DNA of 64,000 nt from Prolixibacteraceae bacterium (GTDB lineage Bacteria; Bacteroidota; Bacteroidia; Bacteroidales; Prolixibacteraceae): contig JAIBEZ010000011.1 of assembly GCA_019459485.1 (NCBI GenBank), positions 62,001 to 126,000 of the forward strand, read 5' to 3'. A program made the position numbers and the translations under genes. Positions 1 through 64,000 of the stretch are shown here, piece after piece; the stretch's first letter is position 1, and every line of letters starts with the position of its first letter. The notes under the pieces are model-generated. The model worked only from the letters and a program-made list of their open reading frames with translations. It was not told where the DNA came from and made no database searches.

Positions 1-1710
1 GCGGTTATCATTCAGGATTGGGGCGTTTATTTTATTGCACGAAAGTTTTTCCCAAAATTGGTTCTTCACGCAAGCACCCAAATGGGCAACCACAATTCGG
101 TGGGCGTAAATTTCGCGGCTTCGAAGGGAATCGTGCGTACTGTTCTGGCACGCGAATTAACAATGCCTGAACTTGAAAAGATTGCAAAGGAAAGCAAGGC
201 CGAACTCGAATTGTTTGTGCATGGCGCTTTGTGTTATTCTTTCTCCGGAATGTGCCTTTTTAGCAGTTATGCCGGTGGACAGGGCGCGAACCGGGGATTG
301 TGCAAACAAAGTTGCCGCCGTTTGTATCAGGACGGGGAGGAGCAGCACGCGCTTTTTAGCCTGAAGGACAATCAGCAGCTCAGTAACCTGCAAAAAATTG
401 TGGATATCGGAATTCATTCGTTGAAAATTGAAGGCCGGATGAAATCTGCCGATTATGTATTTCAGGTTTGCAAAGCATATCGGATTGCGTTGGACAATCC
501 TGAAAAAATTGCGCAAGCTGCCGAAATGCTTGAATCTGATACAGGGCGTGAAAAAACCTCCTACTTTTTGGGTGGCGATATCAGCGACGGAATTACAGAT
601 GATCCTTCAACCGGAAAACTGATCGGGAAAATTGATGAAGTGACAAAAAATACAATTTCATTTCAAAGCAGCTTACCGCTTGGCGATGGTTATCGTTTGC
701 GCATCAGAACTAAAAATGAGGATGATCAGTTGTACGTGAAAGTGGAGAATTTTAAACTGGTCGGAAATCTTTACCATATACCAACTGATTTGGCCGGAAA
801 AATCAAAAAGGGCGATGATGTGTTGTTGGTCAGGCTGAAGACTCAAAGTTTTTCGTCACGGTTAGGAAATGTGAATACTTTGCCTGAATTGAAAAAGCAA
901 TTTGTAAACAAGAATGAGATTAGGAGTAGCATCAACTTTTCGGGAAAACCACAACAATCAATGCTGCTGGTTCGTGTCGGTAGCCCGGAGTGGATTGCAA
1001 AACTTCGTTTCGAAGATTACGATGCAGTAATTCTTTCGTATAAAAAATCCGATTGGGAAAACTTTGATCCGAATGTCACTTTACTTCAGACGAACCGCCA
1101 AAAAATTCGCATCGAATTTCCCAAGTTTATTTCTGAAAATAACCTTGAATTTTACCGGAATCTGGCTGAAAGATTGGCCGCTTCAGGATTTAACCAGTTT
1201 TTCATTAGTCATTTGTCACAGAAATTGCTGCTTCCAAAAGGTGTGAAAGTTAGTTGCAACGAGAATGTGTATGTATTGAACGATGCGGCTGCAAAGGCTT
1301 TAAACGATGAACAAATCAGTGATTTTATTTATCCGCAGGAAAATGATCTGGAAAATTTGTTGTCGATGAAAAACCGGCAGGGGATTGTTCCGCTGTATTT
1401 TTATCCGGAGTTGTTTTATTCGCGCATGCCGGTCAAGTCGCATCAGGAATCAAAAATGTTTGCCGACGAGAACAACAAAAAATTCAGGATTGCAGTTAAG
1501 GATGGAATTACGATTGTTTACCCTACCATTCCGGTTGCTTTGTTTCATTACCGCAATCAGTTGGAGATAAGTGGTTTCAACCGGTTTCTGATTGATTATT
1601 CAGGAGAAATAATTACAGCAAATGTGGTAAAGCGAATTCTGAAGAAGTTCATTAATTCCGAGTCTGTTCAGCCGTCCACAAGTTTTAACTTTAAGCTGGG
1701 ACTAAAATAG
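1..1710 (+). CDS. Peptidase U32 family protein, 5' end cut by window
   Basis: The reading frame is open from base 1, so the true start lies upstream; a Leu-Val-Leu-His-Ala-Ser-Thr-Gln stretch near residue 20 is typical of the U32 TIM-barrel. The Cys cluster after GGQGANRGLCKQSCRRLY (about residues 95-112) is the conserved U32 cysteine region. U32 members are annotated as collagenase-like peptidases, but several (RlhA, TrhP, UbiU/V) are RNA- or ubiquinone-hydroxylation factors, so the protease label is unsafe. The long C-terminal half after residue 240 matches the extended form common in Bacteroidota. It is convergent with rho, with a hairpin between them. Confidence 0.88.
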   Translation, partial: AVIIQDWGVYFIARKFFPKLVLHASTQMGNHNSVGVNFAASKGIVRTVLARELTMPELEKIAKESKAELELFVHGALCYSFSGMCLFSSYAGGQGANRGLCKQSCRRLYQDGEEQHALFSLKDNQQLSNLQKIVDIGIHSLKIEGRMKSADYVFQVCKAYRIALDNPEKIAQAAEMLESDTGREKTSYFLGGDISDGITDDPSTGKLIGKIDEVTKNTISFQSSLPLGDGYRLRIRTKNEDDQLYVKVENFKLVGNLYHIPTDLAGKIKKGDDVLLVRLKTQSFSSRLGNVNTLPELKKQFVNKNEIRSSINFSGKPQQSMLLVRVGSPEWIAKLRFEDYDAVILSYKKSDWENFDPNVTLLQTNRQKIRIEFPKFISENNLEFYRNLAERLAASGFNQFFISHLSQKLLLPKGVKVSCNENVYVLNDAAAKALNDEQISDFIYPQENDLENLLSMKNRQGIVPLYFYPELFYSRMPVKSHQESKMFADENNKKFRIAVKDGITIVYPTIPVALFHYRNQLEISGFNRFLIDYSGEIITANVVKRILKKFINSESVQPSTSFNFKLGLK

Positions 1711-1765
1711 TCGCAGTGTTCAGTCTCAGTTGGCAGTATGCCTTTCTGAACACTGAACACTGTGA
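1711..1765. repeat. Inverted repeat between convergent genes
   Basis: CAGTGTTCAGT at 1714-1724 pairs perfectly with ACTGAACACTG at 1752-1762, and three more pairs (one G-U) extend the stem outwards. No clear T run follows on either strand, so it is either a weak bidirectional terminator or a palindromic intergenic repeat. Confidence 0.5.
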
Positions 1766-1774
1766 CTGAATATT

Positions 1775-3679
1775 TTATCCGTCATTCATTGAAATCAGGA
1801 ATTCTTCAATCGAATCGGTTCTCATGATTCTTGTTTTTAGGAATTCCATTGCTTCATTCGAGTTCATATCGCCAAGGAAATTTCGCAAGATATAGATTTT
1901 ATCGAGTACACTTTTCGTCATCAATAAATCTTCACGGCGGGTGCTCGATGCATTGATATCGACAGCAGGGAAAATACGTTTGTTCGACAATTTCCGGTCG
2001 AGCTGTAATTCCATGTTACCGGTACCTTTAAATTCTTCGAAGATCACTTCGTCCATCTTAGAACCGGTTTCGGTCAAAGCAGTTGAAAGAATTGTGAGTG
2101 AGCCCCCTTCTTCGATGTTACGGGCTGCTCCAAAGAAACGTTTTGGTTTGTGCAGCGCATTCGCATCAACACCACCCGAAAGTACTTTTCCTGAAGCCGG
2201 CGAAACTGTATTGTAAGCACGGGCCAAACGGGTAATTGAATCAAGCAGGATTACCACATCATGTCCGCATTCAACAAGGCGTTTTGCTTTTTCGAGAACC
2301 ATGTTTGCTACCCGTACGTGACGTTCAGCAGGTTCGTCAAAAGTTGACGAAATAACTTCCGCGTTTACGTGGCGGGCCATGTCAGTAACCTCTTCCGGAC
2401 GCTCATCAATCAGCAGAACCATCATGTAAACTTCAGGATGATTGGCTGCAATTGCATTGGCTATTTCTTTGAGTAGCATTGTTTTACCGGTTTTAGGCTG
2501 CGCTACAATTAATCCGCGCTGTCCTTTACCAATCGGAGTGAAGAGATCAATAATTCTGGTAGAAATGTTATCGTGACCGTTGCCGGTAATATTGAATTTT
2601 TCGTTTGGAAACAAAGGAGTCAAGTGCTCGAAAGGCACACGGTCGCGGATGTAATCCGGTGTTCTTCCGTTGATTTCGATTACTTTAATTAATGGGAAAT
2701 ATTTTTCGCCCTCTTTTGGCGGACGGATTGTTCCGGTAACTGTATCGCCGGTCTTTAGCCCAAAAAGTTTAATTTGCGATTGTGAAACATAAATGTCATC
2801 AGGCGAGTTCAGGTAGTTGAAATCTGATGAACGCAGGAATCCGTAGCCATCGACCATAATTTCAAGAACACCAGTGTTGCTGATGATTCCATCAAATTCA
2901 TAAGGTTTTTCCTGATTCTGTTGATGTTTTGGCTGTTTCGGGCCTTGATTTTCGCGGTTTTCCCATTTCGGGTTATTCTCAAAGTTCTTTTTCTTATTCA
3001 GCTGCTCATTCTTTTTGTCGTCCGCATTTTCCTGCGTTACTTCATCCTGAATCACAACTTCCTGCTCGTTCTCCTGATTTTGAGCAACAACTTTTTGTTC
3101 TTCAAATGGTTCAGGAACTGAGTTTTCAGGTTCATTTTCAGCTACATCGTCTGGAAAAATAATTTCCTGTCTAACTTTTTGCGGTTGATTTTGATTTTTG
3201 TTTTGATTCGGATTTTGATTGGGGTTTTGATTTGGGTTCGGTTTATGTTTTTGACCCGGATTTTGTCCCTGATTAGATGATCCGGCTTTAATGTGCTCTG
3301 TGCGAGGCCTTTTTTTAATTTGAAATTCTCTTTTGCCTTCTTTTTTCTGCTCGTTGGCTGCTGGAACAGATGGAGTTTCAGTCTCAACCTTCTTTTCTTG
3401 TTTTGTTTCCGGGGCTTCAGTTCGTTTTTCTTCTTTTCTAAATCCGAATAATTTATTTAGAACCGAAGTTTCTTCGCGTTTTGGTTGATTTAAATCGCGT
3501 GGTGATTTAAATTTTCTTTCTTCAGGTTTCTTTTCTGAAGCTTTTATTGCCTGAATGTCAAGTATCTTGTAGATTAGATCTTGTTTTTTATACGATTCAA
3601 TTTTTTTAATATCAAGCTCTTTTGCAATATCTTTTAAGTCAGGTAGAAGTTTTCTGCTTAATTCAATAATATCATACAT
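1775..3679 (-). CDS. rho: Transcription termination factor Rho with long disordered insert
   Basis: This is the hexameric RNA helicase that ends transcription. An N-terminal Rho_N domain (about 1-45) is followed by roughly 220 residues of Lys/Glu/Asn/Gln-rich low-complexity sequence containing repeated PNQN units, then a cold-shock-like RNA-binding domain ([15 protein letters not shown]) and the RecA-type ATPase. The Walker A is AQPKTGKT, Walker B lies in [16 protein letters not shown], and the Q-loop region is [20 protein letters not shown]. The start was placed at [10 protein letters not shown] rather than 36 bases upstream, because Rho_N begins there. The 634-residue length is far above the roughly 420 of E. 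coli Rho; the excess is the insert, which is usual in Bacteroidota. Confidence 0.95.
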
Positions 3680-3781
3680 AATTTTTGATTGATTTGTTAA
3701 TATCCAAAAGATCAAGTAATTGCAAGAAAAAAGTTTTGGAATTGATAATTTGGATAATCAGTACTTGTTCGAAATTTTTTG

Positions 3782-3813
3782 CAAGTATAGTGAAATCCTT
3801 ATAACTTGACAAG
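3782..3813 (-). promoter_or_regulatory. Candidate rho promoter
   Basis: On the minus strand CTTG (3813-3810) is followed after 20 bases by TATACTTG (3789-3782). This is one mismatch in each box from the Bacteroidota TTTG-N19/20-TAnnTTTG primary promoter. Transcription would start about 95 bases before the rho ATG. The rest of the 430-base divergent gap to rpoD shows no further structure I can support. Confidence 0.4.
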
Positions 3814-4111
3814 TAAATGGTGATTTATTCAGTTTTGGAGGCTAATTGTGCTCCGCTAAATCGGATTATGATTCAGTTTCCAGTTTCACGATACAATTAA
3901 ATTTACCATTCGACGGTCAAAACGAACCATTCGCAGGGAAATTCGTACAGTTCATGAAATTTCATTTATAAAATTATTCCAGTAAATCAATTGTTATTAC
4001 TTTCGGCACTGAGAAATGTCATTTTTTAATCCAAAAAGTGATAACGATTACTTTAGCGTAATTAAACTTTCTTATTTGCTAAGATGTTTTAAAACAATAA
4101 TTGAATTCAAA

Positions 4112-4972
4112 ATGAGACAGCTTAAAATTGCCAAACAAGTTACGAACAGGGAATCATTGTCGCTTGATAAATACCTGCATGAGATTGGACGTGTTGATTT
4201 GATTTGTGCTGAGGAAGAAGTTGAATTGGCAAAACGAATCAAAAAAGGTGATAAAGATGCGCTGGAAAGAATGATAACAGCAAACCTGAGATTTGTTGTT
4301 TCGGTTGCAAAACAATACCAAAACCAGGGACTTAGCTTGCCTGATCTGATTAATGAAGGAAACCTGGGATTGATCAAAGCCGCCCAGCGTTATGATGAAA
4401 CCCGTGGATTTAAATTTATTTCATACGGTGTTTGGTGGATTCGTCAGGCTATTCTTCAGGCGTTGGCCGAACAGGCAAGAATTGTGCGGTTGCCATTGAA
4501 TAAGATCGGCTCAATCACACGAATCAACAGGACATTCAATAAACTTGAGCAGGAATATCAGCGTGAACCAACTTCTGATGAAGTAGCTTTCTTACTTGAA
4601 ACTTCCAGCCAAGTTATTGAGGACGCAATGAAAGTGTCGTCGCATCATGTTTCAATGGATGCCCCGATTTTTGATGATGAAGGAAATAGTTTGTACGATG
4701 TAATTTTAAATGAAGATTCTCCCAGTCCTGATCAGGGATTAATGAAATCCTCACTTAGTAATGAAATTGACCGTACATTGTCAACTTTGGGCGAGCGCGA
4801 AGCCGATATAATCCGTTATTTCTTTGGTTTATGCGGACATCGTCAACATACACTTGAAGAAATTAGCGATGAATTTGGACTTACCAGGGAGCGGGTGCGT
4901 CAGATAAAGGAGAAGACCATCAAAAAAATGAGAAACCATTACCGAAACAGACTGCTAAAATCATATTTGTAA
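4112..4972 (+). CDS. rpoD: Primary RNA polymerase sigma factor
   Basis: This is the housekeeping sigma-70 of the short Bacteroidota type (286 residues, without the long region 1.1). Region 1.2 ([15 protein letters not shown]), region 2 ([45 protein letters not shown]) and region 4.2 ([20 protein letters not shown]) are all visible. The start is set at MRQLKIAKQ, which matches the family N-terminus; an in-frame ATG at 4016 would add 32 unlikely residues. The region 4 stretch [15 protein letters not shown] departs somewhat from the usual sequence, so a close paralogue of RpoD cannot be excluded. An intrinsic terminator follows directly. Confidence 0.93.
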
Positions 4973-4979
4973 TATAGGT

Positions 4980-5005
4980 AAAGCTGCATCGTGCAGCTTT
5001 TTTTT
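4980..5005 (+). terminator. Intrinsic terminator after rpoD
   Basis: The arms AAAGCTGCA (4980-4988) and TGCAGCTTT (4992-5000) form a perfect nine-base-pair stem with a three-base loop, followed by T5. Confidence 0.88.
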
Positions 5006-5062
5006 GATTGTAATTTTTATCGAAGAGATAAAATCTTACTTTTGAAACAAAATATACCCTCC

Positions 5063-5710
5063 ATGAAACTTGTTGCACCTTCAATTCTGGCCGCTAATTT
5101 CAACCATCTTGGTGATGAAATTGAGATGATAAATAACAGTGAAGCTGATTTTGTTCACTGTGATATTATGGATGGTGTTTTTGTTTCGAATATTTCCTAC
5201 GGCCTGCCAATCGTTCAACATGTTCACCAGATCTCGCGAAAACCATTGGATGTGCACCTGATGATTGTTAATCCAGACAGATACATCAATGAATTTTACA
5301 GAGCTGGGGCGGCAATAATAACGGTACATTACGAAGCATGTACTCATTTGCACCGCACTGTTCAGCAAATAAAAGATCTTGGAATTCAGGCCAGCGTTTG
5401 TCTGAATCCCCATTCACCGGTGGCTTTGCTCAGCGATATAATTGAAGATTTGGACATGGTTCTGCTCATGTCGGTTAATCCGGGATTTGGCGGGCAGAAA
5501 TTCATTGAAAATACATACCGAAAGATTGCACAGTTGAAAGACCTCATTATACAACGCAATTCAAAAGCTATGATTGAAATTGACGGCGGGGTTAATTTCG
5601 AGGTGGGAGAGAAACTCTACAATGCCGGGGCTGATGTTTTGGTGGCCGGAAGTTTTGTTTTTGGTTCCGAAAATCCAATTGAAACGATTGCTGCGCTGAA
5701 ACGATTATGA
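5063..5710 (+). CDS. rpe: Ribulose-phosphate 3-epimerase
   Basis: It interconverts ribulose 5-phosphate and xylulose 5-phosphate in the pentose phosphate pathway (cytoplasm). The 215-residue TIM barrel begins APSILAANFNHLG. Metal and catalytic positions are visible in VHCDIMDGVFV (His, Asp), VHLMI (His) and EIDGGV (Asp), and the phosphate-binding loop is VNPGFGGQKFI. The start at MKLVAPSIL was preferred over a TTG-type extension at 4991, which would overlap the rpoD terminator. Its stop overlaps by six bases the stop of the convergent FeoB-associated gene. Confidence 0.96.
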   Translation: MKLVAPSILAANFNHLGDEIEMINNSEADFVHCDIMDGVFVSNISYGLPIVQHVHQISRKPLDVHLMIVNPDRYINEFYRAGAAIITVHYEACTHLHRTVQQIKDLGIQASVCLNPHSPVALLSDIIEDLDMVLLMSVNPGFGGQKFIENTYRKIAQLKDLIIQRNSKAMIEIDGGVNFEVGEKLYNAGADVLVAGSFVFGSENPIETIAALKRL

Positions 5711-5905
5711 GTAAAAGCTGTACTGATCGTTCTTATTAAATTTGGGTTTGTTTGCCACATGCAGTTCCTTTAATGAACAACCAGTTGAACATCCTCCGCA
5801 TTTTGATGCTTTTTTCTTCGTTAAATTGAAAAACTGAAGAATCCGGAAAACCAGAACTCCGAAAGCTGCTGTAATAATTATATATGCGATAATATCCTGA
5901 ACCAT
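5705..5905 (-). CDS. FeoB-associated Cys-rich membrane protein
   Basis: A 66-residue protein with one N-terminal transmembrane helix (about residues 4-25) followed by a basic stretch and a CGGCSTGCSL cysteine cluster. Small proteins of this shape follow feoB in many bacteria and are thought to assist ferrous-iron import (family knowledge; the mechanism is not established). It lies 36 bases downstream of feoAB on the same strand, so it is probably co-transcribed. Confidence 0.85.
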   Translation of the reverse strand: MVQDIIAYIIITAAFGVLVFRILQFFNLTKKKASKCGGCSTGCSLKELHVANKPKFNKNDQYSFYS

Positions 5906-5941
5906 AACTGTAATTTTAAATATTTGGCTGAAAATCAGCTT

Positions 5942-8362
5942 CTATGTCAATAAGGTTGCAATATTAAACACCAGAAATGAGATAATCCACGCTACCGCAG
6001 TAGTATATACAACTGTGAATATTGCCCATTTCAACTTTCCTGATTCATTCTTAATTGTAGCTATAACACCGATGCAGGGGAAATAGATCAATACAAAAGC
6101 CAAAAAAGAAAGTGCAACCGGAGTAGAAAATACCAATTCGCCCTTTCTATCTCCCGAAATAAACCTTTCCTGCTGAAGTTTACTACTCAACCCAACCTCA
6201 TTGGTTTCATCAACCTGATACAAAACTCCCATTGTGCTTACAATTATTTCTTTTGCAGGTAGGCCCGCCAACAGGCTGATACTCATTTTCCAATCGAAAC
6301 CCAGGGGATCCATTACCGGTTGAACAAAATGACCAATCTGGCCAAGGTAACTGTTTTGTAACCGATGGCTTTTTTGATCAAAATCTGCCTGAATACTCAC
6401 TGAATCTGTTTGCATAACTGGTGAAATCTCCGCTGTATGCTCTCTTGGAAAATATCCCAATGCCCAAATTATAACTACTCCTATAAGTATTACCCCACCA
6501 ATTTTTTGAAGGTACTGTTGTGTTTTATCCCACATGTGTACAACAATGTTTTTCGCTGTGGGAAGACGATAGGGCGGAAGTTCCAATACAAAAGGTGTTT
6601 CTTTATTTCTGAAAATGGTTTTATTCAGCAATTGTGCTGTTAGGAAAGCAATTACTATTCCGGCGAAATAAATACTGCTCAATACCAAACCTGGGTGTTG
6701 CGGAAAAAAGGCCGTAATAAAAAGCACATAAACCGGAAGCCGCGCACTGCATGACATGAATGGAATAATAAGCATGGTGAGCAAACGATCGCCGGGACTC
6801 CGTAAAGTACGTGTTGCCATTATTGCTGGTACATTGCATCCAAAACCCATTACCATTGGGATAAACGACCGGCCATGCAATCCGAACCGGTGCATAATTT
6901 TGTCCATGATGAATGCAGCCCTGGCCATGTAGCCTGTGTCTTCCATAAATGAAATAAAAAGAAACAGGATCAGAATATTCGGCAGAAAAACAAGCACGCT
7001 GCCTGTTCCGTCAATAATTCCGTTTATCAGCAAATCCCTGAGCATTCCGTCGGGCATCATATTCGAAACAGTACTGCTTATCAAAGCTACCAGGTTTTCG
7101 ATCCAGCCCATCGGATAGGCACCCAGTTTAAATGTTGAATAAAACGCAATGGAAATCAGTAGTATAAATATAGGAAACCCCAAAAAAGGATGAGTCAGGA
7201 TATTATCAATTTTTTCAGAAGGGTTGATAATGCGCTTTTCTTTTTGTTTGAATGTTTCTTTCAGCGCTCCGGAAATAAACCCATATTTCGCATCGGTTAT
7301 AACTGTTTCACTGTCTTCGTTGTACAATCGTTCAATCCGTCGGATTTCGTTCTGAGCGGTGTTTTTTATTTCAATATAGTTGGGATACGACTCCAATGAA
7401 AGGTCGGTCTGTTTGTCCCGCTCAAGAAGCTTGATGGCCAGGAACCTGGAGGAAATTTTGTCTGTAATCGGTTTGTCCAGCTTGATCTTGGTTCTCAGTT
7501 TCAGAATTGAATCTTCGAGTTCAGTGCCATAATTGATGTGGATATGGCGCATGATTGGATCCAGATCTTCATACACTTCAACGATTTTATGCAGAAGTTC
7601 AGTAATTCCTGTTCCCTTGGAACTTACAGTAGGTATGATCGGTATTCCCATTAATTTGCCAAGGCTCTGATAATCGAACTTTACCTTGCTTTTTAACAGC
7701 TCATCGTACATGTTCAAAGCAATAATTACTTTGATGTCCATGTCAATCAGTTGGGTTGTCAGGAAAAGATTTCGTTCCAGATTGGACGAATCGATCACAT
7801 TGATCACAATATCAGGAGTTTCATTCATGATGAAGTTCCTGACATAAATTTCTTCGGGCGAATAGGCTGTCAGCGAGTAGGTGCCGGGTAAGTCGAAAAT
7901 ATTAAAGTTATACCCGTTTTGAGTGAAAGTAGCTTTTTTTGCGCCAACAGTTACTCCGCTGTAATTTCCAACATGCTCTTTTGATCCGGAGAGAAAATTA
8001 AATAAGGTTGTTTTGCCGCAATTTGGATTTCCAACCAACGCAATATTAATTGTTGTTTCTTTTTCTTTTGCCGATACTTTGAGGTTCTCAAGGTCAATTA
8101 CCCCTTCATAGTTCTGTGTAAATTGTGGCAATACATCAGATTGACTTACCACTTCAATCAAATTGGCTTCAGTGCGGCGGAGGGTAATATTGTAGTCAAG
8201 TATCTTGTACTCAATGGGTCCGTTGAATGGGGCGTTTTTTATTACGGTCACTTCTTTCCCTTTTACAAATCCCATTTCGGTAATCCTTTTGCGAAAAGAA
8301 CCATGCCCAAGAACTTTTGTAATAATAACAGTCTCTTTATTTTTTACTTCAGAAAGTCTCAC
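5942..8362 (-). CDS. feoB: Fused FeoA-FeoB ferrous iron transporter
   Basis: This inner-membrane GTP-dependent Fe(II) importer carries FeoA as its N-terminal domain (SH3-like, residues 1-75). The G domain follows, with G1 GNPNCGKTT (111-119), G3 DLPGTYSL and G4 NMYD. The membrane core includes Gate motifs around GFGCNVPAIMATRT and PFMSCSARLPVYVLF, and a C-terminal Gate repeat contains GLPAKEIIVSTMGVLY. At 806 residues it equals FeoA plus FeoB. The start is GTG, since no in-frame ATG fits. The downstream partner gene supports the assignment. Confidence 0.95.
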   Translation of the reverse strand: MRLSEVKNKETVIITKVLGHGSFRKRITEMGFVKGKEVTVIKNAPFNGPIEYKILDYNITLRRTEANLIEVVSQSDVLPQFTQNYEGVIDLENLKVSAKEKETTINIALVGNPNCGKTTLFNFLSGSKEHVGNYSGVTVGAKKATFTQNGYNFNIFDLPGTYSLTAYSPEEIYVRNFIMNETPDIVINVIDSSNLERNLFLTTQLIDMDIKVIIALNMYDELLKSKVKFDYQSLGKLMGIPIIPTVSSKGTGITELLHKIVEVYEDLDPIMRHIHINYGTELEDSILKLRTKIKLDKPITDKISSRFLAIKLLERDKQTDLSLESYPNYIEIKNTAQNEIRRIERLYNEDSETVITDAKYGFISGALKETFKQKEKRIINPSEKIDNILTHPFLGFPIFILLISIAFYSTFKLGAYPMGWIENLVALISSTVSNMMPDGMLRDLLINGIIDGTGSVLVFLPNILILFLFISFMEDTGYMARAAFIMDKIMHRFGLHGRSFIPMVMGFGCNVPAIMATRTLRSPGDRLLTMLIIPFMSCSARLPVYVLFITAFFPQHPGLVLSSIYFAGIVIAFLTAQLLNKTIFRNKETPFVLELPPYRLPTAKNIVVHMWDKTQQYLQKIGGVILIGVVIIWALGYFPREHTAEISPVMQTDSVSIQADFDQKSHRLQNSYLGQIGHFVQPVMDPLGFDWKMSISLLAGLPAKEIIVSTMGVLYQVDETNEVGLSSKLQQERFISGDRKGELVFSTPVALSFLAFVLIYFPCIGVIATIKNESGKLKWAIFTVVYTTAVAWIISFLVFNIATLLT

Positions 8363-8465
8363 AATAACCGTTTCAGATACTAAGCTAATTTAAACCAAAT
8401 AAGAATAACGCTGTAAAGATATCCAAGTTTTTACAAATTGCTGAAAAAAAAGCGTTTTGTTGATA

Positions 8466-8479
8466 AATCAAATTTGATT
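8466..8479. promoter_or_regulatory. Perfect 14-base palindrome between feoAB and the next gene
   Basis: AATCAAATTTGATT reads the same on both strands and sits 33 bases before the ATG at 8512, and about 105 bases upstream of the feoAB start. It could be an operator (iron-responsive or other) serving either divergent gene, but it is A+T-rich and could arise by chance. Confidence 0.3.
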
Positions 8480-8511
8480 AAATTACATTTGTTGAACCTG
8501 AAAACAATTTT

Positions 8512-9234
8512 ATGGAAGACGATAACATTTATAAGAGAATACAGGAAGCAATTTCATCTTTACCTGAAAATTTCAGTGTTTTGGAAGAACAGATTGATAT
8601 TGAGCTGCAGATGGAGTATTTTAATTATGGACGAGACCTGAAAACTAATTTTTCGTCCGAAACAATACTTCAGCATCAGGCCGATTTGTTTGATCCTGAT
8701 GTCCCATTGGATGAAAAGAAGAATTTATTGGTTTTGCTTGCCTCGCAGGAAAAAGTGGAAGCTTTCAGGACAATTGAAAAATATTCAAAAAATCCGGATC
8801 CTGAATTGCGGGCATGGGGCATACTGGCGCTTCAGGAAAGTCGTATGGTAATTCAAAGCTCACTGATGGACGAACAGCAGGTATATATATCGACTGGTTT
8901 AGGTGGAAAGGGGCAGAAATTAAGGTATTTTGTGGTACTGATCGGTCGTGAGAATGATGTCGAATATTCTCCGATACAACAAAAGCTGTTAAAGACAGAA
9001 CTTGAATTCGCCGTTACAAAAAATGATGGTGAGCTCGAAGAAATGAAATTTGAAGGAAATCTGGCTGTTGCAGTAATGCTGCTTCCTGTAAAATCAGACT
9101 TGCAGGGTTTGTTTATCAATGTTATAAATGAATGTAATCAGTTTGGCGATTTTGTTCGTCAGGACATTATTATTACAAATGTAAAAAGAATGAATATTGA
9201 TGAGATCAAACATTTTATAAACCGGAAACAATGA
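8512..9234 (+). CDS. Conserved-looking hypothetical protein
   Basis: A 240-residue soluble acidic protein that I do not recognise. There is no signal peptide or membrane helix. Residues about 65-115 are helical and Leu-rich, and resemble a short HEAT-like pair (KKNLLVLLASQEKVEAFRTI). The second half (about 125-240) alternates beta-type stretches such as KLRYFVVLIGREN and AVAVMLLPVKSDL. The next gene begins ten bases after the stop, so the two are probably one operon. Confidence 0.75.
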   Translation: MEDDNIYKRIQEAISSLPENFSVLEEQIDIELQMEYFNYGRDLKTNFSSETILQHQADLFDPDVPLDEKKNLLVLLASQEKVEAFRTIEKYSKNPDPELRAWGILALQESRMVIQSSLMDEQQVYISTGLGGKGQKLRYFVVLIGRENDVEYSPIQQKLLKTELEFAVTKNDGELEEMKFEGNLAVAVMLLPVKSDLQGLFINVINECNQFGDFVRQDIIITNVKRMNIDEIKHFINRKQ

Positions 9235-9244
9235 AAATTAAGTT

Positions 9245-9541
9245 ATGAAAGACAAATTAATAAATGTAGCTATTCAGGTTTTACCAAGATCTGCAAAAAT
9301 AGGAACGTATGAATTGGTGGATAGAGCGATTGAAGTAATACAAAAATCAGGATTGAAATACCAGGTTTGTCCGTTTGAAACGGTTATAGAAGGCCACTAT
9401 GATGAGATAATGACCCTGCTGAAAGAGGTGCATGAAGTGGTTTATTCGTGCGGCGCTGAAGAAATGATTACAAATGTTAAAATACAAACTCGTTATAATC
9501 AGGATGTTCTTATTGAAGACAAGATGACCAAGTACGAATAA
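9245..9541 (+). CDS. UPF0045/MTH1187 family, thiamine-binding-like
   Basis: The 98-residue ferredoxin-like fold protein matches the family along its whole length: AIQVLPRSAK at the start, GLKYQVCPFETVIEG in the middle and IEDKMTKYE at the end. Some members bind thiamine or related pyrimidines and some are fused to or next to thiamine transporters (family knowledge). No thiamine gene is nearby here, so the ligand is open. Confidence 0.88.
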   Translation: MKDKLINVAIQVLPRSAKIGTYELVDRAIEVIQKSGLKYQVCPFETVIEGHYDEIMTLLKEVHEVVYSCGAEEMITNVKIQTRYNQDVLIEDKMTKYE

Positions 9542-9563
9542 GCAAAAAAACTGTTTGCGACAG

Positions 9564-9594
9564 GTTGTTTTTGTTCCGATAAGTTTTATCTTTG
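9564..9594 (+). promoter_or_regulatory. Bacteroidota-type promoter for tRNA-Arg
   Basis: GTTG at 9564-9567 and TATCTTTG at 9587-9594 are 19 bases apart. The downstream box matches TAnnTTTG exactly. The expected start lies a few bases before the mature tRNA at 9610. Confidence 0.6.
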
Positions 9595-9609
9595 CATCGC
9601 TTTTAGAAT

Positions 9610-9682
9610 GGCCCCGTAGCTTAATGGATAGAGCATCTGACTACGGATCAGAAGGTTGCAGGTTCGACTCTTGCCGGGGTCA
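9610..9682 (+). tRNA. tRNA-Arg (anticodon ACG)
   Basis: The acceptor arm GGCCCCG pairs with CGGGGTC (one G-U), with A as discriminator. The anticodon stem TCTGA/TCAGA encloses the loop CTACGGA, giving anticodon ACG (read as ICG after deamination). The T arm carries GGTTCGACTC. CCA is not encoded, as is common in this phylum. It lies directly next to the broken end of the mannan locus, a typical island boundary position. Confidence 0.96.
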
Positions 9683-9693
9683 CTAATAATGAG

Positions 9694-9728
9694 AGAGTTA
9701 CAAATGTTAAATTTGTAACTCTTTTTTA
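9694..9728 (+). terminator. Intrinsic terminator after tRNA-Arg
   Basis: The arms AGAGTTACAAAT (9694-9705) and ATTTGTAACTCT (9711-9722) pair perfectly over twelve bases with a five-base loop, and a T run follows. A second, weaker CGGTG/CACCG hairpin with T6 sits at 9774-9797. Confidence 0.88.
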
Positions 9729-9839
9729 TTTGCACACAATTTGTGTAAACTTCGGTCAAATTTGCTCCGAAACCGGTGGTCAATTTCACCGTTTTTTCCA
9801 GATTAAACCTTAAATCAAAAGAATGAAAAGATTTCCTTT

Positions 9840-10050
9840 TCATTCATACACCCGGCCGTTGCCCATCTTGGCGGTTTGTGGCGTCCAGAAGTTGATACCC
9901 CAACGCTATAGCCGGATATGTGTTGCCGCTTGAGAGTTTAAACTCCGAGTCGGAGCCCATCAACGTGTTGACGTAATCAACAGGTGATGAATTTTGGGCA
10001 AAAGAATGAATTGAAAAACAAAGCATTAAGCTGAGAAGTATAGTCTTCAT
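9840..10050 (-). pseudogene. GH92 alpha-mannosidase remnant (5' stub with frameshift)
   Basis: A signal peptide (MKTILLSLMLCFSIHSFAQ) is followed by PVDYVNTLMGSDSEF and NTYPAIAL, the conserved N-terminus of GH92. After Ala-Leu the frame breaks: the next frame reads GINFWTPQTAKMGNG, the expected GH92 continuation. The junction is consistent with loss of about five bases where the family has a Pro-Trp-Gly motif. The match stops after about 70 codons, whereas an intact GH92 has more than 700. The remainder is missing; the tRNA region begins instead. Deletion at the tRNA edge of the locus is the likely cause. Confidence 0.8.
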
Positions 10051-10152
10051 TTTTTATTGGTTTAGATGAATTATTAAAATCAAAAATAATAGTAAGTCTG
10101 TAAATGGTCAGACAACTTCACTGATACTTATGCAAATAAACGGTTTTAAATT

Positions 10153-12408
10153 TTAGTCAGAACCCGACGGAGGTACATCATTCATAGAACTGCCCCAGCT
10201 AAAGTTGGCTTTTGGGCCCATTTCAACTGTCAGCTTGCCACCATTGGCAAGGTCTTCGTGGCTAAACCAGGGTTTGTTCCAGGGTTTTCCATTTAGGGTT
10301 GCCGACTGAATGTATTTATTTTCGGCAGAAGAATTACGGGCTTCAATTTCAAACACTTTTCCGTTTTCCAGGTGAATCTTCACATTTTCGAAAACCGGAC
10401 TTCCAATGTTGTACACCGGCATTCCGGGAGTTACCGGATAAAATCCCATATACGAAAATACTACAAACGAAGTCATTCCACCGCCATCCTCGTCACCCGG
10501 CACGCCCATCAAATCGTTGCGGAACCACTGATCAAGTAAAGTACGGATGCGTTTCTGGGTTTTCCAGGGCTGACCGACATAATTGTACAAATACGGAATG
10601 TGCAGCGATGGTTCGTTGGCCATTGAAAATTGACCAACATTTCCGGTATGATCGGGCAATTGGGCATAAAATGAATATTTTCCTTTTCCGAGTGGTTGCG
10701 AAAACATCGCATCCAGATTGCCGGTGAATTTTTCGTGTCCTCCCATCAGACTGATCAGATCAGCCACATTGTGCTGCACGTCCCAACGATAAATCCATGC
10801 ATTGTTTTCACCGTAATATTCACGTGCACCCATCCCTCCGGAAAACACGTAATCGAAAGGCTCAATAAATTTACCATCACTGTCTTTCGGGTGAAAGAAT
10901 CCGGTTTTTGAATTGAACAGATTGCGGTAATTGAAAGAACTTTTTAGGAAAAAATTATAATCGTCGGTTTTGCCCAACTCTTTGGCAATTTGCGACAGGC
11001 ACCACTCATCGTACGAAGTTCCGAGCGTTACAGCTACCGGTTGCCGTTTCTCGAATGAATGAACTTCAGGAATAGTTTCCTTTTCACCGTCTTTCAAGGC
11101 CGGAATGTAACCATGGTCTTTGTAGAACTGATCCAGCTTTCCGGCAGGTTTGCCCGACCAGGGAGCCAGCGTTTTTTCGGTAATGGCGCCTTTGCAAGCG
11201 AGATAAGCTTTCTCAAGGTCGAAACCGCGAAGGCCTTTCCGATATGCATCAATCACTGAAGCCACGCCGTGATTGGAGTTCATACGCCGGCTGTCTCCTG
11301 TAATTTCAGGGAAAGTTGGCCACCAGTTGTGCTCCATTTGGCCAGCCATCTCCACAAACGAATGCAGTATATTCTCTTCTTTCTTCGGATCGATCAGTAC
11401 ACGCAACGGATGGTGTGCACGGTACGAATCCCAAATCCAGTCATCGGTAAAAAAAGGTATTCCGTTGTCATTGTGAACCGTTCCGTCGAATGCGCTGAAA
11501 TACCGGCCATCTTCTGAAATGCAGACTGGACGCTCGAATGTCCGGTAAAGCGAGGTGTAAAAAATCGTTCGTTCATCCCCGGTTCCTCCTTCAACCTCAA
11601 TTTTACCCAAGGCTTCATTCCAGATTTTACGCGCATCGTCATGCAATGATTTCAAATCGCGGCCGCGGACTTCCCGATCGTAGTTTTTCCTGGCCTGATC
11701 TTCACTGATGAATGAAATTCCGTATCGCAAACGAAGTGTTTTTGCCCCTTTCCCAAAATTTAATACCACGCAGGCATTTCTTCCTGAACTTTCTTTTCCG
11801 CTTGTTAAAACATTGTCTTTTAGTATCGAAATGCTTTCCGGGGTTTGTTCCGGCTTCAGGTAAAGGTAAACGCGTGTTTTATTTTCGATGGACTGAAATC
11901 CTGAAACCGCTTCTCCATCCCACTTCATGCCTCCATTGCGGGAGTTCAGAATCAGATAACCCGGGCTATTCCGGGTGAAATTTATCTCGTACATGGCAGA
12001 TTGGTGAGATAGGGCAAAACGAACTTCTGTTTGTTGTTCGTCAAGATAAACTGAATAGGAATAAGGAGTAATTTTTTCCTGATCGTAACTGTACGGAACC
12101 ACTGGCCGGATGTCGTTTTCGTCGCCCTGAAACGGACTCAGATTGAAAGCCGAACTCCCGCGGTGACTGGTCACCACCAAAGGCAGACCTTTCAGTAAAT
12201 CACCGGTAAAGTCATCCCTTTCAGGATAAACACGTAAAAAACTGTTGGGTAAATGAATGGTTGGAAAGGTCGGCACCAGCAAATGGCTGATATTTCCGAT
12301 GTATGGATTAACGTAATCGACCGGTTGCCTTTGTGCAGAAAGCTCAAAAGACAATCCAAAAAACGTAAATGCAAATATGATCGTCCGGAAAAAAGGTCTT
12401 GTTTTCAT
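10153..12408 (-). CDS. GH92 exo-alpha-mannosidase, secreted
   Basis: GH92 enzymes are Ca-dependent inverting exo-alpha-mannosidases acting on alpha-1,2, -1,3, -1,4 or -1,6 mannosides. The start was set at MKTRPFFRTI, giving a 751-residue protein with a signal peptide ending SFELSAQ and ten bases after the upstream gene; an earlier in-frame ATG would overlap that gene. The N-terminal beta-sandwich begins PVDYVNPYIGNISHLLVPT, a divergent variant. The catalytic (alpha/alpha)6 domain contains YGENNAWIYRWDVQHN and ends GVPGDEDGGGMTSFVVFSYM, where the acidic pair is expected to supply the base. The linkage cannot be read from sequence. Confidence 0.92.
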   Translation of the reverse strand: MKTRPFFRTIIFAFTFFGLSFELSAQRQPVDYVNPYIGNISHLLVPTFPTIHLPNSFLRVYPERDDFTGDLLKGLPLVVTSHRGSSAFNLSPFQGDENDIRPVVPYSYDQEKITPYSYSVYLDEQQTEVRFALSHQSAMYEINFTRNSPGYLILNSRNGGMKWDGEAVSGFQSIENKTRVYLYLKPEQTPESISILKDNVLTSGKESSGRNACVVLNFGKGAKTLRLRYGISFISEDQARKNYDREVRGRDLKSLHDDARKIWNEALGKIEVEGGTGDERTIFYTSLYRTFERPVCISEDGRYFSAFDGTVHNDNGIPFFTDDWIWDSYRAHHPLRVLIDPKKEENILHSFVEMAGQMEHNWWPTFPEITGDSRRMNSNHGVASVIDAYRKGLRGFDLEKAYLACKGAITEKTLAPWSGKPAGKLDQFYKDHGYIPALKDGEKETIPEVHSFEKRQPVAVTLGTSYDEWCLSQIAKELGKTDDYNFFLKSSFNYRNLFNSKTGFFHPKDSDGKFIEPFDYVFSGGMGAREYYGENNAWIYRWDVQHNVADLISLMGGHEKFTGNLDAMFSQPLGKGKYSFYAQLPDHTGNVGQFSMANEPSLHIPYLYNYVGQPWKTQKRIRTLLDQWFRNDLMGVPGDEDGGGMTSFVVFSYMGFYPVTPGMPVYNIGSPVFENVKIHLENGKVFEIEARNSSAENKYIQSATLNGKPWNKPWFSHEDLANGGKLTVEMGPKANFSWGSSMNDVPPSGSD

Positions 12409-12418
12409 TGTTGTTGAG

Positions 12419-13720
12419 TTAATTTGATTTACTCCAGGTTTCAAACATCGTAATGGCCTGATACAATACACCGGCTTCGCCTCTGAAAGTTCCGGAGCCT
12501 CGTGGCTTGTTGTCAATTGAATACCATTCGTAAAAGCCATCGTTGTCTTTTACCCTCTTTACCATGGGTTGAACCTGTTCGTATGCTTCCTGAACAAAAC
12601 CGTTTTTTATAAGTTCCTGAATCATGCGGCCTCCAAACCAGGTCCAGTCTCCTCCATTTTGATAACTGTAAACCGGATTCATAATTTTATTGGCAAAATA
12701 TCCTTCAGGATAAGGAGGATAAAGCGTGAGCCCAATGGATGCGGCCCCGGCCTGTTTAACCCGGCTGATCATTTCATCGAGCGAAATTTTGATTTCGTCT
12801 TTACTCAGCAAACCTGCCTCAATGGCAATCGCCGTTCCTCCGAAATAGTAAATTTGGTTTTCATCAAAATCGTCCGGGAACGGAGATCCTTTTTCCAAAT
12901 AGATGTGAGGAATGAATTTTTTATTCTGAACGTCCCAAAGGTGTTTCCGGCTGTTTTCGGCGATGTCGTTTCTTACTTTTCCCCATTTCTCTTTTGTCTC
13001 CGGAAGGATTTCAATCATATTGTTCAGGGCCACAATAAACATGGCGTTGTCGTAAATATCAATGGCCGGATGGGTATTTGCATCCAAATCGACACCCCAG
13101 CCATGTTCGGGCTGCACATCGCCCCAGTCGGCAGTTGTTGCGCCAATAATTAATCCATATTGCTGATTGTACCGGTGATTCATTAAAAAATCCATGGCGT
13201 CCGTCAGGCGCGCAGCCACGGTTTTATCTCCAATTTGTTCATTCAAAATGGAACTGTCACCCGTTATTTTAATGTATTTGTACACCGCCTGAACCAACGA
13301 CGATTCCTGATCGGTTTCTACAGTATTTTTATGTCCGGCATAACGCGGTTCAATCTCCGAATACGAAAAATCTGTTTCTCCTTTGCCAATTTTTTCAGCA
13401 GGTGTAAAACCATCAATAATGTTTCCGTCATCGCCCTGCATCCTGAAAAAAACCAACAGATTTTCTTTCAGTTCCTCCTTAGGATAAACCTGTCCGGCCA
13501 GTTCGATAAAGGTATTGTAGTCGCGGATCCACACTTCGCGGTAGCCATCGCCAGCGTTAAAACCGGTTTTAATTATTTCAAGCGCCTTTTGTTTAGTAAA
13601 AGCGAAATATTCGTCATTCATGATTTTAGCTGCCAATTCCTTGTCTGCTTTATTTTTTACCGGGGCAGAACAGCCAAAAGTAAATGCCAGTAAAAGACAA
13701 ATAGATAATTTCCGTTTCAT
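12419..13720 (-). CDS. Six-hairpin glycosidase-like lipoprotein
   Basis: A 433-residue protein with a lipoprotein signal (Cys17 in FTFGCSAP). The helical hairpin pattern and motifs YREVWIRDYNTFIELAG, ETDQESSLVQAVYKYIK and YQNGGDWTWFGGRMIQEL indicate an (alpha/alpha)6-toroid glycosidase of the GH15/GH37/GH63 clan type. I cannot assign a CAZy family; the hallmark motifs of GH125 alpha-mannosidases are not evident. Lying between two GH92 genes in the same operon, it probably removes a non-mannose cap or a different linkage from the same glycan (inference). Confidence 0.8.
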   Translation of the reverse strand: MKRKLSICLLLAFTFGCSAPVKNKADKELAAKIMNDEYFAFTKQKALEIIKTGFNAGDGYREVWIRDYNTFIELAGQVYPKEELKENLLVFFRMQGDDGNIIDGFTPAEKIGKGETDFSYSEIEPRYAGHKNTVETDQESSLVQAVYKYIKITGDSSILNEQIGDKTVAARLTDAMDFLMNHRYNQQYGLIIGATTADWGDVQPEHGWGVDLDANTHPAIDIYDNAMFIVALNNMIEILPETKEKWGKVRNDIAENSRKHLWDVQNKKFIPHIYLEKGSPFPDDFDENQIYYFGGTAIAIEAGLLSKDEIKISLDEMISRVKQAGAASIGLTLYPPYPEGYFANKIMNPVYSYQNGGDWTWFGGRMIQELIKNGFVQEAYEQVQPMVKRVKDNDGFYEWYSIDNKPRGSGTFRGEAGVLYQAITMFETWSKSN

Positions 13721-13739
13721 GTTTATTCAGATTATTGGT

Positions 13740-16139
13740 TTATTTCTCTGTACTCATTGATGGTGGTGCATTAATTATTCCCCAATTTGTGTTAGGCAGT
13801 GCACCCATTTCGAAAACAAGTGTGCCTCCATCGGTCAGCTTTTTACGGTCGATCCAGCAATCTTCCACTTTCCCATTGTTGAATGATGCTGACTGGACAT
13901 AGCTGTTTTCTTTCAAATTGTTTTTGGTTTCAATCACCAGTTCTTTTCCTGAATAATATTTCGGATCAAGTTTAATCGTTACTTTATCAAACAGCGGACT
14001 TCCAAACTGGAAGGTTGGATTCACTGCGGAATGACCCTGAACATCGAAGATTCCCAAGGCAGCCATCACAAACCAGGCACCCAGTTGCCCCTGATCTTCG
14101 TCCTGACCAACGCCATAACCACGCAGCGGTTCTGTTCCGTAAAACTCATTGCAGATGGCACGTGTCCATTTTTGGGTTTGCCACGGCTGACCGCTGTAAT
14201 TAAAAAGCCATGAATCGTGTAAACAAGGCTGATTCCCGTGGTTGTATAGTTTTTCGATTCCGGAGAAACTATGGATTTCATCTGATCCGCCGCCAAATTG
14301 ACTTTTTTCAGCAGTGATAAACATCTCGTCCAACCGCCGGTTAAATTCATCTTTTCCCATCAAACTGATAAGTCCTTCCACATCGTGCGGAACATACCAG
14401 GTGTATTGAAAAGCGTTTCCTTCCTGAAAACCGTCCCAGGCCTTCATCGGATCGAAATTCTTAATGAAAGTGCCATCTTCATTTTTGGGACGGATGTATT
14501 TTGTTTCAGGATCAAAAATATTCCGGTAATAAGTAGCCTGTTTCATCAGCTTTGCGTAATCGTCCTCGTGACCGAGCGCTTTGGCCATTTGAGCAACAGC
14601 ATACGAACTGAATGTGTATTCCAGCGTGTGCGAAGTTCCGAAATTGAAAACCCAACCATTTGATATCACAGTGTCTTTATAAGGGACATAGCCACTTTTC
14701 ACAAAATAATTCAGGTCGTATTTCCCGTTTCCAAGATCCCGGCCATGATATTCCAACTCATTCTTTCGGGCAGCTTCGTAGCCGGTTTCGACTTCAAAAT
14801 CACGGATTCCCGAGTTATAGGCAGCGGCAATGAGCAATCCCTGAAAATTAGTTTGTACGCCATTGGTGTAAACTCCGGCAGCCTGCCCATCGTGCAACCA
14901 ACCGCGATTTTTGTAGAAATCGATGTTCGACTGAACGTATTCACTTAAATAATCGGGATAAGCCAAAGCCCACAGCTGACTTAGATTCCAGAACCCGCCC
15001 CAGATGCCGTCGGTGTTGTAATGATGGTATTTGGGAACTCCCTTTTCATCGAGTGGAATTTGTCCGATACCGTTGTCAACCATAGGATACTGTCCGTTTA
15101 CATCGTTGGAGATTCCGCGTCCCAGAAGGGCGTGATACAATCCGGTATAGAATTTTACCTTGTTTAAACTGTCCTCATCTTCCACAACAATCCTCCCAAG
15201 TTTTTCTTTCCAGGCTTCTTTTGCTGAAGTTCTGACTTTATCAAACGTTTTCCCATTTGATTCGGCCAACAGGTTTTTTCTTGCATTTTCAATGGATGTA
15301 TAACTCAATCCGGTGGCGATTTCCAGCACCTCCTCTTTATTCATCTCAAAATTCAGGAATAAGCCATTGCCAATACCTTTTGTTTCCGAAACGCCGGGTT
15401 GAGCAATGGAATCAACAAATGCTCCGGTTTCGATGGGCTGTTTGTTCATTCTCGCAACGAAATACATTTTCACCCGTTTTCCGGGATCGCTAAATTTTGC
15501 GTATTCCGGATAGGTTTCAATGTAGCCTTCCACTTCATTTTCGTTCACCACTTCGGCAAACGCATCGGTTACATCGCTGCTTTCGCCCTGTTTATGGCCA
15601 ATGTCGATAATCAGGCGCGCTTGTTTGGTTTCAGGAAAAGTATATCGGTGAAAGCCTACCCGTTCGGTAGCAGTCAACTCCGCTTTAATGCCATAGTCTT
15701 CCAGAATTACCGAATAGTAACCGGGTTCAGCGTGTTCTCTTTCTTTATCGAATCGCGAGCGGTAACCTTTGTCCGGATTTTCGAGCGTACCCGGAACTGT
15801 TTTCAATTCGCCAACAGTTGGCATAAATACGAGTCCCCCAATCTGGAATTCATGAAAATGTCCAAATCCTTCAATCGATGTATGCCTGTCGTCGTATCCG
15901 CAAGGGCCCCAACTCCCCATACTTCCGTAGGCATTGGTGTGAGGCGCCAACTTGGCCATTCCGAACGGCAGCGAGGCCGGCGTGTAAAAGAACCAGCGAC
16001 CATGAACAGATCCGATCTGCGGATCGACCCAGGCGGTGGCTTCAAAAGTTTTTTTTACGGGAGAACTGCATGCAGCCAAAAGTATTAGAAGGATGAATGA
16101 CAATGTGTTTATTGATTTGTTTTTTCGATTTGTGCTCAT
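13740..16139 (-). CDS. GH92 alpha-mannosidase lipoprotein
   Basis: 799 residues with lipobox LLAAC (Cys24), so probably a periplasmic- or surface-facing lipoprotein. The GH92 N-terminal domain shows WVDPQIGSVHGRWFFYTPA and LPFGMAKLAPHTNAYGS. The catalytic domain shows FQEGNAFQYTWYVPHD, carrying the Glu expected as general acid, and VGQDEDQGQLGAWFVMAALG with the acidic pair expected as general base. Nineteen bases separate it from the next gene. It belongs to a different GH92 subgroup from the 10153-12408 enzyme, suggesting another linkage preference. Confidence 0.93.
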   Translation of the reverse strand: MSTNRKNKSINTLSFILLILLAACSSPVKKTFEATAWVDPQIGSVHGRWFFYTPASLPFGMAKLAPHTNAYGSMGSWGPCGYDDRHTSIEGFGHFHEFQIGGLVFMPTVGELKTVPGTLENPDKGYRSRFDKEREHAEPGYYSVILEDYGIKAELTATERVGFHRYTFPETKQARLIIDIGHKQGESSDVTDAFAEVVNENEVEGYIETYPEYAKFSDPGKRVKMYFVARMNKQPIETGAFVDSIAQPGVSETKGIGNGLFLNFEMNKEEVLEIATGLSYTSIENARKNLLAESNGKTFDKVRTSAKEAWKEKLGRIVVEDEDSLNKVKFYTGLYHALLGRGISNDVNGQYPMVDNGIGQIPLDEKGVPKYHHYNTDGIWGGFWNLSQLWALAYPDYLSEYVQSNIDFYKNRGWLHDGQAAGVYTNGVQTNFQGLLIAAAYNSGIRDFEVETGYEAARKNELEYHGRDLGNGKYDLNYFVKSGYVPYKDTVISNGWVFNFGTSHTLEYTFSSYAVAQMAKALGHEDDYAKLMKQATYYRNIFDPETKYIRPKNEDGTFIKNFDPMKAWDGFQEGNAFQYTWYVPHDVEGLISLMGKDEFNRRLDEMFITAEKSQFGGGSDEIHSFSGIEKLYNHGNQPCLHDSWLFNYSGQPWQTQKWTRAICNEFYGTEPLRGYGVGQDEDQGQLGAWFVMAALGIFDVQGHSAVNPTFQFGSPLFDKVTIKLDPKYYSGKELVIETKNNLKENSYVQSASFNNGKVEDCWIDRKKLTDGGTLVFEMGALPNTNWGIINAPPSMSTEK

Positions 16140-16202
16140 AGGTTATTTAGTTTGGACATCATTAAAGTTGTCTGGATTATTATTCATCATTATCTGTAAA
16201 TT

Positions 16203-19200
16203 CTACTTTCCTTTATTAATGCCCCATTCCTTGTTAGGTTCAGGCCCCATTTCGAGCACCAAAGAACCACCTTTTAACAACTCACTTGCAGGAAAAAAGA
16301 ATGATTGCAATGGCTGACCATTTAGCGTGGCATTTTGCACAAATTTATTCAATCGTGATGCATTTTTAGCTTCAATAATAAACTTTTCACCACGGGCAAA
16401 ACGTTGCCCAAGGTCGATTTCGACTTTTGGGTACAAAGGACTGGCAATTTCATACACAGGATCAACCCGGCAACCGCCATCGGTTTGAAACAATCCAAGT
16501 GAGGCCATAATGAACCAGGCACTCATTTGGCCCTGATCTTCATCACCCAAATAGGCATTGGCCAGACCGTAACCGTAATAGCGGTCAACAATGGCGCGGC
16601 TCCATTTTTGGGTTAACCATGGGCGATCGACCCAATTAAAGAGAAATGCGAAATGCATCGACTGCTGATTTCCCTGAATGACAGGGTAATCCCAGTATTG
16701 ATCGTTTGGAGCATTGAACCGGAGTTTGTTGCTTTCCTCAAAACCCCAGTCGAGCCGCTCGATAAAACGGTCTTTCCCAATCATTTCGGCCAGTGCAGGA
16801 ACATCCTGCGGAACAAAGAAAGTGAGTTGCCAGGCATTCCCTTCAACATAGTGATGGTTTGCCCCCGATTTGTAGGCATCAAAATCAGGCGCCCATTTTC
16901 CGTCTGAGGTTTTCAGCCGGGCATAACCAGTCTCAGGATCAATTACATTCCGCCAGTATTCCCCACGCTTTTTAAATTCCTGATGGTCTGCTTCTTTTCC
17001 CAGAGCTTTGGCAAACTGACTGACAGTCCAGTCGTCGTAACTATATTCCAGCGAATTGGAAAACCGGCCTTTGTCCATCGGAACAAAATGATACTTCAGG
17101 TAAGGAACTAAATCACGGTTTCCGGCAAAACCGCCGCCTACTTTTTGGCCCGGTGTAGTCTGCATCTTTTTAACAGCCTCAAAAGCTTTTTCAACATTAA
17201 AATCGCGTATTCCCATTTGGTAGGCTCCCACAATCAGCGGGATTTCGTGTTCGGCGACCATTACCGGAATATATTCCATCCCGGCAGGTCCTTTCGCCAG
17301 CCAACCGCCCGCATCGTACATGGCCAGCTGCGAATTCACCCAGCGGTTGCTCCATTCAGGCGTAACCAGATTCCAGAATTGGTTGAGATTCCAGAAGGTA
17401 TTCCAGAATGCGTCACAACCCAGCGCCGGAGAATTTGGATCAGGAAGTTGCCTGATTTTCTCGTCGGCATCCACCCATTTTCCATCCACATCGCTGAAAA
17501 TATTGCGGCTGCACAAAGCACGGTACATATTGGAGTAAAAACGCATCTTTTCGCGGCGGTCGTTACTGGATATTTTAACGCGCCCGAACAAATCGTTCCA
17601 GGTATTGAGATTGTTTTGTCTCACTGATTCAAAATTCCATCCGAATAGATTGGTTACCTCTGTTTCCAGATTCAGTGCAGCATTTTCTATACTGACATAA
17701 GATATCCCTGTTCGAACCTGAACTACTGTATTTTCATGGGTGTCAAATTCGGCAAAAGCGCCTGCATCTTTACAGTTCTTCAACTGAAGAATTTCGGTAT
17801 TATCCTGAATTCCATTTTCTGACCAAACTCCAAAGTTTTTGATGGGCTGATCGAATTCAATCACAAAATGAACTATGTATTCCTGTGATACTCCGCCAGA
17901 CCATGTGTTGGGCGAGAGTTGCTTGCTGAATCCTTCAACACGGTAATCATTCACCTTTTTAATCTGCACTTCCTCTAATTGGTAGACATATTCGGCAGGG
18001 TTCTGCAAATCTATCAGCACGCGCGATCCTTCTTTGTCTTTTGGAAATGTGTATCGCTGAAAGCTGCATCGGGTGGTTGCAGTTAGTTCGGCGGTGATTT
18101 CGTAATCAGTCAGCTCAGCTTTGTAATAACCTATCGGAGCTTCTTCTGTTTCTTTGTTTAATCGTGACCGGTAACCTTCGTCCGGTTTCTTCTCATCGCC
18201 GACCTGAGTCTCTAATTTTCCGTTGGTCGGCATCATCGAAAGTCCTGCCATGGTCCATTCGTGGATGTGGCTAAAACCACCGATGGTTTCGAAAATAGGA
18301 TCGTAACCTGCCTGCCAGCCTCCGTTTTGATTGTCGGGACTGAGTTTTACCATGCTGAAAGGCATCCACGGGCCGGGTGCAATCATCCAGCGGGAATGAG
18401 CAGTACCCATCATGGTGTCGGCATAATCTGCCGGAGTGATTATTTTTTGAGGATTTCGTTCTATTTTCCCCGATTGTAATTCATTTCCGTCAATCCTGAT
18501 TTCGTATTTGCTTTTTGTAGAGGTTTCAACAGCAGGCATTGGAGCTTCAAAAATATACCGCCCAGTTTCAATTGTTTCCGAGAATATTTCATTTCCGTCC
18601 AGCAGTATGTTTAATTTCGGTTTACCCGAAAGGTGTTCAATGTCAATTAATAGCGGTTGTATTTTTCCTGAAGGTGTTTCAATTTCATAATTGGCAGCCT
18701 GCACACTTCTCAGAAAAACTTCCGTATTGTCCGTCAACCTGGCATTTCCGGGACCTTCCAGTCGTACCTGATCAAACATCACCCACGATCCCTGGATGGT
18801 TGTCAATGTAATCTCATTGCCGCCTACTTTTATAAGTTTGTTGTCAATCGGAATTTCAATCAAAAACTCTTTTCCTAACGAGGTACTGTCATCAATTGAA
18901 TTTTTCCCGGAACCTTCCGGCAATTCATATTTCCAGTGTTTCCCATTAATGACAATTTTGAAAACAGGAGGATTTTTGGAGTTATTATCCAACAGATCGA
19001 CAATTAATTTCCATTCACCGTTTTTGGGCAACTTTTCAATCCCGAATAGAATATTGATGCTGTGCGAGCGCCATCCAGCGGTTGACCAGGTTCCTCCCCA
19101 CTCATCCGATGGCCCGGGCAAAACGTAAGGAAAATCGCTTTTTATTTCAGACTGACCAACCAGAAAAAAACGGTCTTCCCAACCAAAATCTTTTTCCAGA

Positions 19201-19346
19201 AAACGTTTGTACTCATTTGGAGCAAGCGAAAACTCAGCAGAACTATTATCTGCATTGCCGATTTGCCAAAGAATTTTATTTTCGGATTTGCACGATTGCA
19301 ATGAAATGAATCCTGCCAGTAAGAAAAATGCAACAATAGGTTTCAT
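16203..19346 (-). CDS. GH92 alpha-mannosidase with N-terminal PL4-like/CBM extension
   Basis: At 1047 residues this is about 300 longer than a plain GH92. The lipobox is SLQSC (Cys19). Residues about 25-200 (ILWQIGNADNSSAEF, YVLPGPSDEWGGTWSTAGW, EITLTTIQGSWVMFDQVRL) resemble the C-terminal carbohydrate-binding-like domain of rhamnogalacturonan lyases (PL4 domain III). A beta-type linker domain follows to about 300. The GH92 module then begins with ADYADTMMGTAHSRWMIAPG and includes YVEGNAWQLTFFVPQD and LGDEDQGQMSAWFIMASLG. It is the first enzyme gene after susD, downstream of a terminator-like hairpin. Confidence 0.92.
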   Translation of the reverse strand: MKPIVAFFLLAGFISLQSCKSENKILWQIGNADNSSAEFSLAPNEYKRFLEKDFGWEDRFFLVGQSEIKSDFPYVLPGPSDEWGGTWSTAGWRSHSINILFGIEKLPKNGEWKLIVDLLDNNSKNPPVFKIVINGKHWKYELPEGSGKNSIDDSTSLGKEFLIEIPIDNKLIKVGGNEITLTTIQGSWVMFDQVRLEGPGNARLTDNTEVFLRSVQAANYEIETPSGKIQPLLIDIEHLSGKPKLNILLDGNEIFSETIETGRYIFEAPMPAVETSTKSKYEIRIDGNELQSGKIERNPQKIITPADYADTMMGTAHSRWMIAPGPWMPFSMVKLSPDNQNGGWQAGYDPIFETIGGFSHIHEWTMAGLSMMPTNGKLETQVGDEKKPDEGYRSRLNKETEEAPIGYYKAELTDYEITAELTATTRCSFQRYTFPKDKEGSRVLIDLQNPAEYVYQLEEVQIKKVNDYRVEGFSKQLSPNTWSGGVSQEYIVHFVIEFDQPIKNFGVWSENGIQDNTEILQLKNCKDAGAFAEFDTHENTVVQVRTGISYVSIENAALNLETEVTNLFGWNFESVRQNNLNTWNDLFGRVKISSNDRREKMRFYSNMYRALCSRNIFSDVDGKWVDADEKIRQLPDPNSPALGCDAFWNTFWNLNQFWNLVTPEWSNRWVNSQLAMYDAGGWLAKGPAGMEYIPVMVAEHEIPLIVGAYQMGIRDFNVEKAFEAVKKMQTTPGQKVGGGFAGNRDLVPYLKYHFVPMDKGRFSNSLEYSYDDWTVSQFAKALGKEADHQEFKKRGEYWRNVIDPETGYARLKTSDGKWAPDFDAYKSGANHHYVEGNAWQLTFFVPQDVPALAEMIGKDRFIERLDWGFEESNKLRFNAPNDQYWDYPVIQGNQQSMHFAFLFNWVDRPWLTQKWSRAIVDRYYGYGLANAYLGDEDQGQMSAWFIMASLGLFQTDGGCRVDPVYEIASPLYPKVEIDLGQRFARGEKFIIEAKNASRLNKFVQNATLNGQPLQSFFFPASELLKGGSLVLEMGPEPNKEWGINKGK

Positions 19347-19377
19347 ATTAATTCCGCGAATGAAATGATTGCAAAAT

Positions 19378-19439
19378 AAAAAAGGAAGGCCATATTAAAA
19401 ACATTTTGGTTTAACTTAATGCTTCTAATACAGCCTTCC
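19378..19439 (-). terminator. Terminator-like hairpin between susD and the GH92 genes
   Basis: On the minus strand GGAAGGC (19439-19433) pairs with GCCTTCC (19390-19384). An inner five-base-pair helix (TATTA/TAATA) lies beyond a two-base mismatch, and T6 follows at 19383-19378. It probably reduces read-through from susCD into the enzyme genes. Confidence 0.65.
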
Positions 19440-19458
19440 AGAGGTTGTTTAATTTAGG

Positions 19459-21045
19459 TTAATATCCCGTATTTTGAACGAGTTTCGGATTTCTTTGCAT
19501 TTCGTCATTAGGAAACGGAAGAAGAAGGTTCTTTGCAGCGAAAGTTTTACCCCATGGATTTTGAGCTCCAACAAATGGAACAAAGGTAAACACGTTATTC
19601 ACTGCCGTTGGATACATCCTTGTCCGGGTTATATCATTCCAGATTTTATTTTCGAAAATCAACTCCCGAAGTTTTTCAGTCCATACTTCCTTTATAAACT
19701 GATCTTTTGACAAACCTGAAAGTTCAGTTACAATTTGAGCTTTGGTTTTATTCATAGAAGCACGGGATTTAATTGTTGCCAGATAATCAACTGCTTCGGT
19801 ATTGACACCGCTTGCCTGCGCAATAGCCTCAGCAGCTATCAGGTACATCTCAGCCAAACGATAATGAACCTGGTCTTTTTGCGATTTATTGGTTGTATAA
19901 AGCGCTTCCGGTTCGAACCAAAAATAAGGTGTAACATCAACAAAGTTGACCGTTTCGCCCATTCTGGCTCCTTTTGTGAAAGTATATTTCGTATGGAAGT
20001 ACTGCTTTTCCTGTGCGCGAAGGTCATTGGCATTGTCGTAAGCTGCCAGAATTTGTGTTACAGGACGATATGCATTACAGGCTATGCTGTAAGTGAATTC
20101 TCCCCAGGTTGCCGCTTCGTTCGGGAAGCAGTATGTTGGCCGCCATCCTCCATTCGAAATAGTTGCATCATATTCAATCACATAGAGATACTCGTTTTGA
20201 TTGTCGGATGTACGGAGCACATTGTAAGCACTTTGTTCAGGAGTAGCGCCATTCTGAATTAATGCATAATTTGCATTGTTTATCAATGATTTAGCAGCGG
20301 TAGCTGCATCTGCATATTTATTAGCATTTAACGGAAATCCGCTCATGTTGAGATATACATCAGCCAGTAACGCCGATGCACTGCCTTTGGTAACGCGGAA
20401 ATTGTTTTTGGCCATTTGTGTATCGGCCATACCTCCTTGTTCGACAGCAAATTTTAAATCTTCAACAATGAAATTATAAATTGCTTCCTCTGTGCTTTTT
20501 TCTACATACAGATTTTCCAGTGATTCATATGGGTCAGTGATAAGTGGCACTCCACCGAACAATTTAACCAAATGAAAGTAGTTTAAAGCGCGAAAGAATC
20601 TGGCTTCAGCAATCAATCTGCTTACATCAGTAGCAGTCAACCCAGGTGTTGTTGGTATGTATTTTATCGCATTGTTGGCGCGACCAATTGCTACATAACA
20701 ATTCTGCCAAACCGATAGCAGATTGCCATTGTTTACCACGGGGTCAATGGCTAGATTCTGGGCGTCCTGTACAAATTTCTCCTGCCCCTTGTATTGGTTA
20801 TCAAATAAGCCGGAAATATAGCCGCCATACATAACCGTTGGCCCCATGTATGCTGATCCCGCATTGTAAAAGGAAGGAAAACCGGTTCTGTATAGGTTGT
20901 TTACCGCGCTTATTGCATCGGCGGGTGTTAAATAAAACTGATCAACACTGATTTGCGACCGGGGCTCTTCTTTCAGAAACTCATCGCAGGAGTTTAACCC
21001 CAACAATGAAATAGACAGGAGGCTGTAGTATAATATTTTTTTCAT
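19459..21045 (-). CDS. susD: SusD/RagB outer-membrane glycan-binding lipoprotein
   Basis: The lid of a SusCD pair, a surface lipoprotein (Cys20 in LLGLNSC) that captures glycans for the SusC channel. The 528 residues show the SusD-like N-terminal DEFLKEEPRSQISVDQFY and ARFFRALNYFHLVKLFGGVPLI, and the C-terminal RagB region with YRLAEMYLIAAEAIA and ending RNPKLVQNTGY. It follows susC by 23 bases. The downstream GH92 set points to alpha-mannan or high-mannose N-glycan as ligand (inference from context). Confidence 0.95.
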   Translation of the reverse strand: MKKILYYSLLSISLLGLNSCDEFLKEEPRSQISVDQFYLTPADAISAVNNLYRTGFPSFYNAGSAYMGPTVMYGGYISGLFDNQYKGQEKFVQDAQNLAIDPVVNNGNLLSVWQNCYVAIGRANNAIKYIPTTPGLTATDVSRLIAEARFFRALNYFHLVKLFGGVPLITDPYESLENLYVEKSTEEAIYNFIVEDLKFAVEQGGMADTQMAKNNFRVTKGSASALLADVYLNMSGFPLNANKYADAATAAKSLINNANYALIQNGATPEQSAYNVLRTSDNQNEYLYVIEYDATISNGGWRPTYCFPNEAATWGEFTYSIACNAYRPVTQILAAYDNANDLRAQEKQYFHTKYTFTKGARMGETVNFVDVTPYFWFEPEALYTTNKSQKDQVHYRLAEMYLIAAEAIAQASGVNTEAVDYLATIKSRASMNKTKAQIVTELSGLSKDQFIKEVWTEKLRELIFENKIWNDITRTRMYPTAVNNVFTFVPFVGAQNPWGKTFAAKNLLLPFPNDEMQRNPKLVQNTGY

Positions 21046-21068
21046 TTTATTTTCTTTTTAAATTATTA

Positions 21069-24000
21069 CTAGAAGCTGAGGTTTACACCAAACGTGAAAG
21101 TTCTTGGTTTTGGATACTGATAAAAGAAAATATTCTGTCCAAACTGATCATTATTTGAAACAGCTTCAGGATCATATCCAAGAAAATCTTTCGAATTAAT
21201 AAGAAATGCATTGCTTACGCTTGCATATGCTCTGAATTTTTTAAATCCGGTTCTTCCAAGAATCTTGTTATCAAAGGTGTAGCCCAACTGCAATAAATTG
21301 CCGCGGATATAGGAACCATCACACACCCAGTGTGAGTCAGCCTGACTATCCTGACCACTGTAATTTTGCTGTCTGATCTGCTGAACCATTGTGTTTTGGT
21401 TTGATTCAGTCCATCCGTCGTAAAGAATTGTTGAGAATCCATTGGCAATACCGCTTCGGTCTTCCATCGAGTGAAAATAGAGTTGCCAGGTATCTACACC
21501 ATAAACGAATTGAATATCGGCGGTAAAATCCCAGTTTTTGTATGTGAAAGAATTTATAAAACTACCTGTCCAATCTGGTAACCCTTTACCCAGTATTTCG
21601 CGCGTAGTTGAACGTTTTGCCTGTCCGGGAACAGCTCCCACCTTAGCAGCTTCGGCTGCCTCGCTTGTACCCCATACGCCCAATCTTCTATAGCCGTAGA
21701 ATGAACTTAATGATTCACCTACCCGAAGGATAACATTACCACCTACGAAACCAGGACTGGTAAGGATATCTTCATTATTGGCCCCCAATTTCTCGATCCG
21801 GTTGGTATTAAAGTTAACATTGAAGGTAGTTTGCCATGTGAAATCTGATTTTTTAACATTTTCAGTCGTCAGTAAAATATCCAATCCCTGATTTGAAACT
21901 TCGCCAATATTGTCGGTTACAGAACTAAAACCAGTGGTATAGGGAATCGGGCGGGCCAAAAGTAAATCAGAAGTAAGTTTGTAATAATAATCAAGGTCGA
22001 GAGAAACCCGGTTGTTCAATACTGAAAGATTTAATCCAATATCAAATTGGTCGGTTTTTTCCCATTGGAGATCGGGATTTGCCAAACGTGCCACATTTGT
22101 ACTTGCACCACGGCCATTGTTCAGCAATACAGTACCCGATGAAATAGTTGCCAGCGTACTGTAAATACCAATTTCCGAACTACCTGTTCGTCCGTAACTG
22201 GTATGTAATTTAAGGGTATTCAACCATTTTGTGTCTTTCAGGAAATCCTCATTTGAAACAATCCAGCCAAGAGCAGCTGACGGGAAAAAGCCGTAGTGAT
22301 TGTTCATACCGAAACGGGAAGATCCATCAACGCGAGCTGTTACTGTAGCCAGGTATTTATCGTTGTAAGTATAACTTCCGCGTAAGAAGTAGGAGTTCAT
22401 TGCCCAACGGCTCCAGTCAGAACCGGGAGCAGATGGAGTTGTACCTGCGCCAAGGTTATTGTATCCAAAGAAATTGGTGGCAAAACCACTAACATCACCA
22501 GTATTTGATGTTGCTGCTGTTAATTGCGACCATGACAAACCTGCCAAAGCATTAATCCGGTGTTTATTGATTGCCTTATTGTAGGTTAAGAAAGTTTCTT
22601 CCTGCCAGTAATAGCTGTCGTATGTTGAGATATTGGCTCTTCCGTTTGGAGACGAAATATTAATAAGGTCGTTCGGGGCGAAGTTTTTGTCTTTGTTCTG
22701 GTTTGCATCCAGTCCAATTTGTGTTTTAAGGTCCAAACCTTCAGCAATATGGAATGTTAATGACGCATTACCGAAAATTTTGGTCTTAAAGCGGTTCATT
22801 TTTCTGGTTGTCAACTCATGAACCGGATTGGTCATTGCTTCAACACCTAAATTAAGTTTGTTTCCGGTAAACTGCGAGTTTGCCCAACTTCCGTCAGGAA
22901 ACTTAACAGGAAAAATAGGAGGCATTTCCCACATTGTACGTCGTGCAACCTGGCCTCCACCGGTTTCATCCAAATCGTTGGCCCAAATATGGTTGACCAT
23001 CAAATTCACACCTGTTGATAACCATGGCTTTGGTTTAGCATCATAGGTTAATTTCGCATTTAAACGTTTCATAAAACTATTCAGCATAATTCCCTGCTGA
23101 TCTGTGTAGTTAATAAACGCTCCTACCGAAGACTCTTTAGACTGTTGCTGAATGCTGAATTGGTGATTCTGCGAAATTACATCTCTTGTAGCTTCATCCT
23201 GCCAATCGGTATCGTACAATGGTCTTCCCTGCGCATCGAAAAGGCGCTGATCTGACCGGTTAACAACCGTACCTACATATTTTACGCTTTGTGCATATTT
23301 AGAAAAATTGGCGAACCCAATATCTTCCATTCTCATGAATTCCTCTGCGTTCATAAGGTCAACTTTCTTTGCCATTGTTCCAAGACTGATCCAGCCATTG
23401 TATGAAACGGTGGTTCCTTCGCCTTCACCGGTGCCTCTTTTTGTGGTGACAAGGATTACACCGTTTGCTCCACGCGCACCATAAATAGCTGCTGCTGAAG
23501 CGTCTTTCAATACTTCAATACGCTCAATGTCATTCGGATTCATGAATTGAAAATCGGACATTTGAACCCCATCCACCACATACAATGGATTGGAGTTAGT
23601 ATTGATCGAGTTAATTCCCCGGATAATTACACGCGTATTTCCAGAAGGATTCCCTGAATTGGTAAAGATGTTTACGCCGGAAACTTTTCCTTTTAAACCT
23701 TGAAGCGCATTGAAAGAAGAAGATCTTAAAATCTGATCAGCAGTGGCCACACCAACAGATCCGGCAACGTCTGATTTGCGCTGAACACCGTATCCAACGG
23801 CCACAACTTCCTCAATTCCAATTCTGTCTTCTTCCAAAATTACTTTTATTGATGTTTGATTTCCAACCGGAATCTCCTGAAATTTCATACCAACAAAAGA
23901 AAACTGCAAAATCGCATTTCCCGGAAGATTAGAAATTGAATAATTACCATTGGCATCGGTAATCGTTCCGTTGGTTGTACCTTTTACAACAACAGACACA

Positions 24001-24464
24001 CCGGGCAATGAAGCTCCTGAAGCGTCGGTTACTACTCCGGTAACGGTTTTAGTCTGCTGTTGCTCATTGATCGACAAAAAACTGTTTTGATTGAGTTTGT
24101 TGGTCAAAACAATTTGACGGTCAACAATTGTATAAACAACATCTGTTTCCTTGAACAGTTTGTTGAGTATATCTTCGATCATTTGGTTTTTAAAGTTAGC
24201 TGAAACCGTTCGATCGACATTTACCAATTTGCTGTTGTAGAGAAAGAAGAATTCACTGTTGTCTTCAATCTTGTCGAGCACTTCTTTTACCGCCGCATCC
24301 TTGAGATGAAGTGATATTCGGGTACTCTGAGAGTAAGTCCCAGTAGCCATCAATTGACTGATGGCAATAAATAAAAGAACCATTGTTAACTTCATAGTCA
24401 TCCAGATTTTTCGGAGATGGGCATTTTTTGTGCACCTCCGCATTAAACGGAACATTTTTTCCAT
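21069..24464 (-). CDS. susC: SusC/RagA TonB-dependent transporter with STN signalling domain
   Basis: The outer-membrane glycan importer, 1131 residues. A signal peptide (helix around residues 24-40) is followed by an STN domain (about 48-115), a carboxypeptidase-regulatory-like beta domain (TVTGVVTDASGASLPGVSV), the plug (GIEEVVAVGYGVQRKSDVAGS, VIIRGINS, PLYVVDGV) and the beta-barrel ending in Phe (TFGVNLSF). The STN domain and the FecR and ECF sigma genes just upstream form the usual trans-envelope relay: ligand passage releases the sigma factor. The intergenic region on its 5' side contains a GC-rich hairpin. Confidence 0.96.
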   Translation of the reverse strand: MEKMFRLMRRCTKNAHLRKIWMTMKLTMVLLFIAISQLMATGTYSQSTRISLHLKDAAVKEVLDKIEDNSEFFFLYNSKLVNVDRTVSANFKNQMIEDILNKLFKETDVVYTIVDRQIVLTNKLNQNSFLSINEQQQTKTVTGVVTDASGASLPGVSVVVKGTTNGTITDANGNYSISNLPGNAILQFSFVGMKFQEIPVGNQTSIKVILEEDRIGIEEVVAVGYGVQRKSDVAGSVGVATADQILRSSSFNALQGLKGKVSGVNIFTNSGNPSGNTRVIIRGINSINTNSNPLYVVDGVQMSDFQFMNPNDIERIEVLKDASAAAIYGARGANGVILVTTKRGTGEGEGTTVSYNGWISLGTMAKKVDLMNAEEFMRMEDIGFANFSKYAQSVKYVGTVVNRSDQRLFDAQGRPLYDTDWQDEATRDVISQNHQFSIQQQSKESSVGAFINYTDQQGIMLNSFMKRLNAKLTYDAKPKPWLSTGVNLMVNHIWANDLDETGGGQVARRTMWEMPPIFPVKFPDGSWANSQFTGNKLNLGVEAMTNPVHELTTRKMNRFKTKIFGNASLTFHIAEGLDLKTQIGLDANQNKDKNFAPNDLINISSPNGRANISTYDSYYWQEETFLTYNKAINKHRINALAGLSWSQLTAATSNTGDVSGFATNFFGYNNLGAGTTPSAPGSDWSRWAMNSYFLRGSYTYNDKYLATVTARVDGSSRFGMNNHYGFFPSAALGWIVSNEDFLKDTKWLNTLKLHTSYGRTGSSEIGIYSTLATISSGTVLLNNGRGASTNVARLANPDLQWEKTDQFDIGLNLSVLNNRVSLDLDYYYKLTSDLLLARPIPYTTGFSSVTDNIGEVSNQGLDILLTTENVKKSDFTWQTTFNVNFNTNRIEKLGANNEDILTSPGFVGGNVILRVGESLSSFYGYRRLGVWGTSEAAEAAKVGAVPGQAKRSTTREILGKGLPDWTGSFINSFTYKNWDFTADIQFVYGVDTWQLYFHSMEDRSGIANGFSTILYDGWTESNQNTMVQQIRQQNYSGQDSQADSHWVCDGSYIRGNLLQLGYTFDNKILGRTGFKKFRAYASVSNAFLINSKDFLGYDPEAVSNNDQFGQNIFFYQYPKPRTFTFGVNLSF

Positions 24465-24538
24465 AACTTTGAAATGATTTTAGTTAATTACTATTTATCA
24501 CGGATACCCTTCTACTAAAAGGATAACCGCATTTTTTG

Positions 24539-24569
24539 CCGGGGTTGGTGCTGCAAACATCTTCCCCGG
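24539..24569 (-). promoter_or_regulatory. GC-rich hairpin in the FecR-SusC intergenic region
   Basis: CCGGGG (24539-24544) pairs with CCCCGG (24564-24569) around a 19-base loop, about 75 bases upstream of the susC start. There is no T run on the minus strand, so it is not an obvious terminator. It may act in the susC 5' leader. Confidence 0.35.
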
Positions 24570-24575
24570 TATTTT

Positions 24576-25625
24576 TTATACTTTCTTTTTCTTCATAAGG
24601 TAAACTTTTTGTTTGGAATATTCGCCGTTTGGCAACATCATGTTGTCAATCATCTGATAATCGATGGGCGCTGAAATTTTCAATAAATTCAATACCTGTG
24701 TAAGATTTTCGTTCCTGAATGTAGCTTTGTAGGCATAGTTTTTAATTTCAGGATCGTTAATTACAATCTCAACATTGAACCAACGGCTTAACCGCCTGAC
24801 AACATCTTCCATTTTATCGTCGCGAAAAATAAGGTTACCATCGCGCCATGCGATATATTTGTCAACCTCAACCTCTTCTGCCAGCACCTGTTGATTTTTA
24901 TCCAGGTAAACAACTCTTTGGCCGGGATTCAGGGTGCCAAACACTTTCTTTACCTGATCAATTTCGGAAGATAAACTAACCTTCCCTTCTACAAGTACAA
25001 CTTCTGCCTGTTTTTCGTCATCATAGCTCACCACGTTGAACGATGTGCCTAAAACTTCGATATTGAGATCTTTGGCTTTTACGAGAAAAGGTTGATTTTC
25101 ATTTTTCGTCACCTCGAAAAATGCTTCTCCGCTTAATTTCACCTCCCGCAAGTCGCCCGTAAAGAGATTTGGAAATTGAAGTGATGAACCTGAATTCAGC
25201 CAAACTTTAGTACCGTCGGCAAGTTCAAACTGGGTTACCATTCCCTGTCTTGAAGAGATGGTTTGCATCACCACATGTGCTTCCTGCTGATTTTTTAATG
25301 AAATGTTTCGTATGGAAATATATCCTGAATAGATTAGCAAAGGAAGCAGCAGAATTGCAGCGACCCTCTGTATTGGTATCCACCACTTTGTAGTTTTCTG
25401 ATTTATAATTGGACTGATTTTTTTTAAGGCTTCGAAAGAGTTGAACTGTTCCATTTCACTCAAAAGCGGTATTGCTTCCCATGCTTTCAGGCTCTCCTGA
25501 AATATAATTTCGTTCTCCGGTGATTCCGATCTCCATTCATCAATCATCGCCCGGTCTTTATCCTGAAGGTCACCTGATAAATACCCTGGCAACAGCTCTT
25601 CAATTTCACTACATCCACGCTCCAT
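24576..25625 (-). CDS. FecR-type anti-sigma factor
   Basis: 349 residues. The N-terminal cytoplasmic part (1-80) contains the sigma-binding region with IEELLPGYLSGDLQDKD; one membrane helix follows (about 85-105, AAILLLPLLIYSGYI). The periplasmic FecR domain includes TKVWLNSGSSLQFP and FFEVTKNENQPFLVKAKDL, and a C-terminal secretin/TonB-like part with DDKMEDVVRRLSRWFNVEI interacts with the SusC STN domain (family knowledge). It lies between the sigma gene and susC. Confidence 0.94.
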   Translation of the reverse strand: MERGCSEIEELLPGYLSGDLQDKDRAMIDEWRSESPENEIIFQESLKAWEAIPLLSEMEQFNSFEALKKISPIINQKTTKWWIPIQRVAAILLLPLLIYSGYISIRNISLKNQQEAHVVMQTISSRQGMVTQFELADGTKVWLNSGSSLQFPNLFTGDLREVKLSGEAFFEVTKNENQPFLVKAKDLNIEVLGTSFNVVSYDDEKQAEVVLVEGKVSLSSEIDQVKKVFGTLNPGQRVVYLDKNQQVLAEEVEVDKYIAWRDGNLIFRDDKMEDVVRRLSRWFNVEIVINDPEIKNYAYKATFRNENLTQVLNLLKISAPIDYQMIDNMMLPNGEYSKQKVYLMKKKKV

Positions 25626-25720
25626 TTTCCTATTCTGTATATGTGAACAATCCGATTAATTTTCCTCTTCAGTAATAAGACGACTATAATCTATTTCACA
25701 CATATACGAAAATTGCTTTT

Positions 25721-26311
25721 TTACCAGATCAACAAAACGAGTATCCAAAATGGGAGGAATTCTGCCAATTCTTTTCTGAGAATTTTAAGGGAGTTTGATA
25801 CCTGTAACTCAACCGTACGTTTGGAAAGATTCAATTTTTCAGCTATCTCCTGATTTGACAAACCATTCAGACGGCTTAATTCGAAAATCTCCCGACAACG
25901 GGGAGGTAATTTCGCCAAACTCGTTTGAATAGCCTGACGAAGTTCGGATTCAGCAAAGAATTGTTCGGTTGAATCGTCTTCATTTACTGTTGAATAGAGC
26001 AGAAAAGTACGGTACTTTTCTATGATCTTATGATGTTTTTGATAGTCGAGGCAGCGATTTTTAATTGCAGTAAAGAGATACGATTTCAACGACGACTTGA
26101 TTTTTAAGCGGGGAGCTTCCACCCATAGATAGACAAAAAAATCCTGTACCAGATCCTCAACAGAACTGCGGTTGCCGATATATTGCATTGAAAAAGCACA
26201 AAGAGATGAGTAATAATAGTTGAAAACGTAATCAAAAACTACTTTATCATTTCGTTCAAGTCCTTCTATAATGATGAGATCTTTCAAGTCGATTTCGTTG
26301 GTTGCCCACAA
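25721..26311 (-). CDS. ECF RNA polymerase sigma factor (PUL type)
   Basis: 196 residues with region 2 (VFNYYYSSLCAFSMQYIG, VEDLVQDFFVYLWVEA, LKSYLFTAIKNRCLDY) and region 4 (LPPRCREIFELSRLNGLS, SKRTVELQVSNSLKIL). It is partnered with the FecR gene 95 bases downstream and is expected to switch on susC and the GH92 genes when the SusC STN domain reports substrate. The start is uncertain: the longest frame opens with TTG, and another TTG lies 18 bases inside. The C-terminal WILVLLIW tail is hydrophobic, as in many Bacteroidota homologues. Confidence 0.92.
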   Translation of the reverse strand: MWATNEIDLKDLIIIEGLERNDKVVFDYVFNYYYSSLCAFSMQYIGNRSSVEDLVQDFFVYLWVEAPRLKIKSSLKSYLFTAIKNRCLDYQKHHKIIEKYRTFLLYSTVNEDDSTEQFFAESELRQAIQTSLAKLPPRCREIFELSRLNGLSNQEIAEKLNLSKRTVELQVSNSLKILRKELAEFLPFWILVLLIW

Positions 26312-26759
26312 AACTAAGAATAATCGAACTTAAAATCTACACCAGGGCAATTTTTGGAAGACCCAACACGAACCTGAATAATTGATATTTTCAAATTTAT
26401 CTTCAAGATATATTCTGCTTTTAATTCTTTTGAGATATATCTCCTGTTTATGAATCTCAGTTTTGATGAAAACATTTCGCCATAAACCTTTTCCCATGGC
26501 CTTCACGATTTGGTTGAAAGCGTTGCACCTGCATTATGGCGGATCAATGATCCGTTGACATCAGTTAGTTGCCTATATAGTAGCGATAGCTAGTGTCGCT
26601 GTAAAGAATGAAAATAAAATGAGTTCACCTTCATTGTGGTGGTTCGTTAGCGGATAATTCAAACTATTCGTGCCTTCAACTGTTGTAAATTCTCAAACAA
26701 CCTGACAGAAACAGGTTCGCTTAATCATACAGGTTGATAACAATTTTATAACAAAACCA
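26312..26759. other. Divergent intergenic region, no gene seen
   Basis: These 448 bases separate the sigma gene from the monooxygenase. I see no coding match. An interrupted palindrome CGGATCAATGATCCG (26541-26555) and a hairpin with arms AACCTG/CAGGTT (about 26698-26716) are the only structures. Either could be a regulator site, but neither is supported further. Confidence 0.4.
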
Positions 26760-27752
26760 TTGAATAATATACCTTTATCCGTTCTGGAACTGGCAACAGT
26801 TGTTGAAGGAGGAAATTTGAGCAGTGCTATTGCAGGCACAGTTGAAGTCGCTAAACACGCTGAATCTTTGGGATACAAACGTATCTGGATGGCAGAGCAT
26901 CACAACATGGAATTTGTCGCAAGTTCTGCAACGGCTGTGTTGATAGGTCAGGTTGCGTCTAAAACGAATAACATACGTGTAGGATCTGGAGGGATCATGC
27001 TTCCGAATCATAGTCCATTGGTAATTGCGGAACAATTCGGAACATTGGAGACAATTTATCCGGGCCGGATTGATCTTGGTTTGGGCAGAGCACCAGGAAC
27101 CGACCAGTTTACAGCGATGGCATTGAGGCGTAATAACATGAATTCAGTCCATGATTTTCCTAACGATGTAAAGCAATTACAGACTTATTTCAGTAAGGAA
27201 AACAGTTCTTCGAAGGTCCGTGCATTCCCGGGCGAAGGGTTAGACATACCTCTTTGGATATTGGGATCAAGTACCGATAGTGCATACCTGGCAGCACAAA
27301 TGGGATTGCCATACGCATTTGCCGCTCACTTTGCTCCCGCACAATTCAGGATGGCGATAGATATTTACCGCAATAATTTCAGACCATCCAAACAGTTAAA
27401 CCAGCCGTATGTAATGGCATGTGTCAATGTGATTGCGGCTGAAACGAATGAAGAAGCCGAATTTCTGGCTACCAGTCTTATCAGGTTATTTCTTGGCCTG
27501 ATTACCAATACAAGAATGGCCATTCAGCCGCCGGGAGAACTGCCGGAAAGTTATAATGTGCCGGAAGTGTATTCAGCCCTAAATAGCATGATGGCTTGCA
27601 CCTTTACAGGCAGTCGGGATACATTACGCAAAAAACTTTCGAATTTTATCGCTGATACAGGAATTAATGAACTGATGGTTTCCAGTAACATGTATGATAG
27701 TAAAGCAAAACTAAAATCGTTTTCAATTCTTCATGATGCAATGAATACTTAA
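26760..27752 (+). CDS. LLM-class flavin-dependent monooxygenase-like protein
   Basis: 330 residues of the bacterial luciferase superfamily, YhbW/MsnO8-like group. Visible motifs are [53 protein letters not shown] and a central [17 protein letters not shown]. Members oxidise small substrates with FMNH2; the substrate here cannot be told. The start appears to be TTG, directly after a CAT, which could be a degraded or alternative start, although the protein begins at the usual family position. It stands alone between a glycan locus and decayed DNA. Confidence 0.9.
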
Positions 27753-27828
27753 TTGTTCAGAACTTCATAACTATTTGGAAACAAAACTATTGTCGATGGT
27801 CTGTAAGTAAACAAATCATCACTGGAAA

Positions 27829-28105
27829 CTAAAAAATCCACCCTATTGTATTAATGCTCGCTTCCAGTCGATTTTCCAGTTCATCGTCAGGCCAGGGAAG
27901 AAGTCAATGCCGGTTTGTGCTTCAAACTGATTCATTGTAATGAAAAACTGATTCAGCCTTTTTGAGGAATAAGCATTAGGCAATATTAGCCCTCGTAACC
28001 GTAAATAGCTTCGAGCAGGTTATTGTCTATTCTCTAACCTGACCTTCCAGTTTACTCCATATCCATAAAGTCATTAATTACTGGAGAATAATTGATTACA
28101 GTGTC
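27829..28105 (-). pseudogene. DNA/RNA non-specific endonuclease remnant
   Basis: No intact frame remains, but pieces in different minus-strand frames line up with the C-terminal half of NUC1/EndoG-type nucleases. They are, in order, WSKLEGQVRE followed by a stop, then LPNAYSSKRLNQFFITMNQF and EAQTGIDFFPGL, then after a shift PDDELENRLEASINTIGW. The remnant ends with a stop at 27829. Several frameshifts and the missing catalytic N-terminal half make it non-functional. Confidence 0.72.
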
Positions 28106-28340
28106 AGTGGCTGATTTTACTACCATTGTGTTGTACAGTCAGCCTCCAATTTTTTTCACCATTTCTATAAGTGGTAGATACAGTTCAAGACCCTTGAAGC
28201 AGAATTCAACAAAATGACCATGATTGGACACATAACAGTCCCTAAATGCACATTATACTTTAGCAAATGTAAATTACTACTCATACTTTTGATGATTCAA
28301 TAAGCAAATATTGTAATATTGAAACCTAAACCTACATAAA

Positions 28341-28515
28341 ATGAAAATAAAAGGACCTAAACCATTGATGTTGATTGTAGTTTTTTATCTTTTTCAGTTT
28401 TATTCTGAATGCTCAGGAATTGTGCGATAAGCAATCCGGCGAAATAAGGCTAAAAATTTCTTCCGAAACACTTCAAAGTAACGAGGTGGTCATCAAAGTT
28501 GAAAATGGTGAATAA
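28341..28515 (+). pseudogene. Truncated secreted-protein ORF with frameshift
   Basis: An ATG opens a signal-peptide-like stretch (MKIKGPKPLMLIVVFYLF) that shifts frame and continues as NAQELCDKQSGEIRLKISSE to a stop at 28515. It reads as the 5' end of a secreted protein joined to nothing. The parent family is not recognisable. The rest of 27753-28549 holds only the nuclease remnant. Confidence 0.5.
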
Positions 28516-28549
28516 ATAAGTGAGAATAAACTAAAATAAACTCTATAAT

Positions 28550-30619
28550 ATGATCAGATTTATTTTGCTTGGAATCTTCTTTTCCATCTTCTTTAGTTGT
28601 GTACAGGTAAAATCTCCGGAACCTATTGGCCCGGTTCCGTCAGAAAATCAATTGCGTTGGCAGGAGATGGAGCACTACGCCTTTATCCATTTCTCATTAA
28701 ATACCTACACCGACCAGTCGTGGGGTTTTGGGAACGAAGATATGAACCTGTTCAATCCCGATAGCCTGGACGCGCGCCAATGGGCCCGAATATGCAAAGA
28801 AGCGGGCATGAAAGGCATCATCATCACAGCCAAGCACCATTGTGGATTCTGCCTGTGGCCCACAGAAACAACTGAGTATTCGGTTAAAAATGCCCCGTGG
28901 AAAGACGGGAAGGGCGATGTATTGCGCGAAATGGCCGATGCCTGCAAAGAGTATGGGCTGAAACTGGGCATTTATGTTTCGCCTTGGGACCGAAACCACC
29001 CCGACTACGGCAAGCCTGAATACATCAACGTTTTCCGAAATCAAATAAAAGAAGTTCTGAGCAACTACGGCGATGTATTCGAAATCTGGTTCGATGGCGC
29101 CAACGGGGGTGATGGCTACTATGGTGGCGCCAACGAAACCCGCAAGATTGATCGTACCACATACTACGACTGGCAGCCAACCTACAAAATGATTCGCGAA
29201 TTGCAACCCAACATTGTGATTTGGAACGATGGCGGCGACCGTGCCGATTTACGCTGGGTTGGAACCGAAGATGGCTATGTTGGAGAAACCAACTGGAGTT
29301 TGTTGAATGCCACAGGAGATGTCCCTTGGAATATGTTGCATTACGGTGTTGAAGACGGTGATTCATGGGTGCCTGCCGAAGTAAATACATCCATCCGTCC
29401 GGAGTGGTTTTATCATCCAGGTGAAGACGACAAAGTGAAATCGGTGCCCAAGTTGATGGACACCTACTACAACTCCATAGGGCACAATGCAACCCTTCTC
29501 CTGAATTTCCCCATCATGCCAAATGGGTTGATCCATCCAACCGATGAAAAAATGGCGCTTGAATTTGGCCAAGCTGTGAAGGAATCGTTTGCTGTCAACT
29601 TAGCAGAAAACGCAAAGGTTGAAGCGTCGAATGTTCGGGGTAACGCGAAAGGATTTGGGGCAGATAAAGCAATAGACAGCGATATAGATTCGTATTGGGC
29701 GACTGACGATGGTGTGACAACAGCATCGTTAACAATCGATTTTGGCAAGTCAACTTTGTTCAACCGTTTCATGGCTCAGGAATACATCCGTTTGGGGCAG
29801 CGAGTGAAAGCATTCACTCTGGAAGCCCTTGTTGATGGTGACTGGAAAGAGGTGGCCAAAGCAACCACTATCGGTTATAAACGTATCCTGCGTTTCCCGA
29901 GTGTTGAGGCCACGAAGATCCGCTTCAATATTACCGGTTCGAAAAGTTGCCCGGTCATTTCCAATATTGGGATTTTTAATGCGCCGGTATTCCTGAACGC
30001 TCCATCCATTGGCAGAAATCAATCCGGTGAAGTAACCATAAGCACCAATGATATTGGCCCGATTTTTTACTACACGCTTGATGGGACCGAACCAACTCCT
30101 GAATCAACACGGTACACTGGGCCTTTTTTGGCCGATGGAAAAGTGGAAGTGAAGGCCATTGCTCACGATCCTGCATCAGGCAAAAGTAGCCCGGTGAGCC
30201 ACGAAAGCTTTGATATTTCTAAAAGGGACTGGAAAATAGTCGGGATAAGTGATGAAAATGCCGGTAAAATTCTGGACGGAAACCCATCTAGTGTTTGGCA
30301 TCAAAGAAGCGACAAAATGCCAATTGATTTGGTTGTCGATTTAGGGGCAACTTATAATGTTTCCGGCTTTAAATATTTGCCCGATCAGGGTCGGTGGAGT
30401 TCCGGCATCATTACAATTTACGAGTTTTATGTATCTGGCGACAATGAAAGATGGAAACTGGTAAGCGAAGGTGAATTTTCGAACATTAAAAATAATCCTG
30501 TATGGCAAATCAAGAATTTTTCGCCGGTAGATGTCCGCTATGTTAAGTTGCGAGCTTTGAAAAACACCTCGAACGATGATGTGGCAGGCTATGCCGAAAT
30601 AGATGTAATTACACAATAA
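28550..30619 (+). CDS. GH29 alpha-L-fucosidase lipoprotein with discoidin domains
   Basis: It removes alpha-L-fucose by a retaining mechanism. The lipobox is FFSC (Cys17). The GH29 catalytic barrel (about 30-350) shows HYAFIHFSLNTYTDQSWGFG, ITAKHHCGFCLWPT and EIWFDGANG, whose Asp182 is the expected nucleophile. It is followed by an F5/8-type C discoidin domain (about 355-480), a chitobiase-C-terminal-like segment (FYYTLDGTEPTPESTRYTGP) and a second discoidin domain to residue 689. Fucose is a typical cap on N-glycans, which fits the neighbouring GH92 locus, but this gene lies on the other strand with its own promoter region. Confidence 0.93.
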   Translation: MIRFILLGIFFSIFFSCVQVKSPEPIGPVPSENQLRWQEMEHYAFIHFSLNTYTDQSWGFGNEDMNLFNPDSLDARQWARICKEAGMKGIIITAKHHCGFCLWPTETTEYSVKNAPWKDGKGDVLREMADACKEYGLKLGIYVSPWDRNHPDYGKPEYINVFRNQIKEVLSNYGDVFEIWFDGANGGDGYYGGANETRKIDRTTYYDWQPTYKMIRELQPNIVIWNDGGDRADLRWVGTEDGYVGETNWSLLNATGDVPWNMLHYGVEDGDSWVPAEVNTSIRPEWFYHPGEDDKVKSVPKLMDTYYNSIGHNATLLLNFPIMPNGLIHPTDEKMALEFGQAVKESFAVNLAENAKVEASNVRGNAKGFGADKAIDSDIDSYWATDDGVTTASLTIDFGKSTLFNRFMAQEYIRLGQRVKAFTLEALVDGDWKEVAKATTIGYKRILRFPSVEATKIRFNITGSKSCPVISNIGIFNAPVFLNAPSIGRNQSGEVTISTNDIGPIFYYTLDGTEPTPESTRYTGPFLADGKVEVKAIAHDPASGKSSPVSHESFDISKRDWKIVGISDENAGKILDGNPSSVWHQRSDKMPIDLVVDLGATYNVSGFKYLPDQGRWSSGIITIYEFYVSGDNERWKLVSEGEFSNIKNNPVWQIKNFSPVDVRYVKLRALKNTSNDDVAGYAEIDVITQ

Positions 30620-30685
30620 TTGACAGCGAGGAAGTGGCAAAAAATAATCTCCTGTTGGCATTATCGAAATCAAAAAATATAAAAA

Positions 30686-32080
30686 ATGAAACTATTAAAA
30701 TCCAAACATCCAGTCGTGGTGATCGCCTTATTTGCATGTTTGTTATTGTCCACAAGTGTCTGGGCCGAATTACCGACGGCACAACAGATTGCCGCCAAAC
30801 TGAAAATAGGGTGGAATCTGGGAAACAAGCTTGAAGCTACCTGGGTGCCCCGTAGCTCCTTTAGCACTACAACACAGACAACCATAGATTCGGTGAAAGC
30901 TGCCGGGTTTAATACAGTCAGACTTCCTGTCGCATGGTTCTACCATTCCGACACTATTACAAGTAAAATTGATGCAGCATGGCTGGCCCATGTGAAAAAG
31001 GTAGTGGACTATTGCATAAAAGACAGCCTGTACGTTATCATAAATGCTCACTGGGATACTGGCTGGCTGGAAAATAGGGTGAACGCTGCCAATAAAGACA
31101 TCGTAAACACGAGACAACAAAAATATTGGACACAAATTGCCAATTATTTCAAGGATTACGGTGAACACCTGCTTTTTGCCGGAGCCAATGAACCAAATGC
31201 GCATGATGCTGCCGGCATGTCGATATTAATGTCCTATCACCAAACCTTTATCGATGCAGTTCGTGCTACAGGAGGGAATAACAGTTCGCGAACCCTCGTT
31301 ATTCAGGGGCCATCAACTGATATAAGCAATACAGATAAATATATGAACACTTTGCCTAGAGACCAGATTGAAAATCGTTTAATGGAGGAAGTACATTATT
31401 ACACACCCTGGAACTTCTGTGGTTTAAATGAAGATGCAAGCTGGGGGAAAATGTTCTATTACTGGGGAAAAGGTAATCATTCTACAACCGATGTTACCCG
31501 GAATTCCACCTGGGGCGAAGAAAGTGAGATGGACAGATTATTAAACCTTATGAAGACCAAATTCATTGACAGGGGAATTCCTGTTATTCTCGGAGAATAT
31601 GGAGCATTCAGAAGAAAACTAAACGCTCCTTCCGATCAGGCACTTCACAATGCTTCAATAGAATATTATTACAGGTATTTTATGAAATCTGCAACGAATA
31701 AAGGATTCATAACTTATTGCTGGGATACTGGCGGAATGTTCAACTTTACCACAGGAAAGGTAATTGATAGAGCTTTACTAAATGCGATCATGCAGGGAGC
31801 CAAAGATGCGACAACGAATGCAAGTACCACTGGTTTGAATAATTCTGTAATCAAATTATATCCCAATCCATTTACATCAACGATTAACCTTACAGTTGAT
31901 AATCCTGATAAGATAATGAGCATTTCAATCTTCGATATGATGGGCAGACAGGTTGAATTTATTGGGCATTCAGCAATAAATAGCCCGTTGGCTTTAGGTT
32001 CTTCCCTGAACCCCAGTATGTATATTATAAAGGTTTATGGAGCCGATTGGACTAAATCCTTCAAAGTGGTTAAGCATTAA
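30686..32080 (+). CDS. GH5 endoglycanase with type IX secretion tail
   Basis: 464 residues. A signal peptide (to about residue 27) is followed by a GH5 TIM barrel with IGWNLGNKLEATW, the acid/base Glu169 in AGANEPN and the nucleophile Glu304 in ILGEYGAF. The C-terminal 75 residues form a Por-type sorting domain (IKLYPNPFTSTINLTVDNP, ending KSFKVVKH) that directs export through the type IX system. GH5 covers cellulase, mannanase and related activities; a beta-mannanase or endoglucanase are both possible. It follows the fucosidase by 66 bases on the same strand. Confidence 0.92.
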   Translation: MKLLKSKHPVVVIALFACLLLSTSVWAELPTAQQIAAKLKIGWNLGNKLEATWVPRSSFSTTTQTTIDSVKAAGFNTVRLPVAWFYHSDTITSKIDAAWLAHVKKVVDYCIKDSLYVIINAHWDTGWLENRVNAANKDIVNTRQQKYWTQIANYFKDYGEHLLFAGANEPNAHDAAGMSILMSYHQTFIDAVRATGGNNSSRTLVIQGPSTDISNTDKYMNTLPRDQIENRLMEEVHYYTPWNFCGLNEDASWGKMFYYWGKGNHSTTDVTRNSTWGEESEMDRLLNLMKTKFIDRGIPVILGEYGAFRRKLNAPSDQALHNASIEYYYRYFMKSATNKGFITYCWDTGGMFNFTTGKVIDRALLNAIMQGAKDATTNASTTGLNNSVIKLYPNPFTSTINLTVDNPDKIMSISIFDMMGRQVEFIGHSAINSPLALGSSLNPSMYIIKVYGADWTKSFKVVKH

Positions 32081-32090
32081 TGACAATCGA

Positions 32091-32363
32091 ATGACTTTTA
32101 TGACATTGAGTAATTCCGGAGTTATGGAGATGCAGCCCGGGCCTGTCAACTGGGGTGGCTACAATCCACTTCTTCTTCCCGGCACGGTATGATTATGGTT
32201 TTACCAATCTTTTGCAGCAGGCGGTAAACTGGCTTGTTCGTATCGCTTTCGCCAGATTTTATACAGCTCCGAGCAATATCATTCCCGAATAATTCAAACC
32301 GATGGTGTAACACCGTCAGAAGATCTGTTTGTTTACGCTATTACTGGATTCTGGCGGATGTAA
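32091..32363 (+). pseudogene. GH42 beta-galactosidase fragment with nonsense codon
   Basis: In one frame the stretch reads GVMEMQPGPVNWGGYNPLLL, then, after an in-frame TGA at 32190-32192, LWFYQSFAAGGKLACSYRFR, SSEQYHSRIIQTDGVTPSED. These are consecutive blocks of the GH42 catalytic domain around the family's MELQPGQVNWG motif. Everything on either side is lost. The TGA most simply comes from a CGA Arg codon. The fragment starts next to a short sequence duplicated near 36.6 kb. Confidence 0.78.
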
Positions 32364-32393
32364 AATGTTGCTGTTTTCAATGATAATTTGTTT

Positions 32394-34730
32394 TTAAAAA
32401 TAAGTATCCCAAACTTCGCCGGCAAACAGTTTTCCAAATTTCGAAACAGCGCTCAGCGACTCTTTTGTGCTTTCTGCATTGATGGCCTTCATGGTACGAA
32501 GTTGCTTGACGAAATCGCCAATTGCTATTTTCAGCATACCTTTCCCTTTTACAGGGCTTTGATCGTCAAGTCCTTCATAAACAGTTATAAACAGGGTAGT
32601 GGTGTCGCTCCACATATCGAAACCTTTGTGGTCTTTTATTTCTTTGTATCCGAAGAAATAGAAGCTCGCTCCTTCATAGGTGATTAGCTTCATTCCGTAT
32701 TTCATCAGTTTTACGATCCCTTCAGCATCTTCTTTTACAAAGAGATTGAACACACCATCAATGGCAGTAATCGGATACTTCGACAGGGCAGGACAATTCA
32801 CCGTTCCAATCAATTCAGCCTGGTGATTGATATCCTTATCAAAGGCTTCCACATCCTGCGATTGAATGGTCAATGTAAAGTCGAACGGCGATTTGTTTTT
32901 TTTTCCTTCGGTGTATGCTTTTTTGAAATCCGATTTTTCATTCAGGGAAATAAAACCACGCATGGTTTCTGTAAATGAAACTCCTGCTTCGTTATCTTTT
33001 AGTGGTGATTTTGTCACGGATCGAAAATCATAGCTCAGTGTTTTCTGATTGGTTTCAACGATGAGTTTGCTATTGCGCTCGGCCAACGCAGAGATGGTCA
33101 ACAGTGGATTGGTTCCCAACGGACGCGGAATGATGGCGCCATCCATTACAAATAAGCCTTCATGAAGATCGTTTCCGGCGGAATTGCTGTAAACCTGACC
33201 AACATGATTGGTCACGCTGGTAGCAGCATCGTCGCCCATCACGCAACCTCCCAGCGGATGAACAGTTACCATATCGTAATCCAGTTGCTTGTTCCATTGC
33301 GGATTTGGCATATATGTTCCGCCCAGGGCTTTGGTGGCTTCCTGAAGTTTTCCGTTTACTTTCATGAAAATTGCCTGTTTGCCCACATCAGGCCAGCTAA
33401 TTTCAAGGCGGTCGTTGTCCAGATACATCGAGCCGTTTCCATCATCATGAGTCATTACCAAATATACCTGCGTGTGATTTAATGCGCCGTGATAAGCGCC
33501 TTTCAATAAGCTTACTCCTTCGCGTTTTTTTTCTTCAACCCAATCCTGATGGCCGTCATCTGAATCTTTGCCCAATAACCTCGAGAGCGATATAAATGCA
33601 GTGGACAGTAATGGTGCGACAGGCGCCGGAATGCTTCCTTCTTCCAGTGTCATTCCTTCATCGAGTATTTCTTTGTTGCGCATGTCGATGATGGAAGTAA
33701 TGCACGGACCAACAGGCTCTTTGTCCTCGTCGTTGTATCGTTTTCCTAATCCGATGCCATTCATTTTTACATCGTTGTTATAGCCAAATCCAAGCACATC
33801 TCCATTTCCGGTGAACTTTTTCCCCAGCAACGCCGAAACTTTCAGGCCTTTTTCACGCGAGCGCAACAGTATTTCAGCACTGCCCAGCGCACCAGCCGAT
33901 AAAATCACATTGTCGGCAGAAATACAAAGTGGCGGCGCATCAAATTTTTCGCGTCCAACATTGTACAGGTCGAAGTAAATCAGCCATTTGTTGTCCTTGC
34001 GTTCGAGGTATTTCACGCCGGTTTCACAGAAAATTTCAGCGCCATGATTCACTGCATCGGGCAGATAATTCATGATCAGTGTGTTTTTTGCATGATGGTT
34101 GCATCCGGTCACACAATCGCCGCAGTTGTTGCATTTGTTTTGTTCAACGCCTACATGGTTTGGCTGGTTGTCGTATTCGAAATTTACATTGATATCGAGG
34201 TATCTGAAATTTTCGTTCATTGCTGCCGCGGAAGTTTTCATTCCCCTGGTTTTAGCCAATTCAGGATAACCCGACTGACCTTCAGGATAAGGAGTTGGTT
34301 TTAACATCTTTCGTGCCTGGTCAAATCCGTCTTTCAAGGTTTGTATTTCGTTCCGGATAGCCGACGGCCAACGCACATCTTCAAATACGCGCGGTTCAGG
34401 CTCAATGGAAACATTGGCGTTTACGTTGGAAGTGCCGCCAAGTCCGCATCCTTTGAACACAGTCATTTCTTTGCCCATGTAAAACTCGTACAATCCTGTT
34501 TTGTTACCGATTTGTTTTTTGTCGGTATTCACCTGCATTTCCCGGGCAGCATCGTCCAAATCCCAGGGATATTCGCCCGGACGGAATTCCTTGCCTTTTT
34601 CAAGAAGGCAAACTTGCAGTCCGGCCCGTGAAAGGCGCGATGCAGCAATGCTTCCGCCATATCCGGAACCTACGATGACAAATTGATAGTGCGATTTTAA
34701 TGTGGTAATGGGCTTTGATAATCGTTTCAT
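32394..34730 (-). CDS. GMC oxidoreductase, cholesterol-oxidase type
   Basis: 778 residues with no signal peptide. The FAD-binding loop is FVIVGSGYGGSIAASRLS (about 18-35). GMC blocks are GCGLGGTSNVNANVSIEP and, near the C-terminal active site, HPLGGCVMGDDAATSV and PLGTNPLLTISALAER. A CNNCGDCVTGCNHHAKNTL segment gives four spaced cysteines, as seen in the large cholesterol-oxidase-like GMC branch. The last 200 residues are an extra beta-rich domain. Substrates in this branch are sterols or other lipid alcohols; here the substrate is unknown. The start lies one base after the phosphoesterase stop, so translation is coupled. Confidence 0.9.
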   Translation of the reverse strand: MKRLSKPITTLKSHYQFVIVGSGYGGSIAASRLSRAGLQVCLLEKGKEFRPGEYPWDLDDAAREMQVNTDKKQIGNKTGLYEFYMGKEMTVFKGCGLGGTSNVNANVSIEPEPRVFEDVRWPSAIRNEIQTLKDGFDQARKMLKPTPYPEGQSGYPELAKTRGMKTSAAAMNENFRYLDINVNFEYDNQPNHVGVEQNKCNNCGDCVTGCNHHAKNTLIMNYLPDAVNHGAEIFCETGVKYLERKDNKWLIYFDLYNVGREKFDAPPLCISADNVILSAGALGSAEILLRSREKGLKVSALLGKKFTGNGDVLGFGYNNDVKMNGIGLGKRYNDEDKEPVGPCITSIIDMRNKEILDEGMTLEEGSIPAPVAPLLSTAFISLSRLLGKDSDDGHQDWVEEKKREGVSLLKGAYHGALNHTQVYLVMTHDDGNGSMYLDNDRLEISWPDVGKQAIFMKVNGKLQEATKALGGTYMPNPQWNKQLDYDMVTVHPLGGCVMGDDAATSVTNHVGQVYSNSAGNDLHEGLFVMDGAIIPRPLGTNPLLTISALAERNSKLIVETNQKTLSYDFRSVTKSPLKDNEAGVSFTETMRGFISLNEKSDFKKAYTEGKKNKSPFDFTLTIQSQDVEAFDKDINHQAELIGTVNCPALSKYPITAIDGVFNLFVKEDAEGIVKLMKYGMKLITYEGASFYFFGYKEIKDHKGFDMWSDTTTLFITVYEGLDDQSPVKGKGMLKIAIGDFVKQLRTMKAINAESTKESLSAVSKFGKLFAGEVWDTYF

Positions 34731-34731
34731 G

Positions 34732-36543
34732 TTAGGTATTTTTAATAATTATTGGAGGTTCAATTAAATGACATTCAGGAAATTTCCCTTCAAATTTCAG
34801 GGAATCACCTTCTCCGGATTGCTTCCAGCTGGTTGTAACGCGATCAACCCCAACCGGATAAATGATGAGCTGATCTTTGGTAATGTGCAGGCGCAGAAAA
34901 TTTTTGTAATGCTGATGGGCCAGCGAGGAAAATCCTTCGTCCAGATGTACATTCAGGACATAAACACCAAACCATAAACAGATGCCGAAAATGAAACCGC
35001 CCACAATTCCTCCGGTCAATGCAGCCGCAAGAGTGGTGGAAATGACGAAAAGCATTTGTTGGCCTTCGGGAAAGAAAGGGTGAAGAAATACTGCAAAAAC
35101 GCTGAGCCAAAACATCAGGTTGAACCATTGAATTATGCCATGTGGCAGTCCGAGAAATAAATTTAAACGTTTGATTCGTTTGGTATCGGTAAATGTCATG
35201 CACCCAAAAATCAAAACAAAACTGATTAAGATGAAAAGCGGGTTGTTAATCAGGGTTTTAAAAATGATGGCAAAAGATTGACCTAAATCGGTTGTATTCG
35301 CCAACTGTTTTAAAAATGATCCTTTTATATCATAATAGGTGGTGCCTTGCAGAATCCAGGTTAACATCAATTCCACAAATGAAAGGAAAAGTACAAACTC
35401 TTTATTGAACCATGGAAATGCGAAGTTCAGGAATGACAGTTTCCACGAATCACTTTTTGAGGGGAAAGCCGCTTTCAATTCAGGATCTTTTTTCGGGGTG
35501 CTTTTTTCGAACGAAAAATCTGTTTTTGCCATTTTGGTCAATTTTTCGGGCAAAAAATGTGTGGGATGCAGAAAGGCACCTCCACCACCAGCGGTAATCA
35601 GTTGATTTACATACCCTTCTTTTTCCAATTCGTAACGCGAATAATGATGCAAATCTCCGGTAATCGTGGCAACCAGTTTAAATTTCTTGCCAATCAGTTG
35701 ATAGGCATCGTCGGTGATGTAAAGAGTTTCGAAGTATTTCAGGCGTTTGTACGATTCGTCTTCCCGGTACAACTCATGGTAAACCCATGCCGGCTCGGCG
35801 GTGCAGAGAATGACTTTGTCACCGTCTTTCATTTTATCGATGGCAATCTTCTGAAAATACTCCTTTTGCGGCTGGTCGATATCAGAGTTCAGTTGTACAT
35901 CGATTCCGAATATCCAGTAATTGTATGGCAGTTCAATGGCAAAATAGCTTCGTTCCTGTACTGTTTGCCAATTGCCAATCTGCCGTTTCTGGCAAAAGAG
36001 ACTGATAAAATTGCCCAATCCATCGTACCAATCGTGATTGCCCGGGATGGCAAACATTTTTGGATGGTTGTTTTTATCGGTTTTGTCGATACAGGGGTTT
36101 GCTGTGCCAAACGGAATTTTGAAACGATTATCGTATTCCTTCATTTCCGGGGTAGGATACACCTGATCACCTCCAAATATGATTAAATCTCCAGGTTTGG
36201 TTATAATCCCATCTTTGTATAAATCAATGTTTTTGCCTTGATTTTTAGGTTCGTAATTTTTCTTTAAAGCGAGTTTTAAGTTTTTTTCTGAAACCAGTTT
36301 TGCAATCGAATAGGTTGAATTGAACCCGTCGCCCGTATCGGAAACGTAATCAATCCAAAGTTCAGTTTCATCGCCAAAACTGATGGCTTTTGCCTGTGGT
36401 TTCAAGGCGGCCTGTATCTCACGCTTATCGGCAAAATGACCAAACTGGCCCGAAATTACAGATCTCAGCCCTGTGGCTGCCAACTGCTTGGTGTCGTACC
36501 AGTTGACCATCTTTGGCTGAATGTATTTTTTTGAAGTCGCCAT
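34732..36543 (-). CDS. Membrane-bound metallophosphoesterase
   Basis: 603 residues from MATSKKYIQPK; a further 20 residues upstream are possible but overlap a repeat-rich promoter region. Calcineurin-type motifs are DLIIFGGDQVYPTP, AIPGNHDWYDG and ITGDLHHYSRYE, giving a dimetal site. The C-terminal half has about five hydrophobic helices (for example LILISFVLIFGCMTF-like and LFVISTTLAAALTGGIVGG), so it is an inner-membrane protein with a cytoplasmic catalytic domain (topology inferred). It begins a two-gene unit with the GMC oxidoreductase. Confidence 0.88.
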   Translation of the reverse strand: MATSKKYIQPKMVNWYDTKQLAATGLRSVISGQFGHFADKREIQAALKPQAKAISFGDETELWIDYVSDTGDGFNSTYSIAKLVSEKNLKLALKKNYEPKNQGKNIDLYKDGIITKPGDLIIFGGDQVYPTPEMKEYDNRFKIPFGTANPCIDKTDKNNHPKMFAIPGNHDWYDGLGNFISLFCQKRQIGNWQTVQERSYFAIELPYNYWIFGIDVQLNSDIDQPQKEYFQKIAIDKMKDGDKVILCTAEPAWVYHELYREDESYKRLKYFETLYITDDAYQLIGKKFKLVATITGDLHHYSRYELEKEGYVNQLITAGGGGAFLHPTHFLPEKLTKMAKTDFSFEKSTPKKDPELKAAFPSKSDSWKLSFLNFAFPWFNKEFVLFLSFVELMLTWILQGTTYYDIKGSFLKQLANTTDLGQSFAIIFKTLINNPLFILISFVLIFGCMTFTDTKRIKRLNLFLGLPHGIIQWFNLMFWLSVFAVFLHPFFPEGQQMLFVISTTLAAALTGGIVGGFIFGICLWFGVYVLNVHLDEGFSSLAHQHYKNFLRLHITKDQLIIYPVGVDRVTTSWKQSGEGDSLKFEGKFPECHLIEPPIIIKNT

Positions 36544-36590
36544 TTTTCTATTGTTGTTCAATGAATATCCATAATATTGCCCAATGTCAT

Positions 36591-36665
36591 AAAAGTCATT
36601 CAATTGTCATTTTGTAGTCATTAAGTTGCCAGGAAATGACAACCGAATGACAATAAATGACCACG
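36591..36665. promoter_or_regulatory. TGACA-repeat cluster upstream of the metallophosphoesterase
   Basis: GTCATTCAATTGTCATTT (36596-36613) is an 16-of-18 inverted match to AAATGACAACCGAATGAC (about 36635-36652), and further ATGAC/GTCAT units flank them. The spacing between ATGAC units is near 11 bases. It occupies the gap between the patatin stop and the phosphoesterase start and looks like a multi-site operator. Confidence 0.45.
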
Positions 36666-36707
36666 ACTGACTGACACAAAATGCCAAATAAGTATGCAAA
36701 CGGACAG

Positions 36708-38126
36708 TCATATTTGTTTATAAACTTCGCCCAGAATCCTGAACTTTTCTCTCCATTTACCCAGCAAACCGCTGCTGCTGTTGACATGAATGAAAGGGAC
36801 GTTTTTAATCCGAATCCATGCGTTTTGCTTTAATATTGCTGAAATTGGCGTTGGCAAATTTTTACTGCTAATGGTGCAGCGGGCTTTTTTAAATTCCATG
36901 CCCAGCAATAAATCATACTGACTGTTCAAATCGAGCTTGCATTGCAGATGCTGGATTTGATCTTCAAAAACGAAATCACATTCTAGCGTTAAAATCTGTT
37001 CGGTCTGATTGATCATCACTTGATTGTTGTAAGTTGAAATCCGGTTTTCACTGTTTTCAAACGAAACGGATGCAAATGCGCGCAAAACCAATTCCCGGTG
37101 GACACTTCTGAAATTGAAATTAATGTTCAGCGAAAAATCGGTCTGTTTGTTTTTCCAGTCAATCATTCCTGAAAACAATGACCTGAAAACCAGTACAGCT
37201 CCGGGTTCATTCATCATCGAAGCTTTGTAATCGGGCGCAACTCCCAGTTCAGTTTTTCGTTGCAGATAACTTTTCGCATCGGCATAACCACGGTTGATCA
37301 GTTCGTCAGCATTGATTTTATTGAACATTAGATCAGGATCAAGCGGCAATGGGAATTCGGGTTTAATGACGTGAAGAATCGTTTTTTCAGCCGAAGGTTT
37401 TTCACTGTTAAGTTTTTCTATTTGTTCCAGTTCCAGCAGCAAACCACCATTGGCGCTAATTTCAATCATGTGCACATACTGATTAAATGTGCCGTTTAAA
37501 AATTCGTGCGAGTTTCCAATTGCCCAAACCAACCATATTTCTTTCACGTTTCGTTTCAGAGCTTCTGTGATATTGGCATCTTTAATCCACACAGCATCGG
37601 TGTACCAGTCGCCGTGAATTTCAATTGCCGGCATAAAAATGGGCAGCGACATTCCTGCCACCAAATGCTGAAGGGTTACATTCCGGTTGGAGAAAACCTC
37701 AACTGTTTTCTTCGAAAAATTGCACACATTAAAAGTGGCATCAATCGAGGTGTTGGCGTTCATTTTAGCCACATCAATTCCCAATGTGGGATATACTTTG
37801 TTGATCATTCCATCGGCATCGCCAAAGGCGGCAAATGTTTTTTTCGAGAAATAGCTCTTAAATGGCAGCAGCGACGAAAAATGCAGCACATTTACTTTTC
37901 GCCAGCGGGTGCCCATATCTTTGGCTTCAATTCCGGAGCTTAACATAGCCGTATTAAAAATTCCTCCTGAAGTGCCATCAAAATGACTGAAGCTCAAACC
38001 TTCTTCTTCCAGCGCCTTAATAACACCTGCCTGATAGGCTAGTCGTGCGCCGCCTCCAGCCAGAATCAGCGAGCGTTTGATTCCGGCAGCATTAACTTCA
38101 GCAATAATATTTTCAGGCGATGACAT
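36708..38126 (-). CDS. Patatin-like phospholipase
   Basis: 472 residues. The oxyanion motif LAGGGARLAYQAGV (22-35) and the nucleophile motif GTSGG (Ser53 at 51-55) are intact; the catalytic Asp is expected in WYTDAVWIKDANI. Patatins hydrolyse acyl esters of lipids. The C-terminal 170 residues are a beta-rich extension (SLNINFNFRSVHRELVLRAF) not found in the minimal family. It overlaps the upstream membrane gene by 14 bases, so the two are translationally coupled. Confidence 0.9.
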   Translation of the reverse strand: MSSPENIIAEVNAAGIKRSLILAGGGARLAYQAGVIKALEEEGLSFSHFDGTSGGIFNTAMLSSGIEAKDMGTRWRKVNVLHFSSLLPFKSYFSKKTFAAFGDADGMINKVYPTLGIDVAKMNANTSIDATFNVCNFSKKTVEVFSNRNVTLQHLVAGMSLPIFMPAIEIHGDWYTDAVWIKDANITEALKRNVKEIWLVWAIGNSHEFLNGTFNQYVHMIEISANGGLLLELEQIEKLNSEKPSAEKTILHVIKPEFPLPLDPDLMFNKINADELINRGYADAKSYLQRKTELGVAPDYKASMMNEPGAVLVFRSLFSGMIDWKNKQTDFSLNINFNFRSVHRELVLRAFASVSFENSENRISTYNNQVMINQTEQILTLECDFVFEDQIQHLQCKLDLNSQYDLLLGMEFKKARCTISSKNLPTPISAILKQNAWIRIKNVPFIHVNSSSGLLGKWREKFRILGEVYKQI

Positions 38127-38532
38127 TTTGAATAACCAGTTTTCGTGAATAAAAAATAATGACCACTACACCCACCAATTCAAAAGCAAGGAAAAAAAGC
38201 ATCATCCCACTTGGGATTCCGTCCATTACTATCGACATTATTCTTGCAAGAACTCCGGCACTCATGATGAAAATGAAAAGCCGGTTGAATTCCTTTTTGC
38301 TGAAAATGCTTTTCACAAACAAGATGGCGAAAACGCCGAATCCAAGTTCAATGGCTCTCAAAAACCGATACTGACTCAATAGATTGATGCGTTGAAAGTC
38401 GGTTAAAGTGTTTGTTTCCAAATTAAATAACAGCCGGTAATCAAATTCAGGATAAATAAACGCTCCCCAGAAACCGGCAACAATTACCAGTCCGATGTAG
38501 GAATAATAGAAAAAGTAATTAGCCAGCCGCAT
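38113..38532 (-). CDS. Small four-helix membrane protein (DUF4345-like)
   Basis: 139 residues with four predicted membrane helices and the stretch IPSGMMLFFLAFELVGVV near the end, resembling DUF4345. No catalytic residues can be recognised. It overlaps both neighbours by 14 bases (128-residue gene upstream, patatin downstream), so it belongs to the same tightly coupled operon. Confidence 0.75.
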   Translation of the reverse strand: MRLANYFFYYSYIGLVIVAGFWGAFIYPEFDYRLLFNLETNTLTDFQRINLLSQYRFLRAIELGFGVFAILFVKSIFSKKEFNRLFIFIMSAGVLARIMSIVMDGIPSGMMLFFLAFELVGVVVIIFYSRKLVIQNVIA

Positions 38533-38905
38533 CGATTTTGAGTGTTTTTAAATAATAGAAAAACAGGAGTGCCGAGAATAAATCGAATACGGCTACTCCG
38601 GCTGCAAGCAGAATAAATGTTCCATTAAAAACGCCGATAAAAACGGCCACCGAAGCGCCTAATTTTTGTAAGCCCGACCAAATTACCACGACCCGGCTAT
38701 TGTCTTCGTGGTACAATGCGTGAATCATCATTGCGCCAAACAAAAACATGAACATGCCGATGGTTGCAAACAATTGTTTGGAGGTCGTGTTAATTTCGGC
38801 ACCAACAAAATTCAGCACAAAGACTGGAGCTATTGCCTGCATCGCGCCAGAAAACAAGGTGGCAACCGAAATCAGCAAAATTATGAGCCGGATATATTTT
38901 TTCAT
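38519..38905 (-). CDS. Small membrane protein
   Basis: 128 residues, four hydrophobic helices, with FATIGMFMFLFGAMMIHALY in the second helix region. It is similar in size and layout to the next gene and may be a divergent paralogue of it. The function is unknown; it starts three bases after the stop of the 159-residue gene and overlaps the next one. Confidence 0.7.
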   Translation of the reverse strand: MKKYIRLIILLISVATLFSGAMQAIAPVFVLNFVGAEINTTSKQLFATIGMFMFLFGAMMIHALYHEDNSRVVVIWSGLQKLGASVAVFIGVFNGTFILLAAGVAVFDLFSALLFFYYLKTLKIDAAG

Positions 38906-38908
38906 CTG

Positions 38909-39388
38909 TTACGGTTTACGCGCTTTGGCAATGAAATAATACATGGTGATGCCCCACATTACAGCAAGAATATAAAACCTCACATCATTGTAAAACATCC
39001 AGTCTTTCAATAATTCCTGAAGTACAGCCTGATCGGTTACACCAGCCTTAAATTGGTCGTTGATATCTTCTATAAACTTTTGCTGCGTCACCACCGGAAC
39101 GAGCAGGCCGGGAATCCACGCCAGCGGAATCCAGCGGAATCTGGTTTTCCATTCTGTAATCAACATGATTACCAAAGCAACTGCCATAATCGGAATGGAA
39201 ATAAAGAAAAACTTCGTGGCCGTATCGGTTTGGGGAATAATCGCATCGTAATAATTGCTTACATTCAGCTTGGTCGGGTAGTTCGGGAAAAAGAAAAAGT
39301 GAAGTGTCCAGAACATTCCAAGGTAAATGGACGAGCAAAAAAAGATGTACGCATTATTGATGTCGAGGAGGGTCTGTTTTAGATTCAT
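38909..39388 (-). CDS. Membrane protein, possibly DUF1772-like
   Basis: 159 residues with four membrane helices (for example IYLGMFWTLHFFFFPNY and PIMAVALVIMLITEW). A His in the first helix region and an interhelical segment with DQAVLQELLKDWMFYNDVRF recall DUF1772/anthrone-oxygenase-like proteins, but this is weak. It lies 12 bases after the acetoacetate-decarboxylase-like gene in one operon. Confidence 0.7.
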   Translation of the reverse strand: MNLKQTLLDINNAYIFFCSSIYLGMFWTLHFFFFPNYPTKLNVSNYYDAIIPQTDTATKFFFISIPIMAVALVIMLITEWKTRFRWIPLAWIPGLLVPVVTQQKFIEDINDQFKAGVTDQAVLQELLKDWMFYNDVRFYILAVMWGITMYYFIAKARKP

Positions 39389-39400
39389 GACGAGGTAGTT

Positions 39401-40288
39401 TTAGATTTTGAATTTTTCGTAATCGGTAATCGATGGCGCTTCCAGCCAATCTTCGTTGAGTCCCAGATTAAACACACTTTCAAATCCTTCAGGAGTGACT
39501 TTTTCGGGCTTATTTTCATAGGTCATAAACCAACATTCAAAATGATCGTCCAGGATGCCGGTGGTTTCAGGCATGTACATCGTGAAAAATGGTTTGCTTT
39601 CAATTTGCAGGTCTTTTAAGAATTTGGTTCGGGGATGGTCGCCAATAAACAACCGGCCGGTAGCACTTTTCCCCAGCCTGATTCCGGCTTTCGATTTAAA
39701 ATGAATGTACGAGGCCATCAGCATATTCCGGAAATGACTGTAGTTGATTGCGCTGAGGTTGATCGGGAAGTTGGTCTTTTGCGGTTTGTCAATTTCGATC
39801 CGGAAAGCAAACTGCCCGTCTTTTTCGTACTGCGAACTAACCTGACTGTCGGTGATGATGAAATCGAGGTTGGCTTTGTGTTTCGGCATTCCCCATATTC
39901 CTTTCCCACCTTTAACCGATACTTCGGAGCTTACCGGCAGATCCAGAATGAACTGACCGGTTTTGTAGGTTTTCATCATCATTGCCGGAAGCATTGGCGG
40001 AGCTGGTTTTCTGCCGCGGGTTACTGCCAACGCAATGCTGTATTCAATGTATTTGCCAATGGTGGTAACCCGATAATCAATTACTGTAACCATAAAAACA
40101 GCTTTGCCAAAGGCCTTTACCGGATGCAACTCATTTCCGGGTAAGATGGCTTTGGCTTTCTCGTAATCACATAAAAACCCAGCCATTATCGCGGGCGATT
40201 GGGTGGCGCCTACCGGTAGTTTAAAAGTGATTCCATCAACCATCGAATACCGGCCTTCGTAATCTTTTATTCGTTCGGATACTGACAT
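39401..40288 (-). CDS. Acetoacetate decarboxylase-like protein
   Basis: 295 residues of the ADC superfamily. Typical features are the GRKPAPPMLPAMMMKTYKTG stretch and VKGGKGIWGMPKHKANLDF, the latter containing a lysine pair near the family's Schiff-base position. Many relatives outside Clostridium act on other keto acids, or are aldolase-dehydratases, so acetoacetate is not assured. It opens the operon that runs through the three membrane proteins to the patatin. Confidence 0.85.
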   Translation of the reverse strand: MSVSERIKDYEGRYSMVDGITFKLPVGATQSPAIMAGFLCDYEKAKAILPGNELHPVKAFGKAVFMVTVIDYRVTTIGKYIEYSIALAVTRGRKPAPPMLPAMMMKTYKTGQFILDLPVSSEVSVKGGKGIWGMPKHKANLDFIITDSQVSSQYEKDGQFAFRIEIDKPQKTNFPINLSAINYSHFRNMLMASYIHFKSKAGIRLGKSATGRLFIGDHPRTKFLKDLQIESKPFFTMYMPETTGILDDHFECWFMTYENKPEKVTPEGFESVFNLGLNEDWLEAPSITDYEKFKI

Positions 40289-40384
40289 AATTTATAGCTG
40301 TTTTTAAATGGTAGTAATTTTCAGCAATGGATAACTCATTCTTTATTAGTTCAATAATTTTGATTCAATTATTGACAGTTCGAA

Positions 40385-40657
40385 TTACTCTGAAGTTGTC
40401 GGGTCGATAATTGTTGATACCGGGCTGACCGAATTTGCAGGAAATCCACCTTGTATGGCATGTTCACGAACCATTTCTTCGTTTGGTGCTATATAAACAC
40501 AATAGATTTTGTCGGTCGTCACAAAACTATTTACCCACTGAATTTGCGGCCCCATTTTAGAGAGTACACCACATGAAACTTGTGAAATGGCCTTCAATTG
40601 TTCGGCAGATAATTTACCTGCACCGGGAATTTCCCTTTCAATTACATACTTTGGCAT
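40385..40657 (-). CDS. DUF4242 family small protein
   Basis: A 90-residue ferredoxin-fold protein matching DUF4242: PKYVIEREIPGAG at the start, VNSFVTTDKIYCVYIAPNEE in the middle and HAIQGGFPANSVSPV near the end. Members bind nickel or act as unknown stress-linked proteins (family knowledge; no clear role). It stands alone between the hydrolase and the ADC-like operon, same strand. Confidence 0.85.
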   Translation of the reverse strand: MPKYVIEREIPGAGKLSAEQLKAISQVSCGVLSKMGPQIQWVNSFVTTDKIYCVYIAPNEEMVREHAIQGGFPANSVSPVSTIIDPTTSE

Positions 40658-40792
40658 AATTTTAATTTTTTTGTCTCCAACTCTTCTGGCTTTTCGGAAA
40701 TACGCCCCGTTTTTTTTAGTGGTCTCTGGTTTCCACTTTTCATTCGCGTTATCAAATATTTTGTGAACTATAGAAATTGAAGCTGTAGTTTG

Positions 40793-41806
40793 TCATAAAT
40801 TCAATTCATCAATCATCACAGGAAAAATATCTTTGTGTGCGTTCTTCCCCAGAAAAATATCCAAATGACTATACGTGTCATACACATGCAATTTGTGAAA
40901 TCCAGGTTTCAGGGCATTGAAATATTCATAGGAATTCACCTGACTTTCACTCCTGAAACATTTGTTGAGCTTTCCGGCGAAAAAAGCAAAACGTGCATCG
41001 GTTGCAGGAATTCTTTCAGCATAGTGTCTGGCTCCATTTACCGAAACCAATGAACCGTTATGTACACCTTTCCGGATGTGCCTGAAAAAATGTACCGGCA
41101 CCGGACCAAATTCATTTCTGATCCAGTCCATCGTTTCATCGCTGAGGTTTTCCAGCTCCCACAATGCCGGAAATCCTGCGCCGTAAGTAAAACTTACAAA
41201 TTTTCCGACGTTGGTATCTTTTTCAAAATGGGTGGCAAGTACCAAAGCCCTGAAAAACTTCGAACGAAAATCCGGAGCTTCGTCGCCCCAGCGCGGATTG
41301 AGGTAATCGGTGATCATACCGGCAATTTCCAGAACAACATCCAGCTTAACCCGCGACCACAAAGGCACTACCGGATGGAGTGAAACGGCATTGGTGACAA
41401 TTGTTTTAACCTGAGGAATCAAGCCTTCGACAGCAGAAATCATAAAACTGGTGGAACCCTGGCAATGAATAATGGCTTTGCAGGATGCTGAACCATTTAC
41501 TTCGCAAACCTTTTGAATGGCAGCCGGGTGGTCGTTTTTTGCCACCACATCCAGGTCCCATTTATTGGGCCGGAACTCGGTGCTGGCGCGCCAGTTTTCG
41601 AGAAATACATCGTAACCAGCCTCGGCAAGCATATCCAGCAAATTAACTTCGTTCGGCGGATTGAAAATATTGGCCCGAACGCCTGCACCATGCACCAGCA
41701 TAACCGGTCCGCGATGTTTTGAATGACCGTGTTTTAAACGCCAAAGGTTGCATTCGAATCCATCGAAGGCTTTAAAAGGAATAATATCGAATGTATGGTT
41801 TGGCAT
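40793..41806 (-). CDS. Alpha/beta hydrolase with Cys at nucleophile position
   Basis: 337 residues. The oxyanion region is VMLVHGAGVRANIF (about 35-48). The nucleophile elbow, normally GHSxG, reads IHCQGST with Cys115 in place of Ser, and the late His is expected in YDTYSHLDIF. The same elbow with Cys occurs in hydrolase domains found with, or fused to, large cholesterol-oxidase-like GMC proteins, so this is probably a real subfamily trait and supports a functional link with the GMC gene 6 kb away. The substrate is unknown; an acyl or lactone carbonyl is plausible. Confidence 0.85.
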   Translation of the reverse strand: MPNHTFDIIPFKAFDGFECNLWRLKHGHSKHRGPVMLVHGAGVRANIFNPPNEVNLLDMLAEAGYDVFLENWRASTEFRPNKWDLDVVAKNDHPAAIQKVCEVNGSASCKAIIHCQGSTSFMISAVEGLIPQVKTIVTNAVSLHPVVPLWSRVKLDVVLEIAGMITDYLNPRWGDEAPDFRSKFFRALVLATHFEKDTNVGKFVSFTYGAGFPALWELENLSDETMDWIRNEFGPVPVHFFRHIRKGVHNGSLVSVNGARHYAERIPATDARFAFFAGKLNKCFRSESQVNSYEYFNALKPGFHKLHVYDTYSHLDIFLGKNAHKDIFPVMIDELNL

Positions 41807-41871
41807 ATTCTATTGGCAGTTTATTGTTTATACATACTGAACTGTCTAAAATTACGTAAGCAGTTGACATT

Positions 41872-41897
41872 TGTCAATAGCACAAACGTGTCATTTT
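41872..41897 (-). promoter_or_regulatory. 26-base shared upstream element, copy 1
   Basis: The element contains CAATAGCACAAACGTGTCA and lies 66 bases upstream of the alpha/beta hydrolase start. A second copy differing at one base lies at 44858-44883. See the findings. Confidence 0.6.
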
Positions 41898-41902
41898 GCA
41901 AG

Positions 41903-41940
41903 AAAAAAGCCCAATAAGGTTTTAAAATCTTATTGGGCTT
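41903..41940 (-). terminator. Intrinsic terminator of the C1 peptidase operon
   Basis: The arms AAGCCCAATAAG (41907-41918) and CTTATTGGGCTT (41929-41940) form a perfect twelve-base-pair stem with a ten-base loop. On the minus strand it is followed by T6, 32 bases after the stop of the 621-residue gene. Confidence 0.9.
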
Positions 41941-41972
41941 GTATTAGTATGCCAAGAGTAAGTGCAACTTAC

Positions 41973-43838
41973 TTAACTTTTACAGAACGACAGCCAATCA
42001 TGAATGTTAGAATGCTGACCTTCACCGTTTGTGAGTTTTAATTCTACTGTCAGATAAACAGTGTAAGCACATTTTTTCAAGGAACTAACAGGAAACAAAG
42101 CTGGATTATGCAATTCAGTCGCCGTACCAAATGTTTCGGGGACTGAACTTACCGGTGTTACATTTTGAATAGAAAATGGTCCGTCAGGTCCGTACAAAGT
42201 CAAGCTAACTGCTCCCATATTTGGATTAGCTGCAGTATAATTAAAATGCAGTGCATTGGTTATAGGAGTACAACCTGTGCCTCCGCCACCTCCGATTAAT
42301 TCCTGAATATCAACACAAGCTACTCCCATTTCACTTGAAACCTGTGGCATCCATGATCCAAATTGCGGTACATTTTGATATACTGTATTGAACATTGCAA
42401 TCGGATTGGAAACACCGGCAATTATTTCAGAGAGCGGATTGCCTGCCTCGCGTTTGATCATCCGGATTTTGAAGAATCTGTTTCCCTGAAGCGGAGCTAT
42501 GGTAGTTGTGGATTGACCTTGTACCAACCCAGCCATATTTACAGTGGCACCATTTAGAACAGTTGTATTCAGGCTTAATAATTCGCCGTTTATATTTGGC
42601 GAAAAATTTGATGCCTGCGGAACAGCTATCCATCCAGCTGCATCCACCCCTCCGCTTACATTGCCGACTTTATAAGGTATAATTGAGATTGGATTCAGTG
42701 GATCACCGGTCAGAGTAAAAAATGTACCAATTTCAGCTTCGCACATTTGAGGGGCCATAACTTTTTTCCATGAACCTATTTCAACACCGGCAGGGCCGGA
42801 TGTTTCAATGGTTTCAAAACTGTATTCCATTGCTGTGCCGTTCAGTTTCTGACTTAAGTTGCCACGCAGTTTTATGCAGCTGTAAAATGCCTGTCCGGCA
42901 GGAGTTTTTCCTGTAGCCAACGCAATTACATTTGGATTGCCACTTGCAACTACTTCGTTGATAAAGTGGTTGCCATTGTTTCCGATTTTTGTGAATGAAG
43001 CAGGAATGCCGGGATCGGGAACTACAATTTCTTTCAGACATAAATTTACACACAGGCAGTAACCAACATTTTTTCTCCGGTCAGAAGCCGTTTCACCCTG
43101 AATGCCAACGCCATTGTATTCATATTTAAAATAAACATCAGGGCCACTCTTAAATGTTGGAGGGAATCCCTTATCAGTTTCGATGTTAATCAACGGAGAT
43201 AAAAATGTTTTCTTGAAATCGGCCGAAGTATAATCAATCCTGAAATGTCCGCTTGAATCGGTGACAGCACTTCCCAGATTGTCATCAGAAATGAAATCTG
43301 CATCCATTGCTGTTACTTTTACATTAGAGATAGGCGTTTTTGTTCCGCAAACAAACATGTGCCCGCAAATTACCCATGCGTCAAAATAATTCCCTCTTAT
43401 GTAACACCACCATTTATCGGTGATACAATAGTTCCATTGGAAATGGTAGCTTTCCTCCTGCCTGTCAATCCTCCATTGCGGGAAAATACTAGTTAGATGA
43501 AATTGCAGAAGTTCTTTACGCGGAGGTTTCGGAGGGCCTCCTGGTACAGTTCCGCAGGTAAAATCAATATCAAAAGCTGTTTGACTGTACTTTTCATTCA
43601 ATACAAATTCATAATTGCCTTTTGAATCGGTTTTGGAAGTTGCTATCAGCAGATCTTTTCTGGCTGCGGCTTCTTCCTTGGTTACGAGGCGAAACGTGTC
43701 TTTTGTATCGGCAACAACATGGCTAACAACATTCTCTTTTTGCCAGGGCAGGTAGAGAAGTACTTCCATTCCGGAAAGCGGTTCGTTACAATCGTCACAT
43801 AGAGAACCGCAAAGATTCCCTCTTAATATAAAATTCAT
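41973..43838 (-). CDS. Unrecognised beta-rich protein, partner of C1 peptidase
   Basis: 621 residues that I do not recognise as a whole. There is no signal peptide or membrane helix. The N-terminus has a Cys cluster (RGNLCGSLCDDCNEPLSGME) at the head of a transthyretin/CNA-B-like beta-sandwich (to about residue 95). A second similar sandwich with ICGHMFVCGTKTPISNVKV follows at about 155-250. The last 350 residues are Ser/Thr/Gly-rich beta-type sequence containing IQELIGGGGGTGCTPITNAL. It starts 12 bases after the peptidase stop and the pair ends in one terminator. Substrate, inhibitor or structural shell for the peptidase are all possible. Confidence 0.8.
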   Translation of the reverse strand: MNFILRGNLCGSLCDDCNEPLSGMEVLLYLPWQKENVVSHVVADTKDTFRLVTKEEAAARKDLLIATSKTDSKGNYEFVLNEKYSQTAFDIDFTCGTVPGGPPKPPRKELLQFHLTSIFPQWRIDRQEESYHFQWNYCITDKWWCYIRGNYFDAWVICGHMFVCGTKTPISNVKVTAMDADFISDDNLGSAVTDSSGHFRIDYTSADFKKTFLSPLINIETDKGFPPTFKSGPDVYFKYEYNGVGIQGETASDRRKNVGYCLCVNLCLKEIVVPDPGIPASFTKIGNNGNHFINEVVASGNPNVIALATGKTPAGQAFYSCIKLRGNLSQKLNGTAMEYSFETIETSGPAGVEIGSWKKVMAPQMCEAEIGTFFTLTGDPLNPISIIPYKVGNVSGGVDAAGWIAVPQASNFSPNINGELLSLNTTVLNGATVNMAGLVQGQSTTTIAPLQGNRFFKIRMIKREAGNPLSEIIAGVSNPIAMFNTVYQNVPQFGSWMPQVSSEMGVACVDIQELIGGGGGTGCTPITNALHFNYTAANPNMGAVSLTLYGPDGPFSIQNVTPVSSVPETFGTATELHNPALFPVSSLKKCAYTVYLTVELKLTNGEGQHSNIHDWLSFCKS

Positions 43839-43850
43839 AATCGTATGGTT

Positions 43851-44774
43851 TTATGGTTTAAAATGTCCTGTATCAATCCATTCATTTTTTAGCAGCGACC
43901 ACCAGTCAATGGCAAGGCCTTTGAGTACATATTCGTAAGGCAGCCAGCCATAGCCATTGTCACCCCACCCGGTTCCCCAGGAGTTTCGGATAAGCAGTGC
44001 GCCAGTTGTTTCGGCACCGCCAACATTTGTATTTTTGATTTTCATTTTGTCGTCGTAGCCTGCTGCAACGATGGCATGTCCGCCTTCAATCTTATCGCCT
44101 TTGGTCGGGTAGGGGATTTTACCCTCATTGCTGCCGGCCTGTGCTATGGAGCTGTACACTGAAAACCCGAACATAGAAGGAAGTCCGGCGGCAAGGTTTG
44201 TTTTGATGCGGTTCAGTAATTCAGCCCGGGTTGTTCCTGAAGGGTCGAGCCGGTAGTAGCTCATGGGCTGATAGTTCTGGGCAAAGGCATAGCAAAATGC
44301 AGTTGGTTCCTTGTCGAATTTTGAAACTTCGTAAGGCCAGTATTCTTCGGGCGGAACACCAAAAAGCACTAATGCGCCCATGGTGGTCCTCAGAAATGCA
44401 CCGGTGTCACCAGTCTCGTGCATAAGGTTTCGGGTAGCTTTGTATAAGAACAAACGCGAAGCATCAACGTGTTTTCCAAATGCGCGGCGTTCAAAATACT
44501 CGACCAGCCCAACACCGGCATTTGCAGTACATGAGCCGATTGAGCCCTGATCTTCGATGGGTGGAAACCAACTGCGCAGAGAAACCGATTTAGGAATTGT
44601 GGCTTTTGCGGTAACTGATGCACCTGTTTTTGAAAGCATTTCCTTTATCGAATCATTTTGTCCGAGTCCTTTCAGGCGGGTTGATACATTTTCCTGATCA
44701 ACGGTGAGATCCCTGAAATCAGGAAAATCCGGCAGCCAGCCCATTGTTAGTCTTCTGCGAATAAATTCACTCAT
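43851..44774 (-). CDS. Papain-like C1 family cysteine peptidase
   Basis: 307 residues with all catalytic elements: Gln76 and Cys82 in IEDQGSIGSCTANAG, His233 in EGGHAIVAAGYDD and Asn264 in LLIRNSWGTGWGDNGYG. The N-terminal LPDFPDFRDLTV motif is shared with bacterial C1A peptidases. There is no signal peptide and no obvious propeptide, so it probably acts in the cytoplasm. A strong Shine-Dalgarno (AAAGGAGGT, eight bases before ATG) fixes the start and is unusual for this phylum. It is divergent from the unknown/CHAT/TPR genes across a 540-base gap. Confidence 0.93.
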   Translation of the reverse strand: MSEFIRRRLTMGWLPDFPDFRDLTVDQENVSTRLKGLGQNDSIKEMLSKTGASVTAKATIPKSVSLRSWFPPIEDQGSIGSCTANAGVGLVEYFERRAFGKHVDASRLFLYKATRNLMHETGDTGAFLRTTMGALVLFGVPPEEYWPYEVSKFDKEPTAFCYAFAQNYQPMSYYRLDPSGTTRAELLNRIKTNLAAGLPSMFGFSVYSSIAQAGSNEGKIPYPTKGDKIEGGHAIVAAGYDDKMKIKNTNVGGAETTGALLIRNSWGTGWGDNGYGWLPYEYVLKGLAIDWWSLLKNEWIDTGHFKP

Positions 44775-44857
44775 TGCAACCTCCTTTGTTAAAATTAATA
44801 AGTATAGACCATCTTTGTTAATTGTAATTTATGAAAGTTAAAGAGAAGTTTCAAAAA

Positions 44858-44883
44858 TGTCAATAGCACGAACGTGTCATTTT
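44858..44883 (-). promoter_or_regulatory. 26-base shared upstream element, copy 2
   Basis: The element contains CAATAGCACGAACGTGTCA, matches copy 1 at 25 of 26 bases, and lies 83 bases upstream of the C1 peptidase start. In this copy the centre is palindromic (CACG-AA-CGTG). Confidence 0.6.
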
Positions 44884-45068
44884 ACAGCGATGGGTACCGC
44901 ATGATCTGAACAATAACAATGGAAGGTTGTTGGAAATTTATCGTTTTGGATTGAAAAATGGAGTGCGCGAATTTTTGAGAACCGTAGAATTGTAGTCCTC
45001 TTTAAACACATCAGGTGTTTTTAAATAGTGCTGAAAATAAGAATGATATGTGGGAGTAAAAACAGGAT

Positions 45069-45179
45069 TTAACTTCTGCGTTTGCGGTATAAATAAAAGA
45101 AATAAACGAATATTACAGCAAGCGCGAGAATCCAGGCTCCCCAGCCAATGCCCCAACCCCAAGAGTAATCGTTCATCAT
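45069..45179 (-). CDS. Small single-helix membrane protein
   Basis: A 36-residue frame opens with two Met, then DYSWGWGIGWGAWILALAVI (a Gly/Trp-rich start running into one membrane helix), and ends with the basic tail LYRKRRS. The composition and N-out/C-basic layout are typical of real small membrane proteins rather than chance. It lies in the gap between the divergent C1 peptidase and CHAT units; any role is unknown. Confidence 0.6.
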   Translation of the reverse strand: MMNDYSWGWGIGWGAWILALAVIFVYFFYLYRKRRS

Positions 45180-45316
45180 TTTTTTAGTTTTTAGTTATTG
45201 AATTTTAGTTTTTGAGATTTTGATTTCCTGATGTAAAGTTGAAACTATTTGTTATGAGAATCGTTACATAAATCTGATCGAAATTTACATGATTCACACA
45301 TTTAAAACTTAATAAT

Positions 45317-46369
45317 ATGGGCCTGAAAGATCTTTTTAAAAGCCTGGCAAGTTCGCCAACAGTTTTGCCTTATCTCCTGCACATTCCCAATGGTAATACA
45401 GATGATCCTGAAGGGTTGGCCGGAGAATTTGAACCTCAGCAGCATTATTTTACAGTAAGGGTGAACGAAATGTTTCTTTCAGAAAAGCGCAGGTGGATGA
45501 AGGAAATTGAGCCAATGGTTGTTTGCCTGACCAGCTATGTTTACGGTGAGCAGGAAATTGACAATCCATTCATTGTTGGCCGTAGTCTCATCGAGTCAAA
45601 AATGCAGAATGTCCCTGATGGAATGGTATTCCACGATACGCGTGTGGCAGGTATCCATCCGTTTTCCGGTGGCAGGTTAATTGTCAGCATTGCATTGTGC
45701 CAATCTGTGACAAAAGATTATTTGTCGGATTCGCTTGAATTTATTGAAAAAGTTTCAGGCGTTTTCAATGAGAATATTACCTCTTTGATAGGTAGTTACA
45801 CGAAAATAGCCAATGTTGTAATTGATGGGATCGATAAATTGTTCGACTCAAATGCGGTAACACCGCTTTTTGGCTTCAGAAAAGAATTTGATCAGGATGC
45901 AAACGATCAATTTTCTCCGGGTTATTATGTAATGATAGATAAATCGGATAAAAAATGGAATGCAGCCAATTTCTTCGTGAAAGAAAACAGGCTCTACTAT
46001 GGCGATAATGTGGATTCAGCGAAAGAATTCAGGCACGACGAATATGTATTGTTCAGTATTACACGTTCCGATGAAAGGGGCGACACAACTTTATTGCCGG
46101 TTTATCAGTCCTACAAAAAAATACTGGATGTTTTAAAGGTAAATGAAGTGAGCCAGGACACGAAAGATAAGGTGAAAGACATGTTGCGGGTGCTGAACAT
46201 TGAAATGCAGCAAAGCCCCGACCTTACAGAACCTCACGCAAAAAAACTCATACAGAAATACATTGATGATGTGGGCAAATTGATCGAACCTAAATTTAAC
46301 TGGGGAGTAAAGTCAGCCGTGAAGAATGATTTCTGGAGCGATATGGACGCGAAGATCATGAATATTTAG
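45317..46369 (+). CDS. Unrecognised protein, first gene of CHAT operon
   Basis: 350 residues that I do not recognise. It is soluble, with no signal peptide. The first half is beta-type (EFEPQQHYFTVRVNEMFLSE, EIEPMVVCLTSYVYGEQEID); a middle region has FSPGYYVMIDKSDKKWNAAN and a C-terminal helical part ends KNDFWSDMDAKIMNI. It opens the operon and the CHAT gene follows after 15 bases. A sensor or adaptor role is conceivable but unsupported. Confidence 0.78.
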   Translation: MGLKDLFKSLASSPTVLPYLLHIPNGNTDDPEGLAGEFEPQQHYFTVRVNEMFLSEKRRWMKEIEPMVVCLTSYVYGEQEIDNPFIVGRSLIESKMQNVPDGMVFHDTRVAGIHPFSGGRLIVSIALCQSVTKDYLSDSLEFIEKVSGVFNENITSLIGSYTKIANVVIDGIDKLFDSNAVTPLFGFRKEFDQDANDQFSPGYYVMIDKSDKKWNAANFFVKENRLYYGDNVDSAKEFRHDEYVLFSITRSDERGDTTLLPVYQSYKKILDVLKVNEVSQDTKDKVKDMLRVLNIEMQQSPDLTEPHAKKLIQKYIDDVGKLIEPKFNWGVKSAVKNDFWSDMDAKIMNI

Positions 46370-46384
46370 CCTAAACAAACGAAC

Positions 46385-47896
46385 ATGGCAAATTACATCA
46401 ATATAAAGATCAACATCGAACAGGGCGGAATCTGTTTTACCAAAGATGAACTTCCTGCTCCACGTTCACCCTTTCAGATTGACGACGATGATACCAAGGC
46501 CAATAATATCAGGGTAGAACTGGGCATTGCGAAGGTTTTCCACAAGGTGCTCAATCTGATCAAAACCGAACGTGAATTGTTTCAGAAAGAAGATTTTGAG
46601 CTGCTGGGCGAAATGCTGTCGAAGATAATGTTTGGCCGCATCAACAACAACGATGATATCAGGAATTTTATAATGAAGATCGTCGAACAGTCGCTTGAAA
46701 TAAATAACAGTTCGAGCAAAACAATCTGCCGGATATATCTGGAGTTCGATCAGAAATCGGGTGTGGCCATGTTGCCCTGGGAATACATTCTTTACAAAAC
46801 CCGCAGCCTTGACGTTCCCCGATCAATTTATCTTTCGGCCAATCTCAAAAGTCGTTTTCACCTGATGCGAAGGGTAAAAGATAACAATTATGAACGTCCA
46901 TTTTCCGAACGGCTATTCGTTATCGTGCTGGTCAATGTTGCCGGAAATGGAGATGTTGAACCTCCGATTGACAGCCGGACAGGCGAACTGAAAACAATAG
47001 AAAAAACCTTTAAAACATTGCAGGATAAGTTTTTTGACAAATTGGTTGTTGAATATATTGAATCAACTCCATTTAATAAAATAAAGCAGGAGGTCGAGGA
47101 AATCTACAAAAGATGGGAAATTGAATATCAGCAAAAACCAAGCTATGCAATACATTATCTTGGGCATTCGATGCTGGACGAGCAGGTCGGAAAATTGGTC
47201 GCACTTTCTGCGGAAACCGGGAAGCCCGACTGGGTGGAGGATAAAAAATTTGCGGCCATTTTTAATGAGGAGAAATTAAATATCGAACAACCTTGCATGG
47301 TTTGTTTTCAGTCGTGCGACAGCGCCAAAATCGGAAGTTTCAACGATATCTTGCGCGGAGTTGCCATTGAGTTTACCAAGATCAATATTCCGGCGGTAAT
47401 AGGAATGCAAAATGAGATAAATACTGCTTATTCCTGCGCATTTTTCGACCGGTTTTACGAGAGTATTCTGAATGAAAAGGATGTGGCAGAGGCAGTTACA
47501 GCCGGAAGGGATTATCTCGGCAGGGAATACAACAATGATACAGACGCCTACATTAATAACTCATTTGGGAGCCCTGTGCTTTTTATAACCACCAAAGAAC
47601 CAATCCAGATTATTCAGGCAGCCGCTGCACCTGTAAAAATGGTTAAAAGCGAAGAATTTAAACCCGAAATGAACATGAATATCAGGAATTCGGTCATGAT
47701 GGACAGGATTAGCAGCAATTCAAACATGAATGATAATAGAACCGCATCCATTTACATGCCTGATAATGATGACAGTTTATACCGCTCTGTAAAAACAGTG
47801 CACTCAGATCTTAACCCGGTCTCTGCGGCGCAACCGATAATTGATCCAAGAGATACTTCGTCGCCAAATGTTCAACCTAAAAATTCTGATGAATGA
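46385..47896 (+). CDS. CHAT-domain caspase-like protease
   Basis: 503 residues. The CHAT core spans about 115-405: LPWEYILYKT opens it, the catalytic His261 sits in YAIHYLGHSML and the catalytic Cys311 in CFQSCDSAKIGSF. It continues with GVAIEFTKINIPAVIGMQNE and closes at FGSPVLFITT. CHAT proteins are clan CD cysteine proteases related to caspases and separase; some, such as the TPR-CHAT partner of type III-E CRISPR, act in phage defence. Here the TPR part is a separate gene that starts inside this gene's stop (ATGA overlap). The last 100 residues are low-complexity Asn/Asp/Ser-rich and may be a flexible linker or a processing site. Confidence 0.9.
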   Translation: MANYINIKINIEQGGICFTKDELPAPRSPFQIDDDDTKANNIRVELGIAKVFHKVLNLIKTERELFQKEDFELLGEMLSKIMFGRINNNDDIRNFIMKIVEQSLEINNSSSKTICRIYLEFDQKSGVAMLPWEYILYKTRSLDVPRSIYLSANLKSRFHLMRRVKDNNYERPFSERLFVIVLVNVAGNGDVEPPIDSRTGELKTIEKTFKTLQDKFFDKLVVEYIESTPFNKIKQEVEEIYKRWEIEYQQKPSYAIHYLGHSMLDEQVGKLVALSAETGKPDWVEDKKFAAIFNEEKLNIEQPCMVCFQSCDSAKIGSFNDILRGVAIEFTKINIPAVIGMQNEINTAYSCAFFDRFYESILNEKDVAEAVTAGRDYLGREYNNDTDAYINNSFGSPVLFITTKEPIQIIQAAAAPVKMVKSEEFKPEMNMNIRNSVMMDRISSNSNMNDNRTASIYMPDNDDSLYRSVKTVHSDLNPVSAAQPIIDPRDTSSPNVQPKNSDE

Positions 47897-50277
47897 TTAC
47901 CAAACAGGATATTGCAGCTATTTTTTCAGCCGCTTATGCAAGCGCTTCCCTGCGCAGCGATTGTGATATGCGCATGGTCGCCGATTTGTTTGAAACCGTC
48001 AGGTCGCAACTTGATTTCTCTGATCCTTATGAAACCTGGGATTATATCGTTACCGACCGCCTGAAATATGACAATGAACTTTCGGTTGAATTGCTTTCGG
48101 AGGTAAGGGACAGCTATTTTAATTTCTTCTTCGGCAAGTTGTTGTCGCATTTGGATTCGATGTATTTGACCGAACCTGAAGCCGCGATTTTATTTTGGGA
48201 AGAGGCTTGCGCTGAGGCAGCCATCTATTGCAGGGAAGATGCGCTTTACATGTTGTGTTTGCAGCAGCAAAAGCGGGGAATAAAAAGCAAAATGCTTGAC
48301 CAAAACTTAAAACTTGCGAAACTGATACAGGAAAGCCGCTGGGTCGATACGGTTCCGTTTTATGAAGATATTGCATCAAATGATAAATTCCCCAAAAAAA
48401 TACGTGCTTTTGCTGAAATAGTAATTTTCCAGATCATCATTTATCAATACCTGGAATTTTCGAAAGCGCCAAAACACATCGAAAATGCAGAAGCTTTATT
48501 GCCCGGACATTTCCTGATTACAAGAAGCTGGGCTGAATATTACCTGAAAATCGGGGAGACTGAAAAGTCACGCGATTATATACTGCGGGTAATGTCCATA
48601 AAGCCAAGTGATTATACGGCTTTAAATCTTCTCGGCGATTCATTTATGGCTGAAAATAAACCTGAAAGTGCAGAGTCGTGGTACAATGATGCATCGCAGA
48701 AAAATATCCTGCAAACAGATTCATACCGAAGATTGCTCATCCTTTTCGGAATAAAAACTTGGTTCGCCGATAAATGGCCGCGGATAGAGGAATTGGTGCA
48801 GTTAATTGGGAAAAGGCCGAAATACGGGAATTACAATCAGCTTGTTGAAAAAGGACTTGCTGAAGCTGATTGCTTTAAGGACCTGCAATTGTACCATGCT
48901 TTCCGGGTTATTGCTGATGCCTTTATTGGCAATGATGCGCCGGAAAAAGCGGAGGAATGGTATCTGAAAGCGCAATTACTTCATCCTGAAATAGCAACAG
49001 CGTATATTGATCTGGCATATCTAAAACTTCACCTCAACCAGCATAAGCAGGCAAAAGCATTGCTTTTACAGGCAAAAGAAGTTGACAAGGAAAATTTCGA
49101 GGTGTATTGGGCCCTGGCATACTATTACCAACTTCAGGAACAAAAAGAAGAAGCGCTTGAATGTTATGAAAAATGCTTTGGGTTGCGGCCTCATTGGGAA
49201 GATATGATCAATAATTTTATCGGAAATCTTTATTATTCGCTCAAGGAATACGATCAGGCAATTGCCTTTTACCGGAAAGCGGTTGACATCAACGATCAAT
49301 ATCCGGTTTTCGCCGGAAATCTTGGAGGAGCCTATCAGATTTTGGCGGATCAATTGTTTGGTAGTAAGGATTATACGGCTGCTGAAAAGATGTATATTGA
49401 AGCTGCCAAAGCCGACAATGATGCCAACAGGTGGAATACCCTGGGAAATTTCTATTATGACATGAAGCGCTGGAACGACGCAATCGACAATTACAAGAAA
49501 GCAATGGAAATCAGACAGGATCCTGTTTTTCTCGAAAACTGCGGGCTGGCTTACGAACGGAACGGGAATTTTAAGGAAGCTGAAAAATACTATCAGGAAG
49601 CGCTTGAAGTTGATCCCGAATCGGCAAAGTTGTTTAACCGGTTGGGCGTTTTTTATCACGACCAGACTGACTATGAAAAATCCATTGGCTGTTACCTGAA
49701 AGCGCTTGAACGTGAGCCTCAAAATCTACTTTACCTTGAGAACCTTGCGCTCGCTTATTCAATGAAAAATGATTACGACGCAGCGATTGAAACCTATGAG
49801 AAATTTTTACAGATAAGTTCGGCCAACGCAAAGATTTTGAATGCGATGGGGGTTATTTATTACAATCAGGAGCAATACGGATCGGCCATTGAAATGTACC
49901 GCAAAGCCCTTGAAATCGACAAGGATAATTTCTTGTACACTAAAAATCTTGGATTGGCTTATCGCGTTTCAGGATCTGCTGACGAAGCAATTGAAACTTA
50001 TAAAAAGGCACTTGAAATCAATGATTCAGATTACATCGTATGGAACGAACTTGGTGTTTTGAGTTACAACGGGTATGACAATGAGAATGCTATAACATAT
50101 TATCAGAAAGCGATTGAACTCAAACCTGATGATCCTGTATTGTACTCAAATCTTGCAATGGTATTCAACACACAGGGTAAAACCGATGAAGCATTGAACA
50201 TTATGGACAATTATCAGGTGTCGGAAGCAGTGAAAACCGAAGTGAATTTATTGTTGAAGGATTCTCTCACATACTAA
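47893..50277 (+). CDS. Long TPR-repeat protein coupled to CHAT protease
   Basis: 794 residues. The first 170 are helical with no clear repeat; from about 175 to the end runs a superhelix of tetratricopeptide repeats, with clear units such as AIAFYRKAVDINDQYPVFAG, AEKYYQEALEVDPESAKLFN and AIETYKKALEINDSDYIVWN spaced 34-37 residues. It overlaps the CHAT gene by four bases (ATGA), so the two are translated together. TPR superhelices bind peptides or partner proteins; here it is the likely recognition or regulatory half of a split TPR-CHAT protease. Its stop is six bases from the stop of the convergent desaturase. Confidence 0.9.
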   Translation: MITKQDIAAIFSAAYASASLRSDCDMRMVADLFETVRSQLDFSDPYETWDYIVTDRLKYDNELSVELLSEVRDSYFNFFFGKLLSHLDSMYLTEPEAAILFWEEACAEAAIYCREDALYMLCLQQQKRGIKSKMLDQNLKLAKLIQESRWVDTVPFYEDIASNDKFPKKIRAFAEIVIFQIIIYQYLEFSKAPKHIENAEALLPGHFLITRSWAEYYLKIGETEKSRDYILRVMSIKPSDYTALNLLGDSFMAENKPESAESWYNDASQKNILQTDSYRRLLILFGIKTWFADKWPRIEELVQLIGKRPKYGNYNQLVEKGLAEADCFKDLQLYHAFRVIADAFIGNDAPEKAEEWYLKAQLLHPEIATAYIDLAYLKLHLNQHKQAKALLLQAKEVDKENFEVYWALAYYYQLQEQKEEALECYEKCFGLRPHWEDMINNFIGNLYYSLKEYDQAIAFYRKAVDINDQYPVFAGNLGGAYQILADQLFGSKDYTAAEKMYIEAAKADNDANRWNTLGNFYYDMKRWNDAIDNYKKAMEIRQDPVFLENCGLAYERNGNFKEAEKYYQEALEVDPESAKLFNRLGVFYHDQTDYEKSIGCYLKALEREPQNLLYLENLALAYSMKNDYDAAIETYEKFLQISSANAKILNAMGVIYYNQEQYGSAIEMYRKALEIDKDNFLYTKNLGLAYRVSGSADEAIETYKKALEINDSDYIVWNELGVLSYNGYDNENAITYYQKAIELKPDDPVLYSNLAMVFNTQGKTDEALNIMDNYQVSEAVKTEVNLLLKDSLTY

Positions 50278-50283
50278 TGCCGG

Positions 50284-51297
50284 TCAACTGCTTGCAGTTG
50301 CTTTCCTGAAACGCACCAGTTGACGGTTTGCTTCGTCCCACAAACTCAGATTTAGAGCCTTGAAAGTTGAAAATAAAGTTACAGGTTTCACCGTCCTGAA
50401 TAAATCGTTCTCGTTGTGGCATTTCTGAAGGTTATAATTCGGAATTCGAGGGCTTAAGTGATGCAAATGGTGAAAGCCGATATTTCCGGTAAACCACTGC
50501 AAAACAGCCGGTAATTTAAGGAACGAACTGCCTTCTATGGCCGCTGTTTTATAATCCCAGTTGATGTCCCTGTTCCACGAAACATCTTCGAACTGGTGCT
50601 GAACGTAAAACAACCAGAGCCCTGCCACATGCGAAATCAGCAATACTGGTATCTGGATTAAAAGGTAAGCTTTCAGGCCGATCAGCAAACTCATTCCGGT
50701 AGCGATTATTATTACCACAATGTTTGTGAAATATACGTTCAGGCGTGCTTTCCGGTCCATCGTTTTTTTTGAAAACCGGTTTTGCACCAGGATCATAAAC
50801 AACGGCCCGATTGTAAACATCAGGAACGGGTTACGGAATCCACGGTAAAGAAGGCGTTTCCATTTCGATGAATTTCGGTATTCTTCCACTGTCATGGTCC
50901 ATACATCCCCAAATCCGCGTTTGTCAAGATTGACGGTTGTTGCGTGGTGTTCAAAATGCTGGTTGTGCCACTTGTTGTATGGAGTAAACGAGAGTATGCC
51001 AAAGGCCATTCCAACGATATTGTTAGCCCGCTTCGACTTGAAAAAAGATCCGTGTCCGCAATCGTGGAAAATGATGAATAACCGGATCAAAAAACCGCTG
51101 GCAACAATGGCCAGTAAAAGAGTTATCCAATACGAAACCTGTAAACTCAGGATCATTAAATACCACAAGCCTAAATATGGAAAGAGTGTATTGATGATTT
51201 GCCAGAGGCTTTTAAGTAAATCGGGTTGATTGTATTTCATGATCACTTTTTGCCATGACCGGTCGGTTGCCGGTTGATTTTTCACTGTTGATTCCAT
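50284..51297 (-). CDS. Fatty acid desaturase
   Basis: 337 residues, integral membrane di-iron enzyme introducing a double bond into acyl chains. The three histidine boxes are HDCGH, HNQHFEHH and HHLHH, with hydrophobic pairs of helices between them. The regiochemistry (delta-12-like or other) cannot be read. It ends almost stop-to-stop with the TPR gene. Confidence 0.93.
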   Translation of the reverse strand: MESTVKNQPATDRSWQKVIMKYNQPDLLKSLWQIINTLFPYLGLWYLMILSLQVSYWITLLLAIVASGFLIRLFIIFHDCGHGSFFKSKRANNIVGMAFGILSFTPYNKWHNQHFEHHATTVNLDKRGFGDVWTMTVEEYRNSSKWKRLLYRGFRNPFLMFTIGPLFMILVQNRFSKKTMDRKARLNVYFTNIVVIIIATGMSLLIGLKAYLLIQIPVLLISHVAGLWLFYVQHQFEDVSWNRDINWDYKTAAIEGSSFLKLPAVLQWFTGNIGFHHLHHLSPRIPNYNLQKCHNENDLFRTVKPVTLFSTFKALNLSLWDEANRQLVRFRKATASS

Positions 51298-51413
51298 TGC
51301 TTCAAATTAAAATTTGGGCAAAGGTAGGCGGCGTTTGCACGCTTTAAAAAAACAAGGGATCAACGGTGTAAATAAGTGGCTGAATGAAGGTCAGGGTGGC
51401 CGGTGTCAATGTG

Positions 51414-51438
51414 CGGGGGCGATTGGTATTCGCCCCCG
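51414..51438. repeat. GC-rich hairpin after LytTR gene
   Basis: CGGGGGCGA (51414-51422) and TCGCCCCCG (51430-51438) pair perfectly around a seven-base loop. No T run follows, so this may be a factor-dependent stop or an intergenic repeat. Confidence 0.5.
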
Positions 51439-51444
51439 TACAGC

Positions 51445-52284
51445 TTAAATGGCTTCTTTAAGCTTCAGCAAATATTGTCGCGAAACCGGAATTTGCTCCT
51501 GATAATTCTTAATTGTCAACCAGTGATTGTTAAATTGCCTGTTGAGCTTTTCAATGTAATGAATATTGACGATACAAATCCGGTGGCACCGAATAAAATT
51601 GGGGAAAGGTTTCACCTGGTGTTCAATATTTCTAAGGGTGTTACGCATCAGCTTTTTCCTGAAATGCTCACCTTCCTTATATACAATTTCAACGTAATTA
51701 TCGGCCGATTTTATAAATGCAACATCGGCAACATGAAGCGATAAATTTTCGGCGCTGTTATCAGAAATAAATTCGATGGACTGGTTCAGGTAACCCACTT
51801 CGTATTTTACGACCTGCTTGCCAATGATCTCTTTTTCTATCAGGAGCAATTCGTTTTGTTGCCTCAATTCTTTTATATCATCAAAAATCCCTAAAACGAT
51901 TGGTGGGACGAGACAGATCAAAACAACTTTCGACATTACAAAAAAGGAGATCTCAACCAATCCCACATACCGCAGGTAGAATGCAAAAGCGACTGAACTC
52001 AATGCCATGATAATGAATCCGCCAAGGTAGGAAGGAAAAAACGGCACGCTGCTTTGGTTGTATGACTGCATTATCCGGAGCGAAACTGCACGAACCAAAA
52101 CCAGAAACAATAAAACGATTCCTCCTAATCCGGCAACAACTAATAACCTGTTATTGAAATCAAATCTTTCGAGTGGAAATGGCTGAAAAAAGAGGATAAA
52201 AAGAAATACACCAAAACTGATACTTAGGAAAAGCTTTTTGTCTTCTTTTAATAGTTTTAATATTTGATCGGTTTTTTTGTTCAT
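51445..52284 (-). CDS. Membrane-anchored LytTR transcription regulator
   Basis: 279 residues. Four membrane helices occupy about residues 18-150, a coiled linker follows (KELRQQNELLLIEKEIIGKQ), and a C-terminal LytTR DNA-binding domain spans about 175-279 with HVADVAFIKSADNYVEIVY and FIRCHRICIVNIHYIEKLNR. It is a one-component membrane sensor-regulator type common in Bacteroidota. The divergent CotH gene starts 178 bases away and could be a target. Confidence 0.9.
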   Translation of the reverse strand: MNKKTDQILKLLKEDKKLFLSISFGVFLFILFFQPFPLERFDFNNRLLVVAGLGGIVLLFLVLVRAVSLRIMQSYNQSSVPFFPSYLGGFIIMALSSVAFAFYLRYVGLVEISFFVMSKVVLICLVPPIVLGIFDDIKELRQQNELLLIEKEIIGKQVVKYEVGYLNQSIEFISDNSAENLSLHVADVAFIKSADNYVEIVYKEGEHFRKKLMRNTLRNIEHQVKPFPNFIRCHRICIVNIHYIEKLNRQFNNHWLTIKNYQEQIPVSRQYLLKLKEAI

Positions 52285-52461
52285 AATTTCGCTTCATCTA
52301 ATAAACTCTTCCCTGAAACACCCTCGTTCTGCAAATGTTTGTGAGGTTTACGTTATTTGGTAAATATATGTTTGACTATTTTTGCTGAAATCTTATCGTC
52401 CTTCTTACAGTATGTTTGCTAATTTTGTAAGCGCTATACTAAAACTAACTGAAGATTGACA

Positions 52462-55400
52462 ATGAAGTTTTTCCTATTGGCTTTTTGCCTGACTTTCCCT
52501 TTTTTATTTTCGACAGCTCAACCATTCCGTATCAATGAAGTCATGAGTTCCAACGGAGGGGCGTTGACCGACAGCGATGGCGAAACTTCCGATTGGATCG
52601 AATTTTTTAATGCAGGTACTACTTCCGTCAACCTGAAAGATTTTGGTTTATCGGATAAAAAAGATCAGCCGTTTCTGTGGCTTTTCCCCGACTTTACAGT
52701 TAATCCGGGCGAATATCTGATTGTTTTTGCTTCGGATAAAGACCGCCGTGAATTGCCGGTAAACTGGAACACAATTGTATCTCAGGGTGATGATTGGAAA
52801 TACCTGGTTCCGACAACAGAGCCGACAAGCAATTGGCGATTGGCCGGTTTCGCTGATACTAGCTGGAAAACCGGTAAAAGTGGTTTTGGGCAGGGCGATA
52901 ACGACGATGCAACGGTGCTGGCAGTTCCAAGATCTATCTTTCTGCGAAAAAAAATAAACATCACCAATGCGGCGTCTGTAAGGCAACTGGTGTTGCACAT
53001 GGATTACGATGATGGTTTTGTTGCTTACCTGAACGGAGTGGAAATTGCCCGTGAACAAATGTTGGGAAAAGGTGCGTTGCCACGATTCGACGAAACCGCC
53101 TCTGGTCAGCACGAGGCGTTGATGTATCAAAATCAGTTACCCGAAAAGTTCATGATCAGCAATTTTGCAGGTGTTCTGAAATCCGGAGAAAATATACTTG
53201 CCATTCAGGTACACAATGTGAATACCACTTCTTCCGATTTGTCGGCTATTCCGTTTTTGTCGGTTGAAACCATCGAAAAACCTGCAAATCCGCGGGTTGT
53301 TGAACTTTTAAACCTCGGAAAAAATGAACTTCATACCAATTTCAAGATAAGCGCTGACGGAGAATCTCTTTACCTGACAAATCCTTCGGGCACTTTGGCC
53401 GATAGTGTCAGGATTGGCGCTTTACAAACGAATTATTCTTATGGCCGTACTTTAAACGATCCAACCGTTTGGGCGGCTTTCGACACATCCACGCCGGGTC
53501 TGGAAAATTCAGGAGATGGGGTTTCAGGAGAAGATCCGGGAAAACCGGTTTTCAGTTTGCCGGGCGGTATTTATTCAGACGCGATGAAAATCGTTTTGAC
53601 TGCTCCCACAAAAAGTGACACGATTTATTACACGACCGATGGTTCCGTTCCAACCCGATCGTCATTGAAAGTTGTTCGCGAAATTGACATTACAGGCTCC
53701 AGAGTTGTCAGGGCACGGATTTTAAAAGCAGGCATGTTGCCGGGCGAAACAGTTACCAATTCGTACATTATTTACGGAAACAGAAAGATGCCGGTCGTTT
53801 CGATATCAATGAATCCTGCCGATTTGTGGGACTATAATACCGGAATTTATGTGGATGGTCCAAATATTCAGGTTAAAGAGCCACATTACGGGGCAAATTA
53901 CTGGATGGATTGGGAAAAGGCTGCTCATTTTGAACTGATGGAGACGACCGGAAACAAGGTGATCGACGTGGATGCAGGTGTAAAGATTACTGGCAATTAT
54001 TCGAGGATGAATGCTCAAAAGTCGATGGCTTTCTTTTGCCGCAAAGCTTACGGTTCGGATGAGATGAAATACAAGATTTTTCAGGAAAGGCCTTTTGACG
54101 AGTTTAAAAACCTAGTTCTTCGTAACTCCGGAAACGATTGGAACAACACGATGTTCCGCGATGGCTTGATGACCGGGCTCACACTCGGTTTGGATATTGA
54201 CCAGCAGGCATTTCGCCCTGCAACCATTTTCCTGAATGCCGAATATTGGGGGATTCTGAACATGCGCGAAAAAGTGAACGAGCATTTTATTGCAGCCAAT
54301 CACGATGTGGATGCGGATGAGGTGATATTGATGGAAAACAATGGTATAGCGATAAATGGCAGTCCCGATGATTGGTTGAACCTATATTCGTTTATTGGCA
54401 GTAATAATTTAAGCTTGCAGGCGAATTACGATCAGGTGGTTTCGAGAATTGAGCTTGGCAATTACATTGATTATACCGCCGCCCAGATTTTTTATGCAAA
54501 TCACGACTGGCCCGGAAATAACATCAAATACTGGAAAGCCACTGCTCCCGAAAGCCGCTGGCGCTGGATCATGTTCGACACCGATTTTGGTATGGGCATC
54601 TGGAACAGGCCTGCCAGCCAAAACTCGATCGAAATGGTTACCGCTACAAATGGCACCGAGTGGCATAATTTGCCGTGGTCGACACTGATGTTGCGCAAGA
54701 TGCTCGAAAATACAGGGTTCCGAAATCAGTTTGTAAACCGTTTTGCCGATTTGATGAATTCAACATTCTTGCCAGAGCGGGTAAACAAGGCCATTGATCA
54801 GAAAATGGACGACATCACTGACGAAATTGAGAGTCATTTGTACCGGTGGAACGGCGGATTAAGAAATGACTGGATTTGGAACGTTCAGATGATGAAAACT
54901 TTTGCAACCGACCGACCATATTATATGTTTACCCATCTTCAGCAGAAGTTCAAGTTTCAAATTCCTCAGCGAATTACAGTACTTGCTGATTCTTTGGCCG
55001 GTTCAGTTCAGTTAAATTCATTAAAGCTGACCAAATTCCCATGGAACGGCTCTTATTTTCAGGAGGTTCCGGTTACGCTTACAGCCATGCCAAAAGCCGG
55101 GTTCCGGTTTCTGAAATGGGAAGGTGTTACAAGTAACAGCAGTTCAGTTACCATTAGCCTCGCTCCAAAGGCTCAGATGAAAATAACGGCGGTATTCGAA
55201 AGCGATGGCAGTCATTACGAAAATATTGTGATCAACGAAATCAGCTTTAACAACAATGCAACTACTGATCCCGGCGACTGGATAGAACTGGTAAACAAAG
55301 GACAATTTGACATCGACATTTCAGGTTGGAAACTGACAGATTCGGATCCGGACCATCAATTTATTTTCGCCGCCAATACCATACTCAAAGCCAACGGATA

Positions 55401-56013
55401 CCTGGTGATTGCCAACGATCTGGAAAAGTTTAAAGCTGTTTTCGGAAGCATTGTAAACCTGCACGAACCGTTTGCCTTTAATTTTGGATTGTCGAACACT
55501 GTCGATGCCGTTAAATTGTATTCAGGAACCGGCCAGCTGATTGATGAGGTAAACTATTGGAATTCCTATCCGTGGCAAACATACACTTTTGACGAACTTT
55601 GGTCGCTCGAACTTACGAACCCAACAAAGGACAATAACTCCGGAATAAACTGGTTACTGTCGGAGCGAAACGGAACTCCCGGATTACGCAATCCGTTTTA
55701 CATTATTGATGCAATTGAAGATTTACATGTGGCGCAGAATGCAACTGAATTGTTGCAGAATTACCCGAACCCTTTCAGTGAAGGAACTTACATCGAATTT
55801 AAACTCGACCAGCCCGGGAAATACCAGGTTTCAATACTCGATGTGAATGGCCGCACGCTCCGTGTTTTGAGCGGCGACAATCCGTTTTCAACCGTTCATA
55901 CCATTTATTGGGATGGCAACGACAACTCCGGAAAACCGGTTGCATCGGGCGTCTATTTTTACCGCCTCGAATCCAACGGCTTCAGCGAAATGAAACGAAT
56001 GGTAAAGATGTAG
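52462..56013 (+). CDS. CotH-kinase/lamin-tail protein with type IX sorting signal
   Basis: 1183 residues from the ATG at 52462. Signal peptide to about residue 20; lamin-tail domain (about 22-110, INEVMSSNGGAL, GETSDWIEFFNAG); a chitobiase-like segment (YYTTDGSVPTRSS); then a CotH domain (about 440-810) with ILNMREKVNEHFIAANHDVD and RWRWIMFDTDFGMGIWN, which carries the acidic residues of the atypical kinase fold. A repeat domain (FLKWEGVTSNSSSVTISLAP) and a second lamin-tail (NEISFNNNATTDPGDWIELV) precede a C-terminal Por domain (LLQNYPNPFSEGTYIEF). It is probably surface-exported; CotH homologues phosphorylate proteins or glycans. Confidence 0.9.
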   Translation: MKFFLLAFCLTFPFLFSTAQPFRINEVMSSNGGALTDSDGETSDWIEFFNAGTTSVNLKDFGLSDKKDQPFLWLFPDFTVNPGEYLIVFASDKDRRELPVNWNTIVSQGDDWKYLVPTTEPTSNWRLAGFADTSWKTGKSGFGQGDNDDATVLAVPRSIFLRKKINITNAASVRQLVLHMDYDDGFVAYLNGVEIAREQMLGKGALPRFDETASGQHEALMYQNQLPEKFMISNFAGVLKSGENILAIQVHNVNTTSSDLSAIPFLSVETIEKPANPRVVELLNLGKNELHTNFKISADGESLYLTNPSGTLADSVRIGALQTNYSYGRTLNDPTVWAAFDTSTPGLENSGDGVSGEDPGKPVFSLPGGIYSDAMKIVLTAPTKSDTIYYTTDGSVPTRSSLKVVREIDITGSRVVRARILKAGMLPGETVTNSYIIYGNRKMPVVSISMNPADLWDYNTGIYVDGPNIQVKEPHYGANYWMDWEKAAHFELMETTGNKVIDVDAGVKITGNYSRMNAQKSMAFFCRKAYGSDEMKYKIFQERPFDEFKNLVLRNSGNDWNNTMFRDGLMTGLTLGLDIDQQAFRPATIFLNAEYWGILNMREKVNEHFIAANHDVDADEVILMENNGIAINGSPDDWLNLYSFIGSNNLSLQANYDQVVSRIELGNYIDYTAAQIFYANHDWPGNNIKYWKATAPESRWRWIMFDTDFGMGIWNRPASQNSIEMVTATNGTEWHNLPWSTLMLRKMLENTGFRNQFVNRFADLMNSTFLPERVNKAIDQKMDDITDEIESHLYRWNGGLRNDWIWNVQMMKTFATDRPYYMFTHLQQKFKFQIPQRITVLADSLAGSVQLNSLKLTKFPWNGSYFQEVPVTLTAMPKAGFRFLKWEGVTSNSSSVTISLAPKAQMKITAVFESDGSHYENIVINEISFNNNATTDPGDWIELVNKGQFDIDISGWKLTDSDPDHQFIFAANTILKANGYLVIANDLEKFKAVFGSIVNLHEPFAFNFGLSNTVDAVKLYSGTGQLIDEVNYWNSYPWQTYTFDELWSLELTNPTKDNNSGINWLLSERNGTPGLRNPFYIIDAIEDLHVAQNATELLQNYPNPFSEGTYIEFKLDQPGKYQVSILDVNGRTLRVLSGDNPFSTVHTIYWDGNDNSGKPVASGVYFYRLESNGFSEMKRMVKM

Positions 56014-56085
56014 GTTTTTATTCCTTTTGTGATTCCAATGCAAAAAACCATTATTTTCACTGTTCATTTCTAAATTAAACCAACT

Positions 56086-57609
56086 ATGAAATTCATTTAT
56101 CTTTTCTCATTGATCCTATTAATTCATTCAGGGATGGCACAGACAAAGCCAATTGGCATTTTTCAGTTCAACAAAGACATTGGCAAGCCGAAAATTGCCG
56201 GATCGGCCCAGTACGACCCGGCCAGTCAGGTTTATACGCTTAAAGGTGCCGGTTACAATATCTGGTTCGAAAGGGATGAACTGAATTATCTCTTCAATAA
56301 AATTTCAGGCGACTTTATCCTGACTGCCAATTTCGAATTTGTGGGTGAAGGCACCGATCTGCACCGCAAAATCGGTTGGATGATCAGGGCTTCGGAGGAC
56401 GAAAATGCGCCCCATATAACCGCCACCCTACATGGCGATGGATTAACGGTACTTCAGTGGCGCGAATTAAAGGGCGCTTTTATGCGTGATCCGGAAGATG
56501 AGATTTTTTCACCCAAGTCAAATTACCAGATCATCCAGCTCGAAAGAAAAGGGAAGGAAATTACCATGCGGGCTGCCCATATCGGCGAACCGCTTCAGGT
56601 AATTGGTTCGCACGTTCTGGCAAGTTTGCCGGGCGAAGTGCTGGCCGGATTGTTCATTTGTTCGCACAACGAAACGGTGCTGGAAGAAGCCCGTGTCTGG
56701 AATGTCAGGATCGACCAACCGGTGGCTGATAATTACAATACCGATCAGGGATGGCTGGGTTGTCGTCTTGAAACCATGAATGTTTTTGACGGCAAACGCA
56801 AAGTGATTTATGAAAAACCCGGCAGGTTTGAAGCGCCCAACTGGATGCCCGATGGGAAGAAACTCCTTTTCAATATGGACGGATCGTTGTACAAGATTCC
56901 GGTGGAAGGTGGCGAAATTGAAAAACTGAATACCGGTTTTGCCGACCGGAACAACAACGATCATGGAATTTCTTTCGATGGAAAGTTGCTGGCGATAAGT
57001 CATCACCGGCAGGGAATGCCCGGCGGTGGTTCAACCGTTTATGTGCTTCCGCTTGAAGGTGGCACCCCGCAAATGGTTACGGAACATACTCCATCCTACT
57101 GGCACGGCTGGAATCCCAACAACAAGGAAGTGGCGTATGTGGCCCAGCGCGACGGAAAAGACATTTACAATATTTACAAGAATTCCATCAAGGGCGGTGC
57201 AGAAGTTGCGTTGACCGATAATAAAAAGGGTGAACATGTTGATGGCTGCGAATATTCGCCCGACGGCAAATGGATTTATTACAATGGCAGTCAGTCGGGA
57301 ACAATGCAAATATGGCGTATGAAAACCGATGGTTCAGCAAAAGAACAGGTTACTTTTGACGAATACAACGACTGGTTTCCGCACATTTCTCCTGACGGAA
57401 AATGGATTGCATTTATCTCATTTCCTGCAGATATTCCGGTAAATGGGCACCCCTCCTACAAACGTGTCATGCTTCGGCTGATGCCTGCCAACGGAGGCGC
57501 GCCCAAAGTGATCGCTTATTTGTATGGTGGTCAGGGTACCATCAATGTTCCGTCGTGGTCGCCCGATAGCAAGTCAATTTCATTTGTAAGCAATTCCGGA
57601 GTGAAATAG
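56086..57609 (+). CDS. Secreted TolB-like beta-propeller protein
   Basis: 507 residues. A signal peptide ends at GMAQ; a concanavalin-like domain (about 25-205, GAGYNIWFERDELNY, RKIGWMIRASEDENAPHI) comes next, then a TolB/WD40-like propeller (about 215-507) with repeated DGKK/SPDGKWI blades such as NWMPDGKKLLFNMDGS and YSPDGKWIYYNGSQSGTMQI. The final blade is SWSPDSKSISFVSNSG. These proteins bind or process extracellular material; no enzyme residues are visible. It follows the CotH gene by 72 bases on the same strand. Confidence 0.85.
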   Translation: MKFIYLFSLILLIHSGMAQTKPIGIFQFNKDIGKPKIAGSAQYDPASQVYTLKGAGYNIWFERDELNYLFNKISGDFILTANFEFVGEGTDLHRKIGWMIRASEDENAPHITATLHGDGLTVLQWRELKGAFMRDPEDEIFSPKSNYQIIQLERKGKEITMRAAHIGEPLQVIGSHVLASLPGEVLAGLFICSHNETVLEEARVWNVRIDQPVADNYNTDQGWLGCRLETMNVFDGKRKVIYEKPGRFEAPNWMPDGKKLLFNMDGSLYKIPVEGGEIEKLNTGFADRNNNDHGISFDGKLLAISHHRQGMPGGGSTVYVLPLEGGTPQMVTEHTPSYWHGWNPNNKEVAYVAQRDGKDIYNIYKNSIKGGAEVALTDNKKGEHVDGCEYSPDGKWIYYNGSQSGTMQIWRMKTDGSAKEQVTFDEYNDWFPHISPDGKWIAFISFPADIPVNGHPSYKRVMLRLMPANGGAPKVIAYLYGGQGTINVPSWSPDSKSISFVSNSGVK

Positions 57610-57704
57610 CTCCTCAGTATAAAAAATATACAACCAATAAATGAATAGCCAATAAAATGAGAAGGTGCCTGGTTTTCAGCCCAGTATGGGCGAAATATTT
57701 GTAG

Positions 57705-57805
57705 CCCAGGGCAAACGACGAAGGAGTGTCGCCCTGGGTAAGTATGAACAAAAGAAAACCGTCCGCGCAAAATGATTTTCAAGGAATTAGCCTATTTCCG
57801 GACGG
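57705..57805. repeat. Intergenic palindromic repeat, copy A
   Basis: A hairpin (CCCAGGGC 57705-57712 with GCCCTGGG 57731-57738) is followed by a 47-base unit bounded by CCGTCCG (57759-57765) and CGGACGG (57799-57805). The second unit recurs with identical spacing at 60790-60836. Confidence 0.65.
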
Positions 57806-57849
57806 AATTGAAATAATGTAGTTTTCATTCAACCAAAAAAAATGTAACG

Positions 57850-58626
57850 ATGAAAAGTATTGTATCAGCATTCCTTCTGGCCTTTGCCGGATTGACAATT
57901 TCAATAAATGCTCCGGCACAAACCGGCGTTGGGGCCAAATGTCCCAAAGGGGCAGTTTTGTATTTTGACGGAACTGCCGAAATGCTTCACAAAAACTGGG
58001 AATACTGGGAAGGTCCAAGGTTTTCGGCTGAAATGCCCATCAAATGGAAAGTTGTGGCTGATCCTGTTGTCGCAGGTTCTGCTGTAAGCAGCAACGATCC
58101 TGCCGCAGCGGGTGGTAAATACGGAGCCGCCGACATTGTCACAAAGCAAAAGTTCCGCGATTTCAGGCTGCATGTCGAGTTTCTTGTTGCGAACAAAGGT
58201 GGCAACAGCGGGGTATATCTTCAGAACAGGTACGAAATTCAGATTCTCGATGGCGATTCAACAGCACACGGTTTGGCAGCAGTCATCAACGACGCAGCAG
58301 CGCCTTATTCGGCCTACAACGGACCCGGAAAATGGAACGCCTACGACATTGTGTTCAGGGCGGCACGTTTTAAAGACGGAAAGCTGTTCGAAAACCCACT
58401 GGTCACCGTCTATTTTAACGGGATAAAGGTTCATAAAAACCAACGGATAAGTCAGGTTTGGGGTGGTCCGAATTCAGGGATTGACGGTGGAAACGATGGT
58501 GGGAAAGGAATTACCGATGCTCCGGGCGGTATCAAATTGCAGGCCGAAGGACATGAAGTGCTTTACCGCAATATCTGGGTAAAGGAAATCGACCTGAAAA
58601 AACCGGATACGGATGTGAAATTGTAA
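57850..58626 (+). CDS. DUF1080 / 3-keto-disaccharide hydrolase-like protein
   Basis: 258 residues with a signal peptide ending INAPAQ. The domain shows AVLYFDGTAEMLHKNWEYWE, DIVTKQKFRDFRLHVEFLV, GGNSGVYLQNRYEIQILDGD and KLQAEGHEVLYRNIWVKEID, all DUF1080 landmarks. Some relatives hydrolyse 3-keto-glycosides. It is probably periplasmic. The repeat region separates it from the propeller gene, so co-transcription is uncertain. Confidence 0.9.
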   Translation: MKSIVSAFLLAFAGLTISINAPAQTGVGAKCPKGAVLYFDGTAEMLHKNWEYWEGPRFSAEMPIKWKVVADPVVAGSAVSSNDPAAAGGKYGAADIVTKQKFRDFRLHVEFLVANKGGNSGVYLQNRYEIQILDGDSTAHGLAAVINDAAAPYSAYNGPGKWNAYDIVFRAARFKDGKLFENPLVTVYFNGIKVHKNQRISQVWGGPNSGIDGGNDGGKGITDAPGGIKLQAEGHEVLYRNIWVKEIDLKKPDTDVKL

Positions 58627-58788
58627 ACATTTCGCTGGAAATCTTGTTTTTAAATTCTGAATATAAAACGACATACATTTTCTAATTTAAAGACTGTTTT
58701 ATCTTTTTATTAGCAATCCGAATAAAAATGTCTGTTTTATTTTCATTTTAAAAAATAATGTTCATATTTGCAGCAAATTAATCAGAAA

Positions 58789-58857
58789 ATGACACGATTT
58801 AATAACATTTCCCTTCTTGGTCTCATCGGTATTCTTCTAATTTGGATGCACGACTGA
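58789..58857 (+). CDS. leuL: Leucine/isoleucine-rich leader peptide
   Basis: A 22-codon frame in which nine residues are Leu or Ile (SLLGLIGILLIW is the core). Its stop codon overlaps the antiterminator arm. It is the ribosome-stalling leader of the leucine operon attenuator. A possible downstream promoter box CATATTTG (58763-58770) would place the transcript start a few bases before the ATG. Confidence 0.8.
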   Translation: MTRFNNISLLGLIGILLIWMHD

Positions 58858-58924
58858 GAATGGTATGGGTAAAACTATAAAGAGCTTTTAAAGGCCATTC
58901 TCAAATCAGGGGATGGCCTTTTTT
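58855..58924 (+). promoter_or_regulatory. Transcription attenuator of the leucine operon
   Basis: The terminator stem is AAAGGCCAT (58890-58898) with ATGGCCTTT (58913-58921), followed by a T run. The alternative antiterminator is TGAGAATGG (58855-58863) with CCATTCTCA (58895-58903), sharing bases 58895-58898. A ribosome finishing the leader covers the first antiterminator arm and lets the terminator form; one stalled at the Leu/Ile codons leaves it free. Confidence 0.85.
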
Positions 58925-59110
58925 CTTTATAAACATAGAATATCCAATATTGAATGATCAATATTCAGGAAGAAAGTATAAATAAGGAATAAGAAACAAG
59001 AAATAAAAAAGTTAAAAAAGCTTCCTGCATTTGTCTGGTTAAAACAGCCAGTAGCTAGTAGCCGGAAGCCATTAGCCTGATTAGTAATAACAATACAAAT
59101 ATAGAATCAA

Positions 59111-60631
59111 ATGAGCGACAGATTGTACATTTTTGACACGACTTTGCGCGACGGTGAGCAGGTCCCCGGTTGTCAGTTGAACACCGTCGAAAAGATTGAG
59201 GTAGCAAGAGCTTTGGAAGAATTGGGCGTCGATGTGATCGAAGCCGGATTCCCGATTTCGAGCCCTGGCGATTTCAATTCGGTAGTTGAAATATCAAAGG
59301 CGGTTACATGGCCAACCATTTGTGCCCTTACCCGCGCAGTTGAAAAAGACATTGATGTTGCTGCCGAAGCGCTCAAATTTGCAAAAAAAGGCCGTATCCA
59401 CACCGGTATCGGAACTTCCTTTTATCACATTCACTACAAGCTGAACTCCAATCCGGATGAGATTATTGAACGTGCCATTGCAGCCGTAAAATATGCCAAA
59501 AAGTATGTGGAGGATGTTGAATTTTATGCTGAAGATGCCGGTCGTACCGAAAATGAATACCTTGCCCGCGTGGTTGAGGCGGTTATCAAAGCAGGTGCAA
59601 CGGTGGTAAATATTCCGGACACAACCGGCTACACCATGCCGCACGAATTCGGTGCTAAAATCAAATACCTGATCAACAATGTGCCAAACGTTCACAAAGC
59701 CATTTTATCGACCCACTGCCACAACGACTTGGGAATGGCCACTGCCAACAGTATTGCCGGAATCATGAACGGTGCACGTCAGGTGGAGGTTACGATGAAC
59801 GGAATTGGCGAACGCGCCGGAAATACCTCTTTGGAAGAAGTGGTGATGATCCTGAAAAGCCGCTATGCGATTTTGAACATTGACACGAACATCAACACCA
59901 AGAATATTTACAAAACAAGCCGTTTGGTTTCGAACCTGATGAACATGCCAGTTCAGCCAAACAAAGCCATTGTAGGCCGCAACGCTTTCGCACATTCCTC
60001 CGGAATTCACCAGGACGGCGTGTTGAAGAACCGCGAAAATTACGAAATCATGGATCCTGCTGATGTGGGCATCAACGAATCGAGCATTGTGCTGACTGCC
60101 CGCAGCGGACGTGCTGCATTGCGCCACCGTCTGGAATTAATGGGTTTCGAACTTGACAAGGAAAAACTGGACGAAGTCTATGAAAAATTTCTGAAACTGG
60201 CCGACAAGAAAAAAGACGTGAAAGACGACGACGTGGCTGCTTTATTAGGCGATGTAACCCAGAAGGAACGCCGTGTGAAACTTGATTTCCTTCAGGTGGT
60301 AACCGGGAAAGGTTTGGTGCCGATTGCCAATGTCCGCCTGAATATTGCCGGTGAAATTCTGGATGCCACCGCATCAGGAAACGGTCCGGTGGATGCAGCC
60401 CTGAAAGCAGTGAAGAAAATTATTCACCGCAAAGTGGTATTGGAAGAATTCCTGATTCAGGCAATTACCCATGGAAGCGATGATTTGGGAAAAGTACACA
60501 TGCAAGTGAAATTTGAGGATAACATTTTTCACGGATTTGGTGCCAATACCGACATCATCACTGCATCGGTAGAAGCCTTCCTGGATGCAATAAACAAAAT
60601 TCCGGGAGGAAACAGGGGCAAGAGCGAGTAG
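59111..60631 (+). CDS. leuA: 2-isopropylmalate synthase
   Basis: It condenses acetyl-CoA with 2-ketoisovalerate, the first step of leucine synthesis. 506 residues: TIM barrel with [13 protein letters not shown] (8-20), the metal site [15 protein letters not shown] and [15 protein letters not shown]; then a regulatory domain (about 390-506) with [17 protein letters not shown] and a feedback-type C-terminus. The preceding attenuator fits control by leucine supply. The gap of 320 bases to leuC carries only repeats. Confidence 0.96.
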
Positions 60632-60751
60632 GAGGACAAGTCGCAGTCGCAGTTTTCAGTCGCAGAAAGGTGTAGGGTTAATCATGTATGATCAGCCTTT
60701 ATCTAACAAACGAAAGCTGAAAAGCTCAATATCGAAGCGATCTATCCTTTG

Positions 60752-60836
60752 CCGTCAGCTTCAGCTGACGGACACGGTAACAACATAAAACCGTCCGCGA
60801 GATAAATTTGATCAAGGTTTATACTTTCTACGGACG
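60752..60836. repeat. Intergenic palindromic repeat, copy B
   Basis: CCGTCAGCT (60752-60760) and AGCTGACGG (60763-60771) form a nine-base-pair hairpin. After 18 bases comes the 47-base unit bounded by CCGTCCG (60790-60796) and CGGACGG (60830-60836), as in copy A. Confidence 0.65.
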
Positions 60837-60901
60837 GAATGGAAATGGCCTCCATAAATGAGGATATAAAATTTAAAATAATAATATCTGCAGCACCTGC
60901 T

Positions 60902-60937
60902 CTCCTCTCCTTTTGGAGAGGGGTTGGGGGTGAGGCT
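60902..60937. repeat. CTCTCC-type intergenic repeat upstream of leuC
   Basis: CCTCTCC-TTTT-GGAGAGG (60904-60921) followed by GGTTGGGGGTGAGGC is a very common interspersed intergenic sequence in this phylum. Translated, it gives the familiar spurious NPSPKGE-type peptide. Confidence 0.6.
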
Positions 60938-60951
60938 CTTAAAACAATACA

Positions 60952-62352
60952 ATGAACGCAAAAACTTTATTCGACAAAATTTGGGATGCGCACGTGGTGA
61001 AAGAAGTGGAAGGCGGCCCAAGTGTTTTATACATCGACAGGCACCTTATACATGAGGTGACCAGTCCGGTTGCTTTTCTTGGACTCGAAACACGTGGATT
61101 GACAGTGCTTCGTCCGGAGAAAACGATTGCTACACCCGACCACAATGTTCCAACCATCGATCAGCATTTAAGCATTAAAGACGAATTGTCGCGCCATCAG
61201 GTAGAAATGCTGAAGAACAATTGCGCCAAATATGGCATCGTTCACCATGGTTTAGGTAGCGACGGTCACGGTGTGGTGCACATCATCGGGCCTGAAATGG
61301 GGATTACCCAACCTGGAATGACAATCGTTTGCGGCGACAGCCACACTTCAACACACGGCGCATTCGGTGCGATTGCATTTGGAATTGGTACCAGTGAAGT
61401 TGAAATGGTACTGGCCAGTCAGTGCATTATGCAGCCCAAACCAAAGAAAATGTTGATTTCAGTCAACGGCAAACTGAACAAAGGTGTAACTGCCAAAGAC
61501 ATTGCCCTGTATGTGATCGCACAGATTTCAACTTCCGGGGGAACCGGCCATTTTGTGGAGTTTGCAGGAACGGCCATCGAAAGTTTATCGATGGAAGGGC
61601 GCATGACACTTTGCAACATGAGCATTGAATGTGGCGCCCGTGGCGGAATGATTGCCCCCGACCAAACGACTTTCGACTATGTGAAAGGCCGTCAGTTTGC
61701 CCCGAAGGGCGAGGATTGGGACAAAGCGCTGGCTTACTGGAAAACCCTGAAATCGGATGCTGATGCGGTATTCGATGCTGAATATGTATATGATGCAGCC
61801 AACATTGAACCTATGATCACTTTCGGAACCAATCCGGGAATGGGAATGGGAATTTCGCAATACGTTCCCAACAGCGATAAACTGACGGGAAACGATAAAC
61901 TTACCTACGAAAAATCACTGAAATACATGGGTTATACTGAAGGCGACAAAATGGTCGGCAAACAAATCGACTATGTTTTCGTTGGAAGTTGCACCAATGG
62001 CAGGATCGAAGATTTTCGCGCTTTTGCGGCATTTGTAAAAGGAAAGAAAAAAGCAGATAATGTGACTGCCTGGATTGTTCCCGGATCGCGTGCTGTTGAA
62101 AAACAAATTATTGCCGAAGGATTGGTCGAAATTCTGAATGAAGCAGGTTTTGAACTGCGTCAGCCAGGATGTTCAGCATGTCTGGCAATGAACGACGATA
62201 AAATTCCGGAAGGGAAATATTCAGTTTCAACCTCGAACCGCAACTTCGAAGGCCGTCAGGGACCCGGCGCCCGCACACTGCTCGCCAGTCCGCTAACCGC
62301 TGCCGCCGCTGCTGTAACAGGGAGGATTACTGACCCAAGAGAATTCCTTTAG
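60952..62352 (+). CDS. leuC: 3-isopropylmalate dehydratase large subunit
   Basis: It isomerises 2- to 3-isopropylmalate with LeuD, using a [4Fe-4S] cluster. 466 residues: [20 protein letters not shown] at the start, [20 protein letters not shown] in domain 1, and the cluster cysteines in [13 protein letters not shown] and [10 protein letters not shown]. The end [18 protein letters not shown] is typical. The 124-residue insert gene separates it from leuD. Confidence 0.97.
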
Positions 62353-62426
62353 GAATCTTGAATTATGAGTCTCGAATCTTGAATGAAAAATAGCTAGTAA
62401 GCTTTGTTTCTGTTTGCGATCATTCC

Positions 62427-62455
62427 AGATTCTAATATTCTAACATTCTAATATT
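62427..62455 (+). repeat. 29-base direct repeat, copy 1 (before insert gene)
   Basis: AGATTCTAATATT followed by eight-base ATTCTAAY units. It is identical to 62858-62886 and ends seven bases before the ATG of the insert gene. Confidence 0.75.
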
Positions 62456-62461
62456 CAAAAC

Positions 62462-62836
62462 ATGTCTGATTTGTCATTGTTTAAAGATCAACTAAAAAAG
62501 CGGACTAAGAAGTTTGCTCACGATTGTGTTAAGTTTTCTCTAAACCTTCCAAATGATCAACTTGGACGACATATCAGTGGTCAATTAATACGATGTTCAA
62601 CTTCGGTTGCAGCAAATTATAGGGCAACTTGCATTGCACAAACTGTTCCGGTACTGATTAGCAAAATGAGTATCGCGATTGAAGAAGCTGATGAAAGTGA
62701 ATTTTGGATTGAATTTGCCCTGGATGAAGGCTTGGCTCCATCTTCGAATGGTTCAGCATTAATGTTCGAAGCACATGAAATTACATCTATTTTAATAAAA
62801 TCAAGAATGACATTACAAAACAATTCGCACAAATAA
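62462..62836 (+). CDS. Four-helix-bundle protein (S23/IVP family) inside leu operon
   Basis: 124 residues matching the small four-helix-bundle family (TIGR02436/S23-like): KRTKKFAHDCVKFSLNLPND, SGQLIRCSTSVAANYRATCI and IEEADESEFWIEFALDEG. The family was first seen as proteins encoded within 23S rRNA intervening sequences and also as free-standing genes scattered in Bacteroidota genomes; the function is unknown. It sits between leuC and leuD and is framed by exact 29-base repeats, so it looks inserted. Base composition is more A+T-rich than the leu genes. Confidence 0.88.
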   Translation: MSDLSLFKDQLKKRTKKFAHDCVKFSLNLPNDQLGRHISGQLIRCSTSVAANYRATCIAQTVPVLISKMSIAIEEADESEFWIEFALDEGLAPSSNGSALMFEAHEITSILIKSRMTLQNNSHK

Positions 62837-62857
62837 GCTGGTGCTCATAGTCATTCA

Positions 62858-62886
62858 AGATTCTAATATTCTAACATTCTAATATT
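62858..62886 (+). repeat. 29-base direct repeat, copy 2 (before leuD)
   Basis: It is identical to 62427-62455 and lies six bases before the leuD ATG, in the same position relative to the start as copy 1 to the insert gene. Confidence 0.75.
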
Positions 62887-62892
62887 TAAAAA

Positions 62893-63480
62893 ATGGCCTA
62901 CGATAAATTTACAACCCTTACATCGCCGGCAGTTCCGCTGCCAATCGAAAATATTGATACTGACCAGATTATTCCGGCCCGATTCCTGAAGGCTGTTGAA
63001 CGCAAAGGTTTTGGCGATAACCTTTTTCGCGACTGGCGGTACGATAAAAGCAACCAGCCCATTGTCGATTTTCCGCTGAACAAGGCGAAATATTCAGGCA
63101 AAATACTGGTTGGAGGTAAAAACTTCGGAAGTGGTTCGAGCCGCGAACATGCTGCCTGGGCCATCTACGATTATGGTTTCCGTGTAGTGGTGTCGAGCTT
63201 TTTTGCCGATATTTTCCAGGGAAATGCACTGAACAACGGAATCCTTCCGGTAGTGGTTTCTCCCGAGTTTCTGGAAAAAATATTCGCTGCCATCGAAGCC
63301 GATAACAATTCACAATTCGAGGTTGACCTTCAGAACCAGAAATTTACCATCTGTGCAACAGGCGAGTCGGCTGATTTTACAATCAACCCATACAAAAAAC
63401 ATTGTCTTACTCACGGACTGGATGACATTGATTATTTGGTTAATATGAAAGAAGAGATTGCCGCGTTCGAAGCAAAATAA
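62893..63480 (+). CDS. leuD: 3-isopropylmalate dehydratase small subunit
   Basis: Partner of LeuC, 195 residues. Landmarks are [17 protein letters not shown] near the start, and [20 protein letters not shown] with [17 protein letters not shown] in the swivelling domain. Normally leuD follows leuC directly; here 540 bases with the four-helix-bundle gene intervene. Confidence 0.97.
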
Positions 63481-63481
63481 C

Positions 63482-63599
63482 AGCCTCCCCAACCCCTCCG
63501 AAGGAGGGGCTTAAAAAGGCAAATTGTAAAATGAAGTCATTTCTCTCGAACACTGCTTTCTTAAGCCCCCTCCCTGTGGAAGGGGTTTGGGGGAGGCTT
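63482..63599. repeat. Large imperfect inverted repeat after leuD
   Basis: The outer arms AGCCTCCCC (from 63482) and GGGGGAGGCT (to about 63598) enclose two inner hairpins: CCCCTCC-GAA-GGAGGGG (63493-63509) and a CCCCTCCC/GAAGGGG pair (about 63566-63585). The roughly 118-base unit has a MITE-like shape and contains no gene. Confidence 0.6.
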
Positions 63600-63616
63600 C
63601 TTTAAATTTTTTGATT

Positions 63617-64000
63617 ATGACAGGAAAAGTAGTGGAAGTAAAAAGTCAGATGCTTAGTATAATGGATACTACGCTGAGGGATGGCGAACAAACCTCGGGA
63701 GTATCGTTCACCGATAAGGAGAAATTAGGTGTCGCAAGGATTCTTTTGGAAGATGTAAAAGTCGATCGTATCGAAATTGCATCGGCCAGGGTTTCGGATG
63801 GAGAATTCGCTGCTGCCAAAAGGGTAATGGAATGGGCCAAAGAAAAAGGACGTTTGCACCAGGTTGAAATACTTGGTTTTGTTGACGGAAAAATTTCACT
63901 CGACTGGATCAATTCTGCCGGTGGAAAAGTCCTCAACCTGCTTTGCAAAGGTTCATACAAACATGTAACCCAGCAATTGCGCAAAACACCGGAACAGCAT
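63617..64000 (+). CDS. 2-isopropylmalate synthase-like gene, 3' end cut by window
   Basis: The frame from ATG 63617 runs open to the window end (128 codons). It shows [19 protein letters not shown], the DTTLRDGEQ signature of the alpha-isopropylmalate/homocitrate/citramalate synthase family, and VDRIEIASARVSDGEFAAA. It is clearly different from the leuA at 59111. In Bacteroidota a second synthase-like gene often follows leuD; it could be a citramalate synthase (a pyruvate route to isoleucine) or a second LeuA. The specificity residues lie beyond the window. Confidence 0.9.
   Translation, partial: MTGKVVEVKSQMLSIMDTTLRDGEQTSGVSFTDKEKLGVARILLEDVKVDRIEIASARVSDGEFAAAKRVMEWAKEKGRLHQVEILGFVDGKISLDWINSAGGKVLNLLCKGSYKHVTQQLRKTPEQH

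Follow-up and report, generated by a model that had tools for sequence, protein, structure and literature searches.

The locus described here comprises five genes arranged as two divergent units within the window, i.e., the whole stretch of 64,000 nucleotides of Prolixibacteraceae DNA that was analyzed. One unit encodes a papain-like peptidase (C1) and a protein with a transthyretin-like domain (TTR621), and the other an unnamed protein (p350), a CHAT caspase-like protease and a TPR protein (Table 1). The five reading frames of the original prediction are all present where it placed them, the catalytic residues it named are real and correctly positioned, and by eye no export signals are evident. 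A short membrane-type reading frame between C1 and p350, overlooked originally, is also readable in the sequence of a relative (L117).

Table 1. Features of the locus, with positions numbered from the first nucleotide of the window.
Feature	Positions	Strand	Basis
25-nt element, copy 2, upstream of alpha/beta-hydrolase gene	41873-41897	-	
Intrinsic terminator downstream of TTR621: hairpin at 41907-41940 followed by minus-strand T run	41900-41940	-	By eye
TTR621, 621 aa, transthyretin-like domain; separate neighboring unit	41973-43838	-	ORF list, Pfam
C1 papain-like (3OIS-type) peptidase, 307 aa; separate neighboring unit	43851-44774	-	Pfam, 3OIS alignment
25-nt element upstream of C1	44859-44883	-	
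36-aa membrane-type ORF between C1 and p350	about 45069-45179	-	
Stretch missing from same-genus genome G662 (empty site)	45314-50272	none	
p350, 350 aa, from an unnamed family; candidate partner, substrate or output	45317-46369	+	ORF list
CHAT caspase-like protease, 503 aa, His261/Cys311	46385-47896	+	Pfam, dyad
TPR protein, 794 aa, putative sensor	47893-50277	+	ORF list, Pfam

The C1 protein is a predicted 3OIS-type C1 peptidase: it scores 48.3 bits with Pfam Peptidase_C1 (cut-off 20.7), aligns at length with PDB 3OIS (xylellain; E 2.1e-36) and retains the catalytic set Gln76, Cys82, His233 and Asn264 intact, as originally proposed. TTR621 matches the transthyretin-like family TTR-52 of Pfam (35.5 bits, cut-off 24.9). 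The terminator attributed to this unit is present; it was read by eye, and a mechanical scan with a loop limit of 8 has no entry for its hairpin. A 25-nt element is common to the DNA upstream of C1 and upstream of a lipid-type hydrolase gene (0 expected), and no copy of it precedes p350. C1-TTR621 is terminated separately and is probably co-regulated with this neighboring hydrolase gene. A single transcript of C1-TTR621 with the lipid genes was also considered and is ruled out by the terminator, leaving the shared upstream element as the connection. The lipid link of C1 was not seen elsewhere, since matches to the lipid-cluster genes are absent from the 25 other C1 regions inspected (20 of the genome matches plus 5 of 33 plasmid records, several of them cut by contig ends). 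Most of these regions lack any partner seen in the window: p350 and TTR621 occur in 0/25, CHAT matches in one (Nostoc) and TPR-repeat matches in five. C1 adjoins TTR621 in one (L052) of 14 other TTR621 regions, which represent 14 of the 16 matches outside the genome itself, those in G455 and G313 (the latter weak) being omitted. This region and the one carrying C1 with p350 (L038) were reached via the partner proteins and stand outside the 25.

The CHAT protein of the second unit is a predicted protease on the basis of its Pfam CHAT score (31.5 bits, cut-off 24) and of a His261/Cys311 dyad that is invariant in the four CHAT proteins aligned (4/4); when its profile was compared with PDB the sole match was the CHAT protein 8tl0 (E 2.1e-6). 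The TPR protein contains many TPRs according to Pfam. The CHAT and TPR genes overlap by an ATGA (-4 nt) and the gap between p350 and CHAT is 15 nt; both the intact dyad and the ATGA coupling had been correctly recognized in the original prediction.

The new part of the locus is p350, which represents an unnamed family with no match above cut-off in Pfam, NCBIfam, PADLOC or PHROGs. Its relatives were found at nine loci (window included) assigned by record to five phyla, L010 and L005 lying on the same contig and being counted once, and four plasmids carry members of the family. The protein has a conserved core at about residues 25-275, a less conserved tail, and 13 invariant residues without an evident catalytic set. 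The metallo-beta-lactamase-type pro-nuclease family is matched above cut-off by none of the nine members (0/9), and the fold predicted from three sequences (mean pLDDT 41.7) is too poor to use. No relative appeared in viral contigs with four single-protein queries (the window protein not among them) or in phage records with one query. In the literature searched neither the accessions of four relatives of p350 nor a pair of locus tags were found, nor was a description of the trio, most subscription journals lying outside the coverage of this search.

The order p350-CHAT-TPR recurs in a member of another Bacteroidia family (L116), the only complete trio found besides that of the window. The two versions are distant (29.6, 30.4, and 28% identity for p350, CHAT, and TPR, respectively) and differ in intergenic gaps (16 and 50 nt in L116 vs. 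15 and -4 nt in the window) and in the length of the TPR protein (1032 vs. 794 residues), and the recurrence of the trio in the same order is more than chance. The 20 kb around the L116 trio contain no match to C1 or TTR621. In G662, a genome of the same genus, the cassette is replaced by an empty site of about 29 unalignable bases, and on the C1 side the flanking DNA persists as far as 44977, where the contig ends. p350 is present in one of 11 same-genus genomes, its own included. Base composition does not point to recent transfer, because the G+C of the trio genes (0.407–0.415) matches that of the window (0.421), and neither a target duplication nor a terminal inverted repeat is evident at the cassette ends. 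No defense gene was recognized in the Pfam scan of 20 window genes.

A peptidase is the next gene in six of the nine p350 loci, namely CHAT (window, L116, and L039), caspase (L036), C1 (the Sporomusa plasmid L038) and a C70/C39-like peptidase (L011); at L005, L009, and L037 the next gene is not a peptidase. In control stretches peptidase genes account for 0/38 genes in Sporomusa and 1/40 in Rhizobium, and in Pseudanabaena 8 of 28 genes are CHAT or caspase. When the window (found through its CHAT) and Pseudanabaena (omitted for its CHAT/caspase-rich surroundings) are left out, a peptidase is the next gene in 4/7 loci, with a P of 1.9e-4 that assumes a rate of 5% per locus. The Rhizobium locus lines up p350 with CHAT and a GAF-domain gene, in the order GAF, CHAT, p350, the GAF-domain gene being another type of sensor in the same place as TPR. 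The Pseudanabaena relative lies inside a VMAP-C, MoxR, and caspase-AAA locus, a kind of conflict locus described previously (PMC7159879). At L009 and L037 the gene after p350 looks by eye like one for a lipoprotein; homology between these two neighbors was sought and none was found. A likely degenerate CHAT noted by eye in the Sporomusa locus (L038:4101-4718) was left out of the CHAT counts because it has no Pfam match and scores 0.4 bits with the CHAT profile.

The five genes look like two separable units, p350-CHAT-TPR and C1-TTR621. The original prediction joined them into a single system, a proposed stress- or phage-triggered cascade with TPR switching on CHAT and CHAT in turn switching on C1; its p350-CHAT-TPR part recurs, and the single five-gene system is not supported, the full set having been seen nowhere else. 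Its own refuting condition, that the two halves never occur together, is narrowly escaped thanks to the Sporomusa plasmid, where a C1 relative (49.5% identical) lies directly beside a p350 relative, a pair that argues against treating the halves as wholly independent. A Nostoc plasmid likewise carries a C1-domain protein near CHAT-domain and caspase genes. Set against these two plasmids are the persistence of the C1-side intergenic DNA at the empty site, the L116 trio with no C1 match within 20 kb, the lack of p350 in the 25 other C1 regions, the upstream element that C1 has in common with the hydrolase gene and the separate terminator of C1-TTR621. One five-gene system, improbable on this balance, was rejected as the main reading on account of the empty site, L116 and the 25 C1 regions.

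Several known systems resemble the cassette in part. In Craspase (type III-E gRAMP/Cas7-11 with TPR-CHAT, Csx29), TPR and CHAT act together, and a target sensor is coupled to TPR-CHAT (PMC9935389; PMC9729208; PMC10028731). The window similarly pairs TPR with CHAT, but as two overlapping genes instead of one polypeptide, with p350 present and with no Cas family found when 20 window genes were scanned. Canu caspase-nuclease and other protease/pro-nuclease loci, in which TPRs occur, are likewise small and combine a protease of caspase type with a partner and with a protein that is acted upon (PMC12799240); by comparison, p350 has neither a nuclease-family match nor an evident catalytic set. The vWA-MoxR (VMAP, iSTAND) NTP-dependent conflict systems include peptidase-associated partner domains (Trypco; PMC7159879). 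The Pseudanabaena p350 relative sits beside MoxR and VMAP-C inside such a locus, whereas the window cassette lacks MoxR, vWA, VMAP or any other NTPase. In PADLOC the trio yields only SAVED_CHAT (17.9 bits), the best match of the CHAT protein, as in SAVED-CHAT/CalpL-type proteases, and TPR-repeat matches of up to 42.9 bits; unlike those proteases, it has no SAVED domain in Pfam, and none of the genes scanned belongs to a CRISPR family. Bacterial gasdermin operons place several kinds of peptidase beside a non-enzymatic protein, as p350 is found beside varied peptidases, but no gasdermin structure is among the PDB matches of the p350 profile at E up to 5, and this is to be read with the low pLDDT of its predicted fold.

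The main reading, to which we assign a probability of roughly 0.55, is that p350-CHAT-TPR is a transferable three-gene module of regulated proteolysis, likely serving a conflict response, beside an unrelated C1-TTR621 unit. The observations behind it are gene order, tight spacing, the recurrence in L116, the absence from G662, the CHAT dyad and the peptidase neighbors of p350. The TPR protein would be the sensor and, on sensing, would activate the CHAT protease, which would then cleave p350, or be positioned by it as a non-enzymatic partner; the released or re-shaped p350 would be the output, most likely within a conflict response (defense or self-limiting). p350 is therein a putative CHAT substrate. 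A more tentative proposal, rather doubtful at present, is that p350 founds a new class of protease-controlled output proteins, to which different bacteria have coupled proteases (CHAT, caspase, papain-like C1 or C70-like) and sensors (TPR, GAF or VMAP/MoxR) as exchangeable parts.

It is somewhat unlikely, though worth weighing, that p350 serves peptidases as an adaptor, inhibitor or chaperone during ordinary regulated proteolysis, in stress or development, and has no role in conflict. Its association with unrelated peptidase types, the want of an evident catalytic set, the three of nine loci without an adjoining peptidase and the lack of recognized defense genes beside the window cassette are compatible with such a role, whereas presence and absence within one genus, four plasmid locations and a VMAP-C/MoxR neighborhood fit an accessory conflict gene better. 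The come-and-go distribution and the plasmid-borne relatives would also suit a selfish, addiction-like module in which toxic CHAT and p350 are restrained by TPR and which is kept for its own maintenance and not for host defense; this is quite improbable, however, as the trio has no match to toxin- or antitoxin-type families.

The earlier finding is corrected in that the unit of interest is the three-gene cassette, and tests are best aimed at it because the papain-like protease is probably regulated with the lipid gene. A growing theme in bacterial immunity is the circuit whose caspase-like protease activates a second protein, and few such second proteins are known to us. A family that accompanies several proteases unrelated to one another, along with differing sensors, and is unnamed in the libraries searched points to an undescribed output. 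Under the more tentative proposal of exchangeable proteases and sensors, p350 circuits would be the prokaryotic counterpart of caspase-gasdermin circuits, with a novel effector at their core.

The right-hand unit of the window, coding for p350 (a 350-residue protein), a CHAT protease and a TPR protein, is a cassette, and it is best read as a circuit acting in a conflict response in which the TPR protein would be the sensor, CHAT the protease and p350 a partner or substrate. The original prediction had joined it to a divergent left unit, the papain-like peptidase C1 and the 621-residue TTR621, as one five-gene system with a cascade from TPR through CHAT to C1. Its coordinates for the five genes match the ORF calls, and Pfam returns Peptidase_C1 (48.3 bits), CHAT (31.5 bits; cut-off 24), TPR repeats and, in TTR621, a transthyretin-like domain. 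The predicted CHAT dyad (His261/Cys311) is present and invariant in four of four aligned CHAT proteins; C1 has Gln76, Cys82, His233 and Asn264, and its closest solved structure is 3OIS (E 2.1e-36), which we take to be xylellain. A 36-residue membrane-type ORF separates the units.

Features of the window and p350 loci compared
Feature	Position or source	Strand	Remark
p350	45317-46369	+	
CHAT	46385-47896	+	
TPR	47893-50277	+	
C1	43851-44774	-	
TTR621	41973-43838	-	
25-nt element	44859-44883		~85 nt before C1
25-nt element	41873-41897		~67 nt before alpha/beta-hydrolase gene
Lipid-type gene run	32394-41806	-	GMC oxidoreductase, metallophosphoesterase, patatin, small membrane proteins, ADC-like, alpha/beta hydrolase
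p350 locus	window		next to CHAT
p350 locus L116	G651		next to CHAT
p350 locus L005	G001		next gene no peptidase
p350 locus L009	Saprospiraceae record		next gene no peptidase
p350 locus L011	G462		next to C70/C39-like peptidase, secretion-type N-terminus by eye
p350 locus L036	Pseudanabaena plasmid		next to caspase
p350 locus L037	Prosthecochloris plasmid		next gene no peptidase
p350 locus L038	Sporomusa plasmid		next to C1
p350 locus L039	Rhizobium plasmid		next to CHAT

The cassette recurs in G651, which shares the window's class but not its family, with the same order and strand, intergenic gaps of 16 and 50 nt, and products of 361 (p350), 487 (CHAT) and 1032 residues (TPR) that are 29.6, 30.4 and 28% identical to those of the window; the TPR proteins are also related over their first 200 residues (22% identity), a region preceding most repeats. 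At the corresponding site of the same-genus genome G662 the trio is absent, window 44977-45313 (90% identical) being followed by 29 unalignable bases and then by window 50273 onward (88% identical). Since p350 occurs in only one of the 11 genomes compared within the genus (the window's own counts among them, and two are <80% complete), insertion in the window's genome seems likelier than loss. With the own genome included, p350 is found in 2 of 295 genomes of the class and 2 of 395 of the phylum (again 2 with a broader profile), and CHAT matches in 5 of 395, four of these weak, local and inside larger frames; the family of G001 has p350 in 2 of 13 genomes. Synteny with G662 in the fetched stretches ends at window 26359 (L134) and restarts at 44977 (L117), which suggests a variable region between them; C1 was not found among parts of 60 further G662 contigs, and the L117 contig ends at 44977.

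By record, the nine p350 loci span Bacteroidota, Cyanobacteriota, Chlorobiota, Bacillota and Pseudomonadota, and a peptidase is the neighbouring gene in six (for L011, counting only ORFs of 120 residues or more). In control stretches of ~50 kb, peptidases by name account for 0 of 38 genes on the Sporomusa plasmid and 1 of 40 on that of Rhizobium; CHAT or caspase genes make up 8 of 28 on that of Pseudanabaena, so the p350-caspase adjacency there is a weak case. Setting aside this locus and the window, a peptidase adjoins p350 in four of seven loci (P 1.9e-4, on an assumed rate of 5% per locus). In the Rhizobium locus a GAF-domain gene comes first, then CHAT and p350, and S8 peptidase genes lie at a greater distance. 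In Pseudanabaena, p350 is preceded by VMAP-C, MoxR (by annotation) and caspase-AAA genes and followed by genes for a caspase, an unidentified protein and an EAD10-NTPase. Conflict loci like this one are described in PMC7159879; the Trypco partner domains named there, which co-occur with peptidases, are a precedent for p350. A 50-kb stretch of this plasmid (L180) carries 7 CHAT genes and several TPR genes, along with a single caspase gene. Elsewhere, the G462 relative lies near SIR2-like and other genes matching PADLOC models (L011:5653-16628), possibly a defence island, and a Dyp-type peroxidase gene (L005:6169-7875) lies ~4 kb upstream of the G001 relative.

None of the nine p350 members has a Pfam family above cut-off, and searches of NCBIfam, PADLOC (E up to 0.1) and PHROGs gave no match to window p350; the p350 profile gives three PDB matches, all at E >2, and a fold prediction from three input sequences (mean pLDDT 41.7) is too poor to use. 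The 13 columns invariant in nine sequences (Y44, F45, L54, R58, P66, P84, G88, P115, L127, Y203, L226, L245, D256) form no evident catalytic set; conservation peaks at ~51-150 and drops after ~275, where lengths vary (350-429 residues). Hydropathy over 19-residue windows peaks below 1.6, and p350 therefore has no clear membrane segment. We infer a non-enzymatic partner or output protein. Beside the sensor-protease reading there remain, in descending or equal standing, p350 as a housekeeping adaptor, the cassette as a selfish module and the five-gene cascade. The nearest precedents are Craspase TPR-CHAT (PMC9935389) and Canu, whose caspase complex switches on a pro-nuclease (PMC12799240); by the membership tests applied, the cassette belongs to neither.

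The left unit looks like something separate. Counting the window's own genome, TTR621 occurs in 16 of 247, with C1 nearby, ordered as in the window, in one of 14 fetched regions (L052) and no recurring partner by eye in the remainder; it ends at the predicted terminator, a hairpin (41907-41940) followed by a run of T on the minus strand. C1 relatives occur in 55 of 238 genomes, again with the own genome counted, and the 25 other C1 regions fetched (20 genome, 5 plasmid) include a CHAT match in one and TPR-repeat matches in five. Copies with as much as 73% identity to C1 occur in a different class of the phylum, in members with small genomes, suggesting transfer. On two rhizobial plasmids (L106, L107) a C1 gene and a gene for a LanM lanthipeptide synthetase are divergently oriented.

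C1 and the alpha/beta-hydrolase gene share an upstream 25-nt element, and C1-TTR621 is therefore best read as co-regulated with this lipid-type gene in the window; absence of the lipid-cluster genes from all 25 other C1 regions counts against this. Behind the hydrolase gene, ADC-like, patatin, metallophosphoesterase and GMC oxidoreductase genes continue on the minus strand. The two copies differ at one position, and no such repeat arose in 100 shuffles. The window has no third copy (up to 3 mismatches) and hence none before p350. Of 178 fetched loci, 5 contain the element's 20-nt core, and every one of them comes from this same genomic place. The element is a candidate binding site of a putative regulator. 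The gap at 40289-40792 in the lipid-type run contains a frame, presumably DUF4242-like.

The single five-gene system was not borne out: C1 and TTR621 have no match in 20 kb around the G651 trio, and p350 and TTR621 are absent from all 25 other C1 regions. Co-occurrence of the two halves elsewhere held in part, as a C1 relative (49.5% identical) directly precedes p350 on the same strand of the Sporomusa plasmid. The window's genome has a second CHAT gene (L118:272-3172; 966 residues, CHAT E 1.5e-59, secretion-like N-terminus by eye); the 12 kb fetched there lack a p350 match. A Nostoc plasmid encodes a C1-domain protein near CHAT-domain and caspase genes. From the Sporomusa and Nostoc cases papain-like proteases may at times join such circuits, and the adjacency of C1 and cassette in the window may be meaningful.
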